Shown here in pieces: positions 1 to 64,000 of a stretch of DNA of 64,000 nt (position 1 is its first letter; every line of letters begins with the position of its first letter). The notes below the pieces were generated by a model. It saw nothing but the letters and a program-made list of their open reading frames with translations. It did no database searches and was not told the DNA's origin. Origin of the DNA: Harmothoe impar (lineage: Eukaryota; Annelida; Polychaeta; Phyllodocida; Polynoidae); the NCBI GenBank assembly GCA_947462335.1, contig OX381720.1, positions 63,447,946 to 63,511,945 on the forward strand, in the 5' to 3' direction. The position numbers and the translations under genes are program-made.

Positions 1-1083
1 AGCACGCCTCAGAGATGTCTGATAGGGAGTTACCACGGAAAAAATATTCTCTTGGGAACGCCGCTTCTCAAGTGGTATTTAGAGCACGGTTTGATAGTCA
101 CCAAAGTGCAGCTGGTGGTAGAATACCTACCTAAACGCTCCTTTGCCGGTTTCGCGGACGAAGTGACGGCGGCGCGAAGACGTGGCGACGTGAACGAGAA
201 CGAGAAAATTCTGTCAGACTGTTACAAGTTAATGGGAAACGCTACGTACGGTAAAACAATCTGCAACAAAGAAAAACACACGGCGGTGAGATACACTGAC
301 AGTCGGAAGTTCGAACTATTGGCCAATTCGTGGCGCTTCAAAAAGGCGTCCGAGTTGACTTCCGATCTGTTTGAAGTCGAACTACAACCGAAAACGGTCA
401 AGAACAACCTCCCTATTCAGATAGGGTTCATGGTATACCAGTACGCGAAGTTGAAAATGTTAGAGTTCACATACGACTTCTTGGATAGATTCGTCGATCG
501 GCGCGATTATGCCCTTTGTCAAATGGACACCGACAGTCTTTACATGGCTCTCAGCGGTGCCACGTTGGATGACCTAGTGAAACCTCGCCTGAGAGAGACG
601 TACTTCAGAGAGAAACGAAAGTGGCTTCCGACAGCGGTGTGCGACGAGCACTTAGAGCTTTTCGTGAAGACAAAAACGGAAAGAGTGCGAGAATGGTGTG
701 CGCCGCCCGGCGGATGTTGTGAGAGACGGTACCTTCACGATCTGAGAACTTCGGGGCTCATGAAAGCGGAGTGGGAAGGTGACGGGATCCTAAGTCTCAA
801 CCCTAAGACTTACATTTGCTACGATCGAGTCAGCGACACCGGTGAAAGAAAATCCAAAAAATGGAGTGCAAAAGGCGTACAGAAGAAACAAAACCCCCAG
901 GAACCAGACGCCTTCTTAGATGTTCTTCGCCAACGAAAAACTCTCATTGCTGTAAATAGAAATTTCAAAGTGGTGCGAAACAAAATGGTCACCTACACCA
1001 TAGAGAAAGACGGCGTGCGCTACTTGTATTATAAGCGTCGCGTGCATTCTGACGGTGTGACAACGAGTCCTTTAGAGATATGA
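1..1083 (+). CDS. DNA polymerase B (protein-primed type), C-terminal part
   Basis: The frame is open from base 1 to TGA at 1081-1083, about 360 residues, and it starts before the window. It carries polymerase motif B (KLMGNATYGK, 229-258) and motif C with the catalytic pair DTDS (about 525-536). This is the palm and thumb end of a family B DNA polymerase of the kind found in Polintons, adintoviruses and bidnaviruses. It aligns closely with the broken minus-strand copy at 30254-34137, and the start of the frame overlaps the same region there. No frameshift or stop was seen. The presumed role is replication of the element's linear DNA. The family call is firm, but which lineage it belongs to is open. 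Confidence 0.9.
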   Translation, partial: STPQRCLIGSYHGKNILLGTPLLKWYLEHGLIVTKVQLVVEYLPKRSFAGFADEVTAARRRGDVNENEKILSDCYKLMGNATYGKTICNKEKHTAVRYTDSRKFELLANSWRFKKASELTSDLFEVELQPKTVKNNLPIQIGFMVYQYAKLKMLEFTYDFLDRFVDRRDYALCQMDTDSLYMALSGATLDDLVKPRLRETYFREKRKWLPTAVCDEHLELFVKTKTERVREWCAPPGGCCERRYLHDLRTSGLMKAEWEGDGILSLNPKTYICYDRVSDTGERKSKKWSAKGVQKKQNPQEPDAFLDVLRQRKTLIAVNRNFKVVRNKMVTYTIEKDGVRYLYYKRRVHSDGVTTSPLEI

Positions 1084-1181
1084 AAAAAAAAAAATGAAAA
1101 AAAAATAAGCGTGTGCATCTTTTCAAAAATAGAGTGTTTATCAAGATTGAAAAAAAAATAAATAAAAAAAAATTAAAAGAA

Positions 1182-1760
1182 AATATTGTTGTGTTTTTAT
1201 TATCATACGGCTTCTTTTACTAGTAAGTCGCGCAGTCTCTTAAAGCGTCACTCATGTGACGACGTCGCTTCCAGTCACGGGATCCTAAACAAAAAAAAAA
1301 ACTTCTTCTTCTTCCGGTCACGTGATCAATCAGGTCGCTTCCGGTTGGCCATTAAGTCGTGTGACGTCACTTCCGGTCACGTGACTCATCAGGTCACTTC
1401 CGATCACGTGATCCTAAATTAGGTCATATGACGTCACTTCCGGTCCCCTAAGTAGGTCAGTAGGTTACCCAGAATGCACCATCCCCTAAGTAGGTCACTT
1501 CCGGTCACCCAATGGAGGCCTCTGATTGGCTGCAGGGTTACCCAGAATGCACCGCTAATCTCCTAAGTAGGTCACTTCCGGTCACGTGACCAAATGGAGG
1601 CCTCTGATTGGCTAACTAGGTCACGTGACGTCACCACTAATCCCCTAAGTAGGTCACTTCCGGTCACGTGACCAAATGGAGGCCTCTGATTGGCTGCATG
1701 TCGATTGAGTAATAAACAGTACTTAACTATAGTCCCGTTCCGATACATACTATACTACTC
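1182..1760 (+). repeat. Terminal inverted repeat of PolB element copy 1
   Basis: It is made of repeated GGTCACTTCCGGTCACGTGA-type units. These combine a CACGTG E-box, an ETS core (CCGGAAGTG on the minus strand) and TGACGTCA CRE sites, plus AGCCAATCAGAGG-like CCAAT blocks near the tip. It is about half the length of the TIRs of copy 2 and lacks their 20-bp-stem hairpin and G-run. It ends at CTACTC (1755-1760), directly next to a host exon. Confidence 0.85.
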
Positions 1761-1762
1761 AC

Positions 1763-2008
1763 CCAGACATCCAGCACTGAGGTATGACACATCAAACATA
1801 GACCTCCATTCAGGAGTAGCTCCACCGTACCACTCAGGCATGTACCATGTCCCATCCTCCTTACACATAAGAACAGCATCAGTGGTTCCTATGTGGATTT
1901 TAAACCCCTGCACACACTTGAAGTTCACCACAGTATTCACAGTCGGCTGCATGACAGTTGTATTAGTCTTCACCAAGTTTCCTATTGTCGGCCAGTCACA
2001 TGTTATCA
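1763..2008 (-). CDS. Gene A exon 17: sushi (CCP)-like module
   Basis: This is the most 3' exon of the lectin gene visible in the window: 246 bases, phase 1 to phase 1, 82 residues. The acceptor is AATTCAG before 2008. The donor is GT at 1761-1762 followed by GAGT. The four cysteines, the FKC and the GTWY motif fit a CCP domain extended by about 25 residues before its last cysteine. The GAGT of the donor is not host DNA but the tip of the neighbouring transposon TIR. The gene must continue beyond that element, to the left of the window. Confidence 0.8.
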
Positions 2009-2308
2009 CTGAATTTGAATTGGTAAATACATATTATATAAATCTTTGTTGTTTGCAATGTGGGGAATGCTTTAGAGGCAGTCCTTATGTTCTGACCACT
2101 ATGTTTTAAATCATCAGTTTTATAAATCACCTGCATTTTCATCATGAAGGAGATAAATGCCTGGTAAAGCGTATTTCTTTTTTGTTTGTCATTCTCCCTT
2201 GTATACCATTCTGGATTTCCCTAAACATGATATTAGAAAAAAGTTGAATTTGATACATAATTTCAAAAAAATTATCTAAATACAGATATTCTCACTTATT
2301 ATACATAA
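2009..2308. other. Intron 16 sequence left of the gypsy insertion
   Basis: AT-rich intron DNA of the minus-strand lectin gene between the exon 17 acceptor and the retrotransposon. I see no repeat or reading frame of note. The right-hand remainder of the same intron is 15311-15376. Confidence 0.6.
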
Positions 2309-2792
2309 TGTAGGGGCATAATATTACATATTAATCTCATACACGGTATTTCCGGGTAACGTCTGTTTACTCGGCTTCTCCACCTGGAGCTAGTGCACAC
2401 AGTTCCCGGGAGAGGGCGCAGGTCCTCTTCAGGTGACCGTGTGCCGCTCTCAGGTGGGCGGCCGACCCACCCACCTGGCCACGTGACCTAAGAGCCGGTG
2501 TTATATAAGACCCATGTGTTTACCTGGAACGGCAGTCAGTGCAGGCCCGACTGACGAGAGACTTCACATGTCCAACCGTGCGGACAGAGTTGTATGCTAA
2601 GAGTTGTATACTGACCGTTTCCTCTATTTATAGAGAAACCTGATTTACCTGTGTGTATTCATTTTACACTGATCGTTCCCTAGTAAAGGAACTGGAGTTA
2701 TTATTCTTGTGAATAAAGATAGATATATTCTCGCACCTGGAAACTGCCGTGATCGTTGTTCTTTAACCTAGAGTTAATTACGAACCACCACA
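2309..2792 (+). repeat. 5' LTR of the gypsy element
   Basis: 484 bp, starting TGTAGGGG and ending CACCACA. It contains a TATA box (TATATAA, 2502-2508), an initiator-like TCAGT at 2536-2540 and AATAAA at 2712-2717. I found no difference from the 3' LTR. Confidence 0.95.
2502..2540 (+). promoter_or_regulatory. LTR core promoter
   Basis: TATATAA at 2502-2508 is followed by TCAGT at 2536-2540, the usual TATA-to-initiator spacing, which predicts transcription start near 2538. A CACGTGACC E-box lies just upstream (2481-2489). Confidence 0.7.
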
Positions 2793-2793
2793 C

Positions 2794-2806
2794 TGGTGCC
2801 GTGACC
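2794..2806 (+). other. Primer-binding site of the gypsy element
   Basis: TGGTGCCGTGACC begins one base after the 5' LTR. It starts with TGG, as expected for pairing with the CCA end of a tRNA. I did not identify the tRNA. Confidence 0.7.
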
Positions 2807-2911
2807 AGTAGCAGCAAAGGTAGCGGAACAAGCTAGTTGTTCGAGAATATGTTCGGGTTATACTGAACAGGAAGTCCTTGATTGGACAGACAGTCCTTTA
2901 GTGGACGGACA

Positions 2912-5452
2912 ATGGCTACCGGTGGTAGCCTGGGCGGCTCTGGCCCAGAGCTGAGTGAAGGGGAGTTGGAATCAACTCGCCTGGAGGTGCCAGGGATGGA
3001 CCCTGGAGAGGGCTTGAAGCCAGGACAGAAGAAGAGGAAATTGCAGGATCTTTCCTGGGTGGAACCCTATGTAGGGGATGAGAAATTCCAGAGGGAATAT
3101 GACGAGCGTTTGGCTCGGGAAGAGGATGACCTCTACTGGGAAAATGTCCGATTGGACAAGCAGTCAATGGAGGATCAGTATGCTGCATTGACTGACGAAT
3201 TGACTTCCCTGGTAAAAGAAAGGGACGAGATTCTCTCTGAGAATCAGAGGGTAAAAGGAACTCTGATAGAAGAGAGAGAACGGTTGATAGAGGACAACCG
3301 GTATATGAAAAAGAAGGTTGCTCAGGAATCGCATGAATACCAAAAGATTCAGGCAAAGATTGCTGAGAACCAGAAGGAGAATGAACATTCTGAATCTCTT
3401 AAGGAGAGGTATGAGAGGGAGTTGAAAAAATACTCTAGAGAATGGTATGCCTTGAAGAAGGGGACAGAGGAGCTCGAGAAGGGCAGAGACCAGTTGGTCA
3501 AGGATAATGAATCCACCAGGATTCAAATCCTGGAAGAAACGGAAGAGTTAGAAAGGAAACGGAAAGCTGAGGTGGAAGCTGTCTGTTCCCTTGAAGCTAG
3601 GAAAACTCTCCTGCGGGGTGAATTGTTGAAGGCAATGGAACAGCAGGGGGAGGAACAACTTCCAGCTGGCAGGCCGGAAACTGTTCCTGATAGTACTCCT
3701 ACTACTAGTAAGGAGGAAGCATTACCTCAATTCGATCCATTTATTAATGATAATGGATTGAGGAATGTGGAAGACTCTGTGTATAAGAACAGAGAGAAAG
3801 ATTCAAGGAGAGTGAATGTTACCGGGCGCTCTCTTGGATGGGAACCAGTTAATCATGCCAGAATTGGTCCGGTTAACAGGGAAATGTCTCCAGAGGAGGA
3901 AGTGTCTCGACATTATAAAAATAAATTTCGAGATGAAGTGGTGAATCATAGTTATGGCTCATTGAACCCCTTCGCGGGAGATGACCCGGCTCTATATGAG
4001 AATCCGGGAGGTTATGATAGCAAGGGTAATTATAGGTATTGCCCAGATGCAACTTATTCGTACCCACCCCCGGCCACGGAAACACACTTGGGGGTCAATA
4101 AAGATCCTGAGATTAGGCCGAGGGAGAGGATGAATAAGGGGACCCAACCGGGAACAAAGGGAAGGTCAAACCCGGTGCATAAAAACACTAAGGGATTGTC
4201 AGGCTATCAAGGCCCACGCTTTGATGAGGGTTCAGAATCTGAATCAGATAAATCATCTGACGATGTACCCAAGAGAAAGGTTCCTTTGAACCGGCGAGTC
4301 ACAATGACCCCGGCGGAGCACCGATTACATAATCGAGACCCCGCCATAGGTAATTTGGGACTAGATTGCTCTAGCCGAGGTCAAGACGGTACAGACCTAC
4401 TGGCTTGGAGTAGACGCATGTCGGGTCAATTAGTGCATTCTAATTATGCCGCTAAAAGAACTGCACGTGTGACTAAGCCTTACAGGGGTGTACGACCCTG
4501 GAAGGAAGAATATCAATCACTTCTAGATGATTGTAAGTACAATTGCTGGAACAAGGAGGAATCCTTGGGAGCTTTTGTGATATGGTTGAGTGACGGCCCG
4601 GGTAAGATAGTGGTTGAAGAATGGAGGGACACTTACGGGCCAGAAGCTACATACGACCAGTTGGAAGTATTAGCTTGTTATACTTTTGGGAAAATGGTGA
4701 CAGTAGATCACTGGACTCTGTTTCAGAGAAGAACGCAGAAACCGAAGGAATCTGCTAAAATTTTTGGGCTAGAATTGCAGCGATTATTGCGACAGGCTAG
4801 GCCAGAATGGAGTAGGGATGCTGAATATTACATAGAATCCCTATTTGTAAGATTTATTAGTGGATTGAGTGATCCTGAACATGCTAAAGTATGTGGTAGA
4901 GCTTGGGAAGCTGGATCTTCCTTAGCAGATTTGTTCATGGCGATTGATCAACATGACAAAAAGAAGATACTGTTGGCTGGTATGATACCCGCTAATAGGG
5001 GACAGCGCGTCTCTGGAATTGAACATTCCTTAGATGGTGACGATTCTTCCGCGGAAGAATCTGAAGGGGAGGAGAGAGTAGACGCCCTGAAATTCAAGGG
5101 TCGACAGAAATCTAGCTCTACCCCAGCTTCCGGGAAGCTTCCTAGTAACAAAGGTTATTCGGAAACTACCCGGAAACCCGATACTCGGGAACCTCAGACT
5201 GTACCCAGTCAGAAAACCCAGACCCCGGAGATGACCACTCCGGATAAAACAAATGCGTCAGGAAACTCATTAAATACCTTAATGGAGTCCATGATTAAAC
5301 GCATGAACGAGGTGTTTGATAATCAAACCAGGCGCCGCCCTAGGGTCGATCGTAACACTGTCCAGTGTTACAGATGTCAAGTCAAAGGGCACTTTGCATC
5401 TGAATGCAAAGCCGAGAAACCTGTTTTAAGAAGTGAGGTTTCGGGAAATTAG
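2912..5452 (+). CDS. gag: Gag polyprotein of the gypsy element
   Basis: 846 residues from the ATG at 2912, the first ATG of the frame. The N-terminal third (about residues 60-250) is charged and coiled-coil-like. The middle is disordered and rich in Gly, Pro and Ser. A retrotransposon capsid-like region lies around residues 520-690. One CCHC zinc knuckle (CYRCQVKGHFASEC) sits near the C-terminus and should bind nucleic acid. The frame ends in TAG at 5450-5452, directly on a -1 frameshift site, so Gag is the main product and Gag-Pol a minor one. The long N-terminal coiled coil is unusual for gypsy Gag. Confidence 0.9.
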   Translation: MATGGSLGGSGPELSEGELESTRLEVPGMDPGEGLKPGQKKRKLQDLSWVEPYVGDEKFQREYDERLAREEDDLYWENVRLDKQSMEDQYAALTDELTSLVKERDEILSENQRVKGTLIEERERLIEDNRYMKKKVAQESHEYQKIQAKIAENQKENEHSESLKERYERELKKYSREWYALKKGTEELEKGRDQLVKDNESTRIQILEETEELERKRKAEVEAVCSLEARKTLLRGELLKAMEQQGEEQLPAGRPETVPDSTPTTSKEEALPQFDPFINDNGLRNVEDSVYKNREKDSRRVNVTGRSLGWEPVNHARIGPVNREMSPEEEVSRHYKNKFRDEVVNHSYGSLNPFAGDDPALYENPGGYDSKGNYRYCPDATYSYPPPATETHLGVNKDPEIRPRERMNKGTQPGTKGRSNPVHKNTKGLSGYQGPRFDEGSESESDKSSDDVPKRKVPLNRRVTMTPAEHRLHNRDPAIGNLGLDCSSRGQDGTDLLAWSRRMSGQLVHSNYAAKRTARVTKPYRGVRPWKEEYQSLLDDCKYNCWNKEESLGAFVIWLSDGPGKIVVEEWRDTYGPEATYDQLEVLACYTFGKMVTVDHWTLFQRRTQKPKESAKIFGLELQRLLRQARPEWSRDAEYYIESLFVRFISGLSDPEHAKVCGRAWEAGSSLADLFMAIDQHDKKKILLAGMIPANRGQRVSGIEHSLDGDDSSAEESEGEERVDALKFKGRQKSSSTPASGKLPSNKGYSETTRKPDTREPQTVPSQKTQTPEMTTPDKTNASGNSLNTLMESMIKRMNEVFDNQTRRRPRVDRNTVQCYRCQVKGHFASECKAEKPVLRSEVSGN

Positions 5453-8400
5453 AGGGGGTTACCGGGGATGGCAGGACGGTAACCCCTGAGGAAATATGTC
5501 AGATTATCACCGACGTTGGCGGTGAAGATTCATTAACAGTGAATGCGTCCAGCAAGAAGGGAGATGGGACCGTACATCCCGGAAACCATGAGGCTGGGGA
5601 GACTGGTACAACAGGCGCCCAGGGGTGCGCGTATGGGAAACCTAGTGCCAGTTTAGAGGAGTCAATAACCAAAGAGTTGGTTAAGGTTGGAGGAACCAGG
5701 CTTCCCCCGGGTCATCCTTGTCTGGAACACCTGAAAGGATGTGGATTCGACCTGGGCACTGATAGTGACCTTCACCGGTTTACTAGGAATCCCTCAGTAA
5801 CTGATGGGAAGAGGTGGTACGTTTCCTGTTCTGTACAAGGAAAGACTGGGGAGTTTCTTATGGATACTGGAGCTAGCCACTCCATGGTCTCTAAGAGATT
5901 CATCAGCTTATTGCCGAATATGTGTGAGAACCTCACAATGAGGGTAAACGCATGTACGGCCGATGGTACCAGAATGAGGACATTTGGACGGACTTTTCTG
6001 ATAATCTCTGTGGCCGGGAAAGAATTTGTTTGGGCCCCGACCATAGCTGAGATTGAAGATGATGGTATTCTTGGTTTGGATTTTGCGGCGCTTTTCGGTG
6101 CGACTTTGAATCCGAAAAGTGGGAAGTTGAAAATTGAATACCCGTATGATATGACCATACTCTGTAAGTTGAGAGTGATAAGTAGTGTCGCTAGTGTGGC
6201 ACAGACTGTGAAGATTCCCCCGGGAATGACCTGTGACGTGTTAGTCAGTTCAGGGAGGCTAATCCAGAAAGGATTAGCGGTAATCGAGCCGGATATGGCT
6301 GTATTATCCCGGAAGGGATTGGAATCTGCGGATACCCTAGTAGGGAATTCCAGATGGACAGTGACACCCATTTCCAACCCCGGAAACTCCACAGTATATC
6401 TTGAGAAAGGCACTGAAGTTGGGAAAGTGATACTTGCGGAGGCAGTCACCAGTAGCCACCAAGACCTGAGGTTAGAAGAAGGAGGGGAAGAGGAATTGCA
6501 TGAAGAGTTAACTAAGTTGTTAACAGGATCGTCCATAACGGATGAGAATGATCAGGAAGCCCTAAAAGCTATGCTGAAGAGATGCAGGCAAGCTTTTGCC
6601 GCCCCAGGGGAACCCCTGGGGAGAACCAATAAGGTATTGCATGAAATTAAAACCGGGGATAACCCCGCTTTTAAGATCCCTTATAGGAGATTACCCCTCA
6701 AGAAGAAGATTGTAGCTGAGGAAGAGATAGCGAAAATGCTGAAGGATAATGTTATTGTTCCCAGCATGAGCCCTTGGTCCTCCCCTGTGTGTATGGTAAC
6801 CAAGAAGGACGGTAGCATACGGTTCTGTATTGATTACCGGAAACTGAATGGGTTGACTAAGAAGAACTCCTATCCTCTTCCTAGGATAGATGAGACGATT
6901 GATTCCCTGGGAGGGAATGAATGGTTTTGTACCCTGGATTTACAGTCCGGGTATTGGCAAGTAGGCATGAAGCCTGAAGATATGGAGAAAACCGCGTTTT
7001 CTAGCCATATCGGGTTGTTTGAATATAAGGTAATGCCGTTCGGGTTATGTAACGCGCCGGCCACCTTTGAAGCCATGATGGAGACGCTGTTAAGTGATTT
7101 ATTATGGCGGAAATGTCTAGTTTACCTGGATGACGTAATTGTGTTTGGAAAGACATTTGCGGGTTGTTTAAGTAATTTAGAGGAAGTCTTAAACCGAATC
7201 ATGTCTAACGGTCTCAAATTGAAACCAAAGAAATGCAATCTGTTTAAGAAGGATATTAACTACCTAGGGCGGATTATTTCCACCGAGGGGGTTAAGGCGG
7301 ATCCGGAAAAGATCAGGAGTGTAACTGAATGGGAAGTCCCCAGGGGTCCTAAAGATGTGCGATCCTTTCTAGGATTCTGCTCATACTATAGGGATTTCCT
7401 GCCGGGGTATTCCCGGGTAGCCTATCCGATCCAGTGTTTGTCACACTGGACACCCGGAAGTAGGAAGGAGGAGTTCCCATGGGGGAGGGAACAGGACACA
7501 GCTTTCTTAGCAATAAAAAAGTTGTTTGTAGAGACCCCGGTGTTAAAGTATCCTACCCCGGATGGTCACTTTGTATTGGATACCGATGCTAGCAATGAGA
7601 GTATTGGGGCCGCCCTCAGTCAAGTCCAAGGCGGAGTGGAGGTTCCCATTGCCTTTGCTAGTAATACTATGAGTAAGACCCAGCGTAATTATTGTACCAC
7701 TAAAAGGGAATTGTTGGCTGTGATAGTTTATACTAAAAAGTTCAAACACTTCCTTTGGGGGTCCGATTTTACGCTAAGAACAGATCATTCCTCTTTGAGA
7801 TGGTTATTGAATTTCAAAGATGCGGAAGGAATGATTGGACGTTGGCTAGCACACCTTTCCGAGTTCGGTTTGGAGCAAAGTCAGATCCAGCATAGAGCTG
7901 GGGTAAAGCATGTAAATGCTGATGCACTTTCCCGACGTCCTATCAGGAAGTGCGAAAACACCAACTGTGATGACTGTGGTCAGCATGAAGCTGTCATAGC
8001 CGGAGCAAGGATTCCCTTTGAGATCAAGGGAACTGGGGTTCTGGAGTGGTCCATGGGAACCATCCGGAAATTCCAGGAAAAGGATCCTAACCTCAGCCGG
8101 TTGTTGGTATTGTTACCTAGGAAGATACGGCCCCCGCGGCCTGAGATTTCCCTGGAGAATCGGGAAATGAGACGACTAATAGCTCAATGGGCAGAGCTAG
8201 AGGTCCAGAGCGGAATCATCTACCGGTGGAAGATTAATTCATCCGGTAGGAGAATCCGGCAAGTGGTAATACCTTCCGGTATGAGGAGGGATGTTATGTA
8301 TTATTGCCATGGACACCTGACCAGTGGACATTTCGGGAAAAAGCGTTCCCTGGAACGTCTGAAAAGGAGATATTACTGGCCAGGGATGAGTAGTGATCTA

Positions 8401-9660
8401 TTAAGATGGGTTGCTACTTGCCCGGATTGTTGTAAAAACAAACCTGGGCCTGGGATGGGTAAAATGCCTTTGTCCCAGGAGTTGTTTGGTGTAAGATTTG
8501 CGCGAGTCGCCATAGACATTATCAGTGGGTTTAAAACTACCCCTGATGGTAATACTTGTATGATGGTCGTCACTGACTATTATACTAAGTATACGAGAGT
8601 GTTTCCATTAGCGGATCACAAAGCAGCAACCTGTGCAAAAGCTTTTGTTACAGGTTGGGTATTGCATCTTGGGGTTCCCCTAATGATGCATAGTGACCAA
8701 GGTCGGGAATTTGAATCTGATCTTTGGCAGGAAATGTGTCACCGACTGGCGATTTGTAAGACGAGAACAAATCCCTATCGACCACAAAGTGATGGAATGG
8801 TTGAGAGATTCAATCGTACCTTGATTCAGGTTTTGAAATCCCTGGTGAATGATAGAATGGATGACTGGGATGAGCAGTGTGATTATGTATGCCATGCATA
8901 TAATAGCACTGTCCATTCTAGTACTTCCTGTTCCCCGAATCTGTTAGTTTTCGGGGAAGATTTAATAATGCCCGCTGATCTGGTATTTGGGGTGGTCGGA
9001 ATGAACCCGGAAACCCCCTGCCATGTGATGTTTGTGGAGTCATTAAGAGATCAATTCAAATATGCTTATGAATTGGTGAGAACTGAATTGCAGAAGAATG
9101 CTACCTGGCAGAAGACCGGCTATGATCTAGGCCTTAAGCCGCGACGATTCAAAGTTGGTGATCAGGTAGTAAGATTACATGAGCCGTTATCGACTCTGAA
9201 ACTTGCTAGTAATTGGGACGGGCCCTTTGTGGTTACCCGCATAGTAAGTGACAGTACTGTAGTGATACGTTCATTACAAGGAAAGATGTATAAATCTAAT
9301 GTAGCTCGACTAAGAGAGTGGAAGGGGAGAGATTTGTCCCTGGACTCGTATGAGTTGGAAGTTGATACTTTGATAGAGGAAAGTGAACAGCGGAAATTAG
9401 TGAAGGAACCTCCCCGGAAACGCGGAAGGCCGCGGAAGGAGGTCTCCCGGAAACTAATGGTGCAGAAGCCCGTCATCCCAAAAAGATCCGGGAAGAAGGC
9501 GGCTAATAAAGTCTCGCTGGCTGAAGGGAAAAGGACCCGGAAGAGTGTGGTTAGGGCTAAATCCACTCTGGAAAAGGCGTGTCCTAGAACCAGGTCTAAT
9601 GTTATGCCTAAAAACATAAGACGCAGTCCCCGGTTACTAGCCAGGGACGGTATAACCTAA
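5437..9660 (+). CDS. pol: Pol polyprotein: protease, RT, RNase H, integrase
   Basis: The frame is open from 5437, just after a TGA, to TAA at 9658-9660 and overlaps the gag end in the -1 frame. It needs no start codon. Residue numbers count from 5437. Aspartic protease DTGA is near 143; RT has VYLDD near 562; RNase H has the DTDAS motif near 715. Integrase has an HHCC zinc region (about 8308-8430) and a catalytic triad of D (about 1027), D (1087) and E (1123), giving D-x35-E. A GPF-type module follows near 1262. The tail is very basic and includes an AT-hook-like KRGRPRK near 1328-1334, which could steer integration to AT-rich DNA or chromatin. All key residues are present, so it looks functional. 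Confidence 0.95.
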   Translation, partial: GFGKLEGVTGDGRTVTPEEICQIITDVGGEDSLTVNASSKKGDGTVHPGNHEAGETGTTGAQGCAYGKPSASLEESITKELVKVGGTRLPPGHPCLEHLKGCGFDLGTDSDLHRFTRNPSVTDGKRWYVSCSVQGKTGEFLMDTGASHSMVSKRFISLLPNMCENLTMRVNACTADGTRMRTFGRTFLIISVAGKEFVWAPTIAEIEDDGILGLDFAALFGATLNPKSGKLKIEYPYDMTILCKLRVISSVASVAQTVKIPPGMTCDVLVSSGRLIQKGLAVIEPDMAVLSRKGLESADTLVGNSRWTVTPISNPGNSTVYLEKGTEVGKVILAEAVTSSHQDLRLEEGGEEELHEELTKLLTGSSITDENDQEALKAMLKRCRQAFAAPGEPLGRTNKVLHEIKTGDNPAFKIPYRRLPLKKKIVAEEEIAKMLKDNVIVPSMSPWSSPVCMVTKKDGSIRFCIDYRKLNGLTKKNSYPLPRIDETIDSLGGNEWFCTLDLQSGYWQVGMKPEDMEKTAFSSHIGLFEYKVMPFGLCNAPATFEAMMETLLSDLLWRKCLVYLDDVIVFGKTFAGCLSNLEEVLNRIMSNGLKLKPKKCNLFKKDINYLGRIISTEGVKADPEKIRSVTEWEVPRGPKDVRSFLGFCSYYRDFLPGYSRVAYPIQCLSHWTPGSRKEEFPWGREQDTAFLAIKKLFVETPVLKYPTPDGHFVLDTDASNESIGAALSQVQGGVEVPIAFASNTMSKTQRNYCTTKRELLAVIVYTKKFKHFLWGSDFTLRTDHSSLRWLLNFKDAEGMIGRWLAHLSEFGLEQSQIQHRAGVKHVNADALSRRPIRKCENTNCDDCGQHEAVIAGARIPFEIKGTGVLEWSMGTIRKFQEKDPNLSRLLVLLPRKIRPPRPEISLENREMRRLIAQWAELEVQSGIIYRWKINSSGRRIRQVVIPSGMRRDVMYYCHGHLTSGHFGKKRSLERLKRRYYWPGMSSDLLRWVATCPDCCKNKPGPGMGKMPLSQELFGVRFARVAIDIISGFKTTPDGNTCMMVVTDYYTKYTRVFPLADHKAATCAKAFVTGWVLHLGVPLMMHSDQGREFESDLWQEMCHRLAICKTRTNPYRPQSDGMVERFNRTLIQVLKSLVNDRMDDWDEQCDYVCHAYNSTVHSSTSCSPNLLVFGEDLIMPADLVFGVVGMNPETPCHVMFVESLRDQFKYAYELVRTELQKNATWQKTGYDLGLKPRRFKVGDQVVRLHEPLSTLKLASNWDGPFVVTRIVSDSTVVIRSLQGKMYKSNVARLREWKGRDLSLDSYELEVDTLIEESEQRKLVKEPPRKRGRPRKEVSRKLMVQKPVIPKRSGKKAANKVSLAEGKRTRKSVVRAKSTLEKACPRTRSNVMPKNIRRSPRLLARDGIT
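5443..5486 (+). promoter_or_regulatory. -1 ribosomal frameshift signal between gag and pol
   Basis: The slippery heptamer G GGA AAT (5443-5449) is in the gag frame and directly followed by the gag stop TAG (5450-5452). Five bases later a perfect 9-bp stem forms: GGGGTTACC (5455-5463) with GGTAACCCC (5478-5486), enclosing a 14-base loop. The pol frame is exactly -1 to gag here. This is the classic arrangement for programmed -1 frameshifting. Confidence 0.85.
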
Positions 9661-9983
9661 GCCGGTACACAACGAGTGTGGTGTCCTGTAATCTTGTTAA
9701 ATATTTAAATGTTGTAATCAGTTATGTGTGGAAGTAAGTACGGTCGGAATGATCGTGATAGTCCCCCTGTCAAGGATCCCATGGGTGATGGACGGATAAT
9801 CCGGTGAATGTGCTTTATTATGCCATTCATATATATTTCATTGATACTCTCGACGAGTTGACAGAGCGTAAGGATTAACACGTGGAATAAGGGTACCTGT
9901 TTACAATTAAAACGCGCGGTGACCTGGTTCCAAGGAAGTGGGTCACGGGACGCGCGGGGTTGCGCATGCGCGGTGGCGCGCCT
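9661..9983 (+). other. Spacer between pol and the internal promoter
   Basis: Noncoding spacer of the gypsy element. It becomes GC-rich toward its right end (9900-9980), with GGTGACCTGG and several GCGCG runs, as expected of promoter-proximal DNA upstream of the TATA box at 9984. Confidence 0.5.
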
Positions 9984-10020
9984 TATATAAGGCCCGCGGA
10001 GCGGCGGGAATCGCCAGTTG
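9984..10020 (+). promoter_or_regulatory. Internal TATA promoter for ORF3
   Basis: TATATAA (9984-9990) lies in a GC-rich context and is followed by CCAGTT, whose A (10016) is 32 bases downstream, the same geometry as the LTR promoter. The first in-frame ATG in the downstream leader is that of ORF3 (10133). This suggests ORF3 has its own mRNA rather than depending on the genomic transcript. The call is inference from motif spacing. Confidence 0.65.
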
Positions 10021-10132
10021 GGGTTGAGAGGCGGTCCAGAGCAGACGTGAGAGCTCGGACACGACCACTGTCGCTGTGGGGAGGTGGACCCCCTTAAATC
10101 CATCAATAACACTTTTCTTGAGTGTGACAAAC

Positions 10133-13100
10133 ATGTCTTCCGAGACAGACCACCAACAGGTGGACCCTCTTCAAGAGGGCGACTCCGCTAGCGGAGGAAA
10201 TGTGGTTGTTAATCAACCTGACCTCGTGGACCAGGAATCTCTGGATTTCCTGGAACAAGGGGAGATAATGGACGTCGACGTTGACTCTCAGTCACCGCTT
10301 CGCCCTGCTAATGTCGCCGCCAATTACTTGGAAGGTCTAGACATTGAGGCCATCAGCCCTGCTGACGGTCGCGCTGATACCGGTGAAGCTGAGTATCAGG
10401 ATCAGGGTCTATTGTACCATGGGAAACCGCCGGCGGACGTTGAAAAACCCCGCCCGGCCGTACCAACCCTGGGAGGCTTCATGTCCAATTACGACGGACG
10501 TGAAGTAGAACTGCACGAGGACGTGCTAAGGCTCACGGCGGAGGGAGCTCCCCGCCGGATTGACTCACTCACGAGTCAGGCCATATTGCTCTTCCTGTTA
10601 GTGGAGGAGCAGGAGGAGATGCCCCCGGACTGGTTTGTGTACTGGGAGGCACTCCAGAAAGGACTACGCGTATGCTACTGCTTACGACGAGCTGTCTTCG
10701 ATTTACACATCGCGGACATCGACAGGTTAATGCCCGCACTCCCAATTCTGTCTTTGGACCCGAATTGTGGAGTTGCCGGGATGTTGTTGACTGGTGTCAA
10801 CAGATACCGGGCGCGAATCGGGAAACTCCGAGAGCCTAAAACCCGGAAGGAGTACGAGATTGCTGCCGCTAATACGCAGGGAATAGTCTCGTATGTCCTG
10901 GATGTAGCCACTATTGAGGACTACATGGATTCTCACCACGTCAAACGAGATATTGCCATATCTTGTTTGGTTGATGAGGCGGTTCGTACGGTACGAACCA
11001 GATCTTCCAGTGCGGAGGAGAAGGCGCGAGTAAAAGCGCTGAAAGCCACACCTAGGGGGCGCGGCAGTAAAGGTGAGAGGGGGGCCTCAAACCGGTCAAG
11101 CTCGGCTGACAGCAACCAGTCTGACGAGTTTGTCCAGGAGAGAGGACGTCAGGCTCGCCGGAACGAGAAGGCAAGATTCGCTAACTTGCCGGACTCTGTA
11201 TTAGCAGAGGGACTACCGGAACAACCTTCCGGAGGACAGCCCGGTATTCCCAGGGCTGAGGAGGTAACGGATGAGGCGATGGACATAAACGAAGCCAATA
11301 CTCCGGAACCCTCCAACACCACCACCACCACCACCCCGGCCCTTGTGGCAGACATGACCGCCGCCGCGGGAGCAGCGGCCGCCGTGGCGGCTGCGCTGGT
11401 ATTTAATCCAGCACGTCTCAGCCCTCTCCGTAGTCCGGCTCAGTCGGACCCGGAAGAGGGAGAGGTTCCGGCTAACGCTGAGGAACCAGGAAATGCCCCA
11501 GAGGACCCCATCCCGCCTAATGACGTGATGAGGCGAGTCTGGCAGAACGCTAACAATAAGTTCCGCGTGTTTATTCCCAATTCCTGGGAACAGTGTCCGA
11601 TTGGTCCCACCAATTTCGGATGTCCACCTGAGACCAACTGTAAAGGTCAAAGTGATGATGAGGATTGGATCCGGAATACCCCCCGGGACCGTCCTCCGTC
11701 TGCTTTTTATCAGCAGTGGCTAGATCAACTCAGGATCCTGCCAGACACTTACTACAGTAAGGAGCAGAAGGAAAAACTTCTTTTTGCGGTTAACCGCTGG
11801 TACAGTCAGCGGGAAAGGAATTGGTGCCCATTCGCTACATGTGTAAACACGATTGGCACAGACAGAACCGTGTTTGTAACAAAGCAACGGTTTCTGCGAC
11901 ACCTCTGTGAAAATCACATGCACCACTGTGTGGTGTATCACTGTGATATCACAGTAGGTAGGGAATCCCAGCTATGTAACGGGTGTTTAGAACCCCGGAG
12001 AGGTGAGCTTATGCGCCACATGAAGGATTGCCATAACATGGGAATCAGTGTAGCTCGCAATCGTGTGAATGCGCTACATGACGCCGTTTGTGAACAATAC
12101 AAATCACTCACGGAGGAACAAAAGGCTAAGATCCGGCCGGCAACTCCCTTCTACTGCGAGGTCGCAGATGGGAAGTTCAAAGCCAGGATTGCCAGAGTGG
12201 ACGGACGACATAAGTTCGCCATGAATGACGAGGAGTATACGGTGTTATGCACTACCCGTACTTCCCGCAGAGGTGGCGGTAGTTTCCGTCAGCCGGAAAC
12301 CCGGGGTAGTTCCCGGGGGAAGAGCCGGTCCGCCCGCGACCGCTCTCGATCTCCTGCGGTCTCACCGGGACCAAAACGGAGACATGCCGGATCCAACTTA
12401 GAGGATCTCGATAATTCCTACTATGGGAATTATCATGCCCCGGAAGGTCGCGACTATTATCGCGAGTATCCAGACCCGCTGTTTACAGACCGGAAAGATC
12501 GGAAACGTGATTCCGGTGGTCAAGCAGCGGCGACTAACATGGATTACCGTTCCAGACGTCTGAGCAGTTCAGACAGTGCCACCAGTCAACCTGACCATGG
12601 AGGTGCCCGGCCTAAAGAACCGGCTACCAGAACAAAGGCTTCCCTGCCTTTGACGTACCATCTGGGGACCACTACCAAGCTAACCCCCAGGGACGTCCGG
12701 TCGCCCACTACCCCAACTCGGGACATGCAGGGCTTGACCGTGAAAACAGAACCAAAATCACTAATCTCAGTGGTGACGCCTCGGGGCATAACTGTCCCGA
12801 AGGCTGCAGCGGTTGCGAAAGCGCCGCAAGTGGATGTTAAACCCGTGATTCCTGTAACCCAGGATCCGGTTGTCATCCAGCCAGTCGCGGGCACCTCCCG
12901 CACTGAAACTACCGGTGGCGTAAAGTTAAAATACGTCCCGATAGTCAACTACTTCTCTAGGGAAGAGAAGGCGAGCTGCGAAGTGGGACAAAGGATCGTA
13001 ACAGAATTCCAGGAGTCCCAACGCGAGCTGGCGGTGGAATATAACACCAAGATGTTAGGCCTGTTCACGCATGGCCTAAAGATTGCCCATCGGGAGGAGA

Positions 13101-13345
13101 AAGCATTAGTCGCTGTTGGCAATGCTGATTACTTGGCTAAAAAGTCAAGGGAAGCTGCTTCAGGGCAAAAGACCGCTGAAGCCGCCGCAGGGTTCGTTCA
13201 GCAAGAGAACGAGAAGTTAACCAAACGGTTACAGGACATGAACGTAAAATTTTACGGGGTGTTTGGCGTGACTATCGATACCTGGGATGGCACAGCTGAG
13301 CACGCGCTTGCTTTAATGAGGGCAAGAGATGAACCTTTAGGTTAA
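10133..13345 (+). CDS. ORF3: zinc-finger / RS-rich protein of unknown function
   Basis: 1070 residues from the ATG at 10133. The acidic N-terminal third is followed by a helical region (about residues 125-300), then disordered stretches with a Thr run and an Ala-rich segment. A Cys/His-rich block comes next, starting near residue 564 with CPFATC, then HLCENHMHH, CNGC and MRHMKDCH, and looks like two C2H2-type fingers. An Arg/Ser-rich basic stretch follows (about residues 720-760), and a coiled coil closes the protein. I see no signal peptide or membrane segment, so it is not an envelope despite its position. It could be a nucleic-acid-binding, nuclear or packaging factor. I do not recognise the family. 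Confidence 0.8.
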   Translation: MSSETDHQQVDPLQEGDSASGGNVVVNQPDLVDQESLDFLEQGEIMDVDVDSQSPLRPANVAANYLEGLDIEAISPADGRADTGEAEYQDQGLLYHGKPPADVEKPRPAVPTLGGFMSNYDGREVELHEDVLRLTAEGAPRRIDSLTSQAILLFLLVEEQEEMPPDWFVYWEALQKGLRVCYCLRRAVFDLHIADIDRLMPALPILSLDPNCGVAGMLLTGVNRYRARIGKLREPKTRKEYEIAAANTQGIVSYVLDVATIEDYMDSHHVKRDIAISCLVDEAVRTVRTRSSSAEEKARVKALKATPRGRGSKGERGASNRSSSADSNQSDEFVQERGRQARRNEKARFANLPDSVLAEGLPEQPSGGQPGIPRAEEVTDEAMDINEANTPEPSNTTTTTTPALVADMTAAAGAAAAVAAALVFNPARLSPLRSPAQSDPEEGEVPANAEEPGNAPEDPIPPNDVMRRVWQNANNKFRVFIPNSWEQCPIGPTNFGCPPETNCKGQSDDEDWIRNTPRDRPPSAFYQQWLDQLRILPDTYYSKEQKEKLLFAVNRWYSQRERNWCPFATCVNTIGTDRTVFVTKQRFLRHLCENHMHHCVVYHCDITVGRESQLCNGCLEPRRGELMRHMKDCHNMGISVARNRVNALHDAVCEQYKSLTEEQKAKIRPATPFYCEVADGKFKARIARVDGRHKFAMNDEEYTVLCTTRTSRRGGGSFRQPETRGSSRGKSRSARDRSRSPAVSPGPKRRHAGSNLEDLDNSYYGNYHAPEGRDYYREYPDPLFTDRKDRKRDSGGQAAATNMDYRSRRLSSSDSATSQPDHGGARPKEPATRTKASLPLTYHLGTTTKLTPRDVRSPTTPTRDMQGLTVKTEPKSLISVVTPRGITVPKAAAVAKAPQVDVKPVIPVTQDPVVIQPVAGTSRTETTGGVKLKYVPIVNYFSREEKASCEVGQRIVTEFQESQRELAVEYNTKMLGLFTHGLKIAHREEKALVAVGNADYLAKKSREAASGQKTAEAAAGFVQQENEKLTKRLQDMNVKFYGVFGVTIDTWDGTAEHALALMRARDEPLG

Positions 13346-13352
13346 AAAGACT

Positions 13353-13358
13353 AATAAA
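13353..13358 (+). terminator. Poly(A) signal after ORF3
   Basis: AATAAA lies eight bases after the ORF3 stop codon, followed by a T-rich stretch. Use of it would give a short ORF3 mRNA, but would cut the genomic RNA before the 3' LTR, so it must be weak or regulated if real. Confidence 0.35.
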
Positions 13359-14811
13359 AGGTTCTGAGTCTATTTCTAATTTTTTTAGGAATAGAGGAGG
13401 GAACTATAATAGTTTCCGGATAGATTAATTGTTCTTTCATTTAATCTGACGTCATAAATTGTTTATGACGGGGTTTCCCTTTTAAGGGGAGGGGCATCTT
13501 TTTAGATGCATATGGATCAACGCGGGGGGAACCTTCCGTGGAAGCTCTGGACTTACCTAACTACTCAACTCTCAACTATAGCCTACCGATGGGGAATCAG
13601 GACTCCACCGGGAAGCTACCAACCTAACGTCCCTGAAACTAACTTTTGGGATACGTTACCGTGATGTGTTCCTGATACTATTATGCTGAGTTATAAACTG
13701 TTCCCGTCCAAAGGATTACGTGTCAAACAGACAATGCTCGTGGTTCCAGTTCTACTTATCTATTTCATGAACATTCCTGGAGCTAGGATTACGTGTTAAA
13801 CGGACAGTACTCGTGGTTTCCAGCCGGATTATAATTATATATGTCATGAACTTTACTGGAGCGAGGACGGGATACTTATCGAGCTGTATACATATGAACT
13901 TACCTTCGGGTGATATTTATCCAAGAAACAGTATTAAGAAGAGGAGAGCACCTCACTCATTCGTCTATTAGAAGCGGAGAGCACCTTGACCACAACTAGA
14001 TCACCAGTAAGCTATATTTAATTGTAAGGGTTTCCTGGTACACTGCCAGGTTACTCATTAAAACGTTTTTTAATATATAAAATACATCATTATTATGTGA
14101 TACATATCACCTCAGGTGTTCCAATAAGGTATTCTCATATTTACCTTATGAATCAGGTTTCATAATATGCTACATATGAAGATTGTATGATCTGATAAGC
14201 TAGGAAACGTGGCTACCCGTAATGTTTATATGAAGTCGTTAAGACTATGTGTATATACTAAATATACCGCCAGGTATTGTCGTGTGTGTTGACTCTGTTG
14301 TATGTTGCGAGAGATATTAATACTCCGGTTATATAATCGGATTACCCGGCTTAAAACAAAGGCTGTGGTTACTGTTACCCATTGTGTGAATGTTTTCATT
14401 AAATCACAAATCAATGTAAGACGCGGGTGGTTGTGAGTCCTTATCAGGACTGGTTTTTAATAACTTTTCTGTTAAACTTAAATATATACACACCCCACGC
14501 GCATTTTTTTAATAACCGAGTAAGGAAACTTCATAAGGAAGTCATATCGAAATGTGTCAAGCCGTTCGATTGTATGTATGATATTATATTCACTTGTCAT
14601 AAAACATACCTAAATCATCTATTATGGTTGCTATTACAGTGTAATGCCATATTTATATTGAGTTTTTATGATCTCGCTTGTGTAGTATGTCGTAATAATA
14701 TGTTTACGCCCCTAGTTACTGTATAGACAATAACTATAAAGTCGTTGTTCTAAGAGGTTTTCTATATACTAGGAAAACCGTATATATATTCATTACCACC
14801 TAGTTTTGTCT
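13359..14811 (+). other. Long 3' noncoding region of the gypsy element
   Basis: About 1.45 kb without a convincing reading frame. It holds a twofold tandem repeat of about 75 bp (about 13710-13862) marked by AGGATTACGTGT and CATGAAC. The rest is AT-rich. Confidence 0.6.
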
Positions 14812-14822
14812 AGGGGGGGTAG
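14812..14822 (+). other. Polypurine tract
   Basis: AGGGGGGGTAG sits directly before the 3' LTR and is the expected primer for plus-strand DNA. The same GGGGGTAG/TGTAGGGG junction appears in the miniature element at 56545. Confidence 0.8.
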
Positions 14823-15306
14823 TGTAGGGGCATAATATTACATATTAATCTCATACACGGTATTTCCGGGTAACGTCTGTTTACTCGGCTTCTCCACCTG
14901 GAGCTAGTGCACACAGTTCCCGGGAGAGGGCGCAGGTCCTCTTCAGGTGACCGTGTGCCGCTCTCAGGTGGGCGGCCGACCCACCCACCTGGCCACGTGA
15001 CCTAAGAGCCGGTGTTATATAAGACCCATGTGTTTACCTGGAACGGCAGTCAGTGCAGGCCCGACTGACGAGAGACTTCACATGTCCAACCGTGCGGACA
15101 GAGTTGTATGCTAAGAGTTGTATACTGACCGTTTCCTCTATTTATAGAGAAACCTGATTTACCTGTGTGTATTCATTTTACACTGATCGTTCCCTAGTAA
15201 AGGAACTGGAGTTATTATTCTTGTGAATAAAGATAGATATATTCTCGCACCTGGAAACTGCCGTGATCGTTGTTCTTTAACCTAGAGTTAATTACGAACC
15301 ACCACA
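14823..15306 (+). repeat. 3' LTR of the gypsy element
   Basis: 484 bp, no difference seen from 2309-2792. The AATAAA at 15226-15231 would end the genomic RNA. Confidence 0.95.
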
Positions 15307-15376
15307 ATAATAAGACTTAGAAAATGAGGTAGCTTAATTTAGTTTTGGTCAATTATTTAAAAACACAAAAATCTAC

Positions 15377-15562
15377 CTTCACAGTCGGGGAGCTTGTCTG
15401 ACCATTTCCCAGTGTCTAGACAGGACACCAGCTGTGTTGGGGTTCTCTGTGTGGAGAACCAGTATCCTGACACACATGTAAACAGTACCCTGGTACCATA
15501 CACGGCCATGGTAGTGTTAGCTGCAGCCTTGTACACCTTCTGTACAGGTGGGCAGGTCACCT
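15377..15562 (-). CDS. Gene A exon 16: sushi (CCP) domain
   Basis: 186 bases, phase 1 to 1, 62 residues. The acceptor is CCTTACAG and the donor GAAG/GTAGAT. It has the four-cysteine CCP pattern with the FTC, GxW and final DC signatures (TCPP..., LFTCVSGYW, GKWSDKLPDC). A decayed partial copy lies just upstream in the intron. Confidence 0.88.
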
Positions 15563-15582
15563 CTGTAAGGTATTAGACAATG

Positions 15583-15675
15583 ATACACACACGTGAACAT
15601 TATCCTGGAACCATACACTGCTTTAATAGTGTTAGCTTCAGCCTAATCAACACTCTGTAGTCGGGCAGGTCACCA
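15583..15675 (-). pseudogene. Decayed duplicate of sushi exon 16
   Basis: The stretch from GATACACACACGTGAACA to GGGCAGGTCACC follows the first part of exon 16 base by base with many changes (compare 15468-15560). It lacks a usable frame and splice sites. It is a relic of tandem exon duplication. Confidence 0.65.
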
Positions 15676-16177
15676 AGGACAAGAAGAAAAAAAAACTATA
15701 CAACTAATCCACACAAGCAATTTCTGTAAACAATTGAATTTTCAAGTAAAATAAAGATATTTAGTTCTTAAAAGACACTTCACTGCTGCTTTGAATATCA
15801 CAGATTGCACTATTATTTACACTTTTATACATTTCTCATATGTATACAATTCAACTGGCAAAGTACATATATGATATACTGGATTCGATGTAATAAGGAC
15901 CCTCCCCCTAATAAGCATCCCCCCTTTTTGGTTCATCTTTAGACAAGAACAAAGGCTCAAATTTCAAGATTTTTGAGGCAATCAAACTCTTAGTACTAAA
16001 AAGTCCAGGGCGCTTATTATGTTGGATACGGTGTGAATAGACAAAGATGAAAAATAAGCACACAGGGACACTTGCTTTAGTCTGTTTGCAGGGTTATTTC
16101 AAGTGTTGAAGGGGTTACGGTATAATTCATACAAAAATATGATCATATATAATTGGGGAGTTTTAGAGCGAGCTCAC
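15676..16177. other. Intron 15 sequence
   Basis: AT-rich intron DNA with an A-run near 15690. No other repeat or exon was recognised. Confidence 0.5.
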
Positions 16178-16363
16178 CCAGGCAGGCTGGGATGTCTGTA
16201 GTGTTCCAGTCTCCTGTCCCAGTACAAGTTAGGACCTTAGTCTTGCTGCCATCTGGGTACCTGTAGCCCACCTCACAGGTCACACTGACTGAGCTCCCAG
16301 AGTGTGTACTGCTGCTGCTGATGGTGGTGTGGTCATAGTAAGGCACTGGATTGCAGCCTCCAG
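16178..16363 (-). CDS. Gene A exon 15: sushi (CCP) domain
   Basis: 186 bases, phase 1 to 1, 62 residues, acceptor CTTGCAG, donor CTGG/GTGAGC. Four cysteines, VTCEVGYRYPDG and GTGDWN define a standard CCP domain. A Ser-rich insert (ISSSSTHSGSS) precedes the second cysteine. Confidence 0.9.
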
Positions 16364-16672
16364 CTGCAAGTTGTATCATGTGATTTCATTACATCAACAA
16401 ATGACACAGCAATTTTGATTATAGTACCATACTGCTCCAGAGTCTCATTTGCTTGATTTTCATTGTACAGGTGTGACTAAGGGACGAGATGCAGAAACAT
16501 AAATCTAAATTATCTTTCTCATTATCTTAAATTATACAACTGATATCCTGTATTGTTGACCTCTCTATGAATTTATTACTACAGTAATGAATGGATGGAA
16601 AGTGGCCGCATTAACTACCCCAAAACACTAAACATTGAATACCACTAGAATATTGGTAAGAGATACACCGAC
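16364..16672. other. Intron 14 sequence
   Basis: Ordinary AT-rich intron. Nothing else was recognised. Confidence 0.5.
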
Positions 16673-16819
16673 CTGAGCAGGGACTGATAGGAGGACTCAG
16701 AGATCCTGTGGATGTACAAACAGACACAGAGTGTGTGAGACCAGTCTTCTGTCTCTGGTTCTTGTCACATCTTGTCTCCTTCCTGTCACCATACAGCAGG
16801 TCATTGTGGCAACCAGTAG
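16673..16819 (-). CDS. Gene A exon 14: short degenerate sushi-like module
   Basis: 147 bases, phase 1 to 1, 49 residues, acceptor CTCTTCCAG, donor TCAG/GTCGGT (weaker than the others). It keeps four cysteines (TGCHND, TRCDK, SVCTS, SPCS) at roughly CCP spacing but lacks the usual tryptophan before the last cysteine. It may be a divergent CCP or another small disulfide module. Confidence 0.7.
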
Positions 16820-17039
16820 CTGGAAGAGATATATGGATTTTTGCTGATTATTTTTTATACTGATATTTTTTTTCAGATTTCCTAAATAGCTTTACAGGTT
16901 GTATTGCCTAGAACTTTTGAGGTATTGAGCTGTCATTCATATTCAAGCAAGTGCCGCATACATGGCCTTTGAGGTTCTATGTCTTTCTTTGTATCTACAG
17001 AAGAAGAAAATATGATTGGTTAAAAGGGAAATTACTTAC

Positions 17040-17222
17040 GGAAACAAAAGTCCAACTGACTTGACCAGTCCCCTGTACCTAGACAGAGAACACTGCGGAC
17101 ACGGCTGCCATCCTTGAACGTGTGACCAACATGGCAGGTTAGTGTGACAGTGACACCAATATACCTGTCCTCAGTGCTCAGACTCCATGGGTTACTTGTG
17201 TCTATGGCAGGACACTTGATAA
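17040..17222 (-). CDS. Gene A exon 13: sushi (CCP) domain
   Basis: 183 bases, phase 1 to 1, 61 residues, acceptor CCCTTCAG, donor TTCC/GTAAGT. KCPAID, LTCHVGHTFKDGS, LCLGTGDWSS and a final DFC show the CCP fold pattern. Confidence 0.9.
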
Positions 17223-17438
17223 CTGAAGGGAAGGATAATTATGATACATGTAATCAATAAGTCTTTTGCCTCAAAGTTCCTGGAGATTTTTATATCTTCA
17301 GACATACTCTAAATAAACTACATCGGTGTAGATTTGGTAAAAAAAGAATAGAATGCACTACATCTAGCCTTTGGGACATTTTAAATAACTAGAAACTAGA
17401 AACTAATCAATAATGAAACTAGATATGAAAATACTCAC

Positions 17439-17606
17439 TATTACAGTTGGTTATCTGTGGAGTCCAAGTTCCTTGGGGTGAACAGAGAATTGTTTTACTT
17501 GTTGTTCCATCGTCAAACGTGAAACCTTGCTTACAGGTGTAGATGTAGCTGCTCTGTGATACCATCTGAACCAGGACGTCCCTCACCACAGGGCTCTGGG
17601 GGCACT
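17439..17606 (-). CDS. Gene A exon 12: sushi (CCP) domain
   Basis: 168 bases, phase 1 to 1, 56 residues, acceptor GTTTCACAG, donor AATA/GTGAGT. It begins ECPQSP and contains YTCKQGFTFDDGTT and GTWTPQITNC. It resembles exon 10 closely, which suggests duplication of this module across the mucin exon. Confidence 0.9.
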
Positions 17607-17754
17607 CTGTGAAACAGATGAGTATAAATCCTAACAATACAAGTAGGAGAGGAAGTTGTCTCTACACTTTAAGAAAGCATTTTCTGTATAACTTTCCCAT
17701 TGAAGGTGATAAATATATCTTTTTTATCAGATTTGTGAGGAATAAAGGAGTCAC

Positions 17755-18705
17755 CTTTTCCAGCTGTAGGTTCTGTTTGACCTGTGGGAGGTGCAGGTCT
17801 TGTAGCAGCCTGTGTAGTGGCAGGGGTCTCAGTAGCAGCACTTGTGCTGGCCGTGGTAGTGACAGCCGCAGGAGGAGGTAGGGCAGTCGCTGCAGATAGT
17901 GGTGTGGTGCTGGCAGAAGTCACCATGCCAGTAGCTGTAACAGTGACAGCCTCAGTGCTAGTGGCGTCAGTGTCTGTCTTGACAACATCAGGTTGGGTGG
18001 TGACGAATTTAGGTGTGGTGGTGACAACATCAAGCGTGGTGGTGACAACATCAGATTTGGTTGTGGCAACATCAGGTGTGGTGAGAACAGCCACAGGTTT
18101 GGTGGTGACAACCTCAGATTTGGTGGCGACATCATCAGGTTTGGTTGTGACAACATCTGGTTTGGTAGTGATGGCATAAGCTTTAGTGGTGACAGCCTCA
18201 GCTTTAGTGGTGACAACATCAGGTTTGGTTGTGACAACATCAGGTTTGGTTGTGACAACATCAGGTTTGGTGGTGACAACATCATTTTTGGTGGTGACAG
18301 CCCCAAGTTTGCTGGTAACAACACCAGTTTCAGTGGTAAAAGCCCCAGGTTTGGTGGTGACAACAACAGGTGTGGTACTGACAACCTCTTCTTTAGTGCT
18401 GACAACATCAGTTTTGGTAGTGATGGTATAAGCTTTAGTGGTGACAGCCTCAGATTTTGGTTTGGTGGTGACATCATTTTTGGTGGTTAAAACACCAGTT
18501 TCAGTGGTAACAGCCTCAGCTTTAGTGGTGACAGCATCAGGTTTGGTTGTGACAACATCAGGTTTGGTGATAACAACATCAGGTTTGGTGATAACAACAT
18601 CAGGTTTAGTAGTGACAGCAACATGTGTTGTGGTCATGCCAACAGGTGTGGTAGTGACAGCATCAGTTGGTATGGGTGTAGAAGCAGTAGAAGTAGTCTC
18701 TGCTG
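17755..18705 (-). CDS. Gene A exon 11: mucin-like Thr-rich repeat region
   Basis: 951 bases in one open phase-1 exon, 317 residues. It is built mainly from five-to-six residue units of the type TTKPDVV, with variants ending DAV, EAV, GVF and YAI. The final part is Pro/Ala/Thr-rich. The Thr density predicts heavy O-glycosylation and an extended stalk between lectin and sushi parts. Acceptor CCAACAG, donor AAAAG/GTGACT. The repeats keep frame throughout, so length change is probably by whole units. The opposite strand is also open in several frames because of the 18-base periodicity; those are shadows. Confidence 0.88.
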
Positions 18706-18778
18706 CTGTTGGAGAGACATATCCACAAGGACATATTATATTCACCATCAATGGATCTCACACCTTCTTATATTTTGG

Positions 18779-18978
18779 ATACTTTCATTTGTACTGGGTA
18801 TCATTTCTTGGTGAAAATTTCTCAAACTCCCAAGCCTAGTGTCTAACCCCCCTGGTGGTACCGGGGGGGCTATGCATCTAGCCCTCTCTATAGAGTTGAG
18901 TGGCTTTCCACAACAGGGTTGACCACACCGCTTCTCGCCTGCCGGTCCTCTTGGACGGCACAGACATACTTTCATTTG
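18779..18978 (-). mobile_element. Retroposon (SINE-like) with 13-bp target duplications
   Basis: A 174-bp insertion (18792-18965) is flanked by exact direct repeats ATACTTTCATTTG (18779-18791 and 18966-18978). It contains a palindromic CCCCCCTGGTGGTACC block. The long perfect duplication implies target-primed insertion. I could not identify the SINE family, and orientation is uncertain. Confidence 0.6.
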
Positions 18979-20186
18979 CAGTAGTTACATATACAGATGT
19001 CCATGATGATCTGTTTGATTGACAGGTTTCTCCAGGAGTGGTACCTTGGATCATATCACAAAAAGGTGGAGAAACCAGGAAATCAGACTGATTAGAAGGA
19101 ATCTCTGTGTTTATTTCTTGTAGTTATTGATAAATGTTATTTAAAACCAACATTCAAAGATTGATTCATAGCTATTTTAGTGACATGATCATGGAGAAAC
19201 ACCCCACGGAGAATAAGCATCAGTTTCCCCAAGGGGCAGTGGAGAATGGCCGTTCTAGTACTTAAGCATAGTAAGTTTTTTTCTCCACATGAAATATAAA
19301 CATAGTTATGCTGGTTGGGCCAAAAAAAAAGAATGTGTGTTTCAGGTTACCCGACCCAGCATTGACCCTAAAAATCTTTATCAAATTTTCAAAAAATTCT
19401 ATTTCAGAGACGATTTTGATAGACTGGGAGTCAATGCTCTTGTCTGTGAGTCGGAGCTGGAGTTTGTGAGTAAATTGTTGACCCTACCCCAGAAATTGTT
19501 ACCCCAAAAAACAAGTTATGTTTCAATTAAATTTTGGGCTATTTTAGAGTGAATTTGAAAGTCCATGAGTGAACGTTGTTTAGGGTAAGTAGGCCCTGAA
19601 GTTTGCGAGTCAATTCTTTTCTGGGCATATTTAAAAAGAAAAGAATTTAAAAAAAATCCAACCTACCCTACCTAGATTATGTAACCTGAAACACAGTTTT
19701 TTAGGCCTTGGTAAGAATGGCTCATAAACCTCACTTGGTCGAGCCGTGGACCTAGATATGCCTTGTTTACCTTCCTCACGGTCGGTAACCATAAACGACA
19801 CCTCATGCACAAATAGAATATTTAGCATGTTTGAAAAGCTACTTATTCAGATGTCCAGTTCAAGGTAGCAACCTGACTCATAATTCCTAAATGCAAGACT
19901 AGGAATCACAGGTAATGAAGCTTGAAAATCTGTCAGAGGAAATATATACAAATGTACAATCATATTTTGGTTTATTTCCATACACACCTGATATTGTTAA
20001 TCTCATAAAATAATGTATCTGGCCTTTTTATAAAGTTTCTGATAACTGGGCTGAAACTACCAGGCATATAGACAGGGTTGCACACTAACGTGCTGAATCA
20101 TCAGGAATGTCTATACATTGACAAAGTGACTGTATTTCAGAGATGGGAAGAAAGCATCAACATATGTGTTCTGACTGATTACTTAC
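18979..20186. other. Intron 10 sequence
   Basis: Intron DNA between the mucin exon and sushi exon 10. It includes TCTCCACATG-type low-complexity stretches around 19260-19560. No coding exon with fitting phase was found. Confidence 0.5.
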
Positions 20187-20375
20187 TGGTACTGGTGCAG
20201 TTAGTTAATTTTGGGTTCCAGGTTCCTTCCAAGTCACAAAGACTTGTTCTCATCATCGTGTTGACACCATCCTCAAACTGGAATCCTGCAGTGCATGTGT
20301 AGACATAGGCGGTGGGGGTCTGCATGATAACAGCCCTCCCACTCAGCACAGGGGGACTCAGGCACTGGGGACTCA
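20187..20375 (-). CDS. Gene A exon 10: sushi (CCP) domain
   Basis: 189 bases, phase 1 to 1, 63 residues, acceptor ACTTGACAG, donor ACCA/GTAAGT. QCLSPPVLSG, YTCTAGFQFEDG and GTWNPKLTNC match the CCP pattern. It is the first sushi module after the lectin part. Confidence 0.9.
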
Positions 20376-21664
20376 CTGTCAAGTAAAGTAAACCAGCACA
20401 AAATAACACTTTATATCTAAAGCTAAGGCCACTCAAAAAATAAGTTGTTTCTCTTCGCCCGACAGAACTATGACGAGGGCGTTTTTTATTTCAATGTTTT
20501 AGTAATGTAGGCTGAAATATAGAGCCCACAGGACGAGGCCAAAAATTCCACATTCATAAATAAGTTTGATAAAATCATTTATGTAGATTAGACAATTATG
20601 GTGGGGGATATTTCATAGTTTAGGTGGAATTTGGCATCTCTTTGGTAGTGAACATGGTGAATACAACTACTGCAAAACCTTACTTACGAGTAAATCTCAG
20701 CGGTTTGAATTATACCTTTAATTGAAAAAAATTGAGTTGTAACAAAATATTCTGACACTAATGCATGTCAAGGTTAACAAGTGATCCTTGCATCATGATT
20801 TTGTGATCAGAACAAGAATAGAAAATGTTTTTGGAACAAGGAATTATTGCCAGTTTTTCCTAGGAAGTTCAAAAGACATTTTTTGTGTCATATCCCAGGG
20901 AATTTCTAACTATTATAATGAGTGGAACTTAAGGAATACACATCATCCATTATACTGGTGGACAAATCTTCTCTAGAGGAATACAGGAAAATTACTTGGG
21001 AATCTCATGTTATTTGTATGAGTAAAACTGAGGAAATACACATCACCATTGAACACGTCACTTAAAATGTTCACTATTTTTAACGATCGGCCACAACTAT
21101 CTAGTGTATGCGGCTTGTACCTGAAGAATGCACCAGATACCAACTTGTGTCATTCTTGAGTTATATTGGGTATCCCAGGTCATTTTCAGATATTATTATC
21201 TCACAAATGGAAAGTGGTTAGATGGGTAGACCATGTTAAAAGAGGAATACAGTTTAAATTTTATACAAATCGGTCCAGTGGTTTGAATTTGACAGCCATT
21301 TAAAAATCTAAAAGTGTTGTTTGGACATAGCCAATTTCAGACTTTACACTCAACTGGATTATGGAGGCATATTGTAAGCATTTTTATACCAATGACAAAA
21401 TGAATAGATCCGGGCTCGATGCCTGATAACTGTATATATATATATACCCTTTATTCATTGAAGACTCAGTAAGTGCAGACTTCAACTTTTATGTTTACAG
21501 ACCCTCAAAATCGTGGTATATTACATATGTTCTCATAGATCTTGGACAGAATTGGTTGTATATCACAAATTTGGTACAATCTCATTTTACCACTGTGGCA
21601 GATATCTCTTTGGTTCTGAAGATACCAATGTGTGTCATTCTTGAGTTATATAGAGGAATGTTAC
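20376..21664. other. Intron 9 sequence
   Basis: 1.3 kb of AT-rich intron, with a short (TA)n run near 21432. No other exon or known repeat was recognised. Confidence 0.5.
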
Positions 21665-21766
21665 CTGGCAGGGGAGTAGCTGTAGCAGGCAGGGGGGTAG
21701 AGGCAGGAACATCAGGAGGGGCAGGAACCATGAAGCTGGGTGTAGTTGTCCCAGGACTCAACATAC
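21665..21766 (-). CDS. Gene A exon 9: Pro/Thr-rich linker
   Basis: 102 bases, phase 1 to 1, 34 residues. The acceptor is CATGTTTCAG and the donor CCAG/GTAACA. The incoming phase completes the last cysteine codon of CTLD3. The remainder is a Pro/Thr/Ala linker (PSFMVPAPPDVPASTPL), probably O-glycosylated. Confidence 0.85.
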
Positions 21767-22137
21767 CTGAAACATGTATGTATTTTATGCTGAATACGGC
21801 ACTCCCATCGACTTACCCAAGGAAGGCCATATTTAACACCCCCTGTGAAATAACCCTTGCCTGTATTTAACGGCCTGTCAAATCATCAAAATTGTTGATT
21901 TAACCACTAAAAAGTGGCTTTTTCAGAACAATTAAGGGGAATTTTGACAAATATTGTTGATAAGGACATGAAATAAACACAAAGGAGCACTTGTAGAGTT
22001 CCTCATTGAGGTTTATTTCAATCAGCTTCACCTCGTGAAATAACCCTCAGTGAGGAACTCTACTCGTGCACCTTTGTCTATGTATCTATGTAAGTATGCT
22101 GTACCATAACACACAGAACCACCTGCACAGCCATGCA

Positions 22138-22533
22138 CATGGCTCAGTCTCACCAGATCGATGCAGGTGAAAAGTCTATGAGCGGCACATGGCTCAGTCT
22201 CACCAGATCGATGCAGGTGAAAGTCTATGAGGGGCACATGGCTCAGTCTCACCAGATCGATGCAGGTGAAAGTCTATGAGCGGCACATGGCTCAGTCTCA
22301 CCAGATCGATGCAGGTGAAAAGTCTATGACCGGCACATGGCTCAGTCTCACGAGATCAATGCAGGTAAAAGTCTATGAGTGGCACATGGCTCAGTCTCAC
22401 GAGATCGATGCAGGTGAAAAGTCTATGAGCGGCACATGGCTCAGTCTCATGAGATCTATGCAGGTGAAAAGTCTATGAGCGGCACATGGCTCAGTCTCAC
22501 GAGATCGATGCAGGTGAAAGTCTATGAGCGGCT
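22138..22533 (+). repeat. 49/50-bp tandem repeat, about eight units
   Basis: Units carry GGCTCAGTCTCAC, GATCGATGCAGGTGAAA and GTCTATGAGCGGCACAT. They differ by one base in length and a few substitutions. The array lies in intron 8 of the lectin gene. Confidence 0.9.
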
Positions 22534-23324
22534 GACATCAATAAGCTGCTGACATCTACGACCAGGGTAGCCAGAGCGATCAAATTCTTTTACACACGTA
22601 TTACAGCGAGTATCATGCATGCCTACCCTTCTTTATAATGTGTGTATCATTAATGTGGTTGTATCCAGGGAGCAACCACACAATGTAACATTAGCATAGG
22701 TACTAGTGAGACCTGGCATCCTGCCAAGTGTCATAGATACAGGCTCTTATAGTAGCCAATACATATATATATATTTATGTATATATATATAGAAGCTATG
22801 AATCTATATCAACAAACATCCAGATATCTATGTTCAATTTTAATTTGCATGCATATTATCCTTGGTTCGGCTTAGTGCACAAATTACCGATTACTCTGAA
22901 GGGCTACTTACTTCCATGAATAAAGTTCCAGACCAATGATGCATAAAGTACTATAGAGTGCAAAGAGCACTTTGCGGCCTTTAAGGTTTACGGGTGAATG
23001 ATACTCAGCAATGCTACATACTGTACTATAGAGTGCATAGAGCACCGTGCAGCCTTTATTTGGTATCTGTCACGTATCCAAATTTGAAAATATGGACAAA
23101 TATATATTTTTTGAGAAAATAATAAAAAAATCCAAGATGGCCACCAAGATGGCCGCCAAAAAAAGTAATGGAATAATATTTCTTGACAGAGACTAAAAAA
23201 TTAAACAAAAAGACATATTAAGGATTAAATAAACTTAGGTTAAAAAAATACATCATAGTGGTGCATGGGAACCCTCCTTGTCTAGTATTACGACTATTAA
23301 GGTTTACGGGTAAATGATACTCAC
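22534..23324. other. Rest of intron 8
   Basis: It holds a TA-rich microsatellite (about 22760-22790), and two diverged copies of a CTATAGAGTGCAAAGAGCAC sequence near 22950 and 23025. No exon was seen. Confidence 0.5.
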
Positions 23325-23509
23325 ACAGTGCATTGTAGAGGGTTGAATCACAGGTCCTTGAAAACCAGACTTTGGCTCTGACGTGTAGCAATCCACAGGT
23401 GTGGCCATCCTGAGGACTCTTTGGTCCCCACTCACTGTAGCTGACCACACTCATGGTGGATCTCCACTTCCAGGTGGAGAAGTACTTCCTGAGTCCAAAG
23501 TGCATTCTT
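23325..23509 (-). CDS. Gene A exon 8: second half of CTLD3
   Basis: 185 bases, enters in phase 2 and leaves in phase 1. Acceptor CTTCTGTAG, donor CTGT/GTGAGT. It shows YSEWGPKSPQDGHTCGLL and a terminal RTCDSTLYNALC, the W-P-C...C...LC pattern of a C-type-lectin fold. No EPN/QPD or WND calcium and sugar motif is visible, so classical carbohydrate binding is unlikely. Confidence 0.85.
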
Positions 23510-24189
23510 CTACAGAAGCAGAAATAAACATTACTTAATGGGGAGAAACAGAGTTACAATGCTTAATGCCTGAAAGCTGTAAAAGCACCATGGCCTCGGT
23601 CACCCTGATTCATATAAACCCTGCCCTCTTGTGTCCAATAATAGTAATACAATGATGACATAAATCTTACTATGGTTTGGCGTGTTTATTCTCTCACGTA
23701 ATCCAGGCTGGACAACAGTAACAACAATATATCCTTAGGACTGCCGGTACTTTCTGGAGACGCACTACCATAGCGTATTGTTTCCAATGCAAACGCAAAA
23801 TCTTGGCTTTCAGAGGGCCCTTTTTACTTTACACATTGGCCCGCTATGGCAATGCTAAGGATAAAAAAGAAGAAAAACACTGCAACCTGACCGGTCTTAC
23901 TGTGACCGCTGTCTTGGAAGTTGTGACCACACAGTGCTGTTTGGGCTGGTTGCCAGGGGTGACTCTACACCCTACCTGCAGGGGGCTCCACTATCCAGGC
24001 CTGCCTGCTATAGTGTACACATGTACCACCAGGTGTCTCACAGTTCCAGTTATAGCAGCATAAGCTGTACGTATGCCCACAGAAAATCTGTTAAGTTACA
24101 TGTCAGGAATATATTTAAGCATCATGATGACAGCTCACAGTTCAGGTTTATTACAATATGTAAAAATATTATTTTGATATTGCACTTAC
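23510..24189. other. Intron 7 sequence
   Basis: Intron between the two halves of CTLD3. It contains a Cys-rich minus-strand open stretch near 23990-24065 whose phases do not fit the gene (see rejected items). Confidence 0.5.
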
Positions 24190-24391
24190 GACATATCTAT
24201 GAAGCCAAGTGCTCTGTCGTAGAAGTCAGTTGTGAATTCCGTCCAGTCAAGCTGTTGTGGGAATTCAGCTAAATCATAACCATCCCCAAGCAGGCGGCAA
24301 ACTGTGCGTGCCTGGTCATGTGTGAATTCACCAAACACTTCACAGTACTGGGTTCCTGAGGTGACCTGTGGTGTCAGCATGCAAGGGACAC
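24190..24391 (-). CDS. Gene A exon 7: first half of CTLD3
   Basis: 202 bases, phase 1 in, phase 2 out. Acceptor TTTTGCTGCAG, donor TGTC/GTAAGT. It contains YCEVFGEFTHDQARTVCRLL and LDWTEF, the helix-1/helix-2 region of a CTLD. The split in phase 2 matches the other two CTLDs of this gene, evidence for module duplication. Confidence 0.85.
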
Positions 24392-25409
24392 CTGCAGCAA
24401 AAATGAAATCATTGCTTTCATAATAAGTCTCTATAAACCGGCCACCTCCGTTTCAGACAAAAATTGGCTGGTCACTGAATCGGCCGATCCTCTGAAGCAG
24501 GATTACTATAAAAATAAATGGGCATAATTAAATCTGTTTAGTTGGATACATGGCTGATAAGTGAATCAACCGACCTATTGGAGACCGATATATCGAGACT
24601 TTACCTTATAAACAGGACACCCAGAAATCAAAGTGACCTATACCAGGTTGTGTGTTTAATCGCTAATTTTGTCATACAGTTTCTGGGTCCCATATGAAAG
24701 GTTTCTGACCATTTTCAAAGACATGATGAGATTTAAGAAGAATCTGAAAGTCTTTGTTTTCTCACTATTTGGCCGATCTTCGGACCAAACGTACAAGGGG
24801 GTCACGGGGACCAAAATGATATTGATTTTCTGTGTTTTGAACCCAAATGCATAGTTTGAGCCCTTCCCAAAGAAAAGTAGATTTATCACACACCCCTACC
24901 TATGCATTTTTTTAAAGTTTGTGATTCTAAAAGAGATATTATCTGATATTTCGGCTGCTACTTTGTTGCAAAGGTAGATCTTTCATAGTAGCAGTAATTT
25001 CCTTGAAAATTTACAATTGTAAAGTAATAAGTGGCAAATTTGAATGTTGGAACTAATGACAGCATAGCCTACACTTCTAAATGGACTTTGTCACCAGTAC
25101 TGTTATATGCCTGTGTATAAATGTAACTTAAGGATGAACTAGCTTTTCACAAAGCCCTGCAACACTGGCTATCACAAATCCTTGCCTATTATCGAGCATC
25201 ACTCCCCTATTTCCTGCCGACCTTAGAGGAGCGTCTCAACCTCATAAGGTTTGCCTCATGCTTGAATGCAGTACTGGTGTATTACTCACCAGGGCTGCAT
25301 TCATGCATTATGACGACCATGATGCATTAGGGTACTATCCCATCCTTACAGGGTTAACACTTCACACTTATTTGCTGAGGTTCTATAACAGACAAGGCCG
25401 TGCACTCAC
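24392..25409. other. Intron 6 sequence with a dispersed repeat
   Basis: About 1 kb of intron. Its right part (about 25170-25370) belongs to a dispersed repeat also seen at 57040-57320 and 59700-59935, marked by TTGAATGCAG and CCAGGGCTGCAT. No exon was found. Confidence 0.55.
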
Positions 25410-25624
25410 CTGGTGTTTTCTCACAGACCTGGCCGGTCATCCACTGCTGGGACGCACGGTCTACCGCCCGGAGTGCTGGACTACTTCCTGCCACCCCCAG
25501 CACACACCAGCCACTAGTGTCAGGCATACCCGAGGGGGTCCAGGCCCGTCTGGTACTCTCTACTATATCGGTGTACGCAGAAAGGGAATTCTTCCAAGCT
25601 ATTCTTGTCCAATAGTTTCTGAAC
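25410..25624 (-). CDS. Gene A exon 6: second half of CTLD2
   Basis: 215 bases, phase 2 in, phase 1 out. Acceptor TCTGTTGACAG, donor CCAG/GTGAGT. It has WTPSGMPDTSGWCVLGV and a terminal TGQVCEKT, typical of the CTLD C-terminal half. No EPN/QPD or WND is visible. Confidence 0.88.
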
Positions 25625-26452
25625 CTGTCAACAGACGATATCACATACTATTATCACTGCTACTTACTACTATCTACTTGAAATAATCCACTTTTAGAGG
25701 ATGGTTCTGAAAAAAAGATAGTTTGTGCGTAAATAAAGATAATTAATACCTGAATGGAGAAATAACAGATGAAGTTTGGCCCAGGGCTAACCACTACCGC
25801 ATTAATGTTTGCATTTAAGTAAAATAAGTTTGGTTAAAGGAGCACTTTTAGCACATTTGATTGATGTGTGCCACTTAAACTCTGAAAGTTAGTACATCCA
25901 ATGTGTAAGACAAAAACATTTTTTTTGTAAAAGTGAGTCAAATAATATGCTGATATCTATTCCCTTCCCCCTAATTCCCTCCGATTTTGCTCTACCACTG
26001 AGCTTCATCCCCATCCGACAACTTGACCGCACCGTACGTTACTGGGTCGGTTTGGTGCACGGAAAGGGGTGGTAACCAGTTGCTTTACACAACCATAATA
26101 GCCCATTTAAACTCAGTGGTGGTCTCAGTTATGTCCAGAGAGGTCATTCAGAAAATGTGATAAATCTATAGGTACTTTTTTTCTGTAGACTGTGGAAAGT
26201 TGATTTTCATAGATTTGAAAGACCTTCTAATAGTCAGGAATCAGGAATTAGGGGTCGGGTGTGTGGAGTCAGGTTTTGTCCACATGTTACAAAGTGTCTA
26301 CAGACAGAGAGAGTGGGGGCCAAACAAGGTGGTTTCCTGATTTTTAGGGGAACCGAAAAAGTGGGCGAGGGGAAACTGAAAAATCTTTGCATGCAATTGA
26401 TTGTTAAAACATGGTCGGTCGATGAGAAACATTGTCACACTTGTTGCCTTAC
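25625..26452. other. Intron 5 sequence
   Basis: Ordinary intron. I see no other exon or tandem repeat. Confidence 0.5.
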
Positions 26453-26624
26453 TTTGATTGATGTGGCTCTGAGGCAGTATTGAACTGGTTCCACTCGTCT
26501 TCATCAGAGAAGTAGACCAGCATGTAGCCCAGGGTGGCACACAGGGTGGAGGCTTGTTTTATGGTAGTCTGCGCTTCATCCCTTTCTATGATGTAGTAAT
26601 GCTTTCCTGATGCTATGAAGGAGG
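26453..26624 (-). CDS. Gene A exon 5: first half of CTLD2
   Basis: 172 bases, phase 1 in, phase 2 out. Acceptor CTTGTGCAG, donor CAAA/GTAAGG. It contains KHYYIIERDEAQ, ASTLCATLGYMLVYF and EDEWNQF, the helical half of a CTLD. The upstream intron 4 (26625-45139) is 18.5 kb long and houses the complete PolB element. Confidence 0.87.
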
Positions 26625-27139
26625 CTGCACAAGAGTTCAATATGCAATTCATTAAATAGACTCATATATAGACTCATGCCTTTGCTGAACAAGGCACAGT
26701 TGTTGATCTTTCTAATATCTGGGTTTAAAGTAGCTTGAGAATGAAATTGAACATGATATGATATGCAAAAATCTATTTATATTCACATGATCACATAAAT
26801 CTACAAGTTGGCCCAATCTAAGCTAATCTCCAAAAAAAGCTAATAAGGAATGAAAAAACAAGTTTTAAGTTTTTTGAAATACAGTCTAAGCCTATACTAT
26901 TTTTGAAGTTTGCCCCCATATATATCCTTGGCTGTTATAGTCAATTCCATATAAATATCACTGGGTCCGATCACTTGGCTGAAAAAGATTAGTTTTGGAA
27001 CAACTTTGCCTTTCGAGCAGTATCAAGTCTAACTTGTTATGTATCTCAAACCATTACCTTATACAAACTCTCTTTAATTGTGCTAGTGTTAAATGTAGCA
27101 TACTTTTGGCATGTGTACTTTGGCAGAATACAGATTGAA
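26625..27139. other. Intron 4, right of exon 5
   Basis: AT-rich intron. Nothing was recognised before the minisatellite. Confidence 0.5.
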
Positions 27140-27908
27140 GAACATGACAAAAGGAACATGACAAAAGGAACATGACATGAGGAACATAACATGAGGAACG
27201 TGACATGAAAAGGGACATGAGGAACAAGACATGAGGAACATGACATGAGGAACATGACATGAGGAACATGACATGAGGAACAAGACATGAGGAACATGAC
27301 ATGAGGAACATGACATGAGGAACATGACATGAGGAACATGACATGAGGAACAAGACATGAGGAACATGACATGAGGAACATGACATGAGGAACATGACAT
27401 GAGGAACAATACATGAGGAACAAGACATGAGGAACATGACATGAGGAACATGACATGAGGAACATGACATGAGGAACATGACATGAGGAACATGACATGA
27501 GGAACAAAAGAATATGACATGAGGAACATGACATGAGGAACATGACATGAGGAACATGACATGAGGAACATGCCATGAGGAACGTGACATGAGGAACATG
27601 ACATGAGGAACATGACATGAGGAACATGACATGAGGAACATGACATGAGGAACATGACATGAGGAATATGACATGAGGAACATGACATGAGGAACATGAC
27701 ATGAGGAACATGACAAATGGAACATGACATGAGGAATATGACAAATGGAACATAACATGAGGAACAAAAGAATATGACATGCGGAACGTGACATGGGGAA
27801 CATGACATGAGGAACATGACAAATGGAACATGACATGAGGAATATGACAAATGGAACATAACATGAGGAACAAAAGAATATGACATGCGGAACGTGACAT
27901 GGGGAACA
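27140..27908 (+). repeat. 14-bp minisatellite
   Basis: About 55 units of GAGGAACATGACAT with variants (AAAGAATATGACAT, ACAAATG). A higher-order block near the right end is duplicated (about 27750-27830 and 27840-27908). Because 14 is not a multiple of three, the reverse strand reads open in three frames; those frames are artefacts. Confidence 0.95.
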
Positions 27909-29063
27909 TACTGTATATGGCCACTAGTATAAGCAACCATGAGAGTGTGGGATCGAACCCCAATCTGGCGCAGTGTTTGAGGCTGTGTTAAATTAGCTAC
28001 GTTGGGTTTGCTAAATGTCCCTTTCAAATATAGGTTTCAGCGTCCAATGCACTACACTCTCATAGTTGATGCTGATACTAGTGGGAATATACAGTATAGC
28101 AGGGTATGTGGTCCATTGTAGGTACATATGCCTAATTACTCTTCCAGACTGTAAATGGCCCTGTGACATATCTGTCAAGGGGGATGTTCTTGTCATTGGA
28201 GGCTTGATTGTTCGAGGCTGATGATGAATATTGAACGGATGTGCTGCATATATAAACAGTATTGTTACTAATTGAGATAAATGAACAGGACCTGGCCTTT
28301 TATTCAATAAAAAATTAGTTTATAAAAGTGGGGTTGTAAATCATATTAGATATTGTGGACTACCACTCCCTGTGTAAACCTGCAGTATATGTTTCCTTCT
28401 CAACAGGAACGTGCTGCAAATTTATAAGGGCATGCAGTGACACATCATCATCATTATCTCTCTGTCTCTCTATCCCTCTATTTCACTCAAAATATCTGTG
28501 CTTCAATAAAAACCATCTGCAGTTTAATTAACCATTTCATTCAATTTTCCCCATTACAGTATTACAGGAGAAATATTAATCAATTAAAATGTCCAAAAAT
28601 CTAGAATTTATGAAAATCAGAATTTTTAGCCTTTTGACCTTATTATCTCTGGTCTAGGATGTGTGAGATACGACTGGTTAGGTGAAAACACATCACATAT
28701 GTTTTTTGTGGTAGAATTCACGGATTTTCCTAGGGAGATATACTGCCAGTCTGTTATGTGGATAGGAGAGCAGCCAAGTAGTACCCTTTATTTGCCAGCA
28801 TAATCATACTTTGGGTGTCCCATCTGGGGTAGGTAAAATATGGACTGTGTTCTGAGTATCTGGAACAGCTGCATGAACCAGCACTAAAGTACAGGACTAA
28901 GTATAGAATACTTCAATTCATAGTTCAGAATGCACAACCTGTTCTAGATGGGGATGTGATAGCTATGTTTTAACTGAGATATATAAGAATTTTGGGATTT
29001 TCCTGGTGGTAGTAGTATATGGAAAGGTGGTTTGTAGTAGGCAATGCATTAAATGTGCTATTC
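27909..29063. other. Intron 4 sequence left of the PolB element
   Basis: Intron DNA without recognised exons or repeats. Confidence 0.5.
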
Positions 29064-29699
29064 ATCTGAGTAGTATATATTGTATCGGAACGGGACTATG
29101 CTTAAGTACTGTTTATTACTCAATCGAGATGCAGCCAATCAGAGGCCTCCATTTGGTCACGTGACCGGAAGTGACCTACTTAGGGGATTAGTGATGACGT
29201 CACGTGACCTACTTAGCCAATCAGAGGCCGCCATTTGGTCAAGTGACCGGAAGTGACGTCATATGACCTACTTATGGACCGGAAGTGACGTCATATGACC
29301 TACTTAGGGGACCGGAAGTGACGTCATATGACCTAATTTAGGATCACGTGACCGGAAGTGACCTGATGAGTCACGTGACCGGAAGTGACGTCACATGACC
29401 TAATGGACAACCGGAAGTGACGTCATGTGACCTCATTGAGGATCACGTGACCGGAAGTGACCTGATTGATCACGTGACCGGAAGTGACGTCACGCGACTT
29501 AATGAAGAGATTAGCGTCTTTAAGGGGTCACGCGCTTTAAAATGTTATATATATTTTTTTTGGAGGAGGCGAGTCTCTTATTTTTTTTGTAAACCAATAA
29601 AAAACACAACAATATAAGTTGTTTTTTTTTCATTTTATTTTTTATTAGCGACTGGAAGTGACTTATTGAACTAGGTAGAAGTGTTCTTTAGAGTGTATA

Positions 29700-29825
29700 A
29701 GGGGGGAGGGGGAGGGGAGGGGAGGGGTGGGAGGGGGGCCCTTTAAGATGCATGGGGAGGGGGGCACTTTTAGGATGCATGGGGTGGGTGGGGGGGGGAG
29801 GGGGGCACTCTAGGGGGGGGCACTC
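29700..29825 (+). other. G-run tract in the left TIR (C-run in the right TIR)
   Basis: Repeated GGGG/GGGGG runs with short spacers, for example AGGGGAGGGGAGGGGTGGG, can form G-quadruplexes. The complementary C-run is at about 38175-38300. Confidence 0.7.
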
Positions 29826-29885
29826 TAAGGGGAGTTTGTCTCTTTTAAGAAAAAAAGAAAGAAAAGATTTTTTTAAATTTTAATC

Positions 29886-29929
29886 AAGAGACACACTTCT
29901 TCCTCTTGAGAGGAAGAAGTGTGTCTCTT
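29886..29929. other. Perfect 20-bp stem hairpin in the left TIR
   Basis: AAGAGACACACTTCTTCCTC and its exact reverse complement are separated by TTGA. The matching hairpin in the right TIR is at 38068-38111. It could act as a cruciform, replication or processing signal. Confidence 0.85.
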
Positions 29930-30253
29930 AATTTTTTTGTTTAGGAAGTGATGGTCTTTAGGATCACGTGATTGGAAGTGACCTGATGAGTCACGTGACT
30001 AGAAGTGACGTCACATGCCCTAATTAGGAGATCAGCAGCGACCGGAGGAAGTGACACTTTAAGAGGACACGCGACTTAATTGTTATAATTTTTTTTTTTT
30101 TACTTACTAATAAAAGAAGACGTATGAAAATAAAACACAACAATAATTTTATTTTATTTTTTTATTTTATTTTTTTTCAATTCTAATAAACACTCTATTT
30201 TTGAAAAGATGCGCTCAATCAATCAATAACGCACTTATTTTTTTATTTTTTTT

Positions 30254-33200
30254 TCATATCTCTAAAGGACTCGTTGTCACACCGTCAGAATGCACGCGAC
30301 GCTTATAATACAAGTAGTGCACACCATCTTTCTCTATGGTGTAAGTGACCATTTTGTTTCGTACCACTTTGAAATTTCTATTTACCGCAAGGAGAGTTTT
30401 TCATTTGCGAAGAACATCCAAGAAGTCGTCTGGTTCTTTAGGGTTTTGTTTCTTCTGTACACCTTTTGCACTCCATTTTTTGGATTTTCTTTCACCGGTG
30501 CCGCTGAAACCGATCATAGCAAATGTAAGTTTTAGGGTTGAGACTTAGGTTCCCGTCACCTTCCCACTCCGCTTTCATAAGCCCCGAAGTTCTCAGATCG
30601 TGAAGGTAACGTCTCTCACAACATCCGCCGGGCGGCGGACACCATTCTCGCACTCTTTCCGTTTTTATCTTCACGAAAAGCTCTAAGTGATCGTCGCACA
30701 CCGCTGTCGGAATCCACTTTCGTTTCTCTCTGAAGTACGTCTCTCTCAGGTGAGGTTTGACTAGGTCATCCAACGTGTCACCACTGAGAGCCATGTAAAG
30801 ACTGTCGGTGTCCATTTGACAAAGAGCATAATCAAGCCGATCGACGAATCTATCCAAAAAGTCGTATGTGAACTCTAACATTTTCAACTTCGCGTACTGG
30901 TATACCATGAACCCTATTTGAATAGGGAGGTTGTTCTTGACTGTTTTCGGTTGTAGTTCGACTTCAAACAGATCAGAACTCAACTCGGACGCCTTTTGGA
31001 AGCGCCACGAATTGGCCAATAGTTCGAACTTCCGACTGTCAGTGTATCTCACCGCCGTGTGTTTTTCTTTGTTGCAGATTGTTTTACCTTACGTGGCGTT
31101 TCCCATTAACTTGTAACAGTCTGACAGAATTTTCTCGTTCTCGTTCACGTCGCCACGTCTTCGCGCCGCCGTTACTTCGTCCGCGAAACCGGCAAAGGAG
31201 CGTTTAGGTAGGTATTCTATGACCAGCTGTACTTTGGTGACTGTCAAATTGTGCTCTAAATACCACTTGAGAAGTGGCGTTCCCAAGAGAATATTTTTTC
31301 CGTGGTAACTCCCTATCAGACATCTCTGAGGCGTGTTCAACAGCTTTTCTTCCTGCGCAAAGTCTGACATGTGAGGTCCTATGTCTGATTTTGAAACGGA
31401 TACGTTCTTGAAAACGGGGGTCATTTCTTCGAAGTAGTCTCGCGTCTCTCCTCCCTCAGTGAAGCGCACTGATATCGGTGCGACGGTATGCACTCGTGAG
31501 CGTGGAACCAACACCCGTGAAACTGGAAAACCGTATTAGAGGCCGCGTGAAACCCGTCGACGCGAATTCTTCGACAGCCTAGACCCGTCTCACCGCCGTT
31601 GAAAGCGTGGCGCAGTTTCACGTCGCGGTCGTGCTCTACGAACCGTAACCACTCCAAAGCGCTGTGAGAGTTTCTTTACCTAATTTTGGGCTTGAACTCG
31701 GTCTCAGGTCGTCTCACCGCGTAATAGCCTGTGCAGTGCGCTTCGCTCAAGCAGCGCAAGTACAGACAGTTAGCGTCTAGGCCTAGGATGTGCTGGCACG
31801 TTCTCGCTTCTTCGCCGTACTTGTGCTCCCTTATCCGCGTGGTGCCCTTCTCGTGAAATCTATGGAAGATGATGGAAGGACCACCGACTAGATTTTCTTT
31901 GATCAGAGCGTGGAGGACGGCGTCGAACTGGGGGAACGTTGTGAACGTAGCTTCTAGGTTTTGGAAGAGGAACCGTAAAGTCAAACTGGCGAGAGAGATC
32001 CCGTCTTTCAACATGTCAATGGCGCGATCTTGGAAAAATTTAGCGTGATTTTTCAGAGCCTCTATAAAAGGTTTGACGTCTTTGTTGTTGTAGTGGATCA
32101 AGTAATCTCTCATAGTTTGCATCTTCTCGTCGGACCAAACTTTCTGACATGCGGCGTAGTCGGATTCGGACATTTTGACGCCCGTCAGTTCGCTGTCAAA
32201 AGCTAATCTTGGTGGCAGTGTTCTGTTTCCCAGTTTCCTGGTAGACGTCATCCATTCGTAAGGAAAGTGACCTTTCTCTTCATTTCTGGTGAAAGCTCGC
32301 AAATAATTCGCGTAGTTGTAACTGGGTGCCAAATAGTTGACTACGTCCAAGAAAACCGTGTGCTGTGTGTAAACCGCCAAGTATTGATTGCTTCTCTTTC
32401 TGACGCTGAATTCTTGGTTTCTTCGGTCTCCGGAGGCAAAGAACGAGGAAGGCGTATTTTGATCAGGTTCAAGTCGTAACGCCCCGAGTTGAAGCCCACG
32501 ACTGGAGCTTGACGGATGTATCTCAGAAGCCGCTTCTTCAGTTGAGCTAACGGGTGTCTGGTCTGAGCCGCAGCGAAGCCGCCGCCACCTGGAGAAGGGG
32601 TGAATGCCGCCTCCTCCAGCAGGAGAGCTTCACCTATCGCCGCATCTAACTTCGCTAACCTCGGTCGGTAAAGTTCTAGCACAGCTTCCCCGATGACTTT
32701 GGCGTTCTCGTTTATGTGATTTAAAACTCGGTCCGACAAGGGGTCGGAATCTGCGTCGGATTCTCTGACGAAGCAGACCGGCCCCTCCCACCCTGGAAAG
32801 TTGGATGCGACGCTAGCCGACAAAGGTACGTGATCCCACAGCAGGGACACGTGTTCGGTCGACGGTTCTCTGCACGGTCTGAAGAAAGCCTCGAAATCGA
32901 AGGTGATCTTGTAAGGGTAGATTCCGGAATGTCCGTCCGGAGGAAAAATGGAGAAGTCTGCTAGCGCTTCGAAAATTGTTCTCGAATTTTGGTAGATGCC
33001 ACCTACGTAGCGCAACTTGACTTGTCGGCAAGAGGAAAGCTGGTTCCTGTGTCTCTTCAGCAAGAACTCGGTGGTGAACGCCGCCTTACACTTGCAACAT
33101 TCGTATATGCCCGCGTACGCGTTGAAGTCCGTGACCAGAGAGACGTGCAAACCGCCTTTCGCCGTCAGGTGTAGGTTTACTTTACCTCGGGCGGCCAGAG

Positions 33201-34137
33201 TTCTGGAAGGCGGTCTGATCAGAGTAACGCGTCTTCTCAACTTCCGCCCCGGCACCTGACGCGACGCGGTGTAAACCGCTATTTGTATGTCAAACAAGTT
33301 CTCTAACGCGGGTAAGTCGCGGATGTTCAAACCCGGAAAGGTTTCAGGTGTGGCAGCGGGACAGAACTGACGTAACAAATCTGAAGCGCGCTTGTTGGTG
33401 TTGTATAAGTGAAAGGAAATGCAGCGGAAGACGCAGAGGTTGTCCTTGTTGGGAAAATCTAACACACCGCTTCTCTTTCCAACTCGACCGGCCTGAGTGA
33501 TCCTACCGCCTATGGGAAATTCCCCCGGTCCCATGTAAACGCAAATGTTCAAATTGGTAGGAAAAAGAACGTGCCACTTGGTGTCAGGGTCGCAAAGTTT
33601 CCGTACTTCCTCGCAAGCGACGGTGTTTTCCATCTTTGAGAGGAGCTCTTCCAAAGTTTCTGAATTAGTTATAGTAGGGAGCGGTTGTATGAGAGTTGCG
33701 TTGTTCTGGGAGGCGTGAAAGTAGCGCAGTTTGCTCTTGTCTTCTCTGTGTTGTAAGAGTAAGCCTACCGAGAAACCCACTTTGTATCTGAATCTTTGTG
33801 TCAAGTGAATGCGACGCATAGTATCTACAGCGTCACTCAACTCGCCGGTTGGTAGCCTGAAGTTTGTTACACTCACGCGAGTCCCGTGCATCCTGACGCC
33901 CGTTTGTATCGCAGGCCAATTCGCCGTGAACGTTTCCTCCCCGTTCGGTACAGCACGTATGCGCGGAGGGATGGTCACCCTGTCCAGAGATTCGCGTCGA
34001 CAGGCGATCTTTCGGCAATCGCCTTCGCCGCATAGAGGGCAAAACTTAGGTATTACTCTACATTTTTCTACGTGTCTGTCGTGATTGTACGGTCTTTTAA
34101 AAATTTTGAAACACTTTTCGCAGACGTACTGCGTCAT
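30254..34137 (-). pseudogene. DNA polymerase B (protein-primed type), frame-broken
   Basis: The ATG at 34135-34137 starts a frame of about 600 residues. It has an N-terminal Cys/His finger (CEKC...H), a second finger (CCKC...H), exonuclease motif I (FDFEAFF, near 32890) and exonuclease motif II (GFNSGRYD, near 32490). The gene then breaks. Frame changes occur near 32390, near 31670 and between 31420 and 31510. A stop codon (31086-31088) replaces the motif B tyrosine present in copy 1, and a 1-base change near 30510 shifts the tail. Motif A (GLDANCLY) is near 31770 and motif C (DTDS) near 30805. Copy 1 lacks the two lesions I could compare. The product cannot be made as one protein. Confidence 0.9.
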
Positions 34138-34225
34138 GTTTTTTTGTTTTTTGTTTTTTCACTTAGTTACCAATTATTAAAAAAAATAAAAAAAGTTTTT
34201 TTTGAGTTTTTTTTTCCAACTACTT

Positions 34226-34241
34226 AGCCGTCTATCTATCA

Positions 34242-34309
<68 letters not shown>

Positions 34310-34335
34310 GTCTGTCTGTGATCCGTCTGTCTGTC
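34226..34335. repeat. Tetranucleotide microsatellite (TATC)n
   Basis: About 22 TATC units followed by TGTC units fill the gap between the PolB start and the end of the upstream PC4-like gene. Confidence 0.95.
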
Positions 34336-34390
34336 TCATACAGCGTACGTCAAACACTGTGTGTGTGTGCGCGTGAGCGTTGAGCGTCTC

Positions 34391-35834
34391 TCATTCCAAA
34401 TCTATACCGAGAAATTTGAGAATAATCTCTGTTTTGTCATTCAACTCTTTGAGCGCTCTGGCGGACAGCGTCACCCCCTGCTGTGTGGGTTTTTTGTCAG
34501 GACCTTCGTACTTGCGCACGTGGATGAGGTTCTTACCGCTGTAGTAGCTCACAGCTGCGTACACTTCGCCCTCCTCATCCAGCACTGTGAACCAGGGGGT
34601 GTGATTAGGTCTTCCTTGCGCGGACGCTGTGTCGCGTATGCGCACCACTGTGCGGATCTCGGCGATGCGCGCTATTAGCTCCCGCAGCGCGTCGGCGGTG
34701 AAGTGCACTCGCTTGCCTCTGGTTATAGACGCCTCTTTCACCTGGCCGTCTTTTGTGTAGCGCGGCCTCCTAGACAGTCTAGCCTCGTCCTCCCAGATCT
34801 CCAGCGTCAAAGTCCCGTCTAAGCAGAACTCTAACCCGAGAGGACGGGGGGTTTTCTCTGCTTCTTCTCGTCCATCTTCTTCTTTTTCTTGTATTTTTCT
34901 CTTCTTAGTAGGCCTTGTTGTTCTGGAACCCGCCTTAGAACGTTTCAGACCCGCAAGAAGAGTAACACCATCAGCGTGAGCTGAATCAGCAGCAGAACCA
35001 ATAACAGGAGCAGCGTCTGCGCTGGTATCTGACGACTCGTTGTTGGAACAGGGCAGCCACACGCCGTCGGTGCTGAGTGTAGCGGTAGAAGATGAAGCGC
35101 CGCCGCCCTCGTAAGGTGGTGGTGAGGGCAGTCGCCACGGACCGGACGCGCCTCCAGTGGAAGTGAGGTCGAAAGTAGTGGAAGAGGGGAGCCGAAAAAA
35201 CATACCGTCCACCCGTAGCCCTTCGGGTTCGTGGTACGCCTTGTCGTCAGCGTCGTTCTCTGTCTCACCCTGTTGCTGCTGCTCCTCCTCCTCCTCCTCC
35301 TCCTCCTCCTCCTCCTCTTCTTCTTCTTGCTTTAGGGCATATATGTCTACTACGCGCTGCTGGGGCTGAGTGTCCGAATAGCTGTATGTCTCAGGGCGAG
35401 TGGCGTCGATGGCGTCGGTTGATGTAGTGGTGGAGAGGTGCTGTGCAACGTGCAGCGGTTCATCAAAATCAGCAACAGCAGTGGGCAGGTAAAAACCCGG
35501 TCGCCAGTACTGCGCTGTGCCAGGAGAGTTGTCGTCAGTAGTAGTAGCGGCAGCAGCAGGTGCAGCAGCAGCAGCAGCAGCAGCAGCAGGCGCAGCAGTA
35601 GCAGGCGCAGCAGCCTCAGCAGGCGCAGCAGTAGCAGGCGCAGTAGTAGCAGGCGCAGCAGCAGCAGCAGCAGCACGAAGAGCACCAGCAGCACGAGGAT
35701 CACCAGCACCAGCAGCAGCAGCACGAGCAGCAGCAGCAGCAGCAGTAGCAGCGGCAGCGCGCTTAGCAGCAACAACCGTCGCGAGTGTAACAACGTCGCT
35801 ACCATGACGACTACTACCAGTAGTACTGCTACTA

Positions 35835-35865
<31 letters not shown>

Positions 35866-36052
35866 CACTACTACAACTGCTGCGAGCGCTCACTACAGCG
35901 GGAGGATGATAAGACCAAGCGGTTGCGGCGGTAGTCTCATCTTCAGTAGCAAGAGGAGACGCTGACGCTAAACGAGCGCTGTTCCGCATACTCTTCTTGT
36001 TCTTGAACTTGCTTAGATCCTTGGACGGCACTAGTTGTTGTCTTTTGCTCAT
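34391..36052 (-). CDS. PC4-like tandem-domain ssDNA-binding protein (predicted)
   Basis: 553 residues from ATG 36050-36052, which has a strong ACCACCATGA context; the frame is open further up but only with non-ATG codons. The N-terminal 240 residues are low complexity (Ser and Ala runs). An acidic Glu run follows (about residue 255), then a nuclear-signal-like TKKRKIQ, then two related C-terminal modules at about residues 404-471 and 486-553. The second, with YSGKNLIHVRKYEG and QGVTLSARALKELN, has the beta-strand plus helix layout of PC4/p15 ssDNA-binding domains; the first is more diverged. A ssDNA-binding role beside PolB would suit replication by strand displacement. The domain call is by pattern and needs a profile search. 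Confidence 0.65.
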
Positions 36053-37057
36053 GGTGGTGACTGTAGAGAGCAGCAAAAGACTGAGTGAGTGAATGGGTGT
36101 TTCCAGCCCCCTTATATACGCCTTCTCGCTTCTAATGCTAAGCTACTTACTGCCCTGTTCAGCTGCCGCCGGCTGACCGGTGGCCATTCACAAAGAGAAA
36201 CAAAAGACATAATGCATGACGTTTTCAGCTGGATCCCTTTCCCCCTTTTTGAGAGATCGACTGACATGAGCTAAGCTACTTACTGCCCTGTTCAGCAATT
36301 CAACGCGCGTTAGCTGTATAAAGGATTAAGCGGTTGCTGCCGCCGGCTGACCGGCGGCCATTCACAAAGAGAAACAAAAGACATAATGCATGACGTTTTC
36401 AGCTGGATCCCTTTCCCCCCTTTTTGAGAGATCGACTGACATGAGCGGGCGGTGTACCGACTGTGCTAATTCAACGCGCATTAGCTGTATAAAGGACTAA
36501 GCGGTCATGAGCTTAGAGTGTGTATACAAAAAAAACTACAGGAGGCGTGTGGCGTGAAGCAGGACCCCCTAAGATGAGTGTGTCTGTCTGTGAGTAGAGT
36601 CGTGTGCATGTGGTGAGCGACTTAAGTGTAAAACAAAAAAAAATCACCGCCTCCTGCCGTGGTGAGTAGACCGGCCGGCTAGGGGTGACAGCTGACTAAG
36701 GCTGTGCATGAAAATCCGATTTTCACCTGACCTCTGACGTTTGTTACAATGAATGCCAAAGGGAGAGAGAGTCGTCCTCAGGTAGGGGGTAGGAGGTAAG
36801 GCTATGGATAAGGAAAAAACAACATTTTCAGCTGGCCTCCACAAATGGCGATGACATACTCCTCGTCATCTAAGCTCTTAAGAAGCTCTTAAGGAGCGGA
36901 GCGGCTGCTAGACAGCTGGGGTGCTGTTGGAAATAGGATTAAACTCCCTCTGTATAAAAGCTCTGATTTCTGTTGGAAAAAAAAACATATCACCTCTGAC
37001 CACAGTAACGTCTACTACCACCACCACCACTACCACCACCACCACCAGCACCACCAC

Positions 37058-37107
<50 letters not shown>

Positions 37108-37119
37108 AGACGAGATGAG
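36053..37119. promoter_or_regulatory. Divergent promoter region with internal duplication
   Basis: The 1.07 kb between the two divergent genes contains a TATATAAG on the minus strand (36111-36118), about 60 bp before the PC4-like start codon. A block of about 135 bp marked by GCCGCCGGCTGACCGG and CATAATGCATGACG occurs twice (about 36160-36275 and 36335-36455). An AATTCAACGCGC...GTATAAAGGA block also occurs twice (36297-36330 and 36469-36503). The plus-strand GTATAAAGGA copies are TATA-like and could serve the death-domain gene. The right end is a (CCACCA)n/(GCC)n tract (37015-37106). Confidence 0.65.
37015..37106 (+). repeat. ACC/GCC trinucleotide tract in the 5' leader
   Basis: About twelve ACC-type units run into about seventeen GCC units and end 13 bases before the ATG of the death-domain gene. 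Such a GC-rich leader may form structure and slow ribosome scanning. Confidence 0.9.
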
Positions 37120-37851
37120 ATGAGTGGTCAAGCTATTCCACTTTCAATCTCGCCTTCACCCCCTTGTCCACCTGAAAAATTACTGCGGCTTCACGACGTG
37201 AGACGCGCGGTGCAGGCCGATGGGGAGAGTAGAGAGGTAGGACAGCAGCGCTTAGCATATAGGGACGCCTTGCTTCGTCAACTAGGTAAAGAGTTGAGCG
37301 GCTCTTGGAGAGTGTTGGGCAGTAGCTTAAAAGTTACCGCCGCCCGTATGGATGCTCTAGTAGAGCGCAGTGTCAAGACACCGGAGGAGCTGTGTACGGC
37401 GATGTTCCGAGCTTGGTGGGTTGAAACCCAGCATCGTCATAGATGGGGAGAGCTCACCCGCATTAGACGAGTGGAACTGTTGGCTCAGTGGATGACCCTT
37501 CTCCACAGGCAGGGGTTGGAATTCGAGAACCCCGACTCGCACGTGATGCATAAGCACTTGGGCGCCCTTGGCAGATGCCTAGGTAGCAGGTGGAAAGAGG
37601 TGGGGGGACATTTAAAAATGTCGCCTGAGAAGTTAGATAAGATCGCTGAAGAATGCGAATGCAGAGGAAGTTCCGCTGAGTGGGCCTTCCAAGTGTTGAA
37701 AATGTGGCAAGCTGAAGCTGACAGTGCCGGCAGTACACCTTTTGAACTCCTTCGAGTGTTGACTGAGGACATGGGAAAGTTTGACCTCGGCATCACGATA
37801 TTACTTGACTTTATCAAGCAAGAAACAACGACGAGAACAACGGACGTGTGA
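37120..37851 (+). CDS. Tandem death-domain-like protein of the PolB element
   Basis: 243 residues, ATG at 37120. Two related helical modules are visible. The first, about residues 45-105, contains LLRQLGKELSGSWRVLGSSL, ARMDALVE and ELCTAMFRAWW. The second, about residues 145-220, contains LGRCLGSRWKEVGGHL, EKLDKIAE and WAFQVLKMW. The spacing of Leu, Trp, the Leu-Gly pair, an Ile/Leu-x-x-Ile/Val and the late Leu-x-x-Trp matches death-domain superfamily folds. No other domain is seen. The frame is open although PolB beside it is broken. It ends at the inner border of the right TIR. Likely a captured host adaptor or a modulator of death or innate signalling; the function is inference. Confidence 0.65.
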   Translation: MSGQAIPLSISPSPPCPPEKLLRLHDVRRAVQADGESREVGQQRLAYRDALLRQLGKELSGSWRVLGSSLKVTAARMDALVERSVKTPEELCTAMFRAWWVETQHRHRWGELTRIRRVELLAQWMTLLHRQGLEFENPDSHVMHKHLGALGRCLGSRWKEVGGHLKMSPEKLDKIAEECECRGSSAEWAFQVLKMWQAEADSAGSTPFELLRVLTEDMGKFDLGITILLDFIKQETTTRTTDV

Positions 37852-38929
37852 ATTGTTGTGTTTTATTTTCATACGTCTTCTTTTATTAGTAAGTAAAAAA
37901 AAAAAAAATTATAACAATTAAGTCGCGTGTACTCTTAAAGTGTCACTTCCTCCGGTTGCTGCTGATCTCCTAATTAGGGCATGTGACGTCACTTCTAGTC
38001 ACGTGACTCATCAGGTCACTTCCGGTCACGTGATCCTAAAGACCATCACTTCCTAAACAAAAAAATTAAGAGACACACTTCTTCCTCTCAAGAGGAAGAA
38101 GTGTGTCTCTTGATTAAAATTTTAAAAAATCTTTTCTTTCTTTTTTTCTTAAAAGAGACAAACTCCCCTTAGAGTGCCCCCCCCCTAGAGTACCCCCCTC
38201 CCCCCCCCACCCACCCCATGCATCCTAAAAGTGCCCCCCTCCCTATGCATCTTAAAGGGCCCCCCTCCCACCCCTCCCCTCCCCTCCCCCTTCCCCCTTA
38301 TACACTCTAAAGAACACTTCTACCTAGTTCAATAAGTCACTTCCAGTCGCTAATAAAAAATAAAATGAAAAAAACGAACTTATATTGTTGTGTTTTTTAT
38401 TGGTTTACAAAAAAAATAAGAGACTCGCCTCCTCCAAAAAAAAAATATATAACATTTTAAAGCGCGTGACACCTTAAAGACGCTAATCTCTTCATTAAGT
38501 CGCATGCCGTCACTTCCGGTCACGTGATCAATCAGGTCACTTCCGGTCACGTGATCCTCAATGAGGTCACATGACGTCACTTCAGGTTGTCCATTAGGTC
38601 ATGTGACGTCACTTCCGGTCACGTGACTCATCAGGTCACTTCCGGTCACGTGATCCTAAATTCGGTCATATGACGTCACTTCCGGTCCCCTAAGTAGGTC
38701 ATATGACGTCACTTCCGGTCCATAAGTAGGTCATATGACGTCACTTCCGGTCACGTGACCAAATGCCGGCCTCTGATTGGCTAAGTAGGTCACGTGACGT
38801 CACCACTAATCCCTTAAGTAGGTCACTTCCGGTCACCAGACCAAATGGAGGCCTCTGATTGGCTGCATCTAGATTGAGTAATAAACAGTACTTAAGCATA
38901 GTCCCGTTCCGATACAATATATACTACTC
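37851..38929 (-). repeat. Right TIR of PolB element copy 2
   Basis: About 1.08 kb, inverted copy of 29068-30145 with the same ETS/CRE/E-box units, hairpin (38068-38111) and C-run (about 38175-38300). Small substitutions separate the two TIRs, so the insertion is not recent. Confidence 0.92.
38068..38111. other. Perfect 20-bp stem hairpin in the right TIR
   Basis: Same stem as in the left TIR with loop TCAA. Its conservation in both TIRs despite other differences suggests either function or recent homogenisation. Confidence 0.85.
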
Positions 38930-38933
38930 ATCT

Positions 38934-39720
38934 GATTAACTGAGAGACTCACCATGAGCAAATCAATGGTGAGCAAGTAATGAATGCTCCCACACGTCTA
39001 TGGTACTGAATGAAGCACAATTTGCCCATTATTCAGGAGGGAATAGATGCTATCTTCTTGTATGCCATTACTGTACTGAATAAAGCATGTTATGTCCTTT
39101 ATTCAGTAGATAATGAATGCTAACTTCCCATTTATTCTACCCTACTGAAAAAGGTGCAATAAGCCCTTTAGTCAGTAGGGAATGAATGCTGATTTATCCT
39201 ATTCATGTACTCTATAAAGTCAGATATATATCAGAGTGAGGGGTATTTTTAACTGAATAAGCGTCATATTCCCTTTATTCCCTTTCTATAATATTACCCT
39301 TATTCTGTTATCAAATATGACTATTTGCCAAGACAAAAATGAGGCTTATTCTGTTAAAAAAAACAACTAGCGACCTAAACCTTTTCACCTACTAGCGACC
39401 TATTCATTCTAACCTTGTGTAATAAAATATTGTCTATAGTATTACTTATAAATATGAATAATCCTGCATCACATACCTTCTTTCCCCCAAAAAAGCCATG
39501 CCCCATGTTTTTCTAATAGCACCCTTAAAGGTCCAGCGCCCCTATAAATAGAGCTGAGTACCTGTCCCCACTGCACTCTGACTGTTACTGCACGTGCAGT
39601 AAGACCTGCGGGTTTAAGGGAAACCCTTTCCCCCAGGGTTATATTCCCCATGGATGTTTTTAGATTCTATTTAAATAATCCCTATATATAGCAACTTAAA
39701 GTGGGAGTAACTATATATAG
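38934..39720. other. Intron 4 sequence right of the PolB element
   Basis: It contains short diverged repeats of the type TTTATTCAGTAGGGAATGAATGCT (about 39030-39200). No exon was recognised. Confidence 0.5.
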
Positions 39721-40040
39721 TAACTCCCACTTTAAGTCGCTAACAGGTGCAGTCCCTAGTAGTAGTGATCACTGGTTAGAAAACAAGGTTTCCCTTATAG
39801 TAAATCCCACTTCAAGTCGCTAACAAGTGGAGTCCCTAGTAGAAGTGATCACTGGTTAGAAAACAAGGTTTCCCTTATAGTAACTGCCACTTTAAGTTGC
39901 TAACAAGTGGAGTCCCTAGTAGAAGTGATCACTGGTTAGAAAACAAGGTTTCCCTTATAGTAACTCCCACTTCAAGTCGCTAACAGGTGGAATCACTAGT
40001 AGTATTGATCACTGGCTATAGAAACAAGATTTTCCTTATA
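39721..40040 (+). repeat. 80-bp tandem repeat, four units
   Basis: Units start at 39721, 39801, 39881 and 39961 with TAACTCCCACTTTAAGTCGC and contain GTGATCACTGG and AAACAAGGTTTCCCTTATAG. The period is exactly 80. Confidence 0.9.
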
Positions 40041-40620
40041 GTAACTCCCACTTTGGCCCTGGCTGACTTCATAAAATAGTCACTGTGAGGCCGTTTTTTA
40101 ACGATAGAAAGAAGCTAGCCCTGTATGAATCAATCATTCTAATTTTTCCTTGACAAATCTCTGTTCATTCCCTTATATATTATCACACTTTGGCCCCAGC
40201 TGACTTCATAAAATAGCCATTTTGAACCCCTTTTCTTCCATAGAAAAAGGCTAGCCCCGCAGGGGCTAATCATTCAAATAGTCATTATCAGGCCCTTTTT
40301 TCCCATTGAAAGAAGCTAGCCCCACAAGGATTAATCATTCTAATTTGTCCTGAATAAATTTGCATTCATTCCATTCTATATCATCGCACTTTGGCCCTGG
40401 CTGACTTCATAAAATAGTCATTTTGAGGCCCCTTTTCCCATAGAAAGAAGCTAGCCCCGCAGGGGTTAATCATTCTAATTTTTCCTGGATAAATTTGCAT
40501 TCATTCCCTTATATATGAAAGATTTGTCCTGAATAAATTCATATTCATACCCTTATATATCATCACACTATGGCCTCGGCTGACTTTATTAAATAGTCAT
40601 TTTTAGGCCCTTTTTCATGT
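40041..40620 (+). repeat. Diverged tandem repeats marked by GGCCCTGGCTGACTTCAT
   Basis: At least three to four blocks of about 130-190 bp share CTGACTTCATAAAATAGTCA, AGAAGCTAGCCCCGCAGGGG and TGCATTCATTCCCTTATAT. They are irregular in length. Confidence 0.75.
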
Positions 40621-41197
40621 GTCCAGGTAGACATAATATATTCACTGAATAAGGGTCATAATAGACTTATTAGCAGTAGAATATGCCCCTTATTCATTGA
40701 AAGATAAACCCAATAAAGGTGGAATGGTGTAACAAGACAGCCCTATAGGGATGGTGTTGAAGCATGAGATCCTAGGTTTCTCCCAGTTAATCAGGTGAAT
40801 AGACTTTGTCTGTGGCAACGCTCATACTTCATATACTACTTGCATTGGGACCTTGATCTAATTGGAAACATTTTTCTTTTTTTGGGGGTGTTTATGCTAT
40901 GAATGGGGAAAATTGAATGTAAAAATGATGCAGCTCAATGCAAAGGAGGTTGTGCATCTACACTGGTTCCTTTATCACAAATATTAGATGAATGGGAACA
41001 GATTTATGTATGTGTGCCATTTCAACTGTATAGTACACCGGTCCAAATTTTCCATCCAACCACAATGCTATAGGACCCATAGGGATTACTAACCATGCCA
41101 GTGGGACACCCAATGTATGATTATGCCTATTTGCCCTTCTTCCATATAAAGATTTCCTAAAGTCGGGTGTTATTTGAAACTATGCTGGGAGAGTATT
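40621..41197. other. Intron 4 sequence
   Basis: No exon or clear repeat was seen. Confidence 0.45.
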
Positions 41198-41400
41198 GAT
41201 CAATGCTGCTGAACACACCCTGTGTTAATCCTGGACTGATCCCAGGCAGTGAGCCTGTTCTGCAGACAGTACGGCTCATGCAGAGACCAGCAATCAATCC
41301 TTATTTAATGTATGTACATAGGACTAGGGTTATCCAATCCAATATGTCGACAGAGCCCACAAATAACATAGTTGTGGAAATCAAATAGTACCAAAATCAA
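41198..41400 (+). repeat. Dispersed repeat family R1, copy 1 (partial)
   Basis: Shares CAATGCTGCTGA, GGCAGTGAGCCTGTTCTG, GGAATCAATCCTTATT-type and CAATATGTCGACA blocks with copies at 42720-43140, 48500-48850 and 52040-52190. Confidence 0.75.
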
Positions 41401-42719
41401 TCACAGTATGGTGTAAAGTATAGAATACAATACAATCAAAGACATATATGTCATTTTGCTTACAAAGATTACATTAGTTATACAACTGAATGAGAGAAAA
41501 GATGTTTATGAAAACTAAACTGATCTATGTTTTGTCTCTGCACATGTGAAACCTGGCTGACTTGGAACATGTTTACCTTCATCTCACCTCCAGGATCAAA
41601 TCTATATAATCCTGTACAGAACATAGATAATTCACTGTGTTTATTGGAGACATGGCCCTGCTTGTGGCAAGGGACGACCACGCTATTTCAATGTGGGCTA
41701 ACTGACATTATAAGTTCTTCTGAAAGGGGGGATGGTCAGATTAATGAGGTAGTATACTTCTAAAAACCCTCATATAAGCCGTACCCTATATAAGAATGTT
41801 TGGTTTCAAATAAAAGCGGGGACCGATCCACATATAGCATGAGACGTGGCTCTGCCCGCCCTCCCATTGATGGAGTTCTCAGTGCTACTTTTGGGGCTCA
41901 AAGTGCCAGGGTGCTGTGAAGGGGTAGCTGCAGCAAGCCTCCATATCCCCCAGTATTAAAACAACACTATTTCAAAAAAGAAATACTTCGAATTGAAATA
42001 TATTGACCATGGACGGATAGATAATGACTTGAAATTGCTTATTCTCAAAGTTATCTGGGGTTGGGGGAGCTCCGACAGACCATGCAACTTGGCCATTTTT
42101 GGACCTATTCAGTGGAAATCACAGAATTCAGTGAAGGGGGACCCGTGCTAAAATCAAAACTATTGTTTCTGATCCACCCCAAACCTTTATATTATAGTAT
42201 GTTTTCACGAAATACCTACTTATGACTCGTATATGGTTGAATTTGATGGGATAAGCCCAATTAAGCTGTACTGACAGTGGAAATTGAAGTGAAGAGGACC
42301 CCCGTGAAACCCTTTGCGTAACCCCACGTAGCTTGCACAGATGTCAGTTTAGGGCCAAAATCCCTAAAGTGTTTGTCAGATCGGCAGCTCTCACAGTTAC
42401 ACATTATCCTTTGGGAAGAAATATTCTAATGCATCATAAACTACAAATATATATAGAGAGATATCTATCCATCAGGGATAAAATCATTTCAAAATTCGCA
42501 GGATTGCTTATAAGGCAGATGCACACAACCAGAGGACAATTTTCAAGGTTTTCATGTAATTAAGCAGTTTTCATGTAATCTAGCGATTATGTGATTGGGG
42601 GTGGAGTGTTAGTGGCAGGTTTAGTTACTTATCTGTTTAGAACTAGGATAGTACTACAACAAAATTGTGGTGAGTTGTTAATCTTAAGGGCTAGGTTCTC
42701 TTTCAGAGATATTTTTATT
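41401..42719. other. Intron 4 sequence
   Basis: Mostly unique-looking intron DNA. No exon of fitting phase was found. Confidence 0.45.
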
Positions 42720-43140
42720 CTTCCCATACGTTTCTACATATTTGCAAACATCTCATATCAGGAGATTCACAGGACAAATATCTTACAAATAGTGTATACT
42801 AGCGAGCTTACATTTATGTTTTTGTCAGTCACACCTTCAAAATTTTACAAATTTAGCAACAACTTCTCCATTCTAAGCCCAAAGTGAGTTTGATATTGTG
42901 AGAGGAAACAATCATATACATTACAAAAGTACACTCTACAACCCGCTCAATGCTGCTGATTACACCTCGTATTAATCTGACACTGATCCATGGCAGTGAG
43001 CCTGTTTCTGTACATAGTATGGCTTATACAGACACTAGGAATCAATCCTTATTAACCAACTTAGGTTGCTCAACACAATATGTCGACATAGACCTTAAAT
43101 AACATTGTTGTGAAGATAAAACCTCATCACAGAATGGCTA
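42720..43140 (+). repeat. Dispersed repeat family R1, longest copy
   Basis: This copy joins a left block (CATATTTGCAAACATCTC, GGACAAATATCTTACAAATA) to the right block with GTGAGCCTGTTTCTG and CAATATGTCGACATAGACC. Copies elsewhere hold one or both blocks. Confidence 0.75.
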
Positions 43141-43160
43141 AACTCTAACACTGACAGCCA

Positions 43161-45106
43161 GTTCATGTTGAGGCACCCAGTACAAGTTGAGGTACCCAGT
43201 ACATGTTGAGGTACCCAGTACATGTTGAGGTACCCAGTACATGTTGAGGTACCCAGTTCATGTTGAGGTACCCAGTTCATGTTGAGGTACCCAGTACATG
43301 TTGAGGTACCCAGTACATGTTGAGGTACCCAGTACATGTTGAGGTACCCAGTACATGTTGAGGAACACAGTACATGTTGATGTAGCCAGTACATGTTGAG
43401 GAACACAGTACATGTACATACCCAGTACATGTTGAGGTACCCAGTTCATGTTGAGGTACCCAGTACATGTTGAGGAACACAGTACATGTACATACCCAGT
43501 ACATGTTGAGGTACCTAGTACATGTTGAGGTACCCAGTACATGTTGAGGAACACAGTACATGTACATACCCAGAACATGTGGAGGTACCCAGTATATGTT
43601 AAGGTACCCAGTACATGTTGAGGTACCCAGTACATGTTGAGGTACCCAGTACATGTTGAGGTACCCAGTACATGTGGAGGTACCCAGTACATGTTGAGGA
43701 ACACAGTACATGTTGAGGTACCCAGTACATGTGGAGGTACCCAGTACATGTTGAGGAACACAGTACATGTTGAGGTACCCAGTACATGTTGAGGTACCCA
43801 GTACATGTTGAGGTACCCAGTACATGTTGAGGTACCCAGTACATGTTGAGGTACCCAGTACATGTTGAGGAACACAGTACATGTACATACCCAGTACATG
43901 TTGAGGTACCCAGTACATGTTGAGGTACCCAGTTCATGTTGAGGTACCCAGTACATGTTGAGGTACCCATTATATGTTGAGGTACCCAGTACATGGTGAG
44001 GTACCCAGTACATGTTGTGGTACCCAGTACATGTTGAGGTACCCAGTACATGTTGAGGAACACAGTACATGTTGAGGTACCCAGTGCATGTGGTGGTACC
44101 CAGTACATGTTGAGGTACCCAGTACAAGTTGAGGTACCCAGTACATGTTGAGGTACCCAGTACATGTTGAGGAACACAGTACATGTTGAGGTACCCAGTG
44201 CATGTGGTGGTACCCAGTAGATGTACATACTCAGTTCATGTTGAGGTACCCAGTACATGTTGAGGTACCCAGTACATGTTGAGGTACCCAGTACATGTTG
44301 AGGTACCCAGTACATGTTGAGGAACACAGTACATGTTGAGGTACCAGTATTGTTGTGGTACCCAGTACATGTTGAGGTAGACAGTACATGGTGAGGTACC
44401 CATCACATGTTGAGGTACCCAGTCCATGTTGAGGAACACAGTACATGTTGAGGTACCCAGTACATGTGGTGGTACCCAGTAGATGTACATACTCAGTTCA
44501 TGTTGAGGTACCCAGTACATGTTGAGGTACCCAGTACATGTTGTGGTACCCAGTACATGTTGAGGTACCCAGTACATGTTGAGGTACCCAGTACATGTTG
44601 AGGTACCCAGTACATGTTGAGGTACCCAGTACATGTTGAGGTACCCAGTACATGTTGAGGTACCCAGTACATGTTGAGGTACCCAGTACATGTTGAGGTA
44701 CCCAGTACATGTGGAGGTACCCAGTACATGCGGAAGTTTCTAGCACATGTTGAGGTACCCAATACATGTTGAGGTACCCAATACATGTTGAGGTACCCAG
44801 AACATGTTGAGGTACCCGGTACATGTTGAGGTACCCAGTACATGTTGAGGTACCGAGAACATGTTGAGGTACCCAGTACATGTTGAGGTACCCAGTACAT
44901 GTTGAGGTACCCAGTACATGTTGAGGTACCCAGTACATGTTGAGGTACCCAGTACATGTTGAGGTACCCGGTACAAGTTGTGGTACCCAGTACATGTTGA
45001 GGTACCCAGTACATGTTGAGGTACCCAGTACATGTTGAGGTACCCAGAACATGTTGAGGTACCCAGTACATGTTGAGGTACCCAGTACATGTTGAGGTAC
45101 CCAGTA
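43161..45106 (+). repeat. 19-bp minisatellite, about 100 units
   Basis: The unit is GTACCCAGTACATGTTGAG. Variants include GAACACAGTACATGTTGAG and a composite with GTACATACCCAGTACATG. The repeat ends about 30 bp from the donor of exon 4. The reverse strand is open in three frames because a 19-bp period without stops gives the same 19-residue repeat in every frame; I do not regard these as genes. Confidence 0.95.
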
Positions 45107-45139
45107 TGGGGCCCTCACTAACACACAGACCCAGCTCAC

Positions 45140-45250
45140 CTGCGGGAGTTGCAGCCGCTGGGGCTGGAGCCTCTTGTGCTGGAGCCGCTGCTGTCGCTTC
45201 TGCCGATTCTGCCGAATCTGCCGATTCTGCCGATGCTGGCCCCAGGTCAC
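45140..45250 (-). CDS. Gene A exon 4: Ala/Glu/Ser-rich linker
   Basis: 111 bases, phase 1 to 1, 37 residues. Acceptor GCCTATAAAG, donor CGCAG/GTGAGC. The incoming phase completes the last cysteine of CTLD1. The rest (PASAESADSAESAE, then EATAAAPAQEAPAPAAATPA) is a flexible linker to CTLD2, itself made of a short repeat (GCAGAATCG). Confidence 0.78.
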
Positions 45251-47225
45251 CTTTATAGGCAAAAAGAGCTCCATGATCTCACAGTCATTGTGCATATTAG
45301 TTTTACTTTCAATGAAGTAAAGCATTGGTATAAAAGAGGAATGCCATATATCTCTGGTGATCTATCAAATAATATTTCCCAGAAACCAACAGTGGTTAAA
45401 ATTGCTGGTTTTGTTGATCAGTACATTTCATTTGTTGACTGTTTACATACTTAGGTTTTTTAAACTGAGCAATCCAGGGGAATTCACTATTTGCTGTACA
45501 TGCACATCTTTACCGAGTCTAATGCATTAAGCCGAGTTATAATAGAGAGTTTACATCCTTTTAAAAAATGTGCTCTTCAAAGCTTCTAGGCAAAGGTTAA
45601 AGTAAGTTATGCTGTTTTTACTACACTGAACAAAATAGACAAAATGTACTAGATTAGGTGATTTAAGTTCATAAAACCAAGATAAGGTCAGGGACCGTTA
45701 GCATTATCAATGTCAATTAGACATCCCCCTCAAGACTGTACCAAAGTTTCGAAACAAGGAACCATAACACTTTTTGAGACTTAAGAATAAATCATCTATC
45801 AGATGTGCCACTTTGGAAGAGGTCATACGTATTCTTTAGAATTTTTTGGTATTCCTTAAGAAAATTGATTTGTCCATCTGTCAACCCTCTCGTAACACCG
45901 TCCATTGTACATGGCCATGTTAGCCCCACTGCAAACTTATGGCTGCTGGTGATGGAAAACAATAGATTCAATTTGTTATTTCACAGTTTTAGGTAAATCT
46001 CCAGAGGGGAAGAGGGACAAAATCAGATTGAAGAGAAAGCGGCCCCATCTTTTGTTAAAGTGAGCCACAAAATCAAGCATTGGCGTTGTTCTGTCATCCC
46101 TCAGCGTCCCCCATCACTTAGGGTCTCCCATGGTCACACCTCCCTAAAGGTCTCCCCTCCAAAAAGCACGATCTAGCCCCATATCCAATCCTCCCTAGTC
46201 CCTGATAACATCAATATTTATCAACATTAATATTAATCAACTTTTCATAGTGCCTGAGGTTGATAACAATCATACCTATGCCTCCTAACATGGATCCAAG
46301 GAGTTCAGTTGTTTTAATGGCTTGTACTGCTCCTGTATTGGCATTGTACTGTCCCCAACATGCCAACCCATCCTCATACCTCAGGGTCCCCCTCCCTCAG
46401 GGTCCCCCTCCCTCAGGGTCCCCCCTCCCTCAGGGTCCCCCCTCCCTCAGGGTCCCCCATCCCTCAGGGTCCCCCATCCCTCAGGGTCCCCCATCCCTCA
46501 GAGCCCCCCTCCCTCAGGTTCCCCCATCCCTCAGGGTCCCTGAGGGAGGTGTCCCCCATTCCCCATGGCCCCACCTGCTTGGGCCATGAGAATGAAAGTC
46601 CTCCATCCTTCAGCATTCCCCTTCCCTCAGCAGGTAGGGGACGGGAATAGGTTGTTGGTACGTACTACTACATTAGTACAGTCTATTTAAACAGACTGTA
46701 CCAATATAGTGATACAGTGCATGGTTCTGTACCATACCTGGTACACTTTATGTGATCACTAGACCAAGACAGCCTAGCTAGGCTAGGTAGCTGGCCCCCT
46801 AGCATGGCTCTGCAGTGCTCATAGAAGAATTGGTTCTATCGATACCAACACTGGGGGGCATGGGTGGGGAGGAAAGTAGCACTCTTTCTCATGATTTAAC
46901 CTATCTATGACCTTACTATTCCATTAGGAGATAAAACCAAAACGCAGAGTGATAGATCAGCATCTTTTCTACAACCCTGTATGTTTATTTTTATCAGCAA
47001 ATGAAACACAAAATTCGGAAATAGATTTTACTGGGTCTATTAAGATTATTATTTGACTGGGTCCTATTCGAGGCATTATATTAGATTTAACCTCGGAAGC
47101 ACCACTCTGGTGGTTTCGAGGATACAGGAGAGGCAGAAGGAGGCTTGCACATACGTAATCGTCAGTTTGTCAGGACGTCAAGACGTCAATACATTTATGA
47201 TCAAAACATACAATTGACTACCTAC
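45251..47225. other. Intron 3 sequence
   Basis: About 2 kb. It includes a short C-rich tandem array (46375-46555) listed separately. No exon was recognised. Confidence 0.5.
46375..46555 (+). repeat. 18-bp C-rich tandem repeat
   Basis: About nine units of CCTCAGGGTCCCCCATCC with small variations. Confidence 0.9.
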
Positions 47226-47416
47226 ATATTCTCATTCTTGTAGCGTCGCAGTCTGAACCCTTGAGACTGTTTACGTGTGCGTAGGCACAGAGCAAGGCAT
47301 AAGGGTGGGTGCCGTACCAGGCAGTCAGGGCGTACGTGGTGGAACTTCCATCCTGGTTCTGCCAGGGGGCACTTGTAGATTTCCTGCTCATGCCAATCCA
47401 CAATGACCGCCTGTCC
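47226..47416 (-). CDS. Gene A exon 3: second half of CTLD1
   Basis: 191 bases, phase 2 in, phase 1 out. Acceptor ATTTTTTAG. The donor is best placed at AATAT/GTAGGT, since joining there to exon 4 rebuilds the expected final cysteine. A downstream GTAGTC alternative would put a stop codon at the start of exon 4. It shows the CTLD hallmark LWIGMSR, then SAPWQNQDGSSTTY, ALLCAYAHV and RMRIC. No EPN/QPD or WND motif is visible. Confidence 0.85.
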
Positions 47417-47716
47417 CTAAAAAATAAACTATGGTCATTGAATACCAATACAAACAAGGACAGAGAGAAGTCCATAGATTGCTATGCAATAAGCCTGCAG
47501 TGTCATAGTCCAAGCATTATGCCCATTTCAAGTTACTCCTTTGATAATATTTTATTAAGGTTTTCAATATAAGAGATAAGTGGGAAAGGAACAGCTCATT
47601 AAAAATCAAAGATGTTCCAAGATGCTCATAGCAGGGTTTCTGCTTTCATATAGTAATAATTCCACTGGGAGATATTATCATGAATAAATGTTTAAATTTG
47701 ACATAGAGCCGCTTAC

Positions 47717-47879
47717 TCCGCAAAGTCACACAGCCACTCTAACTGTGCAGCAGACTGTATGGAGGGCAGCGTGCAGGCAGCCCTTGCTGTAGCATAGTCT
47801 GTCTTTGTGTACACTCTCTCATAACACCGTCCTTCATACACATCCATGTTAGTGCCACTGCAATCTTGCACTTCTTGGC
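47717..47879 (-). CDS. Gene A exon 2: first half of CTLD1
   Basis: 163 bases, phase 1 in, phase 2 out. Acceptor GTGTTTTTCAG, donor GCGGA/GTAAGC. It contains DCSGTNMDVYEGRCYE, ATARAACTLPS and LEWLCDF, the first strands and two helices of a CTLD. Confidence 0.88.
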
Positions 47880-49269
47880 CTGAAAAACACAACATTCACT
47901 TCATTACTTTACGGTCTGCTCGCTATCATGTTAACACCACAGCAGACCTTATATTTTTTAAATTCCAGCACAGTGGAGACGAGAAAAGCATTATTTAGGG
48001 ATATCAATAAATTCATAATGAAACACCATACATTTATCTTGTTATATAGGAGTGTACAAGAGCAGAAACATGTATTTTGACAGATATATTTATCTAATGT
48101 TGAGCATAACTCTAAATCTTTTATCTACGTTGGCACCCTCTAGTTGTTATATTATGGGTTGACATGACTACACAATGTTTAAGATTGAAAAGAAGTTTGC
48201 CATATGTCTTGGGATTAGGCCAATGTCAGCAGATTGATTTAACAAAAAAACAGGCTAACTTTTTAGTATCAAACAAATTATATTGGTAATGGATTATGGT
48301 GTTTTTTTAGAATTACAGTATATATGCTGTGTACCACTTTAATCTTTCCTCCATATTTCTGACCTAAAATAAAAGATTTCTGTCCATGATACCTGAAATC
48401 AAAGGTGAGGCTCATGGGAAACAGGACAAATCCCCAGTAAGAAAGGTGACTTTTTCATAATACAGGTGTATATACCTTAGTTTTAGCAGAATCATCATAA
48501 TATTGTCTGTAATGGCAATATTTGCAAACCTCAGGAGACTTACGGGACAAATATCTTTCAAATAGTGTATACTAGCATGCAGGAATTTGAGCTTACATTT
48601 ATGTATTTGTCAGTCACACTTTCAAAATTGTGACTTTTGCAACAACTTCTCCATTCTCAGCCCAAGGTCCCAGGCAATGAGGCTGTTCTGTACATAGTAT
48701 GGCTTATACAGAGACGAGGAATCAATCCTTATTAACAACTTATATACAACTGGGGTTACCCAATACAATATGTCGACAGAGACCTTGAATTACATTGTTG
48801 TGGAGATAAAACCTCATCGCAGAATAGCTTAAACTCTAGCATTTTCAGTACAATCTATCATGTATTTGTCATTTTGCTAAACAACATTATATCAGTTATA
48901 TCACTGAATGAAAAATGACCGATTGTGAAAACTAAACTAATTTCTGCTTGTTTCTGCACATGTAAAGACACATGTATCACACATATTTCACACAGTTTAC
49001 GGGAGACATGACCCTGCTTATAGAAAGGACCATTCCATTTCAATGTGGACTTCTATCAACAGTATAATCCATTTATGATGATAGACACATCATCAATTAC
49101 AATAATTGATCGTCAAAAGATTCTTATATACTAAGGTGTATACATATATCATCTTCAAAACTTTGGCATCCTCAATCATCAGGCTGCTTTTATAAGAGGT
49201 AGTTCTACACATTATCATGTAAATTTGCTTTAATACACTTTCAGATTCAGCATCAGGGGACATTTTCTC
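47880..49269. other. Intron 1 sequence with repeat R1
   Basis: Intron DNA that includes a long copy of dispersed repeat R1 at about 48500-48850 (TTTGCAAACCTCAGGAG ... CAATATGTCGACAGAGACC). No exon was recognised. Confidence 0.6.
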
Positions 49270-51230
49270 CTGAAATGGGGGGTGGGGTTGGGGGTCCCCC
49301 ATCTCCCATAGTCCCCCCTCCCCATGGTCCCCCATCCCTCATACCCCCATAGCCCCTCCATCACCCTCGGTGCCCAATTCCCTATGGTCCCAATCCCCCA
49401 TGTTCTTCCTTACAAGATTGTGCCCTTGGACCCCATCCCCATAGTCCCCCATCCCCCATGATTCCCATCCGTTGGGGTCCTAAATGCCTAATGTCTCCCC
49501 TCCCCATGGTCCCCCCTCCCCCATGACTCGATTCTCCTATGGTCCCCCATTCCCCATGGTCCCCTATTCCCCATGGGCCCCCCTCCCCCATGCCTCCCTT
49601 ATCCCATGTCTCCCCTTCCCCCATAGTCCCCCCTACCCATTGTCCCCCCCCCACACATGGTTTCCCCATCCCCCATGGTCCCTACTCCCAAATAGTGCCC
49701 CCATCCCCCCATGGTCCCCCATGCCTCATGGTCCCCCTTCCCCCATAGTCCCCCATCCCCAATAACTCCCCTCCCCATGGTCCCCCATCCCCAATGACTC
49801 TCCCATGGCCCCCCTCCCCATGACTCTCCTCTCCCATGGTCCCCCCATGGTCCCCCCTCCCCCATGTCCCCCCTTTCCCATGATTCCCCTCTCCTTTGGT
49901 CCCCCATCCTGCATGGTCCCCCATCCCCCATGGTCCCCCCTCTCCTATGATCCCCCATCCCCCACGGTCCTCCCTTCGCAGGGTCCCCCATCACCCATAG
50001 TCCCCCGCAGTCACCCTTGGTCCCCAGTTCCTTACGGTCCCCATCCCCCATGTTCTTCCTTACCAGATTGTCCCCATGGTCTCCATGACTCCTCTATCCC
50101 ATAGTCCCCCCTCCACCATGACTCCCCTCTCCCATGGTCCCCTCTCCCCATGGTCCCCCCGACCCTCAGGGTCCCCCATCCCCCACGGTTCCCCTTCCCC
50201 CATGACTCCCCTCTCCCATGGTCCCCTCTCCCCCTTGACTCCCCTCCCCCAGAGTCCCCCTCCCCATAGTCCCCCTCCCCCATGCTCCCCCATCACCCAT
50301 GACTCACCCTGCCCATGGTCCCCCTCCCCCATGGTTACAACTCCCCATGGTTCCCCAATGCTCCCCCATCCCTCAGGGCCCCCATCCCTTATAGACCCCC
50401 CCCTATCACCCTTGGTGCCCAGACACCCACGGTCCCCATTCCCCATGTTCTTCCATACCCTGTTGTCCCCATGGCCCCCATCCCCCATGCCCCCCTTACC
50501 TACCCCATGTCTCCCCTCCCCCATGGTCCTCCATCCCCCATGGTCCCCAATCCCCCATGACTCCCCAATCCCCCTCTCCCATGGTTTCCCCTACCCCATG
50601 ACTCCCCTCACCCATGGTCCCCCATTCCCCTGTCTCCCCATGCCCCATATTCCCCCCTCCTCTGTTCCCCTTTCCCCATGTCTCCCCTTCCCCCATAGTC
50701 CCCCCTGCCCATGCTCCCCCATGGTCCTCCATTTCCCATGGTCCTCCCTCCCCCAAAGTCCCCCCTCCCCATGGTCCCCCCTCCCCCATGTCTCCCCTTC
50801 CCCCAAAGTCCCCCCTCCCCATGGTCCCCCCATGGTCCCCCCTCCCCATGGTTCCCCCATCCCCCTTTGCAGGGTCCACCCTCTCCCATAGGCCCCTTTC
50901 CCACATGACTCCCCTCCCCATGAGCCCCCATCCCACATGGTCTCCCCTCTCCTATGATCACCATTTCCCATGGTCCTCCCTTCCGCAGGGTCCCCCATCA
51001 CACATAGTTCCCCCTCCATCACCCTTGGTCCCCAGTTCCCTATGGTCCCCATGTTCTTCCTTACCCTATTGCCCCCAAGGCCCCATCCCCCATAGTCCCC
51101 CAACCCACATGGTCCCCCATCCCCCTAATCCCCCATCCTCCTTGGTCCCCCATGCCCCATGGTCCCCGATTGTCTGCTGTCTTCTTATGGTCCTCTATTC
51201 CATGAACTTCCCTTACTCCTAATGTATTCC
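49270..51230 (+). repeat. 1.9-kb imperfect C-rich minisatellite
   Basis: It is made of variable CCCCCATGGTCCCCCCTC-like units with CCCATGAC, CCATAGT and ACCCTTGG variants. There are larger-scale duplications (for example the GTTCTTCCTTACC blocks near 49400, 50050 and 51050). The C strand is plus, so the RNA of gene A would carry the G-rich strand. Long reading frames here are artefacts of the missing stop triplets. Confidence 0.92.
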
Positions 51231-51350
51231 GCTCACCCATGGTTTGCCTCCACTCTCGAGATTTCTACAACACAAGTTTGTGAAAAGATATGCCGTCAGA
51301 GCCCCCATTGCTATTACCATTGTATATGTTAATCAAGTAAACAAGTTTAC

Positions 51351-51414
51351 CTGTCGTTAACGGGCATCCTACTAGCCATAGAACCACCAGGGTCATCCAG
51401 TGCAGCCTCCCCAT
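51351..51414 (-). CDS. Gene A exon 1: start codon and signal peptide
   Basis: ATG at 51412-51414. It encodes MGRLHWMTLVVLWLVGCPLT and ends after one base of the next codon at a strong donor (ACAG/GTAAAC). The short basic N-region, the hydrophobic core LVVLWLVG and small residues after it fit a secretory signal peptide. Phase 1 matches the downstream CTLD1 exon. This defines the 5' end of the coding sequence. Confidence 0.85.
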
Positions 51415-51480
51415 TGTAGATAAGTAAGGTATTCCCTCACGCACAGGGCTGCATTAGCAGATTAGTAAGCCATAGAAGAG

Positions 51481-51502
51481 CTATTATATGTCACTTCCTC
51501 TC
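51481..51502 (-). promoter_or_regulatory. Predicted promoter of gene A
   Basis: On the minus strand an ATATAATAG TATA-like box (complement of 51481-51489) lies about 70 bp before the ATG. It is directly preceded by an ETS-type GAGGAAGTGA (complement of about 51491-51500). An ETS/PU.1-like site would suit immune-cell expression, but this is motif reading only. Confidence 0.5.
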
Positions 51503-53400
51503 GTGCACATTCACAAGTCACGACTTCCTCCCTTCAAGCATACTTGTAATGTGAGACGGAAACTACATGAAAACCTTTATTGAACAGATCAGAGGTTGCT
51601 TGGCGCCATTAGTTACTTTATGTCTTAGGCAATAAAAATGTTTTCAGGGTCACCAAACCTCACTGTAGTATAAAAAAGGGCTAACTGAATTTTTTTACTC
51701 ACAATTTTGCAGATATTGTATTAGTAGTGACTGACTTTTCTTTTCTGTTTCACAGAAATATTTCCTCTATAATTCTAATGTAAAAGACATCTTTGTTGAC
51801 CAAGTTTCCTGGCACAAACCCTGAGGCCTCAGGAATTCTTGGCAGGACCAATGCTTCACTTCCCAAATTAGTCACATCTCTTATTATCACATGCTTTCTC
51901 GATACTCGTCAGATATTTCCTCAATACTACTAGAAATACACAAAAAAGTGTGCAGAGAACCACCTCTAATTGAAGTCTCGAGTGATTTAGATAATGTGAC
52001 ATGAAACACTTATTAATACAGGACAGCAGTGGGTACTATAACCCCATGCTGCTGTACACACATGGTTAATCTCAAACAAACCCGGAGCAGTCAGAGAGCC
52101 TGCTACTGCAGTCATTACGGCGTACACAGTGGGGAGGGATCAATCCTTATTAAGGGTGTAGGTATATCCGGGGTGACCTGATCCAACATGAATAAAACAT
52201 CATACCTACGATGGATCACTCACACAATCAATCCTACATAATCCGGTATATAGATATAGATATAGATATAACCCTACAATGGTGGTATAGCGATATGCAC
52301 CTTGTCATCATGATGCACGAGAGCAATCCTCATGAGTAACCGCCCTGTGCTGCATGAATACATCACTTATATGATTTTGAAGAAGTTTTCCCATTTTTAC
52401 CCAATTTTGGTTGATTTTAGGGTCTTCGGAGAGTCTGGTTAGTACTTTCAAAATATGTCTTTTTTTAAAAAGAACAAATTCTGGCCTACCAACCCTACAT
52501 GTTTCTTTCCATATCATACGGGTACACTTATACAGATCAGGAAAATCTGACCATCATTGCATTAGCTGAAGGCTACATGCCTGTCCACGAAGGGTTATAC
52601 AAAGCATGGACTATTCACACCTGCCTAGAGAGTGCCCACAGTTGGGGGGTAAGGTTTTGCACGGAGTGTGTGAAATGTTTACCTCCCCAATAAGGGGGAG
52701 GGGGAGAATTTGTTACCCCCAACCCTCTAGTCGAAATTTTTTTACACTGCCTACAAATTCCCCCATTATTCCCCCTCCCTTAAAGACTTGAAGAGATAAG
52801 TATGTAAGGCAAAAGGCCCACCAACACCTCCACCTCCACAATATTATCTACCAATTTATCTACCTCCCTGGTTAAAGTTAGTACCTCCGATATGTGGGAC
52901 AAAGAAAAAGATGTCCCTAAAAATGAGTCAAAATCTTCACAAATGATATAATATTATTTGACTTCCTATCTGTTCCATTCCCCCTAATTCTCTCTGAATT
53001 CGCCCTAATTAGATTTTATCGCCTAATATAATCATGGTCATTTTGGAATAAGAGGCACACTTTTATTCCCTCCATTGAAAATAGTTTAGAAAAGACTGTT
53101 TGGGGGACATTGGATCCCTTTGTGACCTATGAACACCCATTGAGGACATTTAATTGACCTCTATTCTCTAAATACTATTCTTTTACCGTGTTTGGAATAC
53201 ATTTAAGTAAGATTCACAATTTGAAAAAATCGGCTACACCCACTTTAAACTGGCTTCTAGTTTACCTCTGGCACAGCAGGTGGCAGCTCTGTATCAATAA
53301 ACATCGCTGGACCAGTGTTCACATCCTGCCACTGATTCCGGTGTTTACTCATTGGCTGGTTTCACGCGTGAACTATTGTCTATTTTCAGTACATTCCAGT
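51503..53400. other. Intergenic, with a copy of repeat R1
   Basis: Upstream of gene A. A diverged R1 copy lies at about 52040-52190 (GCTGCTGTACACAC, GGATCAATCCTTATTAAG). A short ATAGAT microsatellite is near 52250. No exon was recognised. Confidence 0.5.
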
Positions 53401-54955
53401 ACAACCGCTATCTGTATCATAACCGCAATCTTCAGGAGCAACATATATATAGAGGTTGACCATCCAACCTCTGCACAAATGTGGCCCCCATTCATCTATT
53501 ATATATATATATTTTTTTTATCCTCTTTCTTTATCTTCTAAACCCTTCTTTATTCTTTTTTCCTTCACTTTTCTCATCTCTACTCTCCTATCTTACATTA
53601 CTCTAACTACCATGAGGCTGTCAGTACCTTAAGTACAAATGACATAGACTTTAACATACTGCCTCAGATGGGTCTAGAGCCCATCAATATTCTTTGATAT
53701 TCAGAAATATAAAAATCTGCTCTAGTAAATTAACACGCGGGTAATAGGACTGTCCAACTACATCCAGGACAGCCCTACATCCCATTACCACACCCCCTAG
53801 TGGGCATGTGGATTAGTCACCGCTTAACGGAATACTTTATAATTGCATACGCTGTGGAATACAATAATACAATCTATAAGGTTATGTACTTCCTCAGGAT
53901 AAAAATAAACAAAATAACAACAACAACATTGAATAAACAAAATATAATAGACCCTGTGGCCATAGGATGATGTTGTCAGTGAACAATGTGAACAATATCA
54001 ATGGACGACGTGGCCAATTTCTGGGGACAAAGTCTGATCAATCCACACTGTAGCAATTCTGGACAATGTGGCCAATGGACAATTCCTACTATGAACCATT
54101 CCATTACACAGTGACCTCACAGGGTCTCTAACCAATCAGGGATCACAAGTCACAGGAAGAGGGAATTTTTACTGTACATCCTGGAGGAAGTATATAGCCT
54201 AGGGCACACCGTGACTATAGACCAATGCAGCAAGAAAGGGTGACTTTTCAGAAAAGTTGTTGATAAAGTTTTTGAACATTTCTGAAGTCTGACCAACAAA
54301 TACATGAATATAACCTCAAAATCCCACATTTTAATATGTACTATTTGAAAGATAATTGTCCTGTGAATCTCCTGATATGAGATGTTTGCAAATACAGTGA
54401 TTATAAACAATGTTATGTGCATTCTGCTGAAAGTAACGTAAACACAACTTTATTTTGAAAAAGTCACCCTTTCTTGACGGTAGGACCTCTTGGAACCTTG
54501 GCAGTAAGTGAGTATTACAACGTTTAACACTTTTATCTTGGAAAATTGACATTTTCACCTTTTTTTTACACTTTTCTCGCCAGTTCTGCCATTTCTCGAG
54601 CAACTTGACATTTTTACGTTTTTTATCAGTTTTTCTCCAAATTGTCCACATTTTGCAAACTTTTCAAGATGTATTTTATCCTTTATCTCCCCAAATTCGC
54701 AATTTGTCAGAAGTTTGATATTATCTTAATTCTTTTAAGTCACGGTTTAAAAACATATTTAAACAATGTTTGAAACTAAGTCATTTTCAAACCGATTCTA
54801 ATAGATTTAGCGTTGAGAGGAATACCAAATATGCTTGATACAGAATACACCTTGTTGATACAAATAATTTGATACCGTTTTTTTAATACAGATAGCTGTT
54901 GGATGGTCAACCTCTATGATGTTACTACAGACAGCGGTCATGATACAGATACACC
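53401..54955. repeat. Foldback element with about 60-bp inverted arms
   Basis: The left arm at 53401-53470 (AACCGCTATCTGTATCATAA, GAGGTTGACCATCCAAC) reappears inverted at about 54893-54955 (GTTGGATGGTCAACCTC, CATGATACAGATA). Between them an inverted partial copy of R1 is present (54230-54430). It has no coding capacity. The same CCGCTATCTGTATCA sequence recurs at 55398. Confidence 0.65.
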
Positions 54956-56014
54956 CCAACCCATGTGTCATGCCTTACGCATTCATTTATTAAACAATAT
55001 TGGAATATCTTTTAAAGATATTTTCAAAGCATAGTATCCGATGTTTTACTACATAATGATGCATATTGTACACCTTTCATGTCTCAACACTATAAAGTAC
55101 CGGGACGTATGATAAACTGTGTGTTATACACTTCCACATAACCAAGGTGCACTTGGTAGATGGCTGGCAGGTGGGTGGTGGTATGGGCACTGCACCCTAG
55201 TGGTGGAGGGGGGGGGGGGGGTGTAGAACCGTGATGTGTATCAAATACGTGATATGTAGTAGCTACACAATTACTACACATCACGGCTGACCTTGCAAAC
55301 GTGATGTGTATCAAATATACGTGATGTGTAGTAACCATCCAACCCTGATGGTTAGTAGCTAACGTGATGTGTAGTAACTTGAATTGAGGCACCTCCAACC
55401 GCTATCTGTATCAACAAACGTGATGTGTATCAACAAAGGGGGCCCATCCCCAAAACAGGGGGGGGGGCTGAATATGTTTGCCTCCCCCCTCAAATTTGCC
55501 AAGACCCTATAATACAATACACAAAATTCCCAAACTTACCTCTCCTACATAGGAAAAAGTAGGGGCAGAGGGAGAGGGGCATGGGGTCCCGATTACAATA
55601 TCTTTATTTACAATTCCTATATATAACCCTGTAAATGCGGCATCAAGCCTTAAAGCCGATACTTAAGGCTGTTTGCCCCCCCTCCCCCCTCCCTTAGCGT
55701 AATTTCAATATATAATCTTAAGGCTTGGGTTATGGTGTTTTTAAGATAATGCATCTTTAAGATTATTGACTGAGGATTAACATTATGTATATATAATCTA
55801 GAATATTTGTCTGTGAATTATAAAATTCTTTGATACATATCACGTTGATACAGATCACGTTGTGTTGATACAGATCACGTTGTGTTGATACATGTGTAGG
55901 GGTCGGATTCCCCGTACCCTGGTGGAGAGCCCGAAGGGGTGAAACACCTGGGTAATCCTCCCCCTCTGTACCATACCGATCCAGTAACGTAGGGAGCGGG
56001 GAACAGTCAGACAC

Positions 56015-56087
56015 GGGTTGGTAGTGTAACGGTTAGCACGCTTGTCACCGGTGCGAGAGGTCTGTGGTTCGATTCCTGGCCGATCCA
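56015..56087 (+). tRNA. tRNA-like gene inside the left LTR
   Basis: 73 nt that fold as a tRNA. The acceptor stem GGGTTGG pairs with CCGATCC over all seven positions (two G-T pairs). The D stem GTGT/GCAC has four pairs, and the anticodon stem CTTGT/GCGAG five pairs including two G-T. The T loop TTCGATT and discriminator A are present. The T stem is poor (three of five pairs) and position 33 is A instead of T. The loop reads CACCGGT, so a decoding role is doubtful. The A box (TAGTGTAACGG) and B box (GGTTCGATTCC) match the consensus, and TTTT follows at 56097-56100. It looks transcribable by Pol III. Its last ten bases match the element's primer-binding site. Confidence 0.75.
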
Positions 56088-56096
56088 ATGACTAAG

Positions 56097-56100
56097 TTTT
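56097..56100 (+). terminator. Pol III-type T4 terminator in the left LTR
   Basis: TTTT lies ten bases after the end of the tRNA-like gene. The second LTR has the same at 56747-56750. Confidence 0.65.
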
Positions 56101-56115
56101 CCGCGACCTCTACAA

Positions 56116-56128
56116 TGGTGGATCGGCC
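56116..56128 (+). other. Primer-binding site of the miniature element
   Basis: TGGTGGATCGGCC starts one base after the left LTR. TGG would pair with the added CCA tail. The remaining ten bases are exactly complementary to GGCCGATCCA, the 3' end of the tRNA-like gene in the element's own LTR (56078-56087). Complementarity ends after those thirteen positions. Confidence 0.85.
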
Positions 56129-56530
56129 GCGATGAATCGGGTAGTACGTTGACTGCGAACGGTAGGAGCATTCCAGCTTGCTGGGGATTGGCCACCTGCT
56201 GGCGGTTGGTAGTTGGAGGAGCAGGTTGGGAAGTGTTGGTCCCTAGTACGGGCAGTTGGAGTTCAGCATGGAGTTCAGTCAACAAATTGGCTGAATCGGT
56301 ATGGTGTAGAAAGCTTCCATCACTGGGAAGTCAGGGTATCTCAACAACTGCTTGATAAAGCCCCATTGGGACCTTCGGTCTCCAGTGGGTGAGAATGCCT
56401 GGTGCTAGGTGCCTCTATACTCCGGGGGCTGGGACTCTCTGTAACTGCTTGATAAAGCCCCTTCTAGGAGGGAGAGAAAGCCCAGGGTTGGTAACCCCCC
56501 GGAAAATCCGAATCTAGAGGACATGATGGA
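56129..56530 (+). other. Internal noncoding region of the miniature element
   Basis: About 400 bp without a reading frame of note. A CTGCTTGATAAAGCCCC block occurs twice (about 56345 and 56445). This could be a packaging or dimer signal, but only the repetition is seen. Confidence 0.6.
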
Positions 56531-56544
56531 AGCTGAGGGGGTAG
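56531..56544 (+). other. Polypurine tract of the miniature element
   Basis: AAGCTGAGGGGGTAG-type purine run directly before the right LTR. Confidence 0.75.
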
Positions 56545-56764
56545 TGTAGGGGTCGGATTCCCCGTACCCTGGTGGAGAGCCCGAAGGGGTGAAACACCTG
56601 GGTAATCCTCCCCCTCTGTACCATACCGATCCAGTAACGTAGGGAGCGGGGAACAGTCAGACACGGGTTGGTAGTGTAACGGTTAGCACGCTTGTCACCG
56701 GTGCGAGAGGTCTGTGGTTCGATTCCTGGCCGATCCAATGACTAAGTTTTCCGCGACCTCTACA
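56545..56764 (+). repeat. Right LTR of the miniature element
   Basis: 220 bp; I found no difference from the left LTR. Confidence 0.9.
56665..56737 (+). tRNA. tRNA-like gene inside the right LTR
   Basis: Exact copy of 56015-56087, with the same A box, B box and a T4 run at 56747-56750. Confidence 0.75.
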
Positions 56765-56840
56765 CATATCACGTTTGCAAAGTCAGCCATGATGTGTAGT
56801 ACTACACATCACGGTCCTTGATACACATCACGGTTCTACA

Positions 56841-58399
56841 GGGGGTGACGCACAGACCCGGCAAGAAGGTGGACCTTTCAGTCCAGGACAATCCTCCTAG
56901 CTGTTACTAAGGGCAGCATAGTGCTTTAATTCCCTTTGTATTGAACATGTACCAATGTAGCCCAGTGCACAATATATGCATCAAGCCTACCCCACATGAA
57001 TGACACACTCCTATAGATCGTTAGACATAATATAGCAATGCAGCACCAACACGTTACTTACCAGTGCTGCATTGCTGCATCATGATGATGACGGTTCCCT
57101 ATAATACTACTACACTATACCATCTATTTGAGGATGGCTTAGTATATAAATGCATCATGCCTTGGTCGTCATGATTCTTGAATGCAGCCCTGGCGAGTAA
57201 CTCGCCAGTGCTGCATTCAAGCATCATGTTGATCCTACGGGGTTGAGACACTGCAGAATTGTCATCATTGCAGCACCAGCGAGTTACTCCCAGGGCTGCA
57301 TCGATGGATCCACTCCTAGGTATAGCAGACATCTATCTTACCCATCTCTTACATCAGCCTATCATATAACCTACACTGGCCTCCTGCACCCCTCCCTTTC
57401 TAAGTGTCCTGGTGACCACAGACGCTCTGTGTGTCAGGTTCCACGTCCCAATTGGGGAGCTTTTGAGTCTCATATGCGTCCGTCTGGATCATGAGGACTA
57501 AAGTCACATTTAAGTGACACCAGTCCTTAAAGGGTTAGAGGGTTACTGAGAGTTGATGACTTCAGGATGTGAGGACTTCCAAACCCGACTCACTGAACAC
57601 ATAAATAGCTGTAATCAACCATACTTAAAGCACTTAGAGCTGACAAGAATGTTTGATAAGGACATCATATAGGATTCTCAAGTATGGCCAAGATAAAAGA
57701 TCAAGTCGTGGTTCGAATTCAGATATGAATAGCCATAGTGGTCCACATCAACCACCAGCCCCACACTTGTCACAAACACTTCAATTATTAGGTTAGGTGT
57801 TGGGTAAGATTATATTGTCTGTTGAAGATCACAGCCCAATGGACATAGAACTTTGAATAAACGTTGATACATGGTTGCCAATGTTGATTTAATGTTGATT
57901 TAACATTGATTCTACATTGAATTGAATTTTGTGACCACTGTGATAGGATCTCCCGTACATACCTGGATCACTCTGTTTGTCATTCATGGAATAAAAAAGC
58001 AATTTCTTTCATTGGTGTGTCCTGACCTACATCTACATCTTGAATCACTGACTGGAGATCCAGACCACACAGCAGGCACAGTGAGTGTACCACCCTGACT
58101 TGTATGATAAATCTTATTGAAGAAAGAGTCAAGACAGTTCGGGTACGGTGTAACAGGTTGCAAAAACAAAGGTTTATTTCAGAAAGAAATTAGATTTACC
58201 CCAAAACACACAGTGCGGATAGCTCCTTGGATGTGTCACCGTTTCGGTAAGTTGCAGATTAACCCCTTAATGCCTCAATGCAGCATGACCCTGTGGGCTG
58301 TTGCACGGCGAAATTATGACCATATCATCAAAAATCTTTATAAAAATTAAAGATCATAAGGCTATATTTAAATGCAATCGTTATTAAAGTATACCTTAA
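56841..58399. other. Intergenic, with a dispersed repeat
   Basis: The part 57040-57320 holds two inverted copies of the TTGAATGCAG...CTGGCGAGTTACTC repeat also found at 25170-25370 and 59700-59935, here forming a near-palindrome. A possible LTR-like fragment with AAAGGTTTATTTCAG lies near 58160. No exon was recognised. Confidence 0.5.
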
Positions 58400-58606
58400 G
58401 ATAGATATGCCATTTAGTGGGAAATACAATTGCAACGATTACCAAAAGACGATCGTCATCATAGACTTCCTAATGCTAATGATATCGTTATTAGCTGTGC
58501 GAAAGCCCAGCTAACAGCGATTTCATTATCCTTTAGAAATGCTGTGATAACGATCCCCTTTTAGTAATCGTTGCAGGAGTATTTCTCACTAAATGGCATA
58601 TCTATC
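58400..58606. mobile_element. MITE with 43-bp inverted ends
   Basis: GATAGATATGCCATTTAGTG at the left is inverted at the right (CACTAAATGGCATATCTATC). The arms extend to GCAACGATTAC on both sides. 207 bp, non-coding. Confidence 0.8.
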
Positions 58607-59410
58607 CTAGTGAATACTGTAATAACAAATGCTTTCAAAGAAAGCACTATAATCGTAAACTTTTTTGAGATTTTTGACGATATTGTTATAATTTCGCTAT
58701 GCAACAGACCACCGGTGCCATTGGTCATGGGGCCAATCTTTTGCAGAGTTAATTGTAGATGTGGGGCCAATCGTCCTCATGGCCAATCATTATCAGATTA
58801 TGAGGCCTATTGTGCACGGAGTGGTATATGATATATAAAAGCAGGAAGTGAGAATAGGAGCATACATTCTTGTGATAGCATTTATTTGTGTAAATTTGTC
58901 TAATAAGTCATACTGATCTAAATTTAGCTACTTTCCCTGATTGGGGTCATTCCTGCGGGCTGTTGCAAAACAAAATTTATGTTACGGAACGGTTTTCATG
59001 GTTTTCTTTTGAGTTTACGTTAGTGTTTAAAAGGCTGATTCACACATTTTTTTTCACACACCCTGGGAAGGTGGTGTGAAAAAATAAAGTTCATAACGTT
59101 AAAAAAGCGTTAACAGCTTTTATTTTAAAAAAAAGAAAGAACAGTAACGTAGATTTTATTTTGTAACACCCCTTGAACAACAGCGTAAAAAAATATTCTT
59201 TTGTAACACCCTCTTTTTACGCTATGATTTTACGCTGGGTTTTGTAACAGCCTCATTGAGGGCACTCCCACCAATATCCATTTGGCTGTAAAAGTAGACA
59301 ATGTTACGAACACGTTTTACATCACAGATTTGATTTTAGACTTTATGTTGCTTGAATGCGATTCAGACATATTTCCATTCTAGAGGCTGATACTTTAGTA
59401 AAAACCGACC
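58607..59410. other. Intergenic DNA upstream of gene B
   Basis: AT-rich. It contains short repeated phrases such as TTTTGTAACA and GTTACG. It should include the gene B promoter, but no TATA box was recognised. Confidence 0.4.
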
Positions 59411-59631
59411 ATGGGGAACCAGGTACCGTCAGAACATAACGGTGAGAAGTGCGTCATCTGCTGTAAGGCCCTCCCGCCCATCGTTCACATGGAGCACGTG
59501 AGCTGGTCCGGTAACACGTGTACCTTCAACCCCCCCGGGGCAGAGAAGTACTACCGCTACCGGGCTGCCAAGATATACTACTGCCAGAGGTGTTATGATG
59601 ACCCCACCTGGGTACAGAAGATAGAACAGAG
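59411..59631 (+). CDS. Gene B exon 1: myristoylation motif and Cys-rich domain
   Basis: The ATG at 59411 is in good context (CGACCATGG). The product starts MGNQVPS, which fits the N-myristoylation pattern G-x-x-x-S. Six cysteines follow (CVICC, TCTF, YYCQRC), probably a zinc-binding unit. The 221-base coding part ends in phase 2 at CAGAG/GTGGGC. Joined to exons 2 and 3 it gives a protein of about 100 residues. I do not recognise the family. A small membrane-anchored adaptor or zinc protein is plausible. Confidence 0.75.
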
Positions 59632-59699
59632 GTGGGCATCTCGGCATTATTTGTAATGTTTATAATTTGTCTATGGTGGACGGGAGAATTCTTGGCCTT

Positions 59700-59935
59700 T
59701 TGTACAGTTAACCCTTTAAGAACGGATGACATTTTCGTTATGATGCACCAACGCAGCGACAGCAAATGCTGCAATGGTGCATCATGCCGACCCTTTGGGA
59801 GGCATCAAACCTGTAGGATCGGCATGATGCTTGAATGCAGGCCTGACGAGTTACTTGCCAGGGCTGTATCCATGCATCATGACGACCAAGGATATGATGC
59901 ATTAATGCATCATGCCTTCCTGAAAGGGTTGAGCA
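59700..59935. repeat. Dispersed repeat in gene B intron 1
   Basis: Shares GATGCTTGAATGCAG, TTGCCAGGGCTG and GCATCATGACGACCA with the copies near 25250 and 57180. Confidence 0.7.
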
Positions 59936-60200
59936 TCATATTTATTTTGAGACACAAATGAACACCCCGAAATTCTTATATGCTACAGTATGGAATAAAT
60001 ACCCGCGAATTAGTCTTTTTTTGCCACCTAAATTTACACCCGTGAATATAAGTACTTTCACAGGATAGAGTCAATTTATTGTTGGAATGTCCAATTGCTG
60101 ATAGCCATACATGATAGGTAGGGTACTGTGGGATGCACCATGTAACCGATGGGAATACAGATTAAGTAGATTCATGGCAAAAAATTGTTGTGTTTTCTAG

Positions 60201-60239
60201 GGACGCTGATAAAAAACGCCAGGAGGAATCAGCTGGAAG
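60201..60239 (+). CDS. Gene B exon 2
   Basis: 39 bases, phase 2 to 2, acceptor TGTTTTCTAG, donor GGAAG/GTAATT. It adds RDADKKRQEESAG, a charged linker. The exact multiple of three and matching phases on both sides support it. Confidence 0.65.
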
Positions 60240-60550
60240 GTAATTACGATATACTTCACATACACTATAATTTGATTTGCCTCTAAGTATTGTATTAATT
60301 TTCAATACATTTATTATGAACGTAAGAATATGACATAGGAAAAATTGGCACATGCACGCAATTTTTTTCCCCTTGGAAGCTACTATGAACATGTAATTTT
60401 GATTATGGCATGCAGTATTTGGAAATACTCATATTAAATGGCCAAACACTTTCTTAGTTTTATATTGAAATCTTTAAATTGAGGGTATGTCAGGTTCAAA
60501 AACCATTGCCCGAAAAACGAAACATTTCATGACTTGCCAGCAGGTTAAGA

Positions 60551-60621
60551 AAACGTTGACATAGAATTGAATTGACAATGGCAAAAATGTAGCCAATTCA
60601 ATTCTATGTCAACGTTTTTCT
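60551..60621. repeat. Foldback sequence in gene B intron 2
   Basis: GAAAACGTTGACATAGAATT and its inverse AATTCTATGTCAACGTTTTT flank a loop of about 30 bases. The left half recurs at about 60985-61010. Confidence 0.75.
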
Positions 60622-60773
60622 TACAATATAATATATTATACATATTTAATACGTATAGCCATTAGCTTTTGGTCATTAGCATTACACATAGCTACACCAA
60701 TGTAATAATAGAGCATGTCGAGGGTATGTCGAGTTAAAAAATTACTGCCCGAAAAAACAAACATTTCATGACT

Positions 60774-60969
60774 TACACTGTTAAAGGTTGGTTGCCAATT
60801 TTGTAGGTGTACAGTAGATTCTACTGTAGGTATACAGTTCATTGTAGGTATACAGTAGAATCTACTGTAAATCTACAGTAAATTTTACAGTCAATCAATT
60901 CTACAGTAGATTCTACTGTACATCTACAGTAGATTATACCATGTACCTACACTAACTACTTACAGTGTA
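60774..60969. mobile_element. Tc1/mariner-type MITE with TA duplication
   Basis: 60776-60967 begins CACTGTTAA and ends TTACAGTG, with TA on both sides. Inside are repeated TACAGTAGATTCTACTGTA palindromes. A related sequence without the insert is present at 60500-60550, showing the empty site. Confidence 0.75.
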
Positions 60970-61083
60970 CCAGCAGGTTAAGAAAAACATTGACATAGAA
61001 TTGAATTGACATAGCTGCACCCTGTCTCTTTACTTATAGCCATTAGCTATCGGTCATTAGCATGACCCATAACTACACCCTGT

Positions 61084-61504
61084 GTAATAAACGAGACTTT
61101 GTCCTCTATAATACTGCTATATCATTAAGTAAAGAACAATAGTCCACACAGTTCGGATCAAGTGTACAGGTTACGAATCAAAGGTTTATTCAGTAACCTA
61201 GACAGGCAAAGCTATATCAGTGCGAACTCCCTATAGAGTTCGGAGCGGGTCAGTAGGCTCATAGCCGATATGATCGCAGGGCCTCTGTCCAAGCGTGGAT
61301 CCAGAGTGACCCACGAATCCTATCAAATGCTGGCTATATATATGCAGCCAGCCTGCGTGCGCACACGCAGACCGGAAGCCTATAGCGACCTCTGTCCATA
61401 CCCCAAGCCCGAGACAGGTGCTACCACCTGCCGTCGGGCTGAAGGGTTCGGACGGCATCCAACAGAAGCCGCCATATAAACCCCGTATAACCCTAGCCCC
61501 TACA
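61084..61504 (-). mobile_element. Solo LTR, minus orientation
   Basis: Read on the minus strand it begins TGTAGGGGC (complement of 61496-61504), has TATA-like boxes, an AATAAA signal (complement of about 61179-61184), and ends near 61084. CCTGT flanks both sides (61079-61083 and 61505-61509). It lies only 21 bp before gene B exon 3a. Confidence 0.6.
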
Positions 61505-61525
61505 CCTGTCTGTTTGTTGCTACAG

Positions 61526-61575
61526 GGAAGGTGTCAACGTGAAGTACATGGAGGCTTCATTCACATAGACATAAG
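61526..61575 (+). CDS. Gene B exon 3a (terminal coding exon)
   Basis: Acceptor TTGTTGCTACAG, then EGVNVKYMEASFT and stop TAG at 61566-61568, donor ATAAG/GTGAGC. The phase (2) fits exon 2. The stop is only 7 bases before the splice junction, so decay triggered by the junction is not expected. A near copy, exon 3b, follows. Confidence 0.7.
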
Positions 61576-61911
61576 GTGAGCATTACATGGTGTGGGACAT
61601 GGTACTTCGCTGCACCCTGTACTCAGGTCCTTCTTATTATGCTACATTGTATACATTATAGGTCAGACACATATCATGAGGTGGATAGTGAAATCTGAGG
61701 TCATTACAATATGGCTTCTACTGTTTATTTTTTACAAATAAAGATCTTAAAATAACCACAAAATCAAGTGTCCGACTCCAGGTGAAATTACCCTGCGGCA
61801 TACTGCATGAGTGCCAAAAGAAAGTTGCTAATTTCCTTTGTTAAAAAGAGTGTTTTAATTTATTCTTGTAATCTTTTACTGGTCCAAAAATATTATAGTT
61901 TGTTCCGACAG

Positions 61912-61961
61912 GGAAGGTGTCAACGTAAAGTACATGGAGGCTTCATTCACCTAGACATAAG
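61912..61961 (+). CDS. Gene B exon 3b (duplicated terminal coding exon)
   Basis: Near-identical to exon 3a and encodes the same EGVNVKYMEASFT peptide, stop TAG at 61952-61954, donor ATAAG/GTGAGC. The bases after the donor are also duplicated for about 100 bp, so a unit of about 390 bp was copied in tandem. Confidence 0.7.
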
Positions 61962-62355
61962 GTGAGCATTACATGGTCTGTACCCTGTAATAAGGTCCTT
62001 CTTATCGTGCCATACGTATACATTATAAGGTAGATTCGTTCATACAAGGTACAGAATCCTTCCCTGGACATTTTCAGGCGCTCGATTCATAAGCTAAAAA
62101 GATCATTAGTTTGTTTGTACCATTGGATCTCTATTTTTAAGAGTGTGCATTCCTTTATAAAAGACTACACAATATTTGAAAAAGAAGAAAATCATTTGAT
62201 TATACTTTGAACGTATAATTCAGGCTCTAGGTGTATAGTAAAATTCTGCCAATAAAAAGATTATATAAGAACTGGATAGCCTGACAGTGCCGACAGACCT
62301 TGTACTTAGCCAGTAACCGTGTGTTGTACTAACAGCAGCTTTCTCTTTACTCCAG

Positions 62356-62475
62356 CAGCACATCCACAGACGACAAACCGGATGAACCCTAATAAAGCAC
62401 CTTATCAGCAGACGAGAAAGAAGATGAGCTCTTCTGTACAAAGAAATGATCAATAAAATTCCTGAAACTGTGGGA
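62356..62475 (+). CDS. Gene B exon 4: 3' end with poly(A) signals
   Basis: A strong acceptor (TTTCTCTTTACTCCAG) precedes it. If joined directly to exon 2 it adds SSTSTDDKPDEP and stops at TAA 62390-62392, an alternative C-terminus. If joined to exon 3a or 3b it is 3' untranslated. AATAAA occurs at 62391-62396 and 62452-62457. Confidence 0.6.
62452..62457 (+). terminator. Poly(A) signal of gene B
   Basis: AATAAA about 20 bases before the predicted cleavage region. An earlier AATAAA at 62391 overlaps the stop codon of the short isoform. Confidence 0.55.
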
Positions 62476-64000
62476 TCAGTGAAATCAACATACCACAATA
62501 CGTCTAGTGTTATAAAAGTTATATTAATGATGTTGATGATTTATCAATGATTCATAAATACCAGTATAAAGTCTGTTAGCTCTGTGACAGAATGACATTG
62601 ACCCAAAAATAATTGTCTTATTTCAAAAAATATGATGAACAAACTTGACTGGCAGACAAATGACTAGTTTAAAAGAAATTCTTAATATCTTCTTTAGGTG
62701 GCACGATCCCATTGAATCAAAACAGAAAAGGAAAGATTATTAACAAATATGAAAATAATATAAAGATGCCTTTGATTTTATTTTCTATCGACCAAGAGAC
62801 ACAGAATTCTGAAACTTCACACATTGAACACAAGGATATACACCCCCCCCCCCCCCCATAGTTGAGAAGACACTTGATTAACTTTGCCCTAAAATCCATA
62901 CAACATAGCACAGAAGAGTTCTATCACTTTGAATTTTTTGGGAAAAAGTATATTTCAGAGAAGAGTAGGAAAAAATGTTCATTGTCTCTTTATATAACTG
63001 AAGAAAGATAGTAGTTAAAGTCATCAGATTTTTCTTAAAAAACATTCCCAAAATATTGCTTAGATTATTTGCTCATGAATAAAAATAATTTTGATATGGG
63101 GTCCCGTGCATAACTTGAGGGTTTTGACCCTTTGAAGAGTAATGCAAAAACGGACTAAATCACATCTTTGAAACGTTGCATTATGGGTAAATTCCTAAAA
63201 ATCTTTGTATAAAATGTCATTTGCATGGTTTGGATATTTTCAAGTAATTACTTCACTTTTATGCTATTTCTCACTGATGAAGAGTCTCAGAAAAAAAAAC
63301 ACGTTTAATTAACACATCAAGTATAAAGAGTTATAAAATGCACAATTTCGCTCAGAATCTTCCAAACATTTTTATGGGCATAGAAAATCATGCCGAGCAT
63401 ATGCCTACAAAATATGGCATCATTCTGACATATTTAAGCCATATGCGCAGAATGATGCACAGAAGTCCATTCTGCAATGGCCGCGACCACCCTTAAAACT
63501 AGTCATGCGTCTGTCAGATTATTTCTGGCTGTGAGGTAGCAGGCTGGTGCTGCCACCTGTCCCCTAGTGAGGTTACTTGGAACAACTCTAATTGTCACCA
63601 CCGAATCCACGTCACACTGCCCTCTGGTGTCAAATACATGCCTAACACGTCCAGTTACCAGACGAATGGTGAGTGGTGACAGAGCCACGCAGTAGTGACC
63701 CCTATTGCAGTTAGGGGAACTAGACTTTATAGATCAGAACTGACTACTTCTTACATGTGGTAGTGTTGGAGTACTCTGGTATTTTTGTCACCGAATAAAT
63801 GAGTGCTATATGTAACTAAACTATATTGTACATTTTTGAGTAGACCTCTAATGTGTTCCTTTACACCACATGGCTCCTTGGCCGTTACTAACTCCTTACA
63901 CAGTATGGTTATTTTAAGATAATGGCCTGGACGGCTTCATAGATGTCTCAAAGGCTGTACACACGGTTGAGATCGGGGGAGGGGGATGACAACAGTTACA
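62476..64000. other. Intergenic right end
   Basis: AT-rich DNA with a C-run at about 62843-62858. No exon, RNA gene or mobile element was recognised with confidence. Confidence 0.5.

Follow-up and report, generated by a model that had tools for sequence, protein, structure and literature searches.

The element and its family

The analysed DNA is a window of 64,000 nucleotides from Harmothoe impar, in which a complete Helenus-type TRIM is present. Its features, with positions counted in the window, are given below.

55895..56764, + strand: Helenus-type TRIM, complete at 870 bp, between CATG and CATA, a 4-bp target duplication with 3 bases in agreement
55895..56114, + strand: 5′ LTR, 220 bp, which starts with TGTAGGGG and ends with CTCTACA
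56015..56087, + strand: tRNA-like sequence within the 5′ LTR, including an A box and a B box, last bases GGCCGATCCA (Rfam RF00005, 36.2 bits)
56097..56100, + strand: T4 run that may terminate Pol III transcription in the 5′ LTR, read from the sequence (3′ LTR counterpart at 56747-56750)
56116..56128, + strand: primer-binding site (PBS) TGGTGGATCGGCC, whose tenth base (56125) is G in the window copy
56129..56534, + strand: internal region, apparently non-coding by the stop-to-stop frame listing
56535..56544, + strand: polypurine tract (PPT) adjoining the 3′ LTR, read from the sequence
56545..56764, + strand: 3′ LTR, with no difference from the 5′ LTR
56665..56737, + strand: tRNA-like sequence of the 3′ LTR (Rfam RF00005, 36.2 bits)

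The two LTRs are identical over 220 bp (55895-56114 and 56545-56764), or over 221 bp if the preceding G is counted, and each carries a tRNA-like sequence of 73 nt, which scores above the Rfam cut-off of 29 and has its A box TAGTGTAACGG and B box GGTTCGATTCC both present. The PBS begins one base past the 5′ LTR and over its 13 nt is the exact complement of GGCCGATCCA with CCA added, that is, ten bases fit the tRNA-like sequence and three fit a CCA tail which is absent from its DNA. Within the window this 13-mer occurs exactly only once, at 56116-56128. On the identical LTRs, the 73-nt sequence in each of them, the intact boxes and T4 run and the placing and fit of the PBS, the preliminary description was borne out. 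Its view that this is a miniature LTR element whose LTRs carry a tRNA-like sequence, comparable to Cassandra, is likewise supported, and the class is already published as Helenus, as described in PMC10886601.

In the internal region, no overlapping stop-to-stop frame of at least 180 aa was found, shorter frames being outside that listing. Its segment 56291-56310 is 85% complementary to 55965-55984. As a separate observation made by eye, GGGTCGG and CCGATCCA in U3 (55899-55905 and 55976-55982) could pair like an acceptor stem; the last eight bases are the same as those of the tRNA-like sequence, and the predicted fold does not form this pairing.

The host genome (1.51 Gb, 736 contigs) holds at least 42 matches over the full 870 bp with about 99% identity, a lower bound, since 40 of 2242 first-look candidates were scored. 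All 42 listed matches, including L025-L032, were taken as the sample, which is made of 38 isolated elements and four copies in the tandem arrays of L033; for variable sites one array copy was kept and three were dropped, giving 39 copies. Perfect 4-bp target duplications flank 25 of the 38 isolated copies among the matches listed, and their LTR pairs differ at 0 to 3 positions. In the 5′ LTR, the T4 run is kept in 38 of 39 copies, the exact A box in 36 and the exact B box in 38. The family is young and abundant in the 1.5-Gb genome. The window copy has private changes against the 38 other copies, two of which are present in both LTRs and one of these two within the tRNA-like sequence. Tandem LTR-internal-LTR arrays of the TRIM were seen at L033 and also at L089.

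Primer-binding site and tRNA-like end among the copies

The preliminary description had asked whether the PBS and the LTR tRNA end vary together, and among the 42 listed copies the variation was found on the side of the PBS, the tRNA-like sequence ending with GGCCGATCCA in both LTRs of 41 copies and with TGCCGATCCA in one. The PBS is TGGTGGATCTGCC, with T as its tenth base, in 30 of the 42 copies and TGGTGGATCGGCC, with G, in the other 12, so that it fits the LTR tRNA end with 13 of 13 bases in 12 copies and with 12 of 13 in 30 (the LTR end is further changed in one of the 42). Because copies were ranked by how closely they resemble the window copy, and this carries G, the sample is biased toward this base and the true share of G is probably below 12 in 42; ten further TRIM copies, chosen by another base of the PBS, carry T in all ten cases. 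Of 100 variable substitution sites across the 39 copies, this tenth base (element base 231) is the most variable, with the minor base in 12 of 39 copies, the next sites having 3 of 39. G and T forms were each seen with both states of sites 215/865 and 350 and of the indel at 608, where the conflicts with 215 and 350 depend on three minor-allele copies each, and the minor bases at 452 (3 of 42) and 535 (4 of 42, all at L033) occur with T only.

These counts bear on the claim that the element encodes its own primer. In that account, which we regard as fairly improbable, the Pol III product of the LTR would be trimmed and processed as a tRNA, receive a CCA tail and prime the element's own reverse transcription at least part of the time; the G of the PBS would be the footprint of self-priming, the T would record an older or related primer such as the GGCAGATCCA LTRs of relatives could supply, and no cellular tRNA would be needed. 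The exact 13-nt match in 12 copies is in its favour, and so is the fact that the minority allele which fits the LTR sits at the outlier site of the element and is met with both states of 215/865, 350 and 608. The diverged copy L069/L076 gives the other form of exact fit, its 5′ LTR tRNA ending with GGCAGATCCA and its PBS carrying T; however, L069 (92% identical to the window copy) has GGCTGATCCA at the end of its 3′ LTR tRNA, and the 5′ match may possibly be a private mutation. The same account is weakened by the mismatch in 30 copies of a sample which favours G, by the T in all ten further copies and by the minor bases at 452 and 535 that go with T only, and a PBS rewritten in each round would bring G near to fixation. 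From these base counts, obligate self-priming is unlikely. What stood of the claim is the exact match in the window copy; that a primer is encoded was not established, as 30 of 42 copies are off by one base and the cloverleaf is damaged.

A second reading takes the G/T split as a subfamily mark, spread by descent with recurrent mutation or recombination and unlinked to priming, and it is a possible account which we hold tentatively. The copies are nearly star-like with few other variants, and a single diagnostic site can define a subfamily, the conflicts at 215 and 350 being of three minor-allele copies each. Against this, the only substitution of intermediate frequency in 870 bp falls within the 13 nt of the PBS, and its minor base is the complement of the LTR tRNA. 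In retroviruses the PBS is as a rule copied from the primer, and rewriting by two primers would give the picture seen here; the same picture would result if the base mutated repeatedly, if copies recombined, or if a single subfamily had few conflicting sites. In yeast Ty1 and Ty3, according to PMC5371799, the primer does not pass its sequence on to the PBS, and for this reason the polymorphism may be simple descent.

The quality of the tRNA-like sequence was analysed on the majority sequence of the family, where the acceptor stem (7 pairs, two of them G-U), the D stem (4 pairs) and the anticodon stem (5 pairs) can pair in tRNA positions, which agrees with a self-encoded primer, while the T stem is broken by two non-pairs, and U33 is missing from the anticodon loop, which reads CACCGGU. 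The cloverleaf is far weaker than the best fold (-13.4 against -22.7 kcal/mol), and the 73-mer of the window folds no better than its shuffles (z -0.35). Standard ARAGORN called no tRNA in the window; with the mitochondrial mode, and with lowered thresholds, it called tRNAs within the element. Over the listed copies the standard mode gave a tRNA-Arg (ccg) in both LTRs of one copy and none in the other 41, and also a tRNA-Arg (ccg) in one LTR piece of locus L080; these two calls speak for priming by the LTR product, and the T-stem non-pairs, the preference of the RNA for another fold and the 41 copies free of calls speak against it. The LTR sequence is probably a promoter-bearing relic of a tRNA rather than a tRNA which takes part in translation. 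A working tRNA gene was considered and thought unlikely on the ARAGORN result, the T stem, the missing U33 and the fold, though one of the 42 copies is called.

Candidate primers and helper

For the majority form of the PBS, the host genome was searched with two patterns. The first, GTTCRANNNNNGGCAGATCCA, gave 7 places (2 with the reversed pattern as control), of which six, L064-L069, are of LTR type and align with the element, L068 weakly, and the seventh is L070. The second, GGTTCRANNCNNNNCAGATCCA, gave 11 places (control 0), of which nine are tRNA-like sequences of LTR type, ending with CAGATCCA behind a B box and judged partly by eye: L071, L073-L076 and L080 resemble the TRIM family, and L077-L079 are three near-copies on one contig assigned to the LTR type by eye only. 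L072 in this set is unrelated, and L081 is the same place as L070; its B box is good, a T run is present, and neither ARAGORN nor Rfam calls a tRNA there. In the 1.5 Gb, therefore, an intact cellular tRNA gene for the majority (T) PBS was not found by these two patterns, both of which assume a canonical T loop; a cellular tRNA that shares the LTR end itself may exist. As a side observation, L077-L079 and L066 carry diverged LTR-type tRNA-like sequences ending with GACAGATCCA or GGCAGATCCA, possibly of other Helenus families; within the 3 kb examined at L066 and L077 there is no direct repeat of at least 40 bp.

This search result favours a self-encoded primer, and it counts against ordinary cellular priming, in which one or two isodecoders whose position 67 is A or C would prime and the LTR tRNA-like sequence would be of the same family by chance. 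We find this explanation doubtful. A further pattern, CANTGGTGGATCKGCCH, gave 14 places (control 1), ten of which are TRIM copies and four have no TRIM match. Whether these four lie in other LTR elements was judged from about 50 bp of flank, the pattern covered elements whose next base is not G, and other LTR elements may use this PBS; the result is taken as a point against ordinary cellular priming. On the other side, the animal Helenus families are read in PMC10886601 as primed by cellular tRNA 3′ ends. For ten fixed matches between the PBS and the tRNA-like end, arithmetic gives about 1 in a million, and a chance match of bases was rejected on this ground, whereas a coincidence of family, at about 1 in 45 for tRNA families taken at random, was not, which is also in favour of this explanation.

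The preliminary description had offered capture of the cellular primer by read-through as another origin of the tRNA-like sequence. Simple read-through is unlikely and was rejected on orientation, as a copied primer would be expected in antisense beyond U5 and the copy here stands in sense inside the LTR.

Our preferred explanation, to which we give a probability of about 0.6, is that of a Helenus-type TRIM whose tRNA-like sequence serves chiefly as a Pol III promoter and whose primer site is tied to the same tRNA lineage. Pol III would start at the tRNA-like promoter of the 5′ LTR, read through the weak first T4 and end at the T4 of the 3′ LTR, with R formed of the tRNA-like sequence and its trailer; a stop at the first T4 would leave a short tRNA-like RNA. 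The proteins of a Ty3/gypsy element may copy and integrate the TRIM, and the minus-strand primer may be a CCA-tailed tRNA or tRNA-like RNA with the end GGC[A/C]GATCCA. The LTR sequence and the primer would then share their 3′ end because both belong to one tRNA lineage, and the own short transcript, or that of a relative, may sometimes prime and give the G form of the PBS. The Helenus anatomy, the at least 42 copies, the target duplications, the kept boxes and T4, the PPT-LTR junction, the fit of the PBS, its outlier tenth base and the nine LTR-type places among the 11 of the second pattern are consistent with this explanation. In its cellular-primer form it predicts a cellular tRNA with the majority end, and the two patterns did not find one. 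Self-priming of a facultative kind and descent from one tRNA lineage are each possible.

For the helper, the window itself holds a Ty3/gypsy element at 2309-15306 with identical LTRs of 484 bp, the target duplication ATAA, open long gag-like and pol frames and an extra frame of 1105 aa (10028-13345) with no Pfam match. Bases 56537-56552 of the TRIM are identical to its PPT-LTR junction at 14815-14830, and the PBS is spaced by one base from the LTR in both elements, but the junction match is short (16 bp) and the PBS TGGTGCCGTGACC and the LTR of the Ty3 element differ from those of the TRIM, which stands against the preferred explanation. By these sequence matches the Ty3 element would be at most a relative of the TRIM helper. 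A Ty3 pol relative, P0048, with 58% identity, is assigned to a Calditrichaeota MAG and is perhaps eukaryotic contamination.

Among viral contigs, a search for the helper gave no relative. Matches of the TRIM in the viral and prokaryote collections (2, 11, 11 and 0) were taken as chance on a rough estimate rather than a computed one, by which one set of 11 exceeds the few expected; the two matches of the first set were inspected and ARAGORN found no tRNA in them.

Three other places of the window were noted. At 26056-26027 on the minus strand, a 30-bp match of 87% to the part of the LTR that precedes the tRNA-like sequence is followed by the head of another tRNA-like sequence, GGGGATGAAGCTCAGTGGTAGAGC, and this is perhaps a Helenus relative with another tRNA. 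At 30492-36142 on the minus strand there are frames with Pfam matches below cut-off to DNA polymerase B and a PC4-like domain, which by their resemblance we take to be possibly the remains of a Maverick-like element. At 37009-37851 there is an open frame with a Death-domain match, for which relatives were found in three proteins only.

Comparison with known systems

To our knowledge, LTR elements that use a tRNA primer take it from the host, and within the literature searched we know of no other report of an LTR tRNA that matches the PBS of its own element. The nearest known elements are Helenus (TRIMp3; Kojima 2024, PMC10886601), which in that description have tRNA-like LTRs, PBS, PPT and, in animals, a 4-bp target duplication, with gypsy as the inferred helper of the animal families. 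Pol III transcription is likewise an inference in that description, and for most families the tRNA-like sequence is probably no functional tRNA. The present family resembles Helenus, as characterized there, in its size and lack of coding capacity (870 bp and no frame of at least 180 aa, the TRIMs of the survey being below 1000 bp), in the tRNA-derived sequence, with its A and B boxes, of each LTR, in the PBS adjoining the 5′ LTR and the PPT adjoining the 3′ LTR, and in its many copies. The 4-bp target duplication (perfect in 25 of 38 isolated listed copies, 3 of 4 bases in the window copy), the mostly non-working tRNA-like sequence (no ARAGORN call in 41 of 42 copies, T-stem non-pairs, no U33) and the tandem arrays, which the account in PMC10886601 mentions for one family, are further likenesses. 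The difference lies in the PBS: the survey, in its passage on this point, found no complementarity between the LTR tRNA-like sequences and the PBS and hence assigned them no role in priming, whereas here the PBS fits the LTR tRNA-like sequence with 13 of 13 bases in 12 of 42 copies and is off at the tenth base in 30.

Cassandra and Ajax, as described in PMC10886601, are similar in being TRIMs whose LTRs hold a promoter of Pol III type. Their promoter is derived from 5S, and that of the present element from a tRNA, since at Rfam cut-offs only tRNA and no 5S match was obtained.

In Tf1, the primer comes from an internal cut of the element's own RNA, and the present element is similar in having a stretch of its own RNA complementary to the PBS. 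In the predicted folding the 3′ part of the tRNA-like sequence pairs with the PBS region, at an energy also reached by shuffles. The difference from Tf1 is that the PBS here starts with TGG and fits a CCA tail which is not encoded, and this points to a processed tRNA-like RNA rather than to an internal cut of the Tf1 type. The preliminary description had called a self-primed LTR element a new strategy; priming independent of tRNA is already known from Tf1, as reviewed in PMC5371799, and the part that stands is the match of PBS and LTR tRNA, which breaks with the Helenus report as given in PMC10886601.

If self-priming is true, it would be a new route; otherwise the family shows in what way the tRNA of the promoter and that of the primer can become the same. 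Youth, high copy number and two forms of PBS, with a fit to the LTR tRNA in one form alone, make the family well suited to test this. The only survey of TRIMs with tRNA sequences that was found (PMC10886601) sought such a self-match and reports none. Elements with tRNA-like LTRs are already published and what is new here is the match of the PBS to the LTR tRNA; compared with the known systems, the element is a Helenus-type TRIM of ordinary anatomy with an exceptional primer site.
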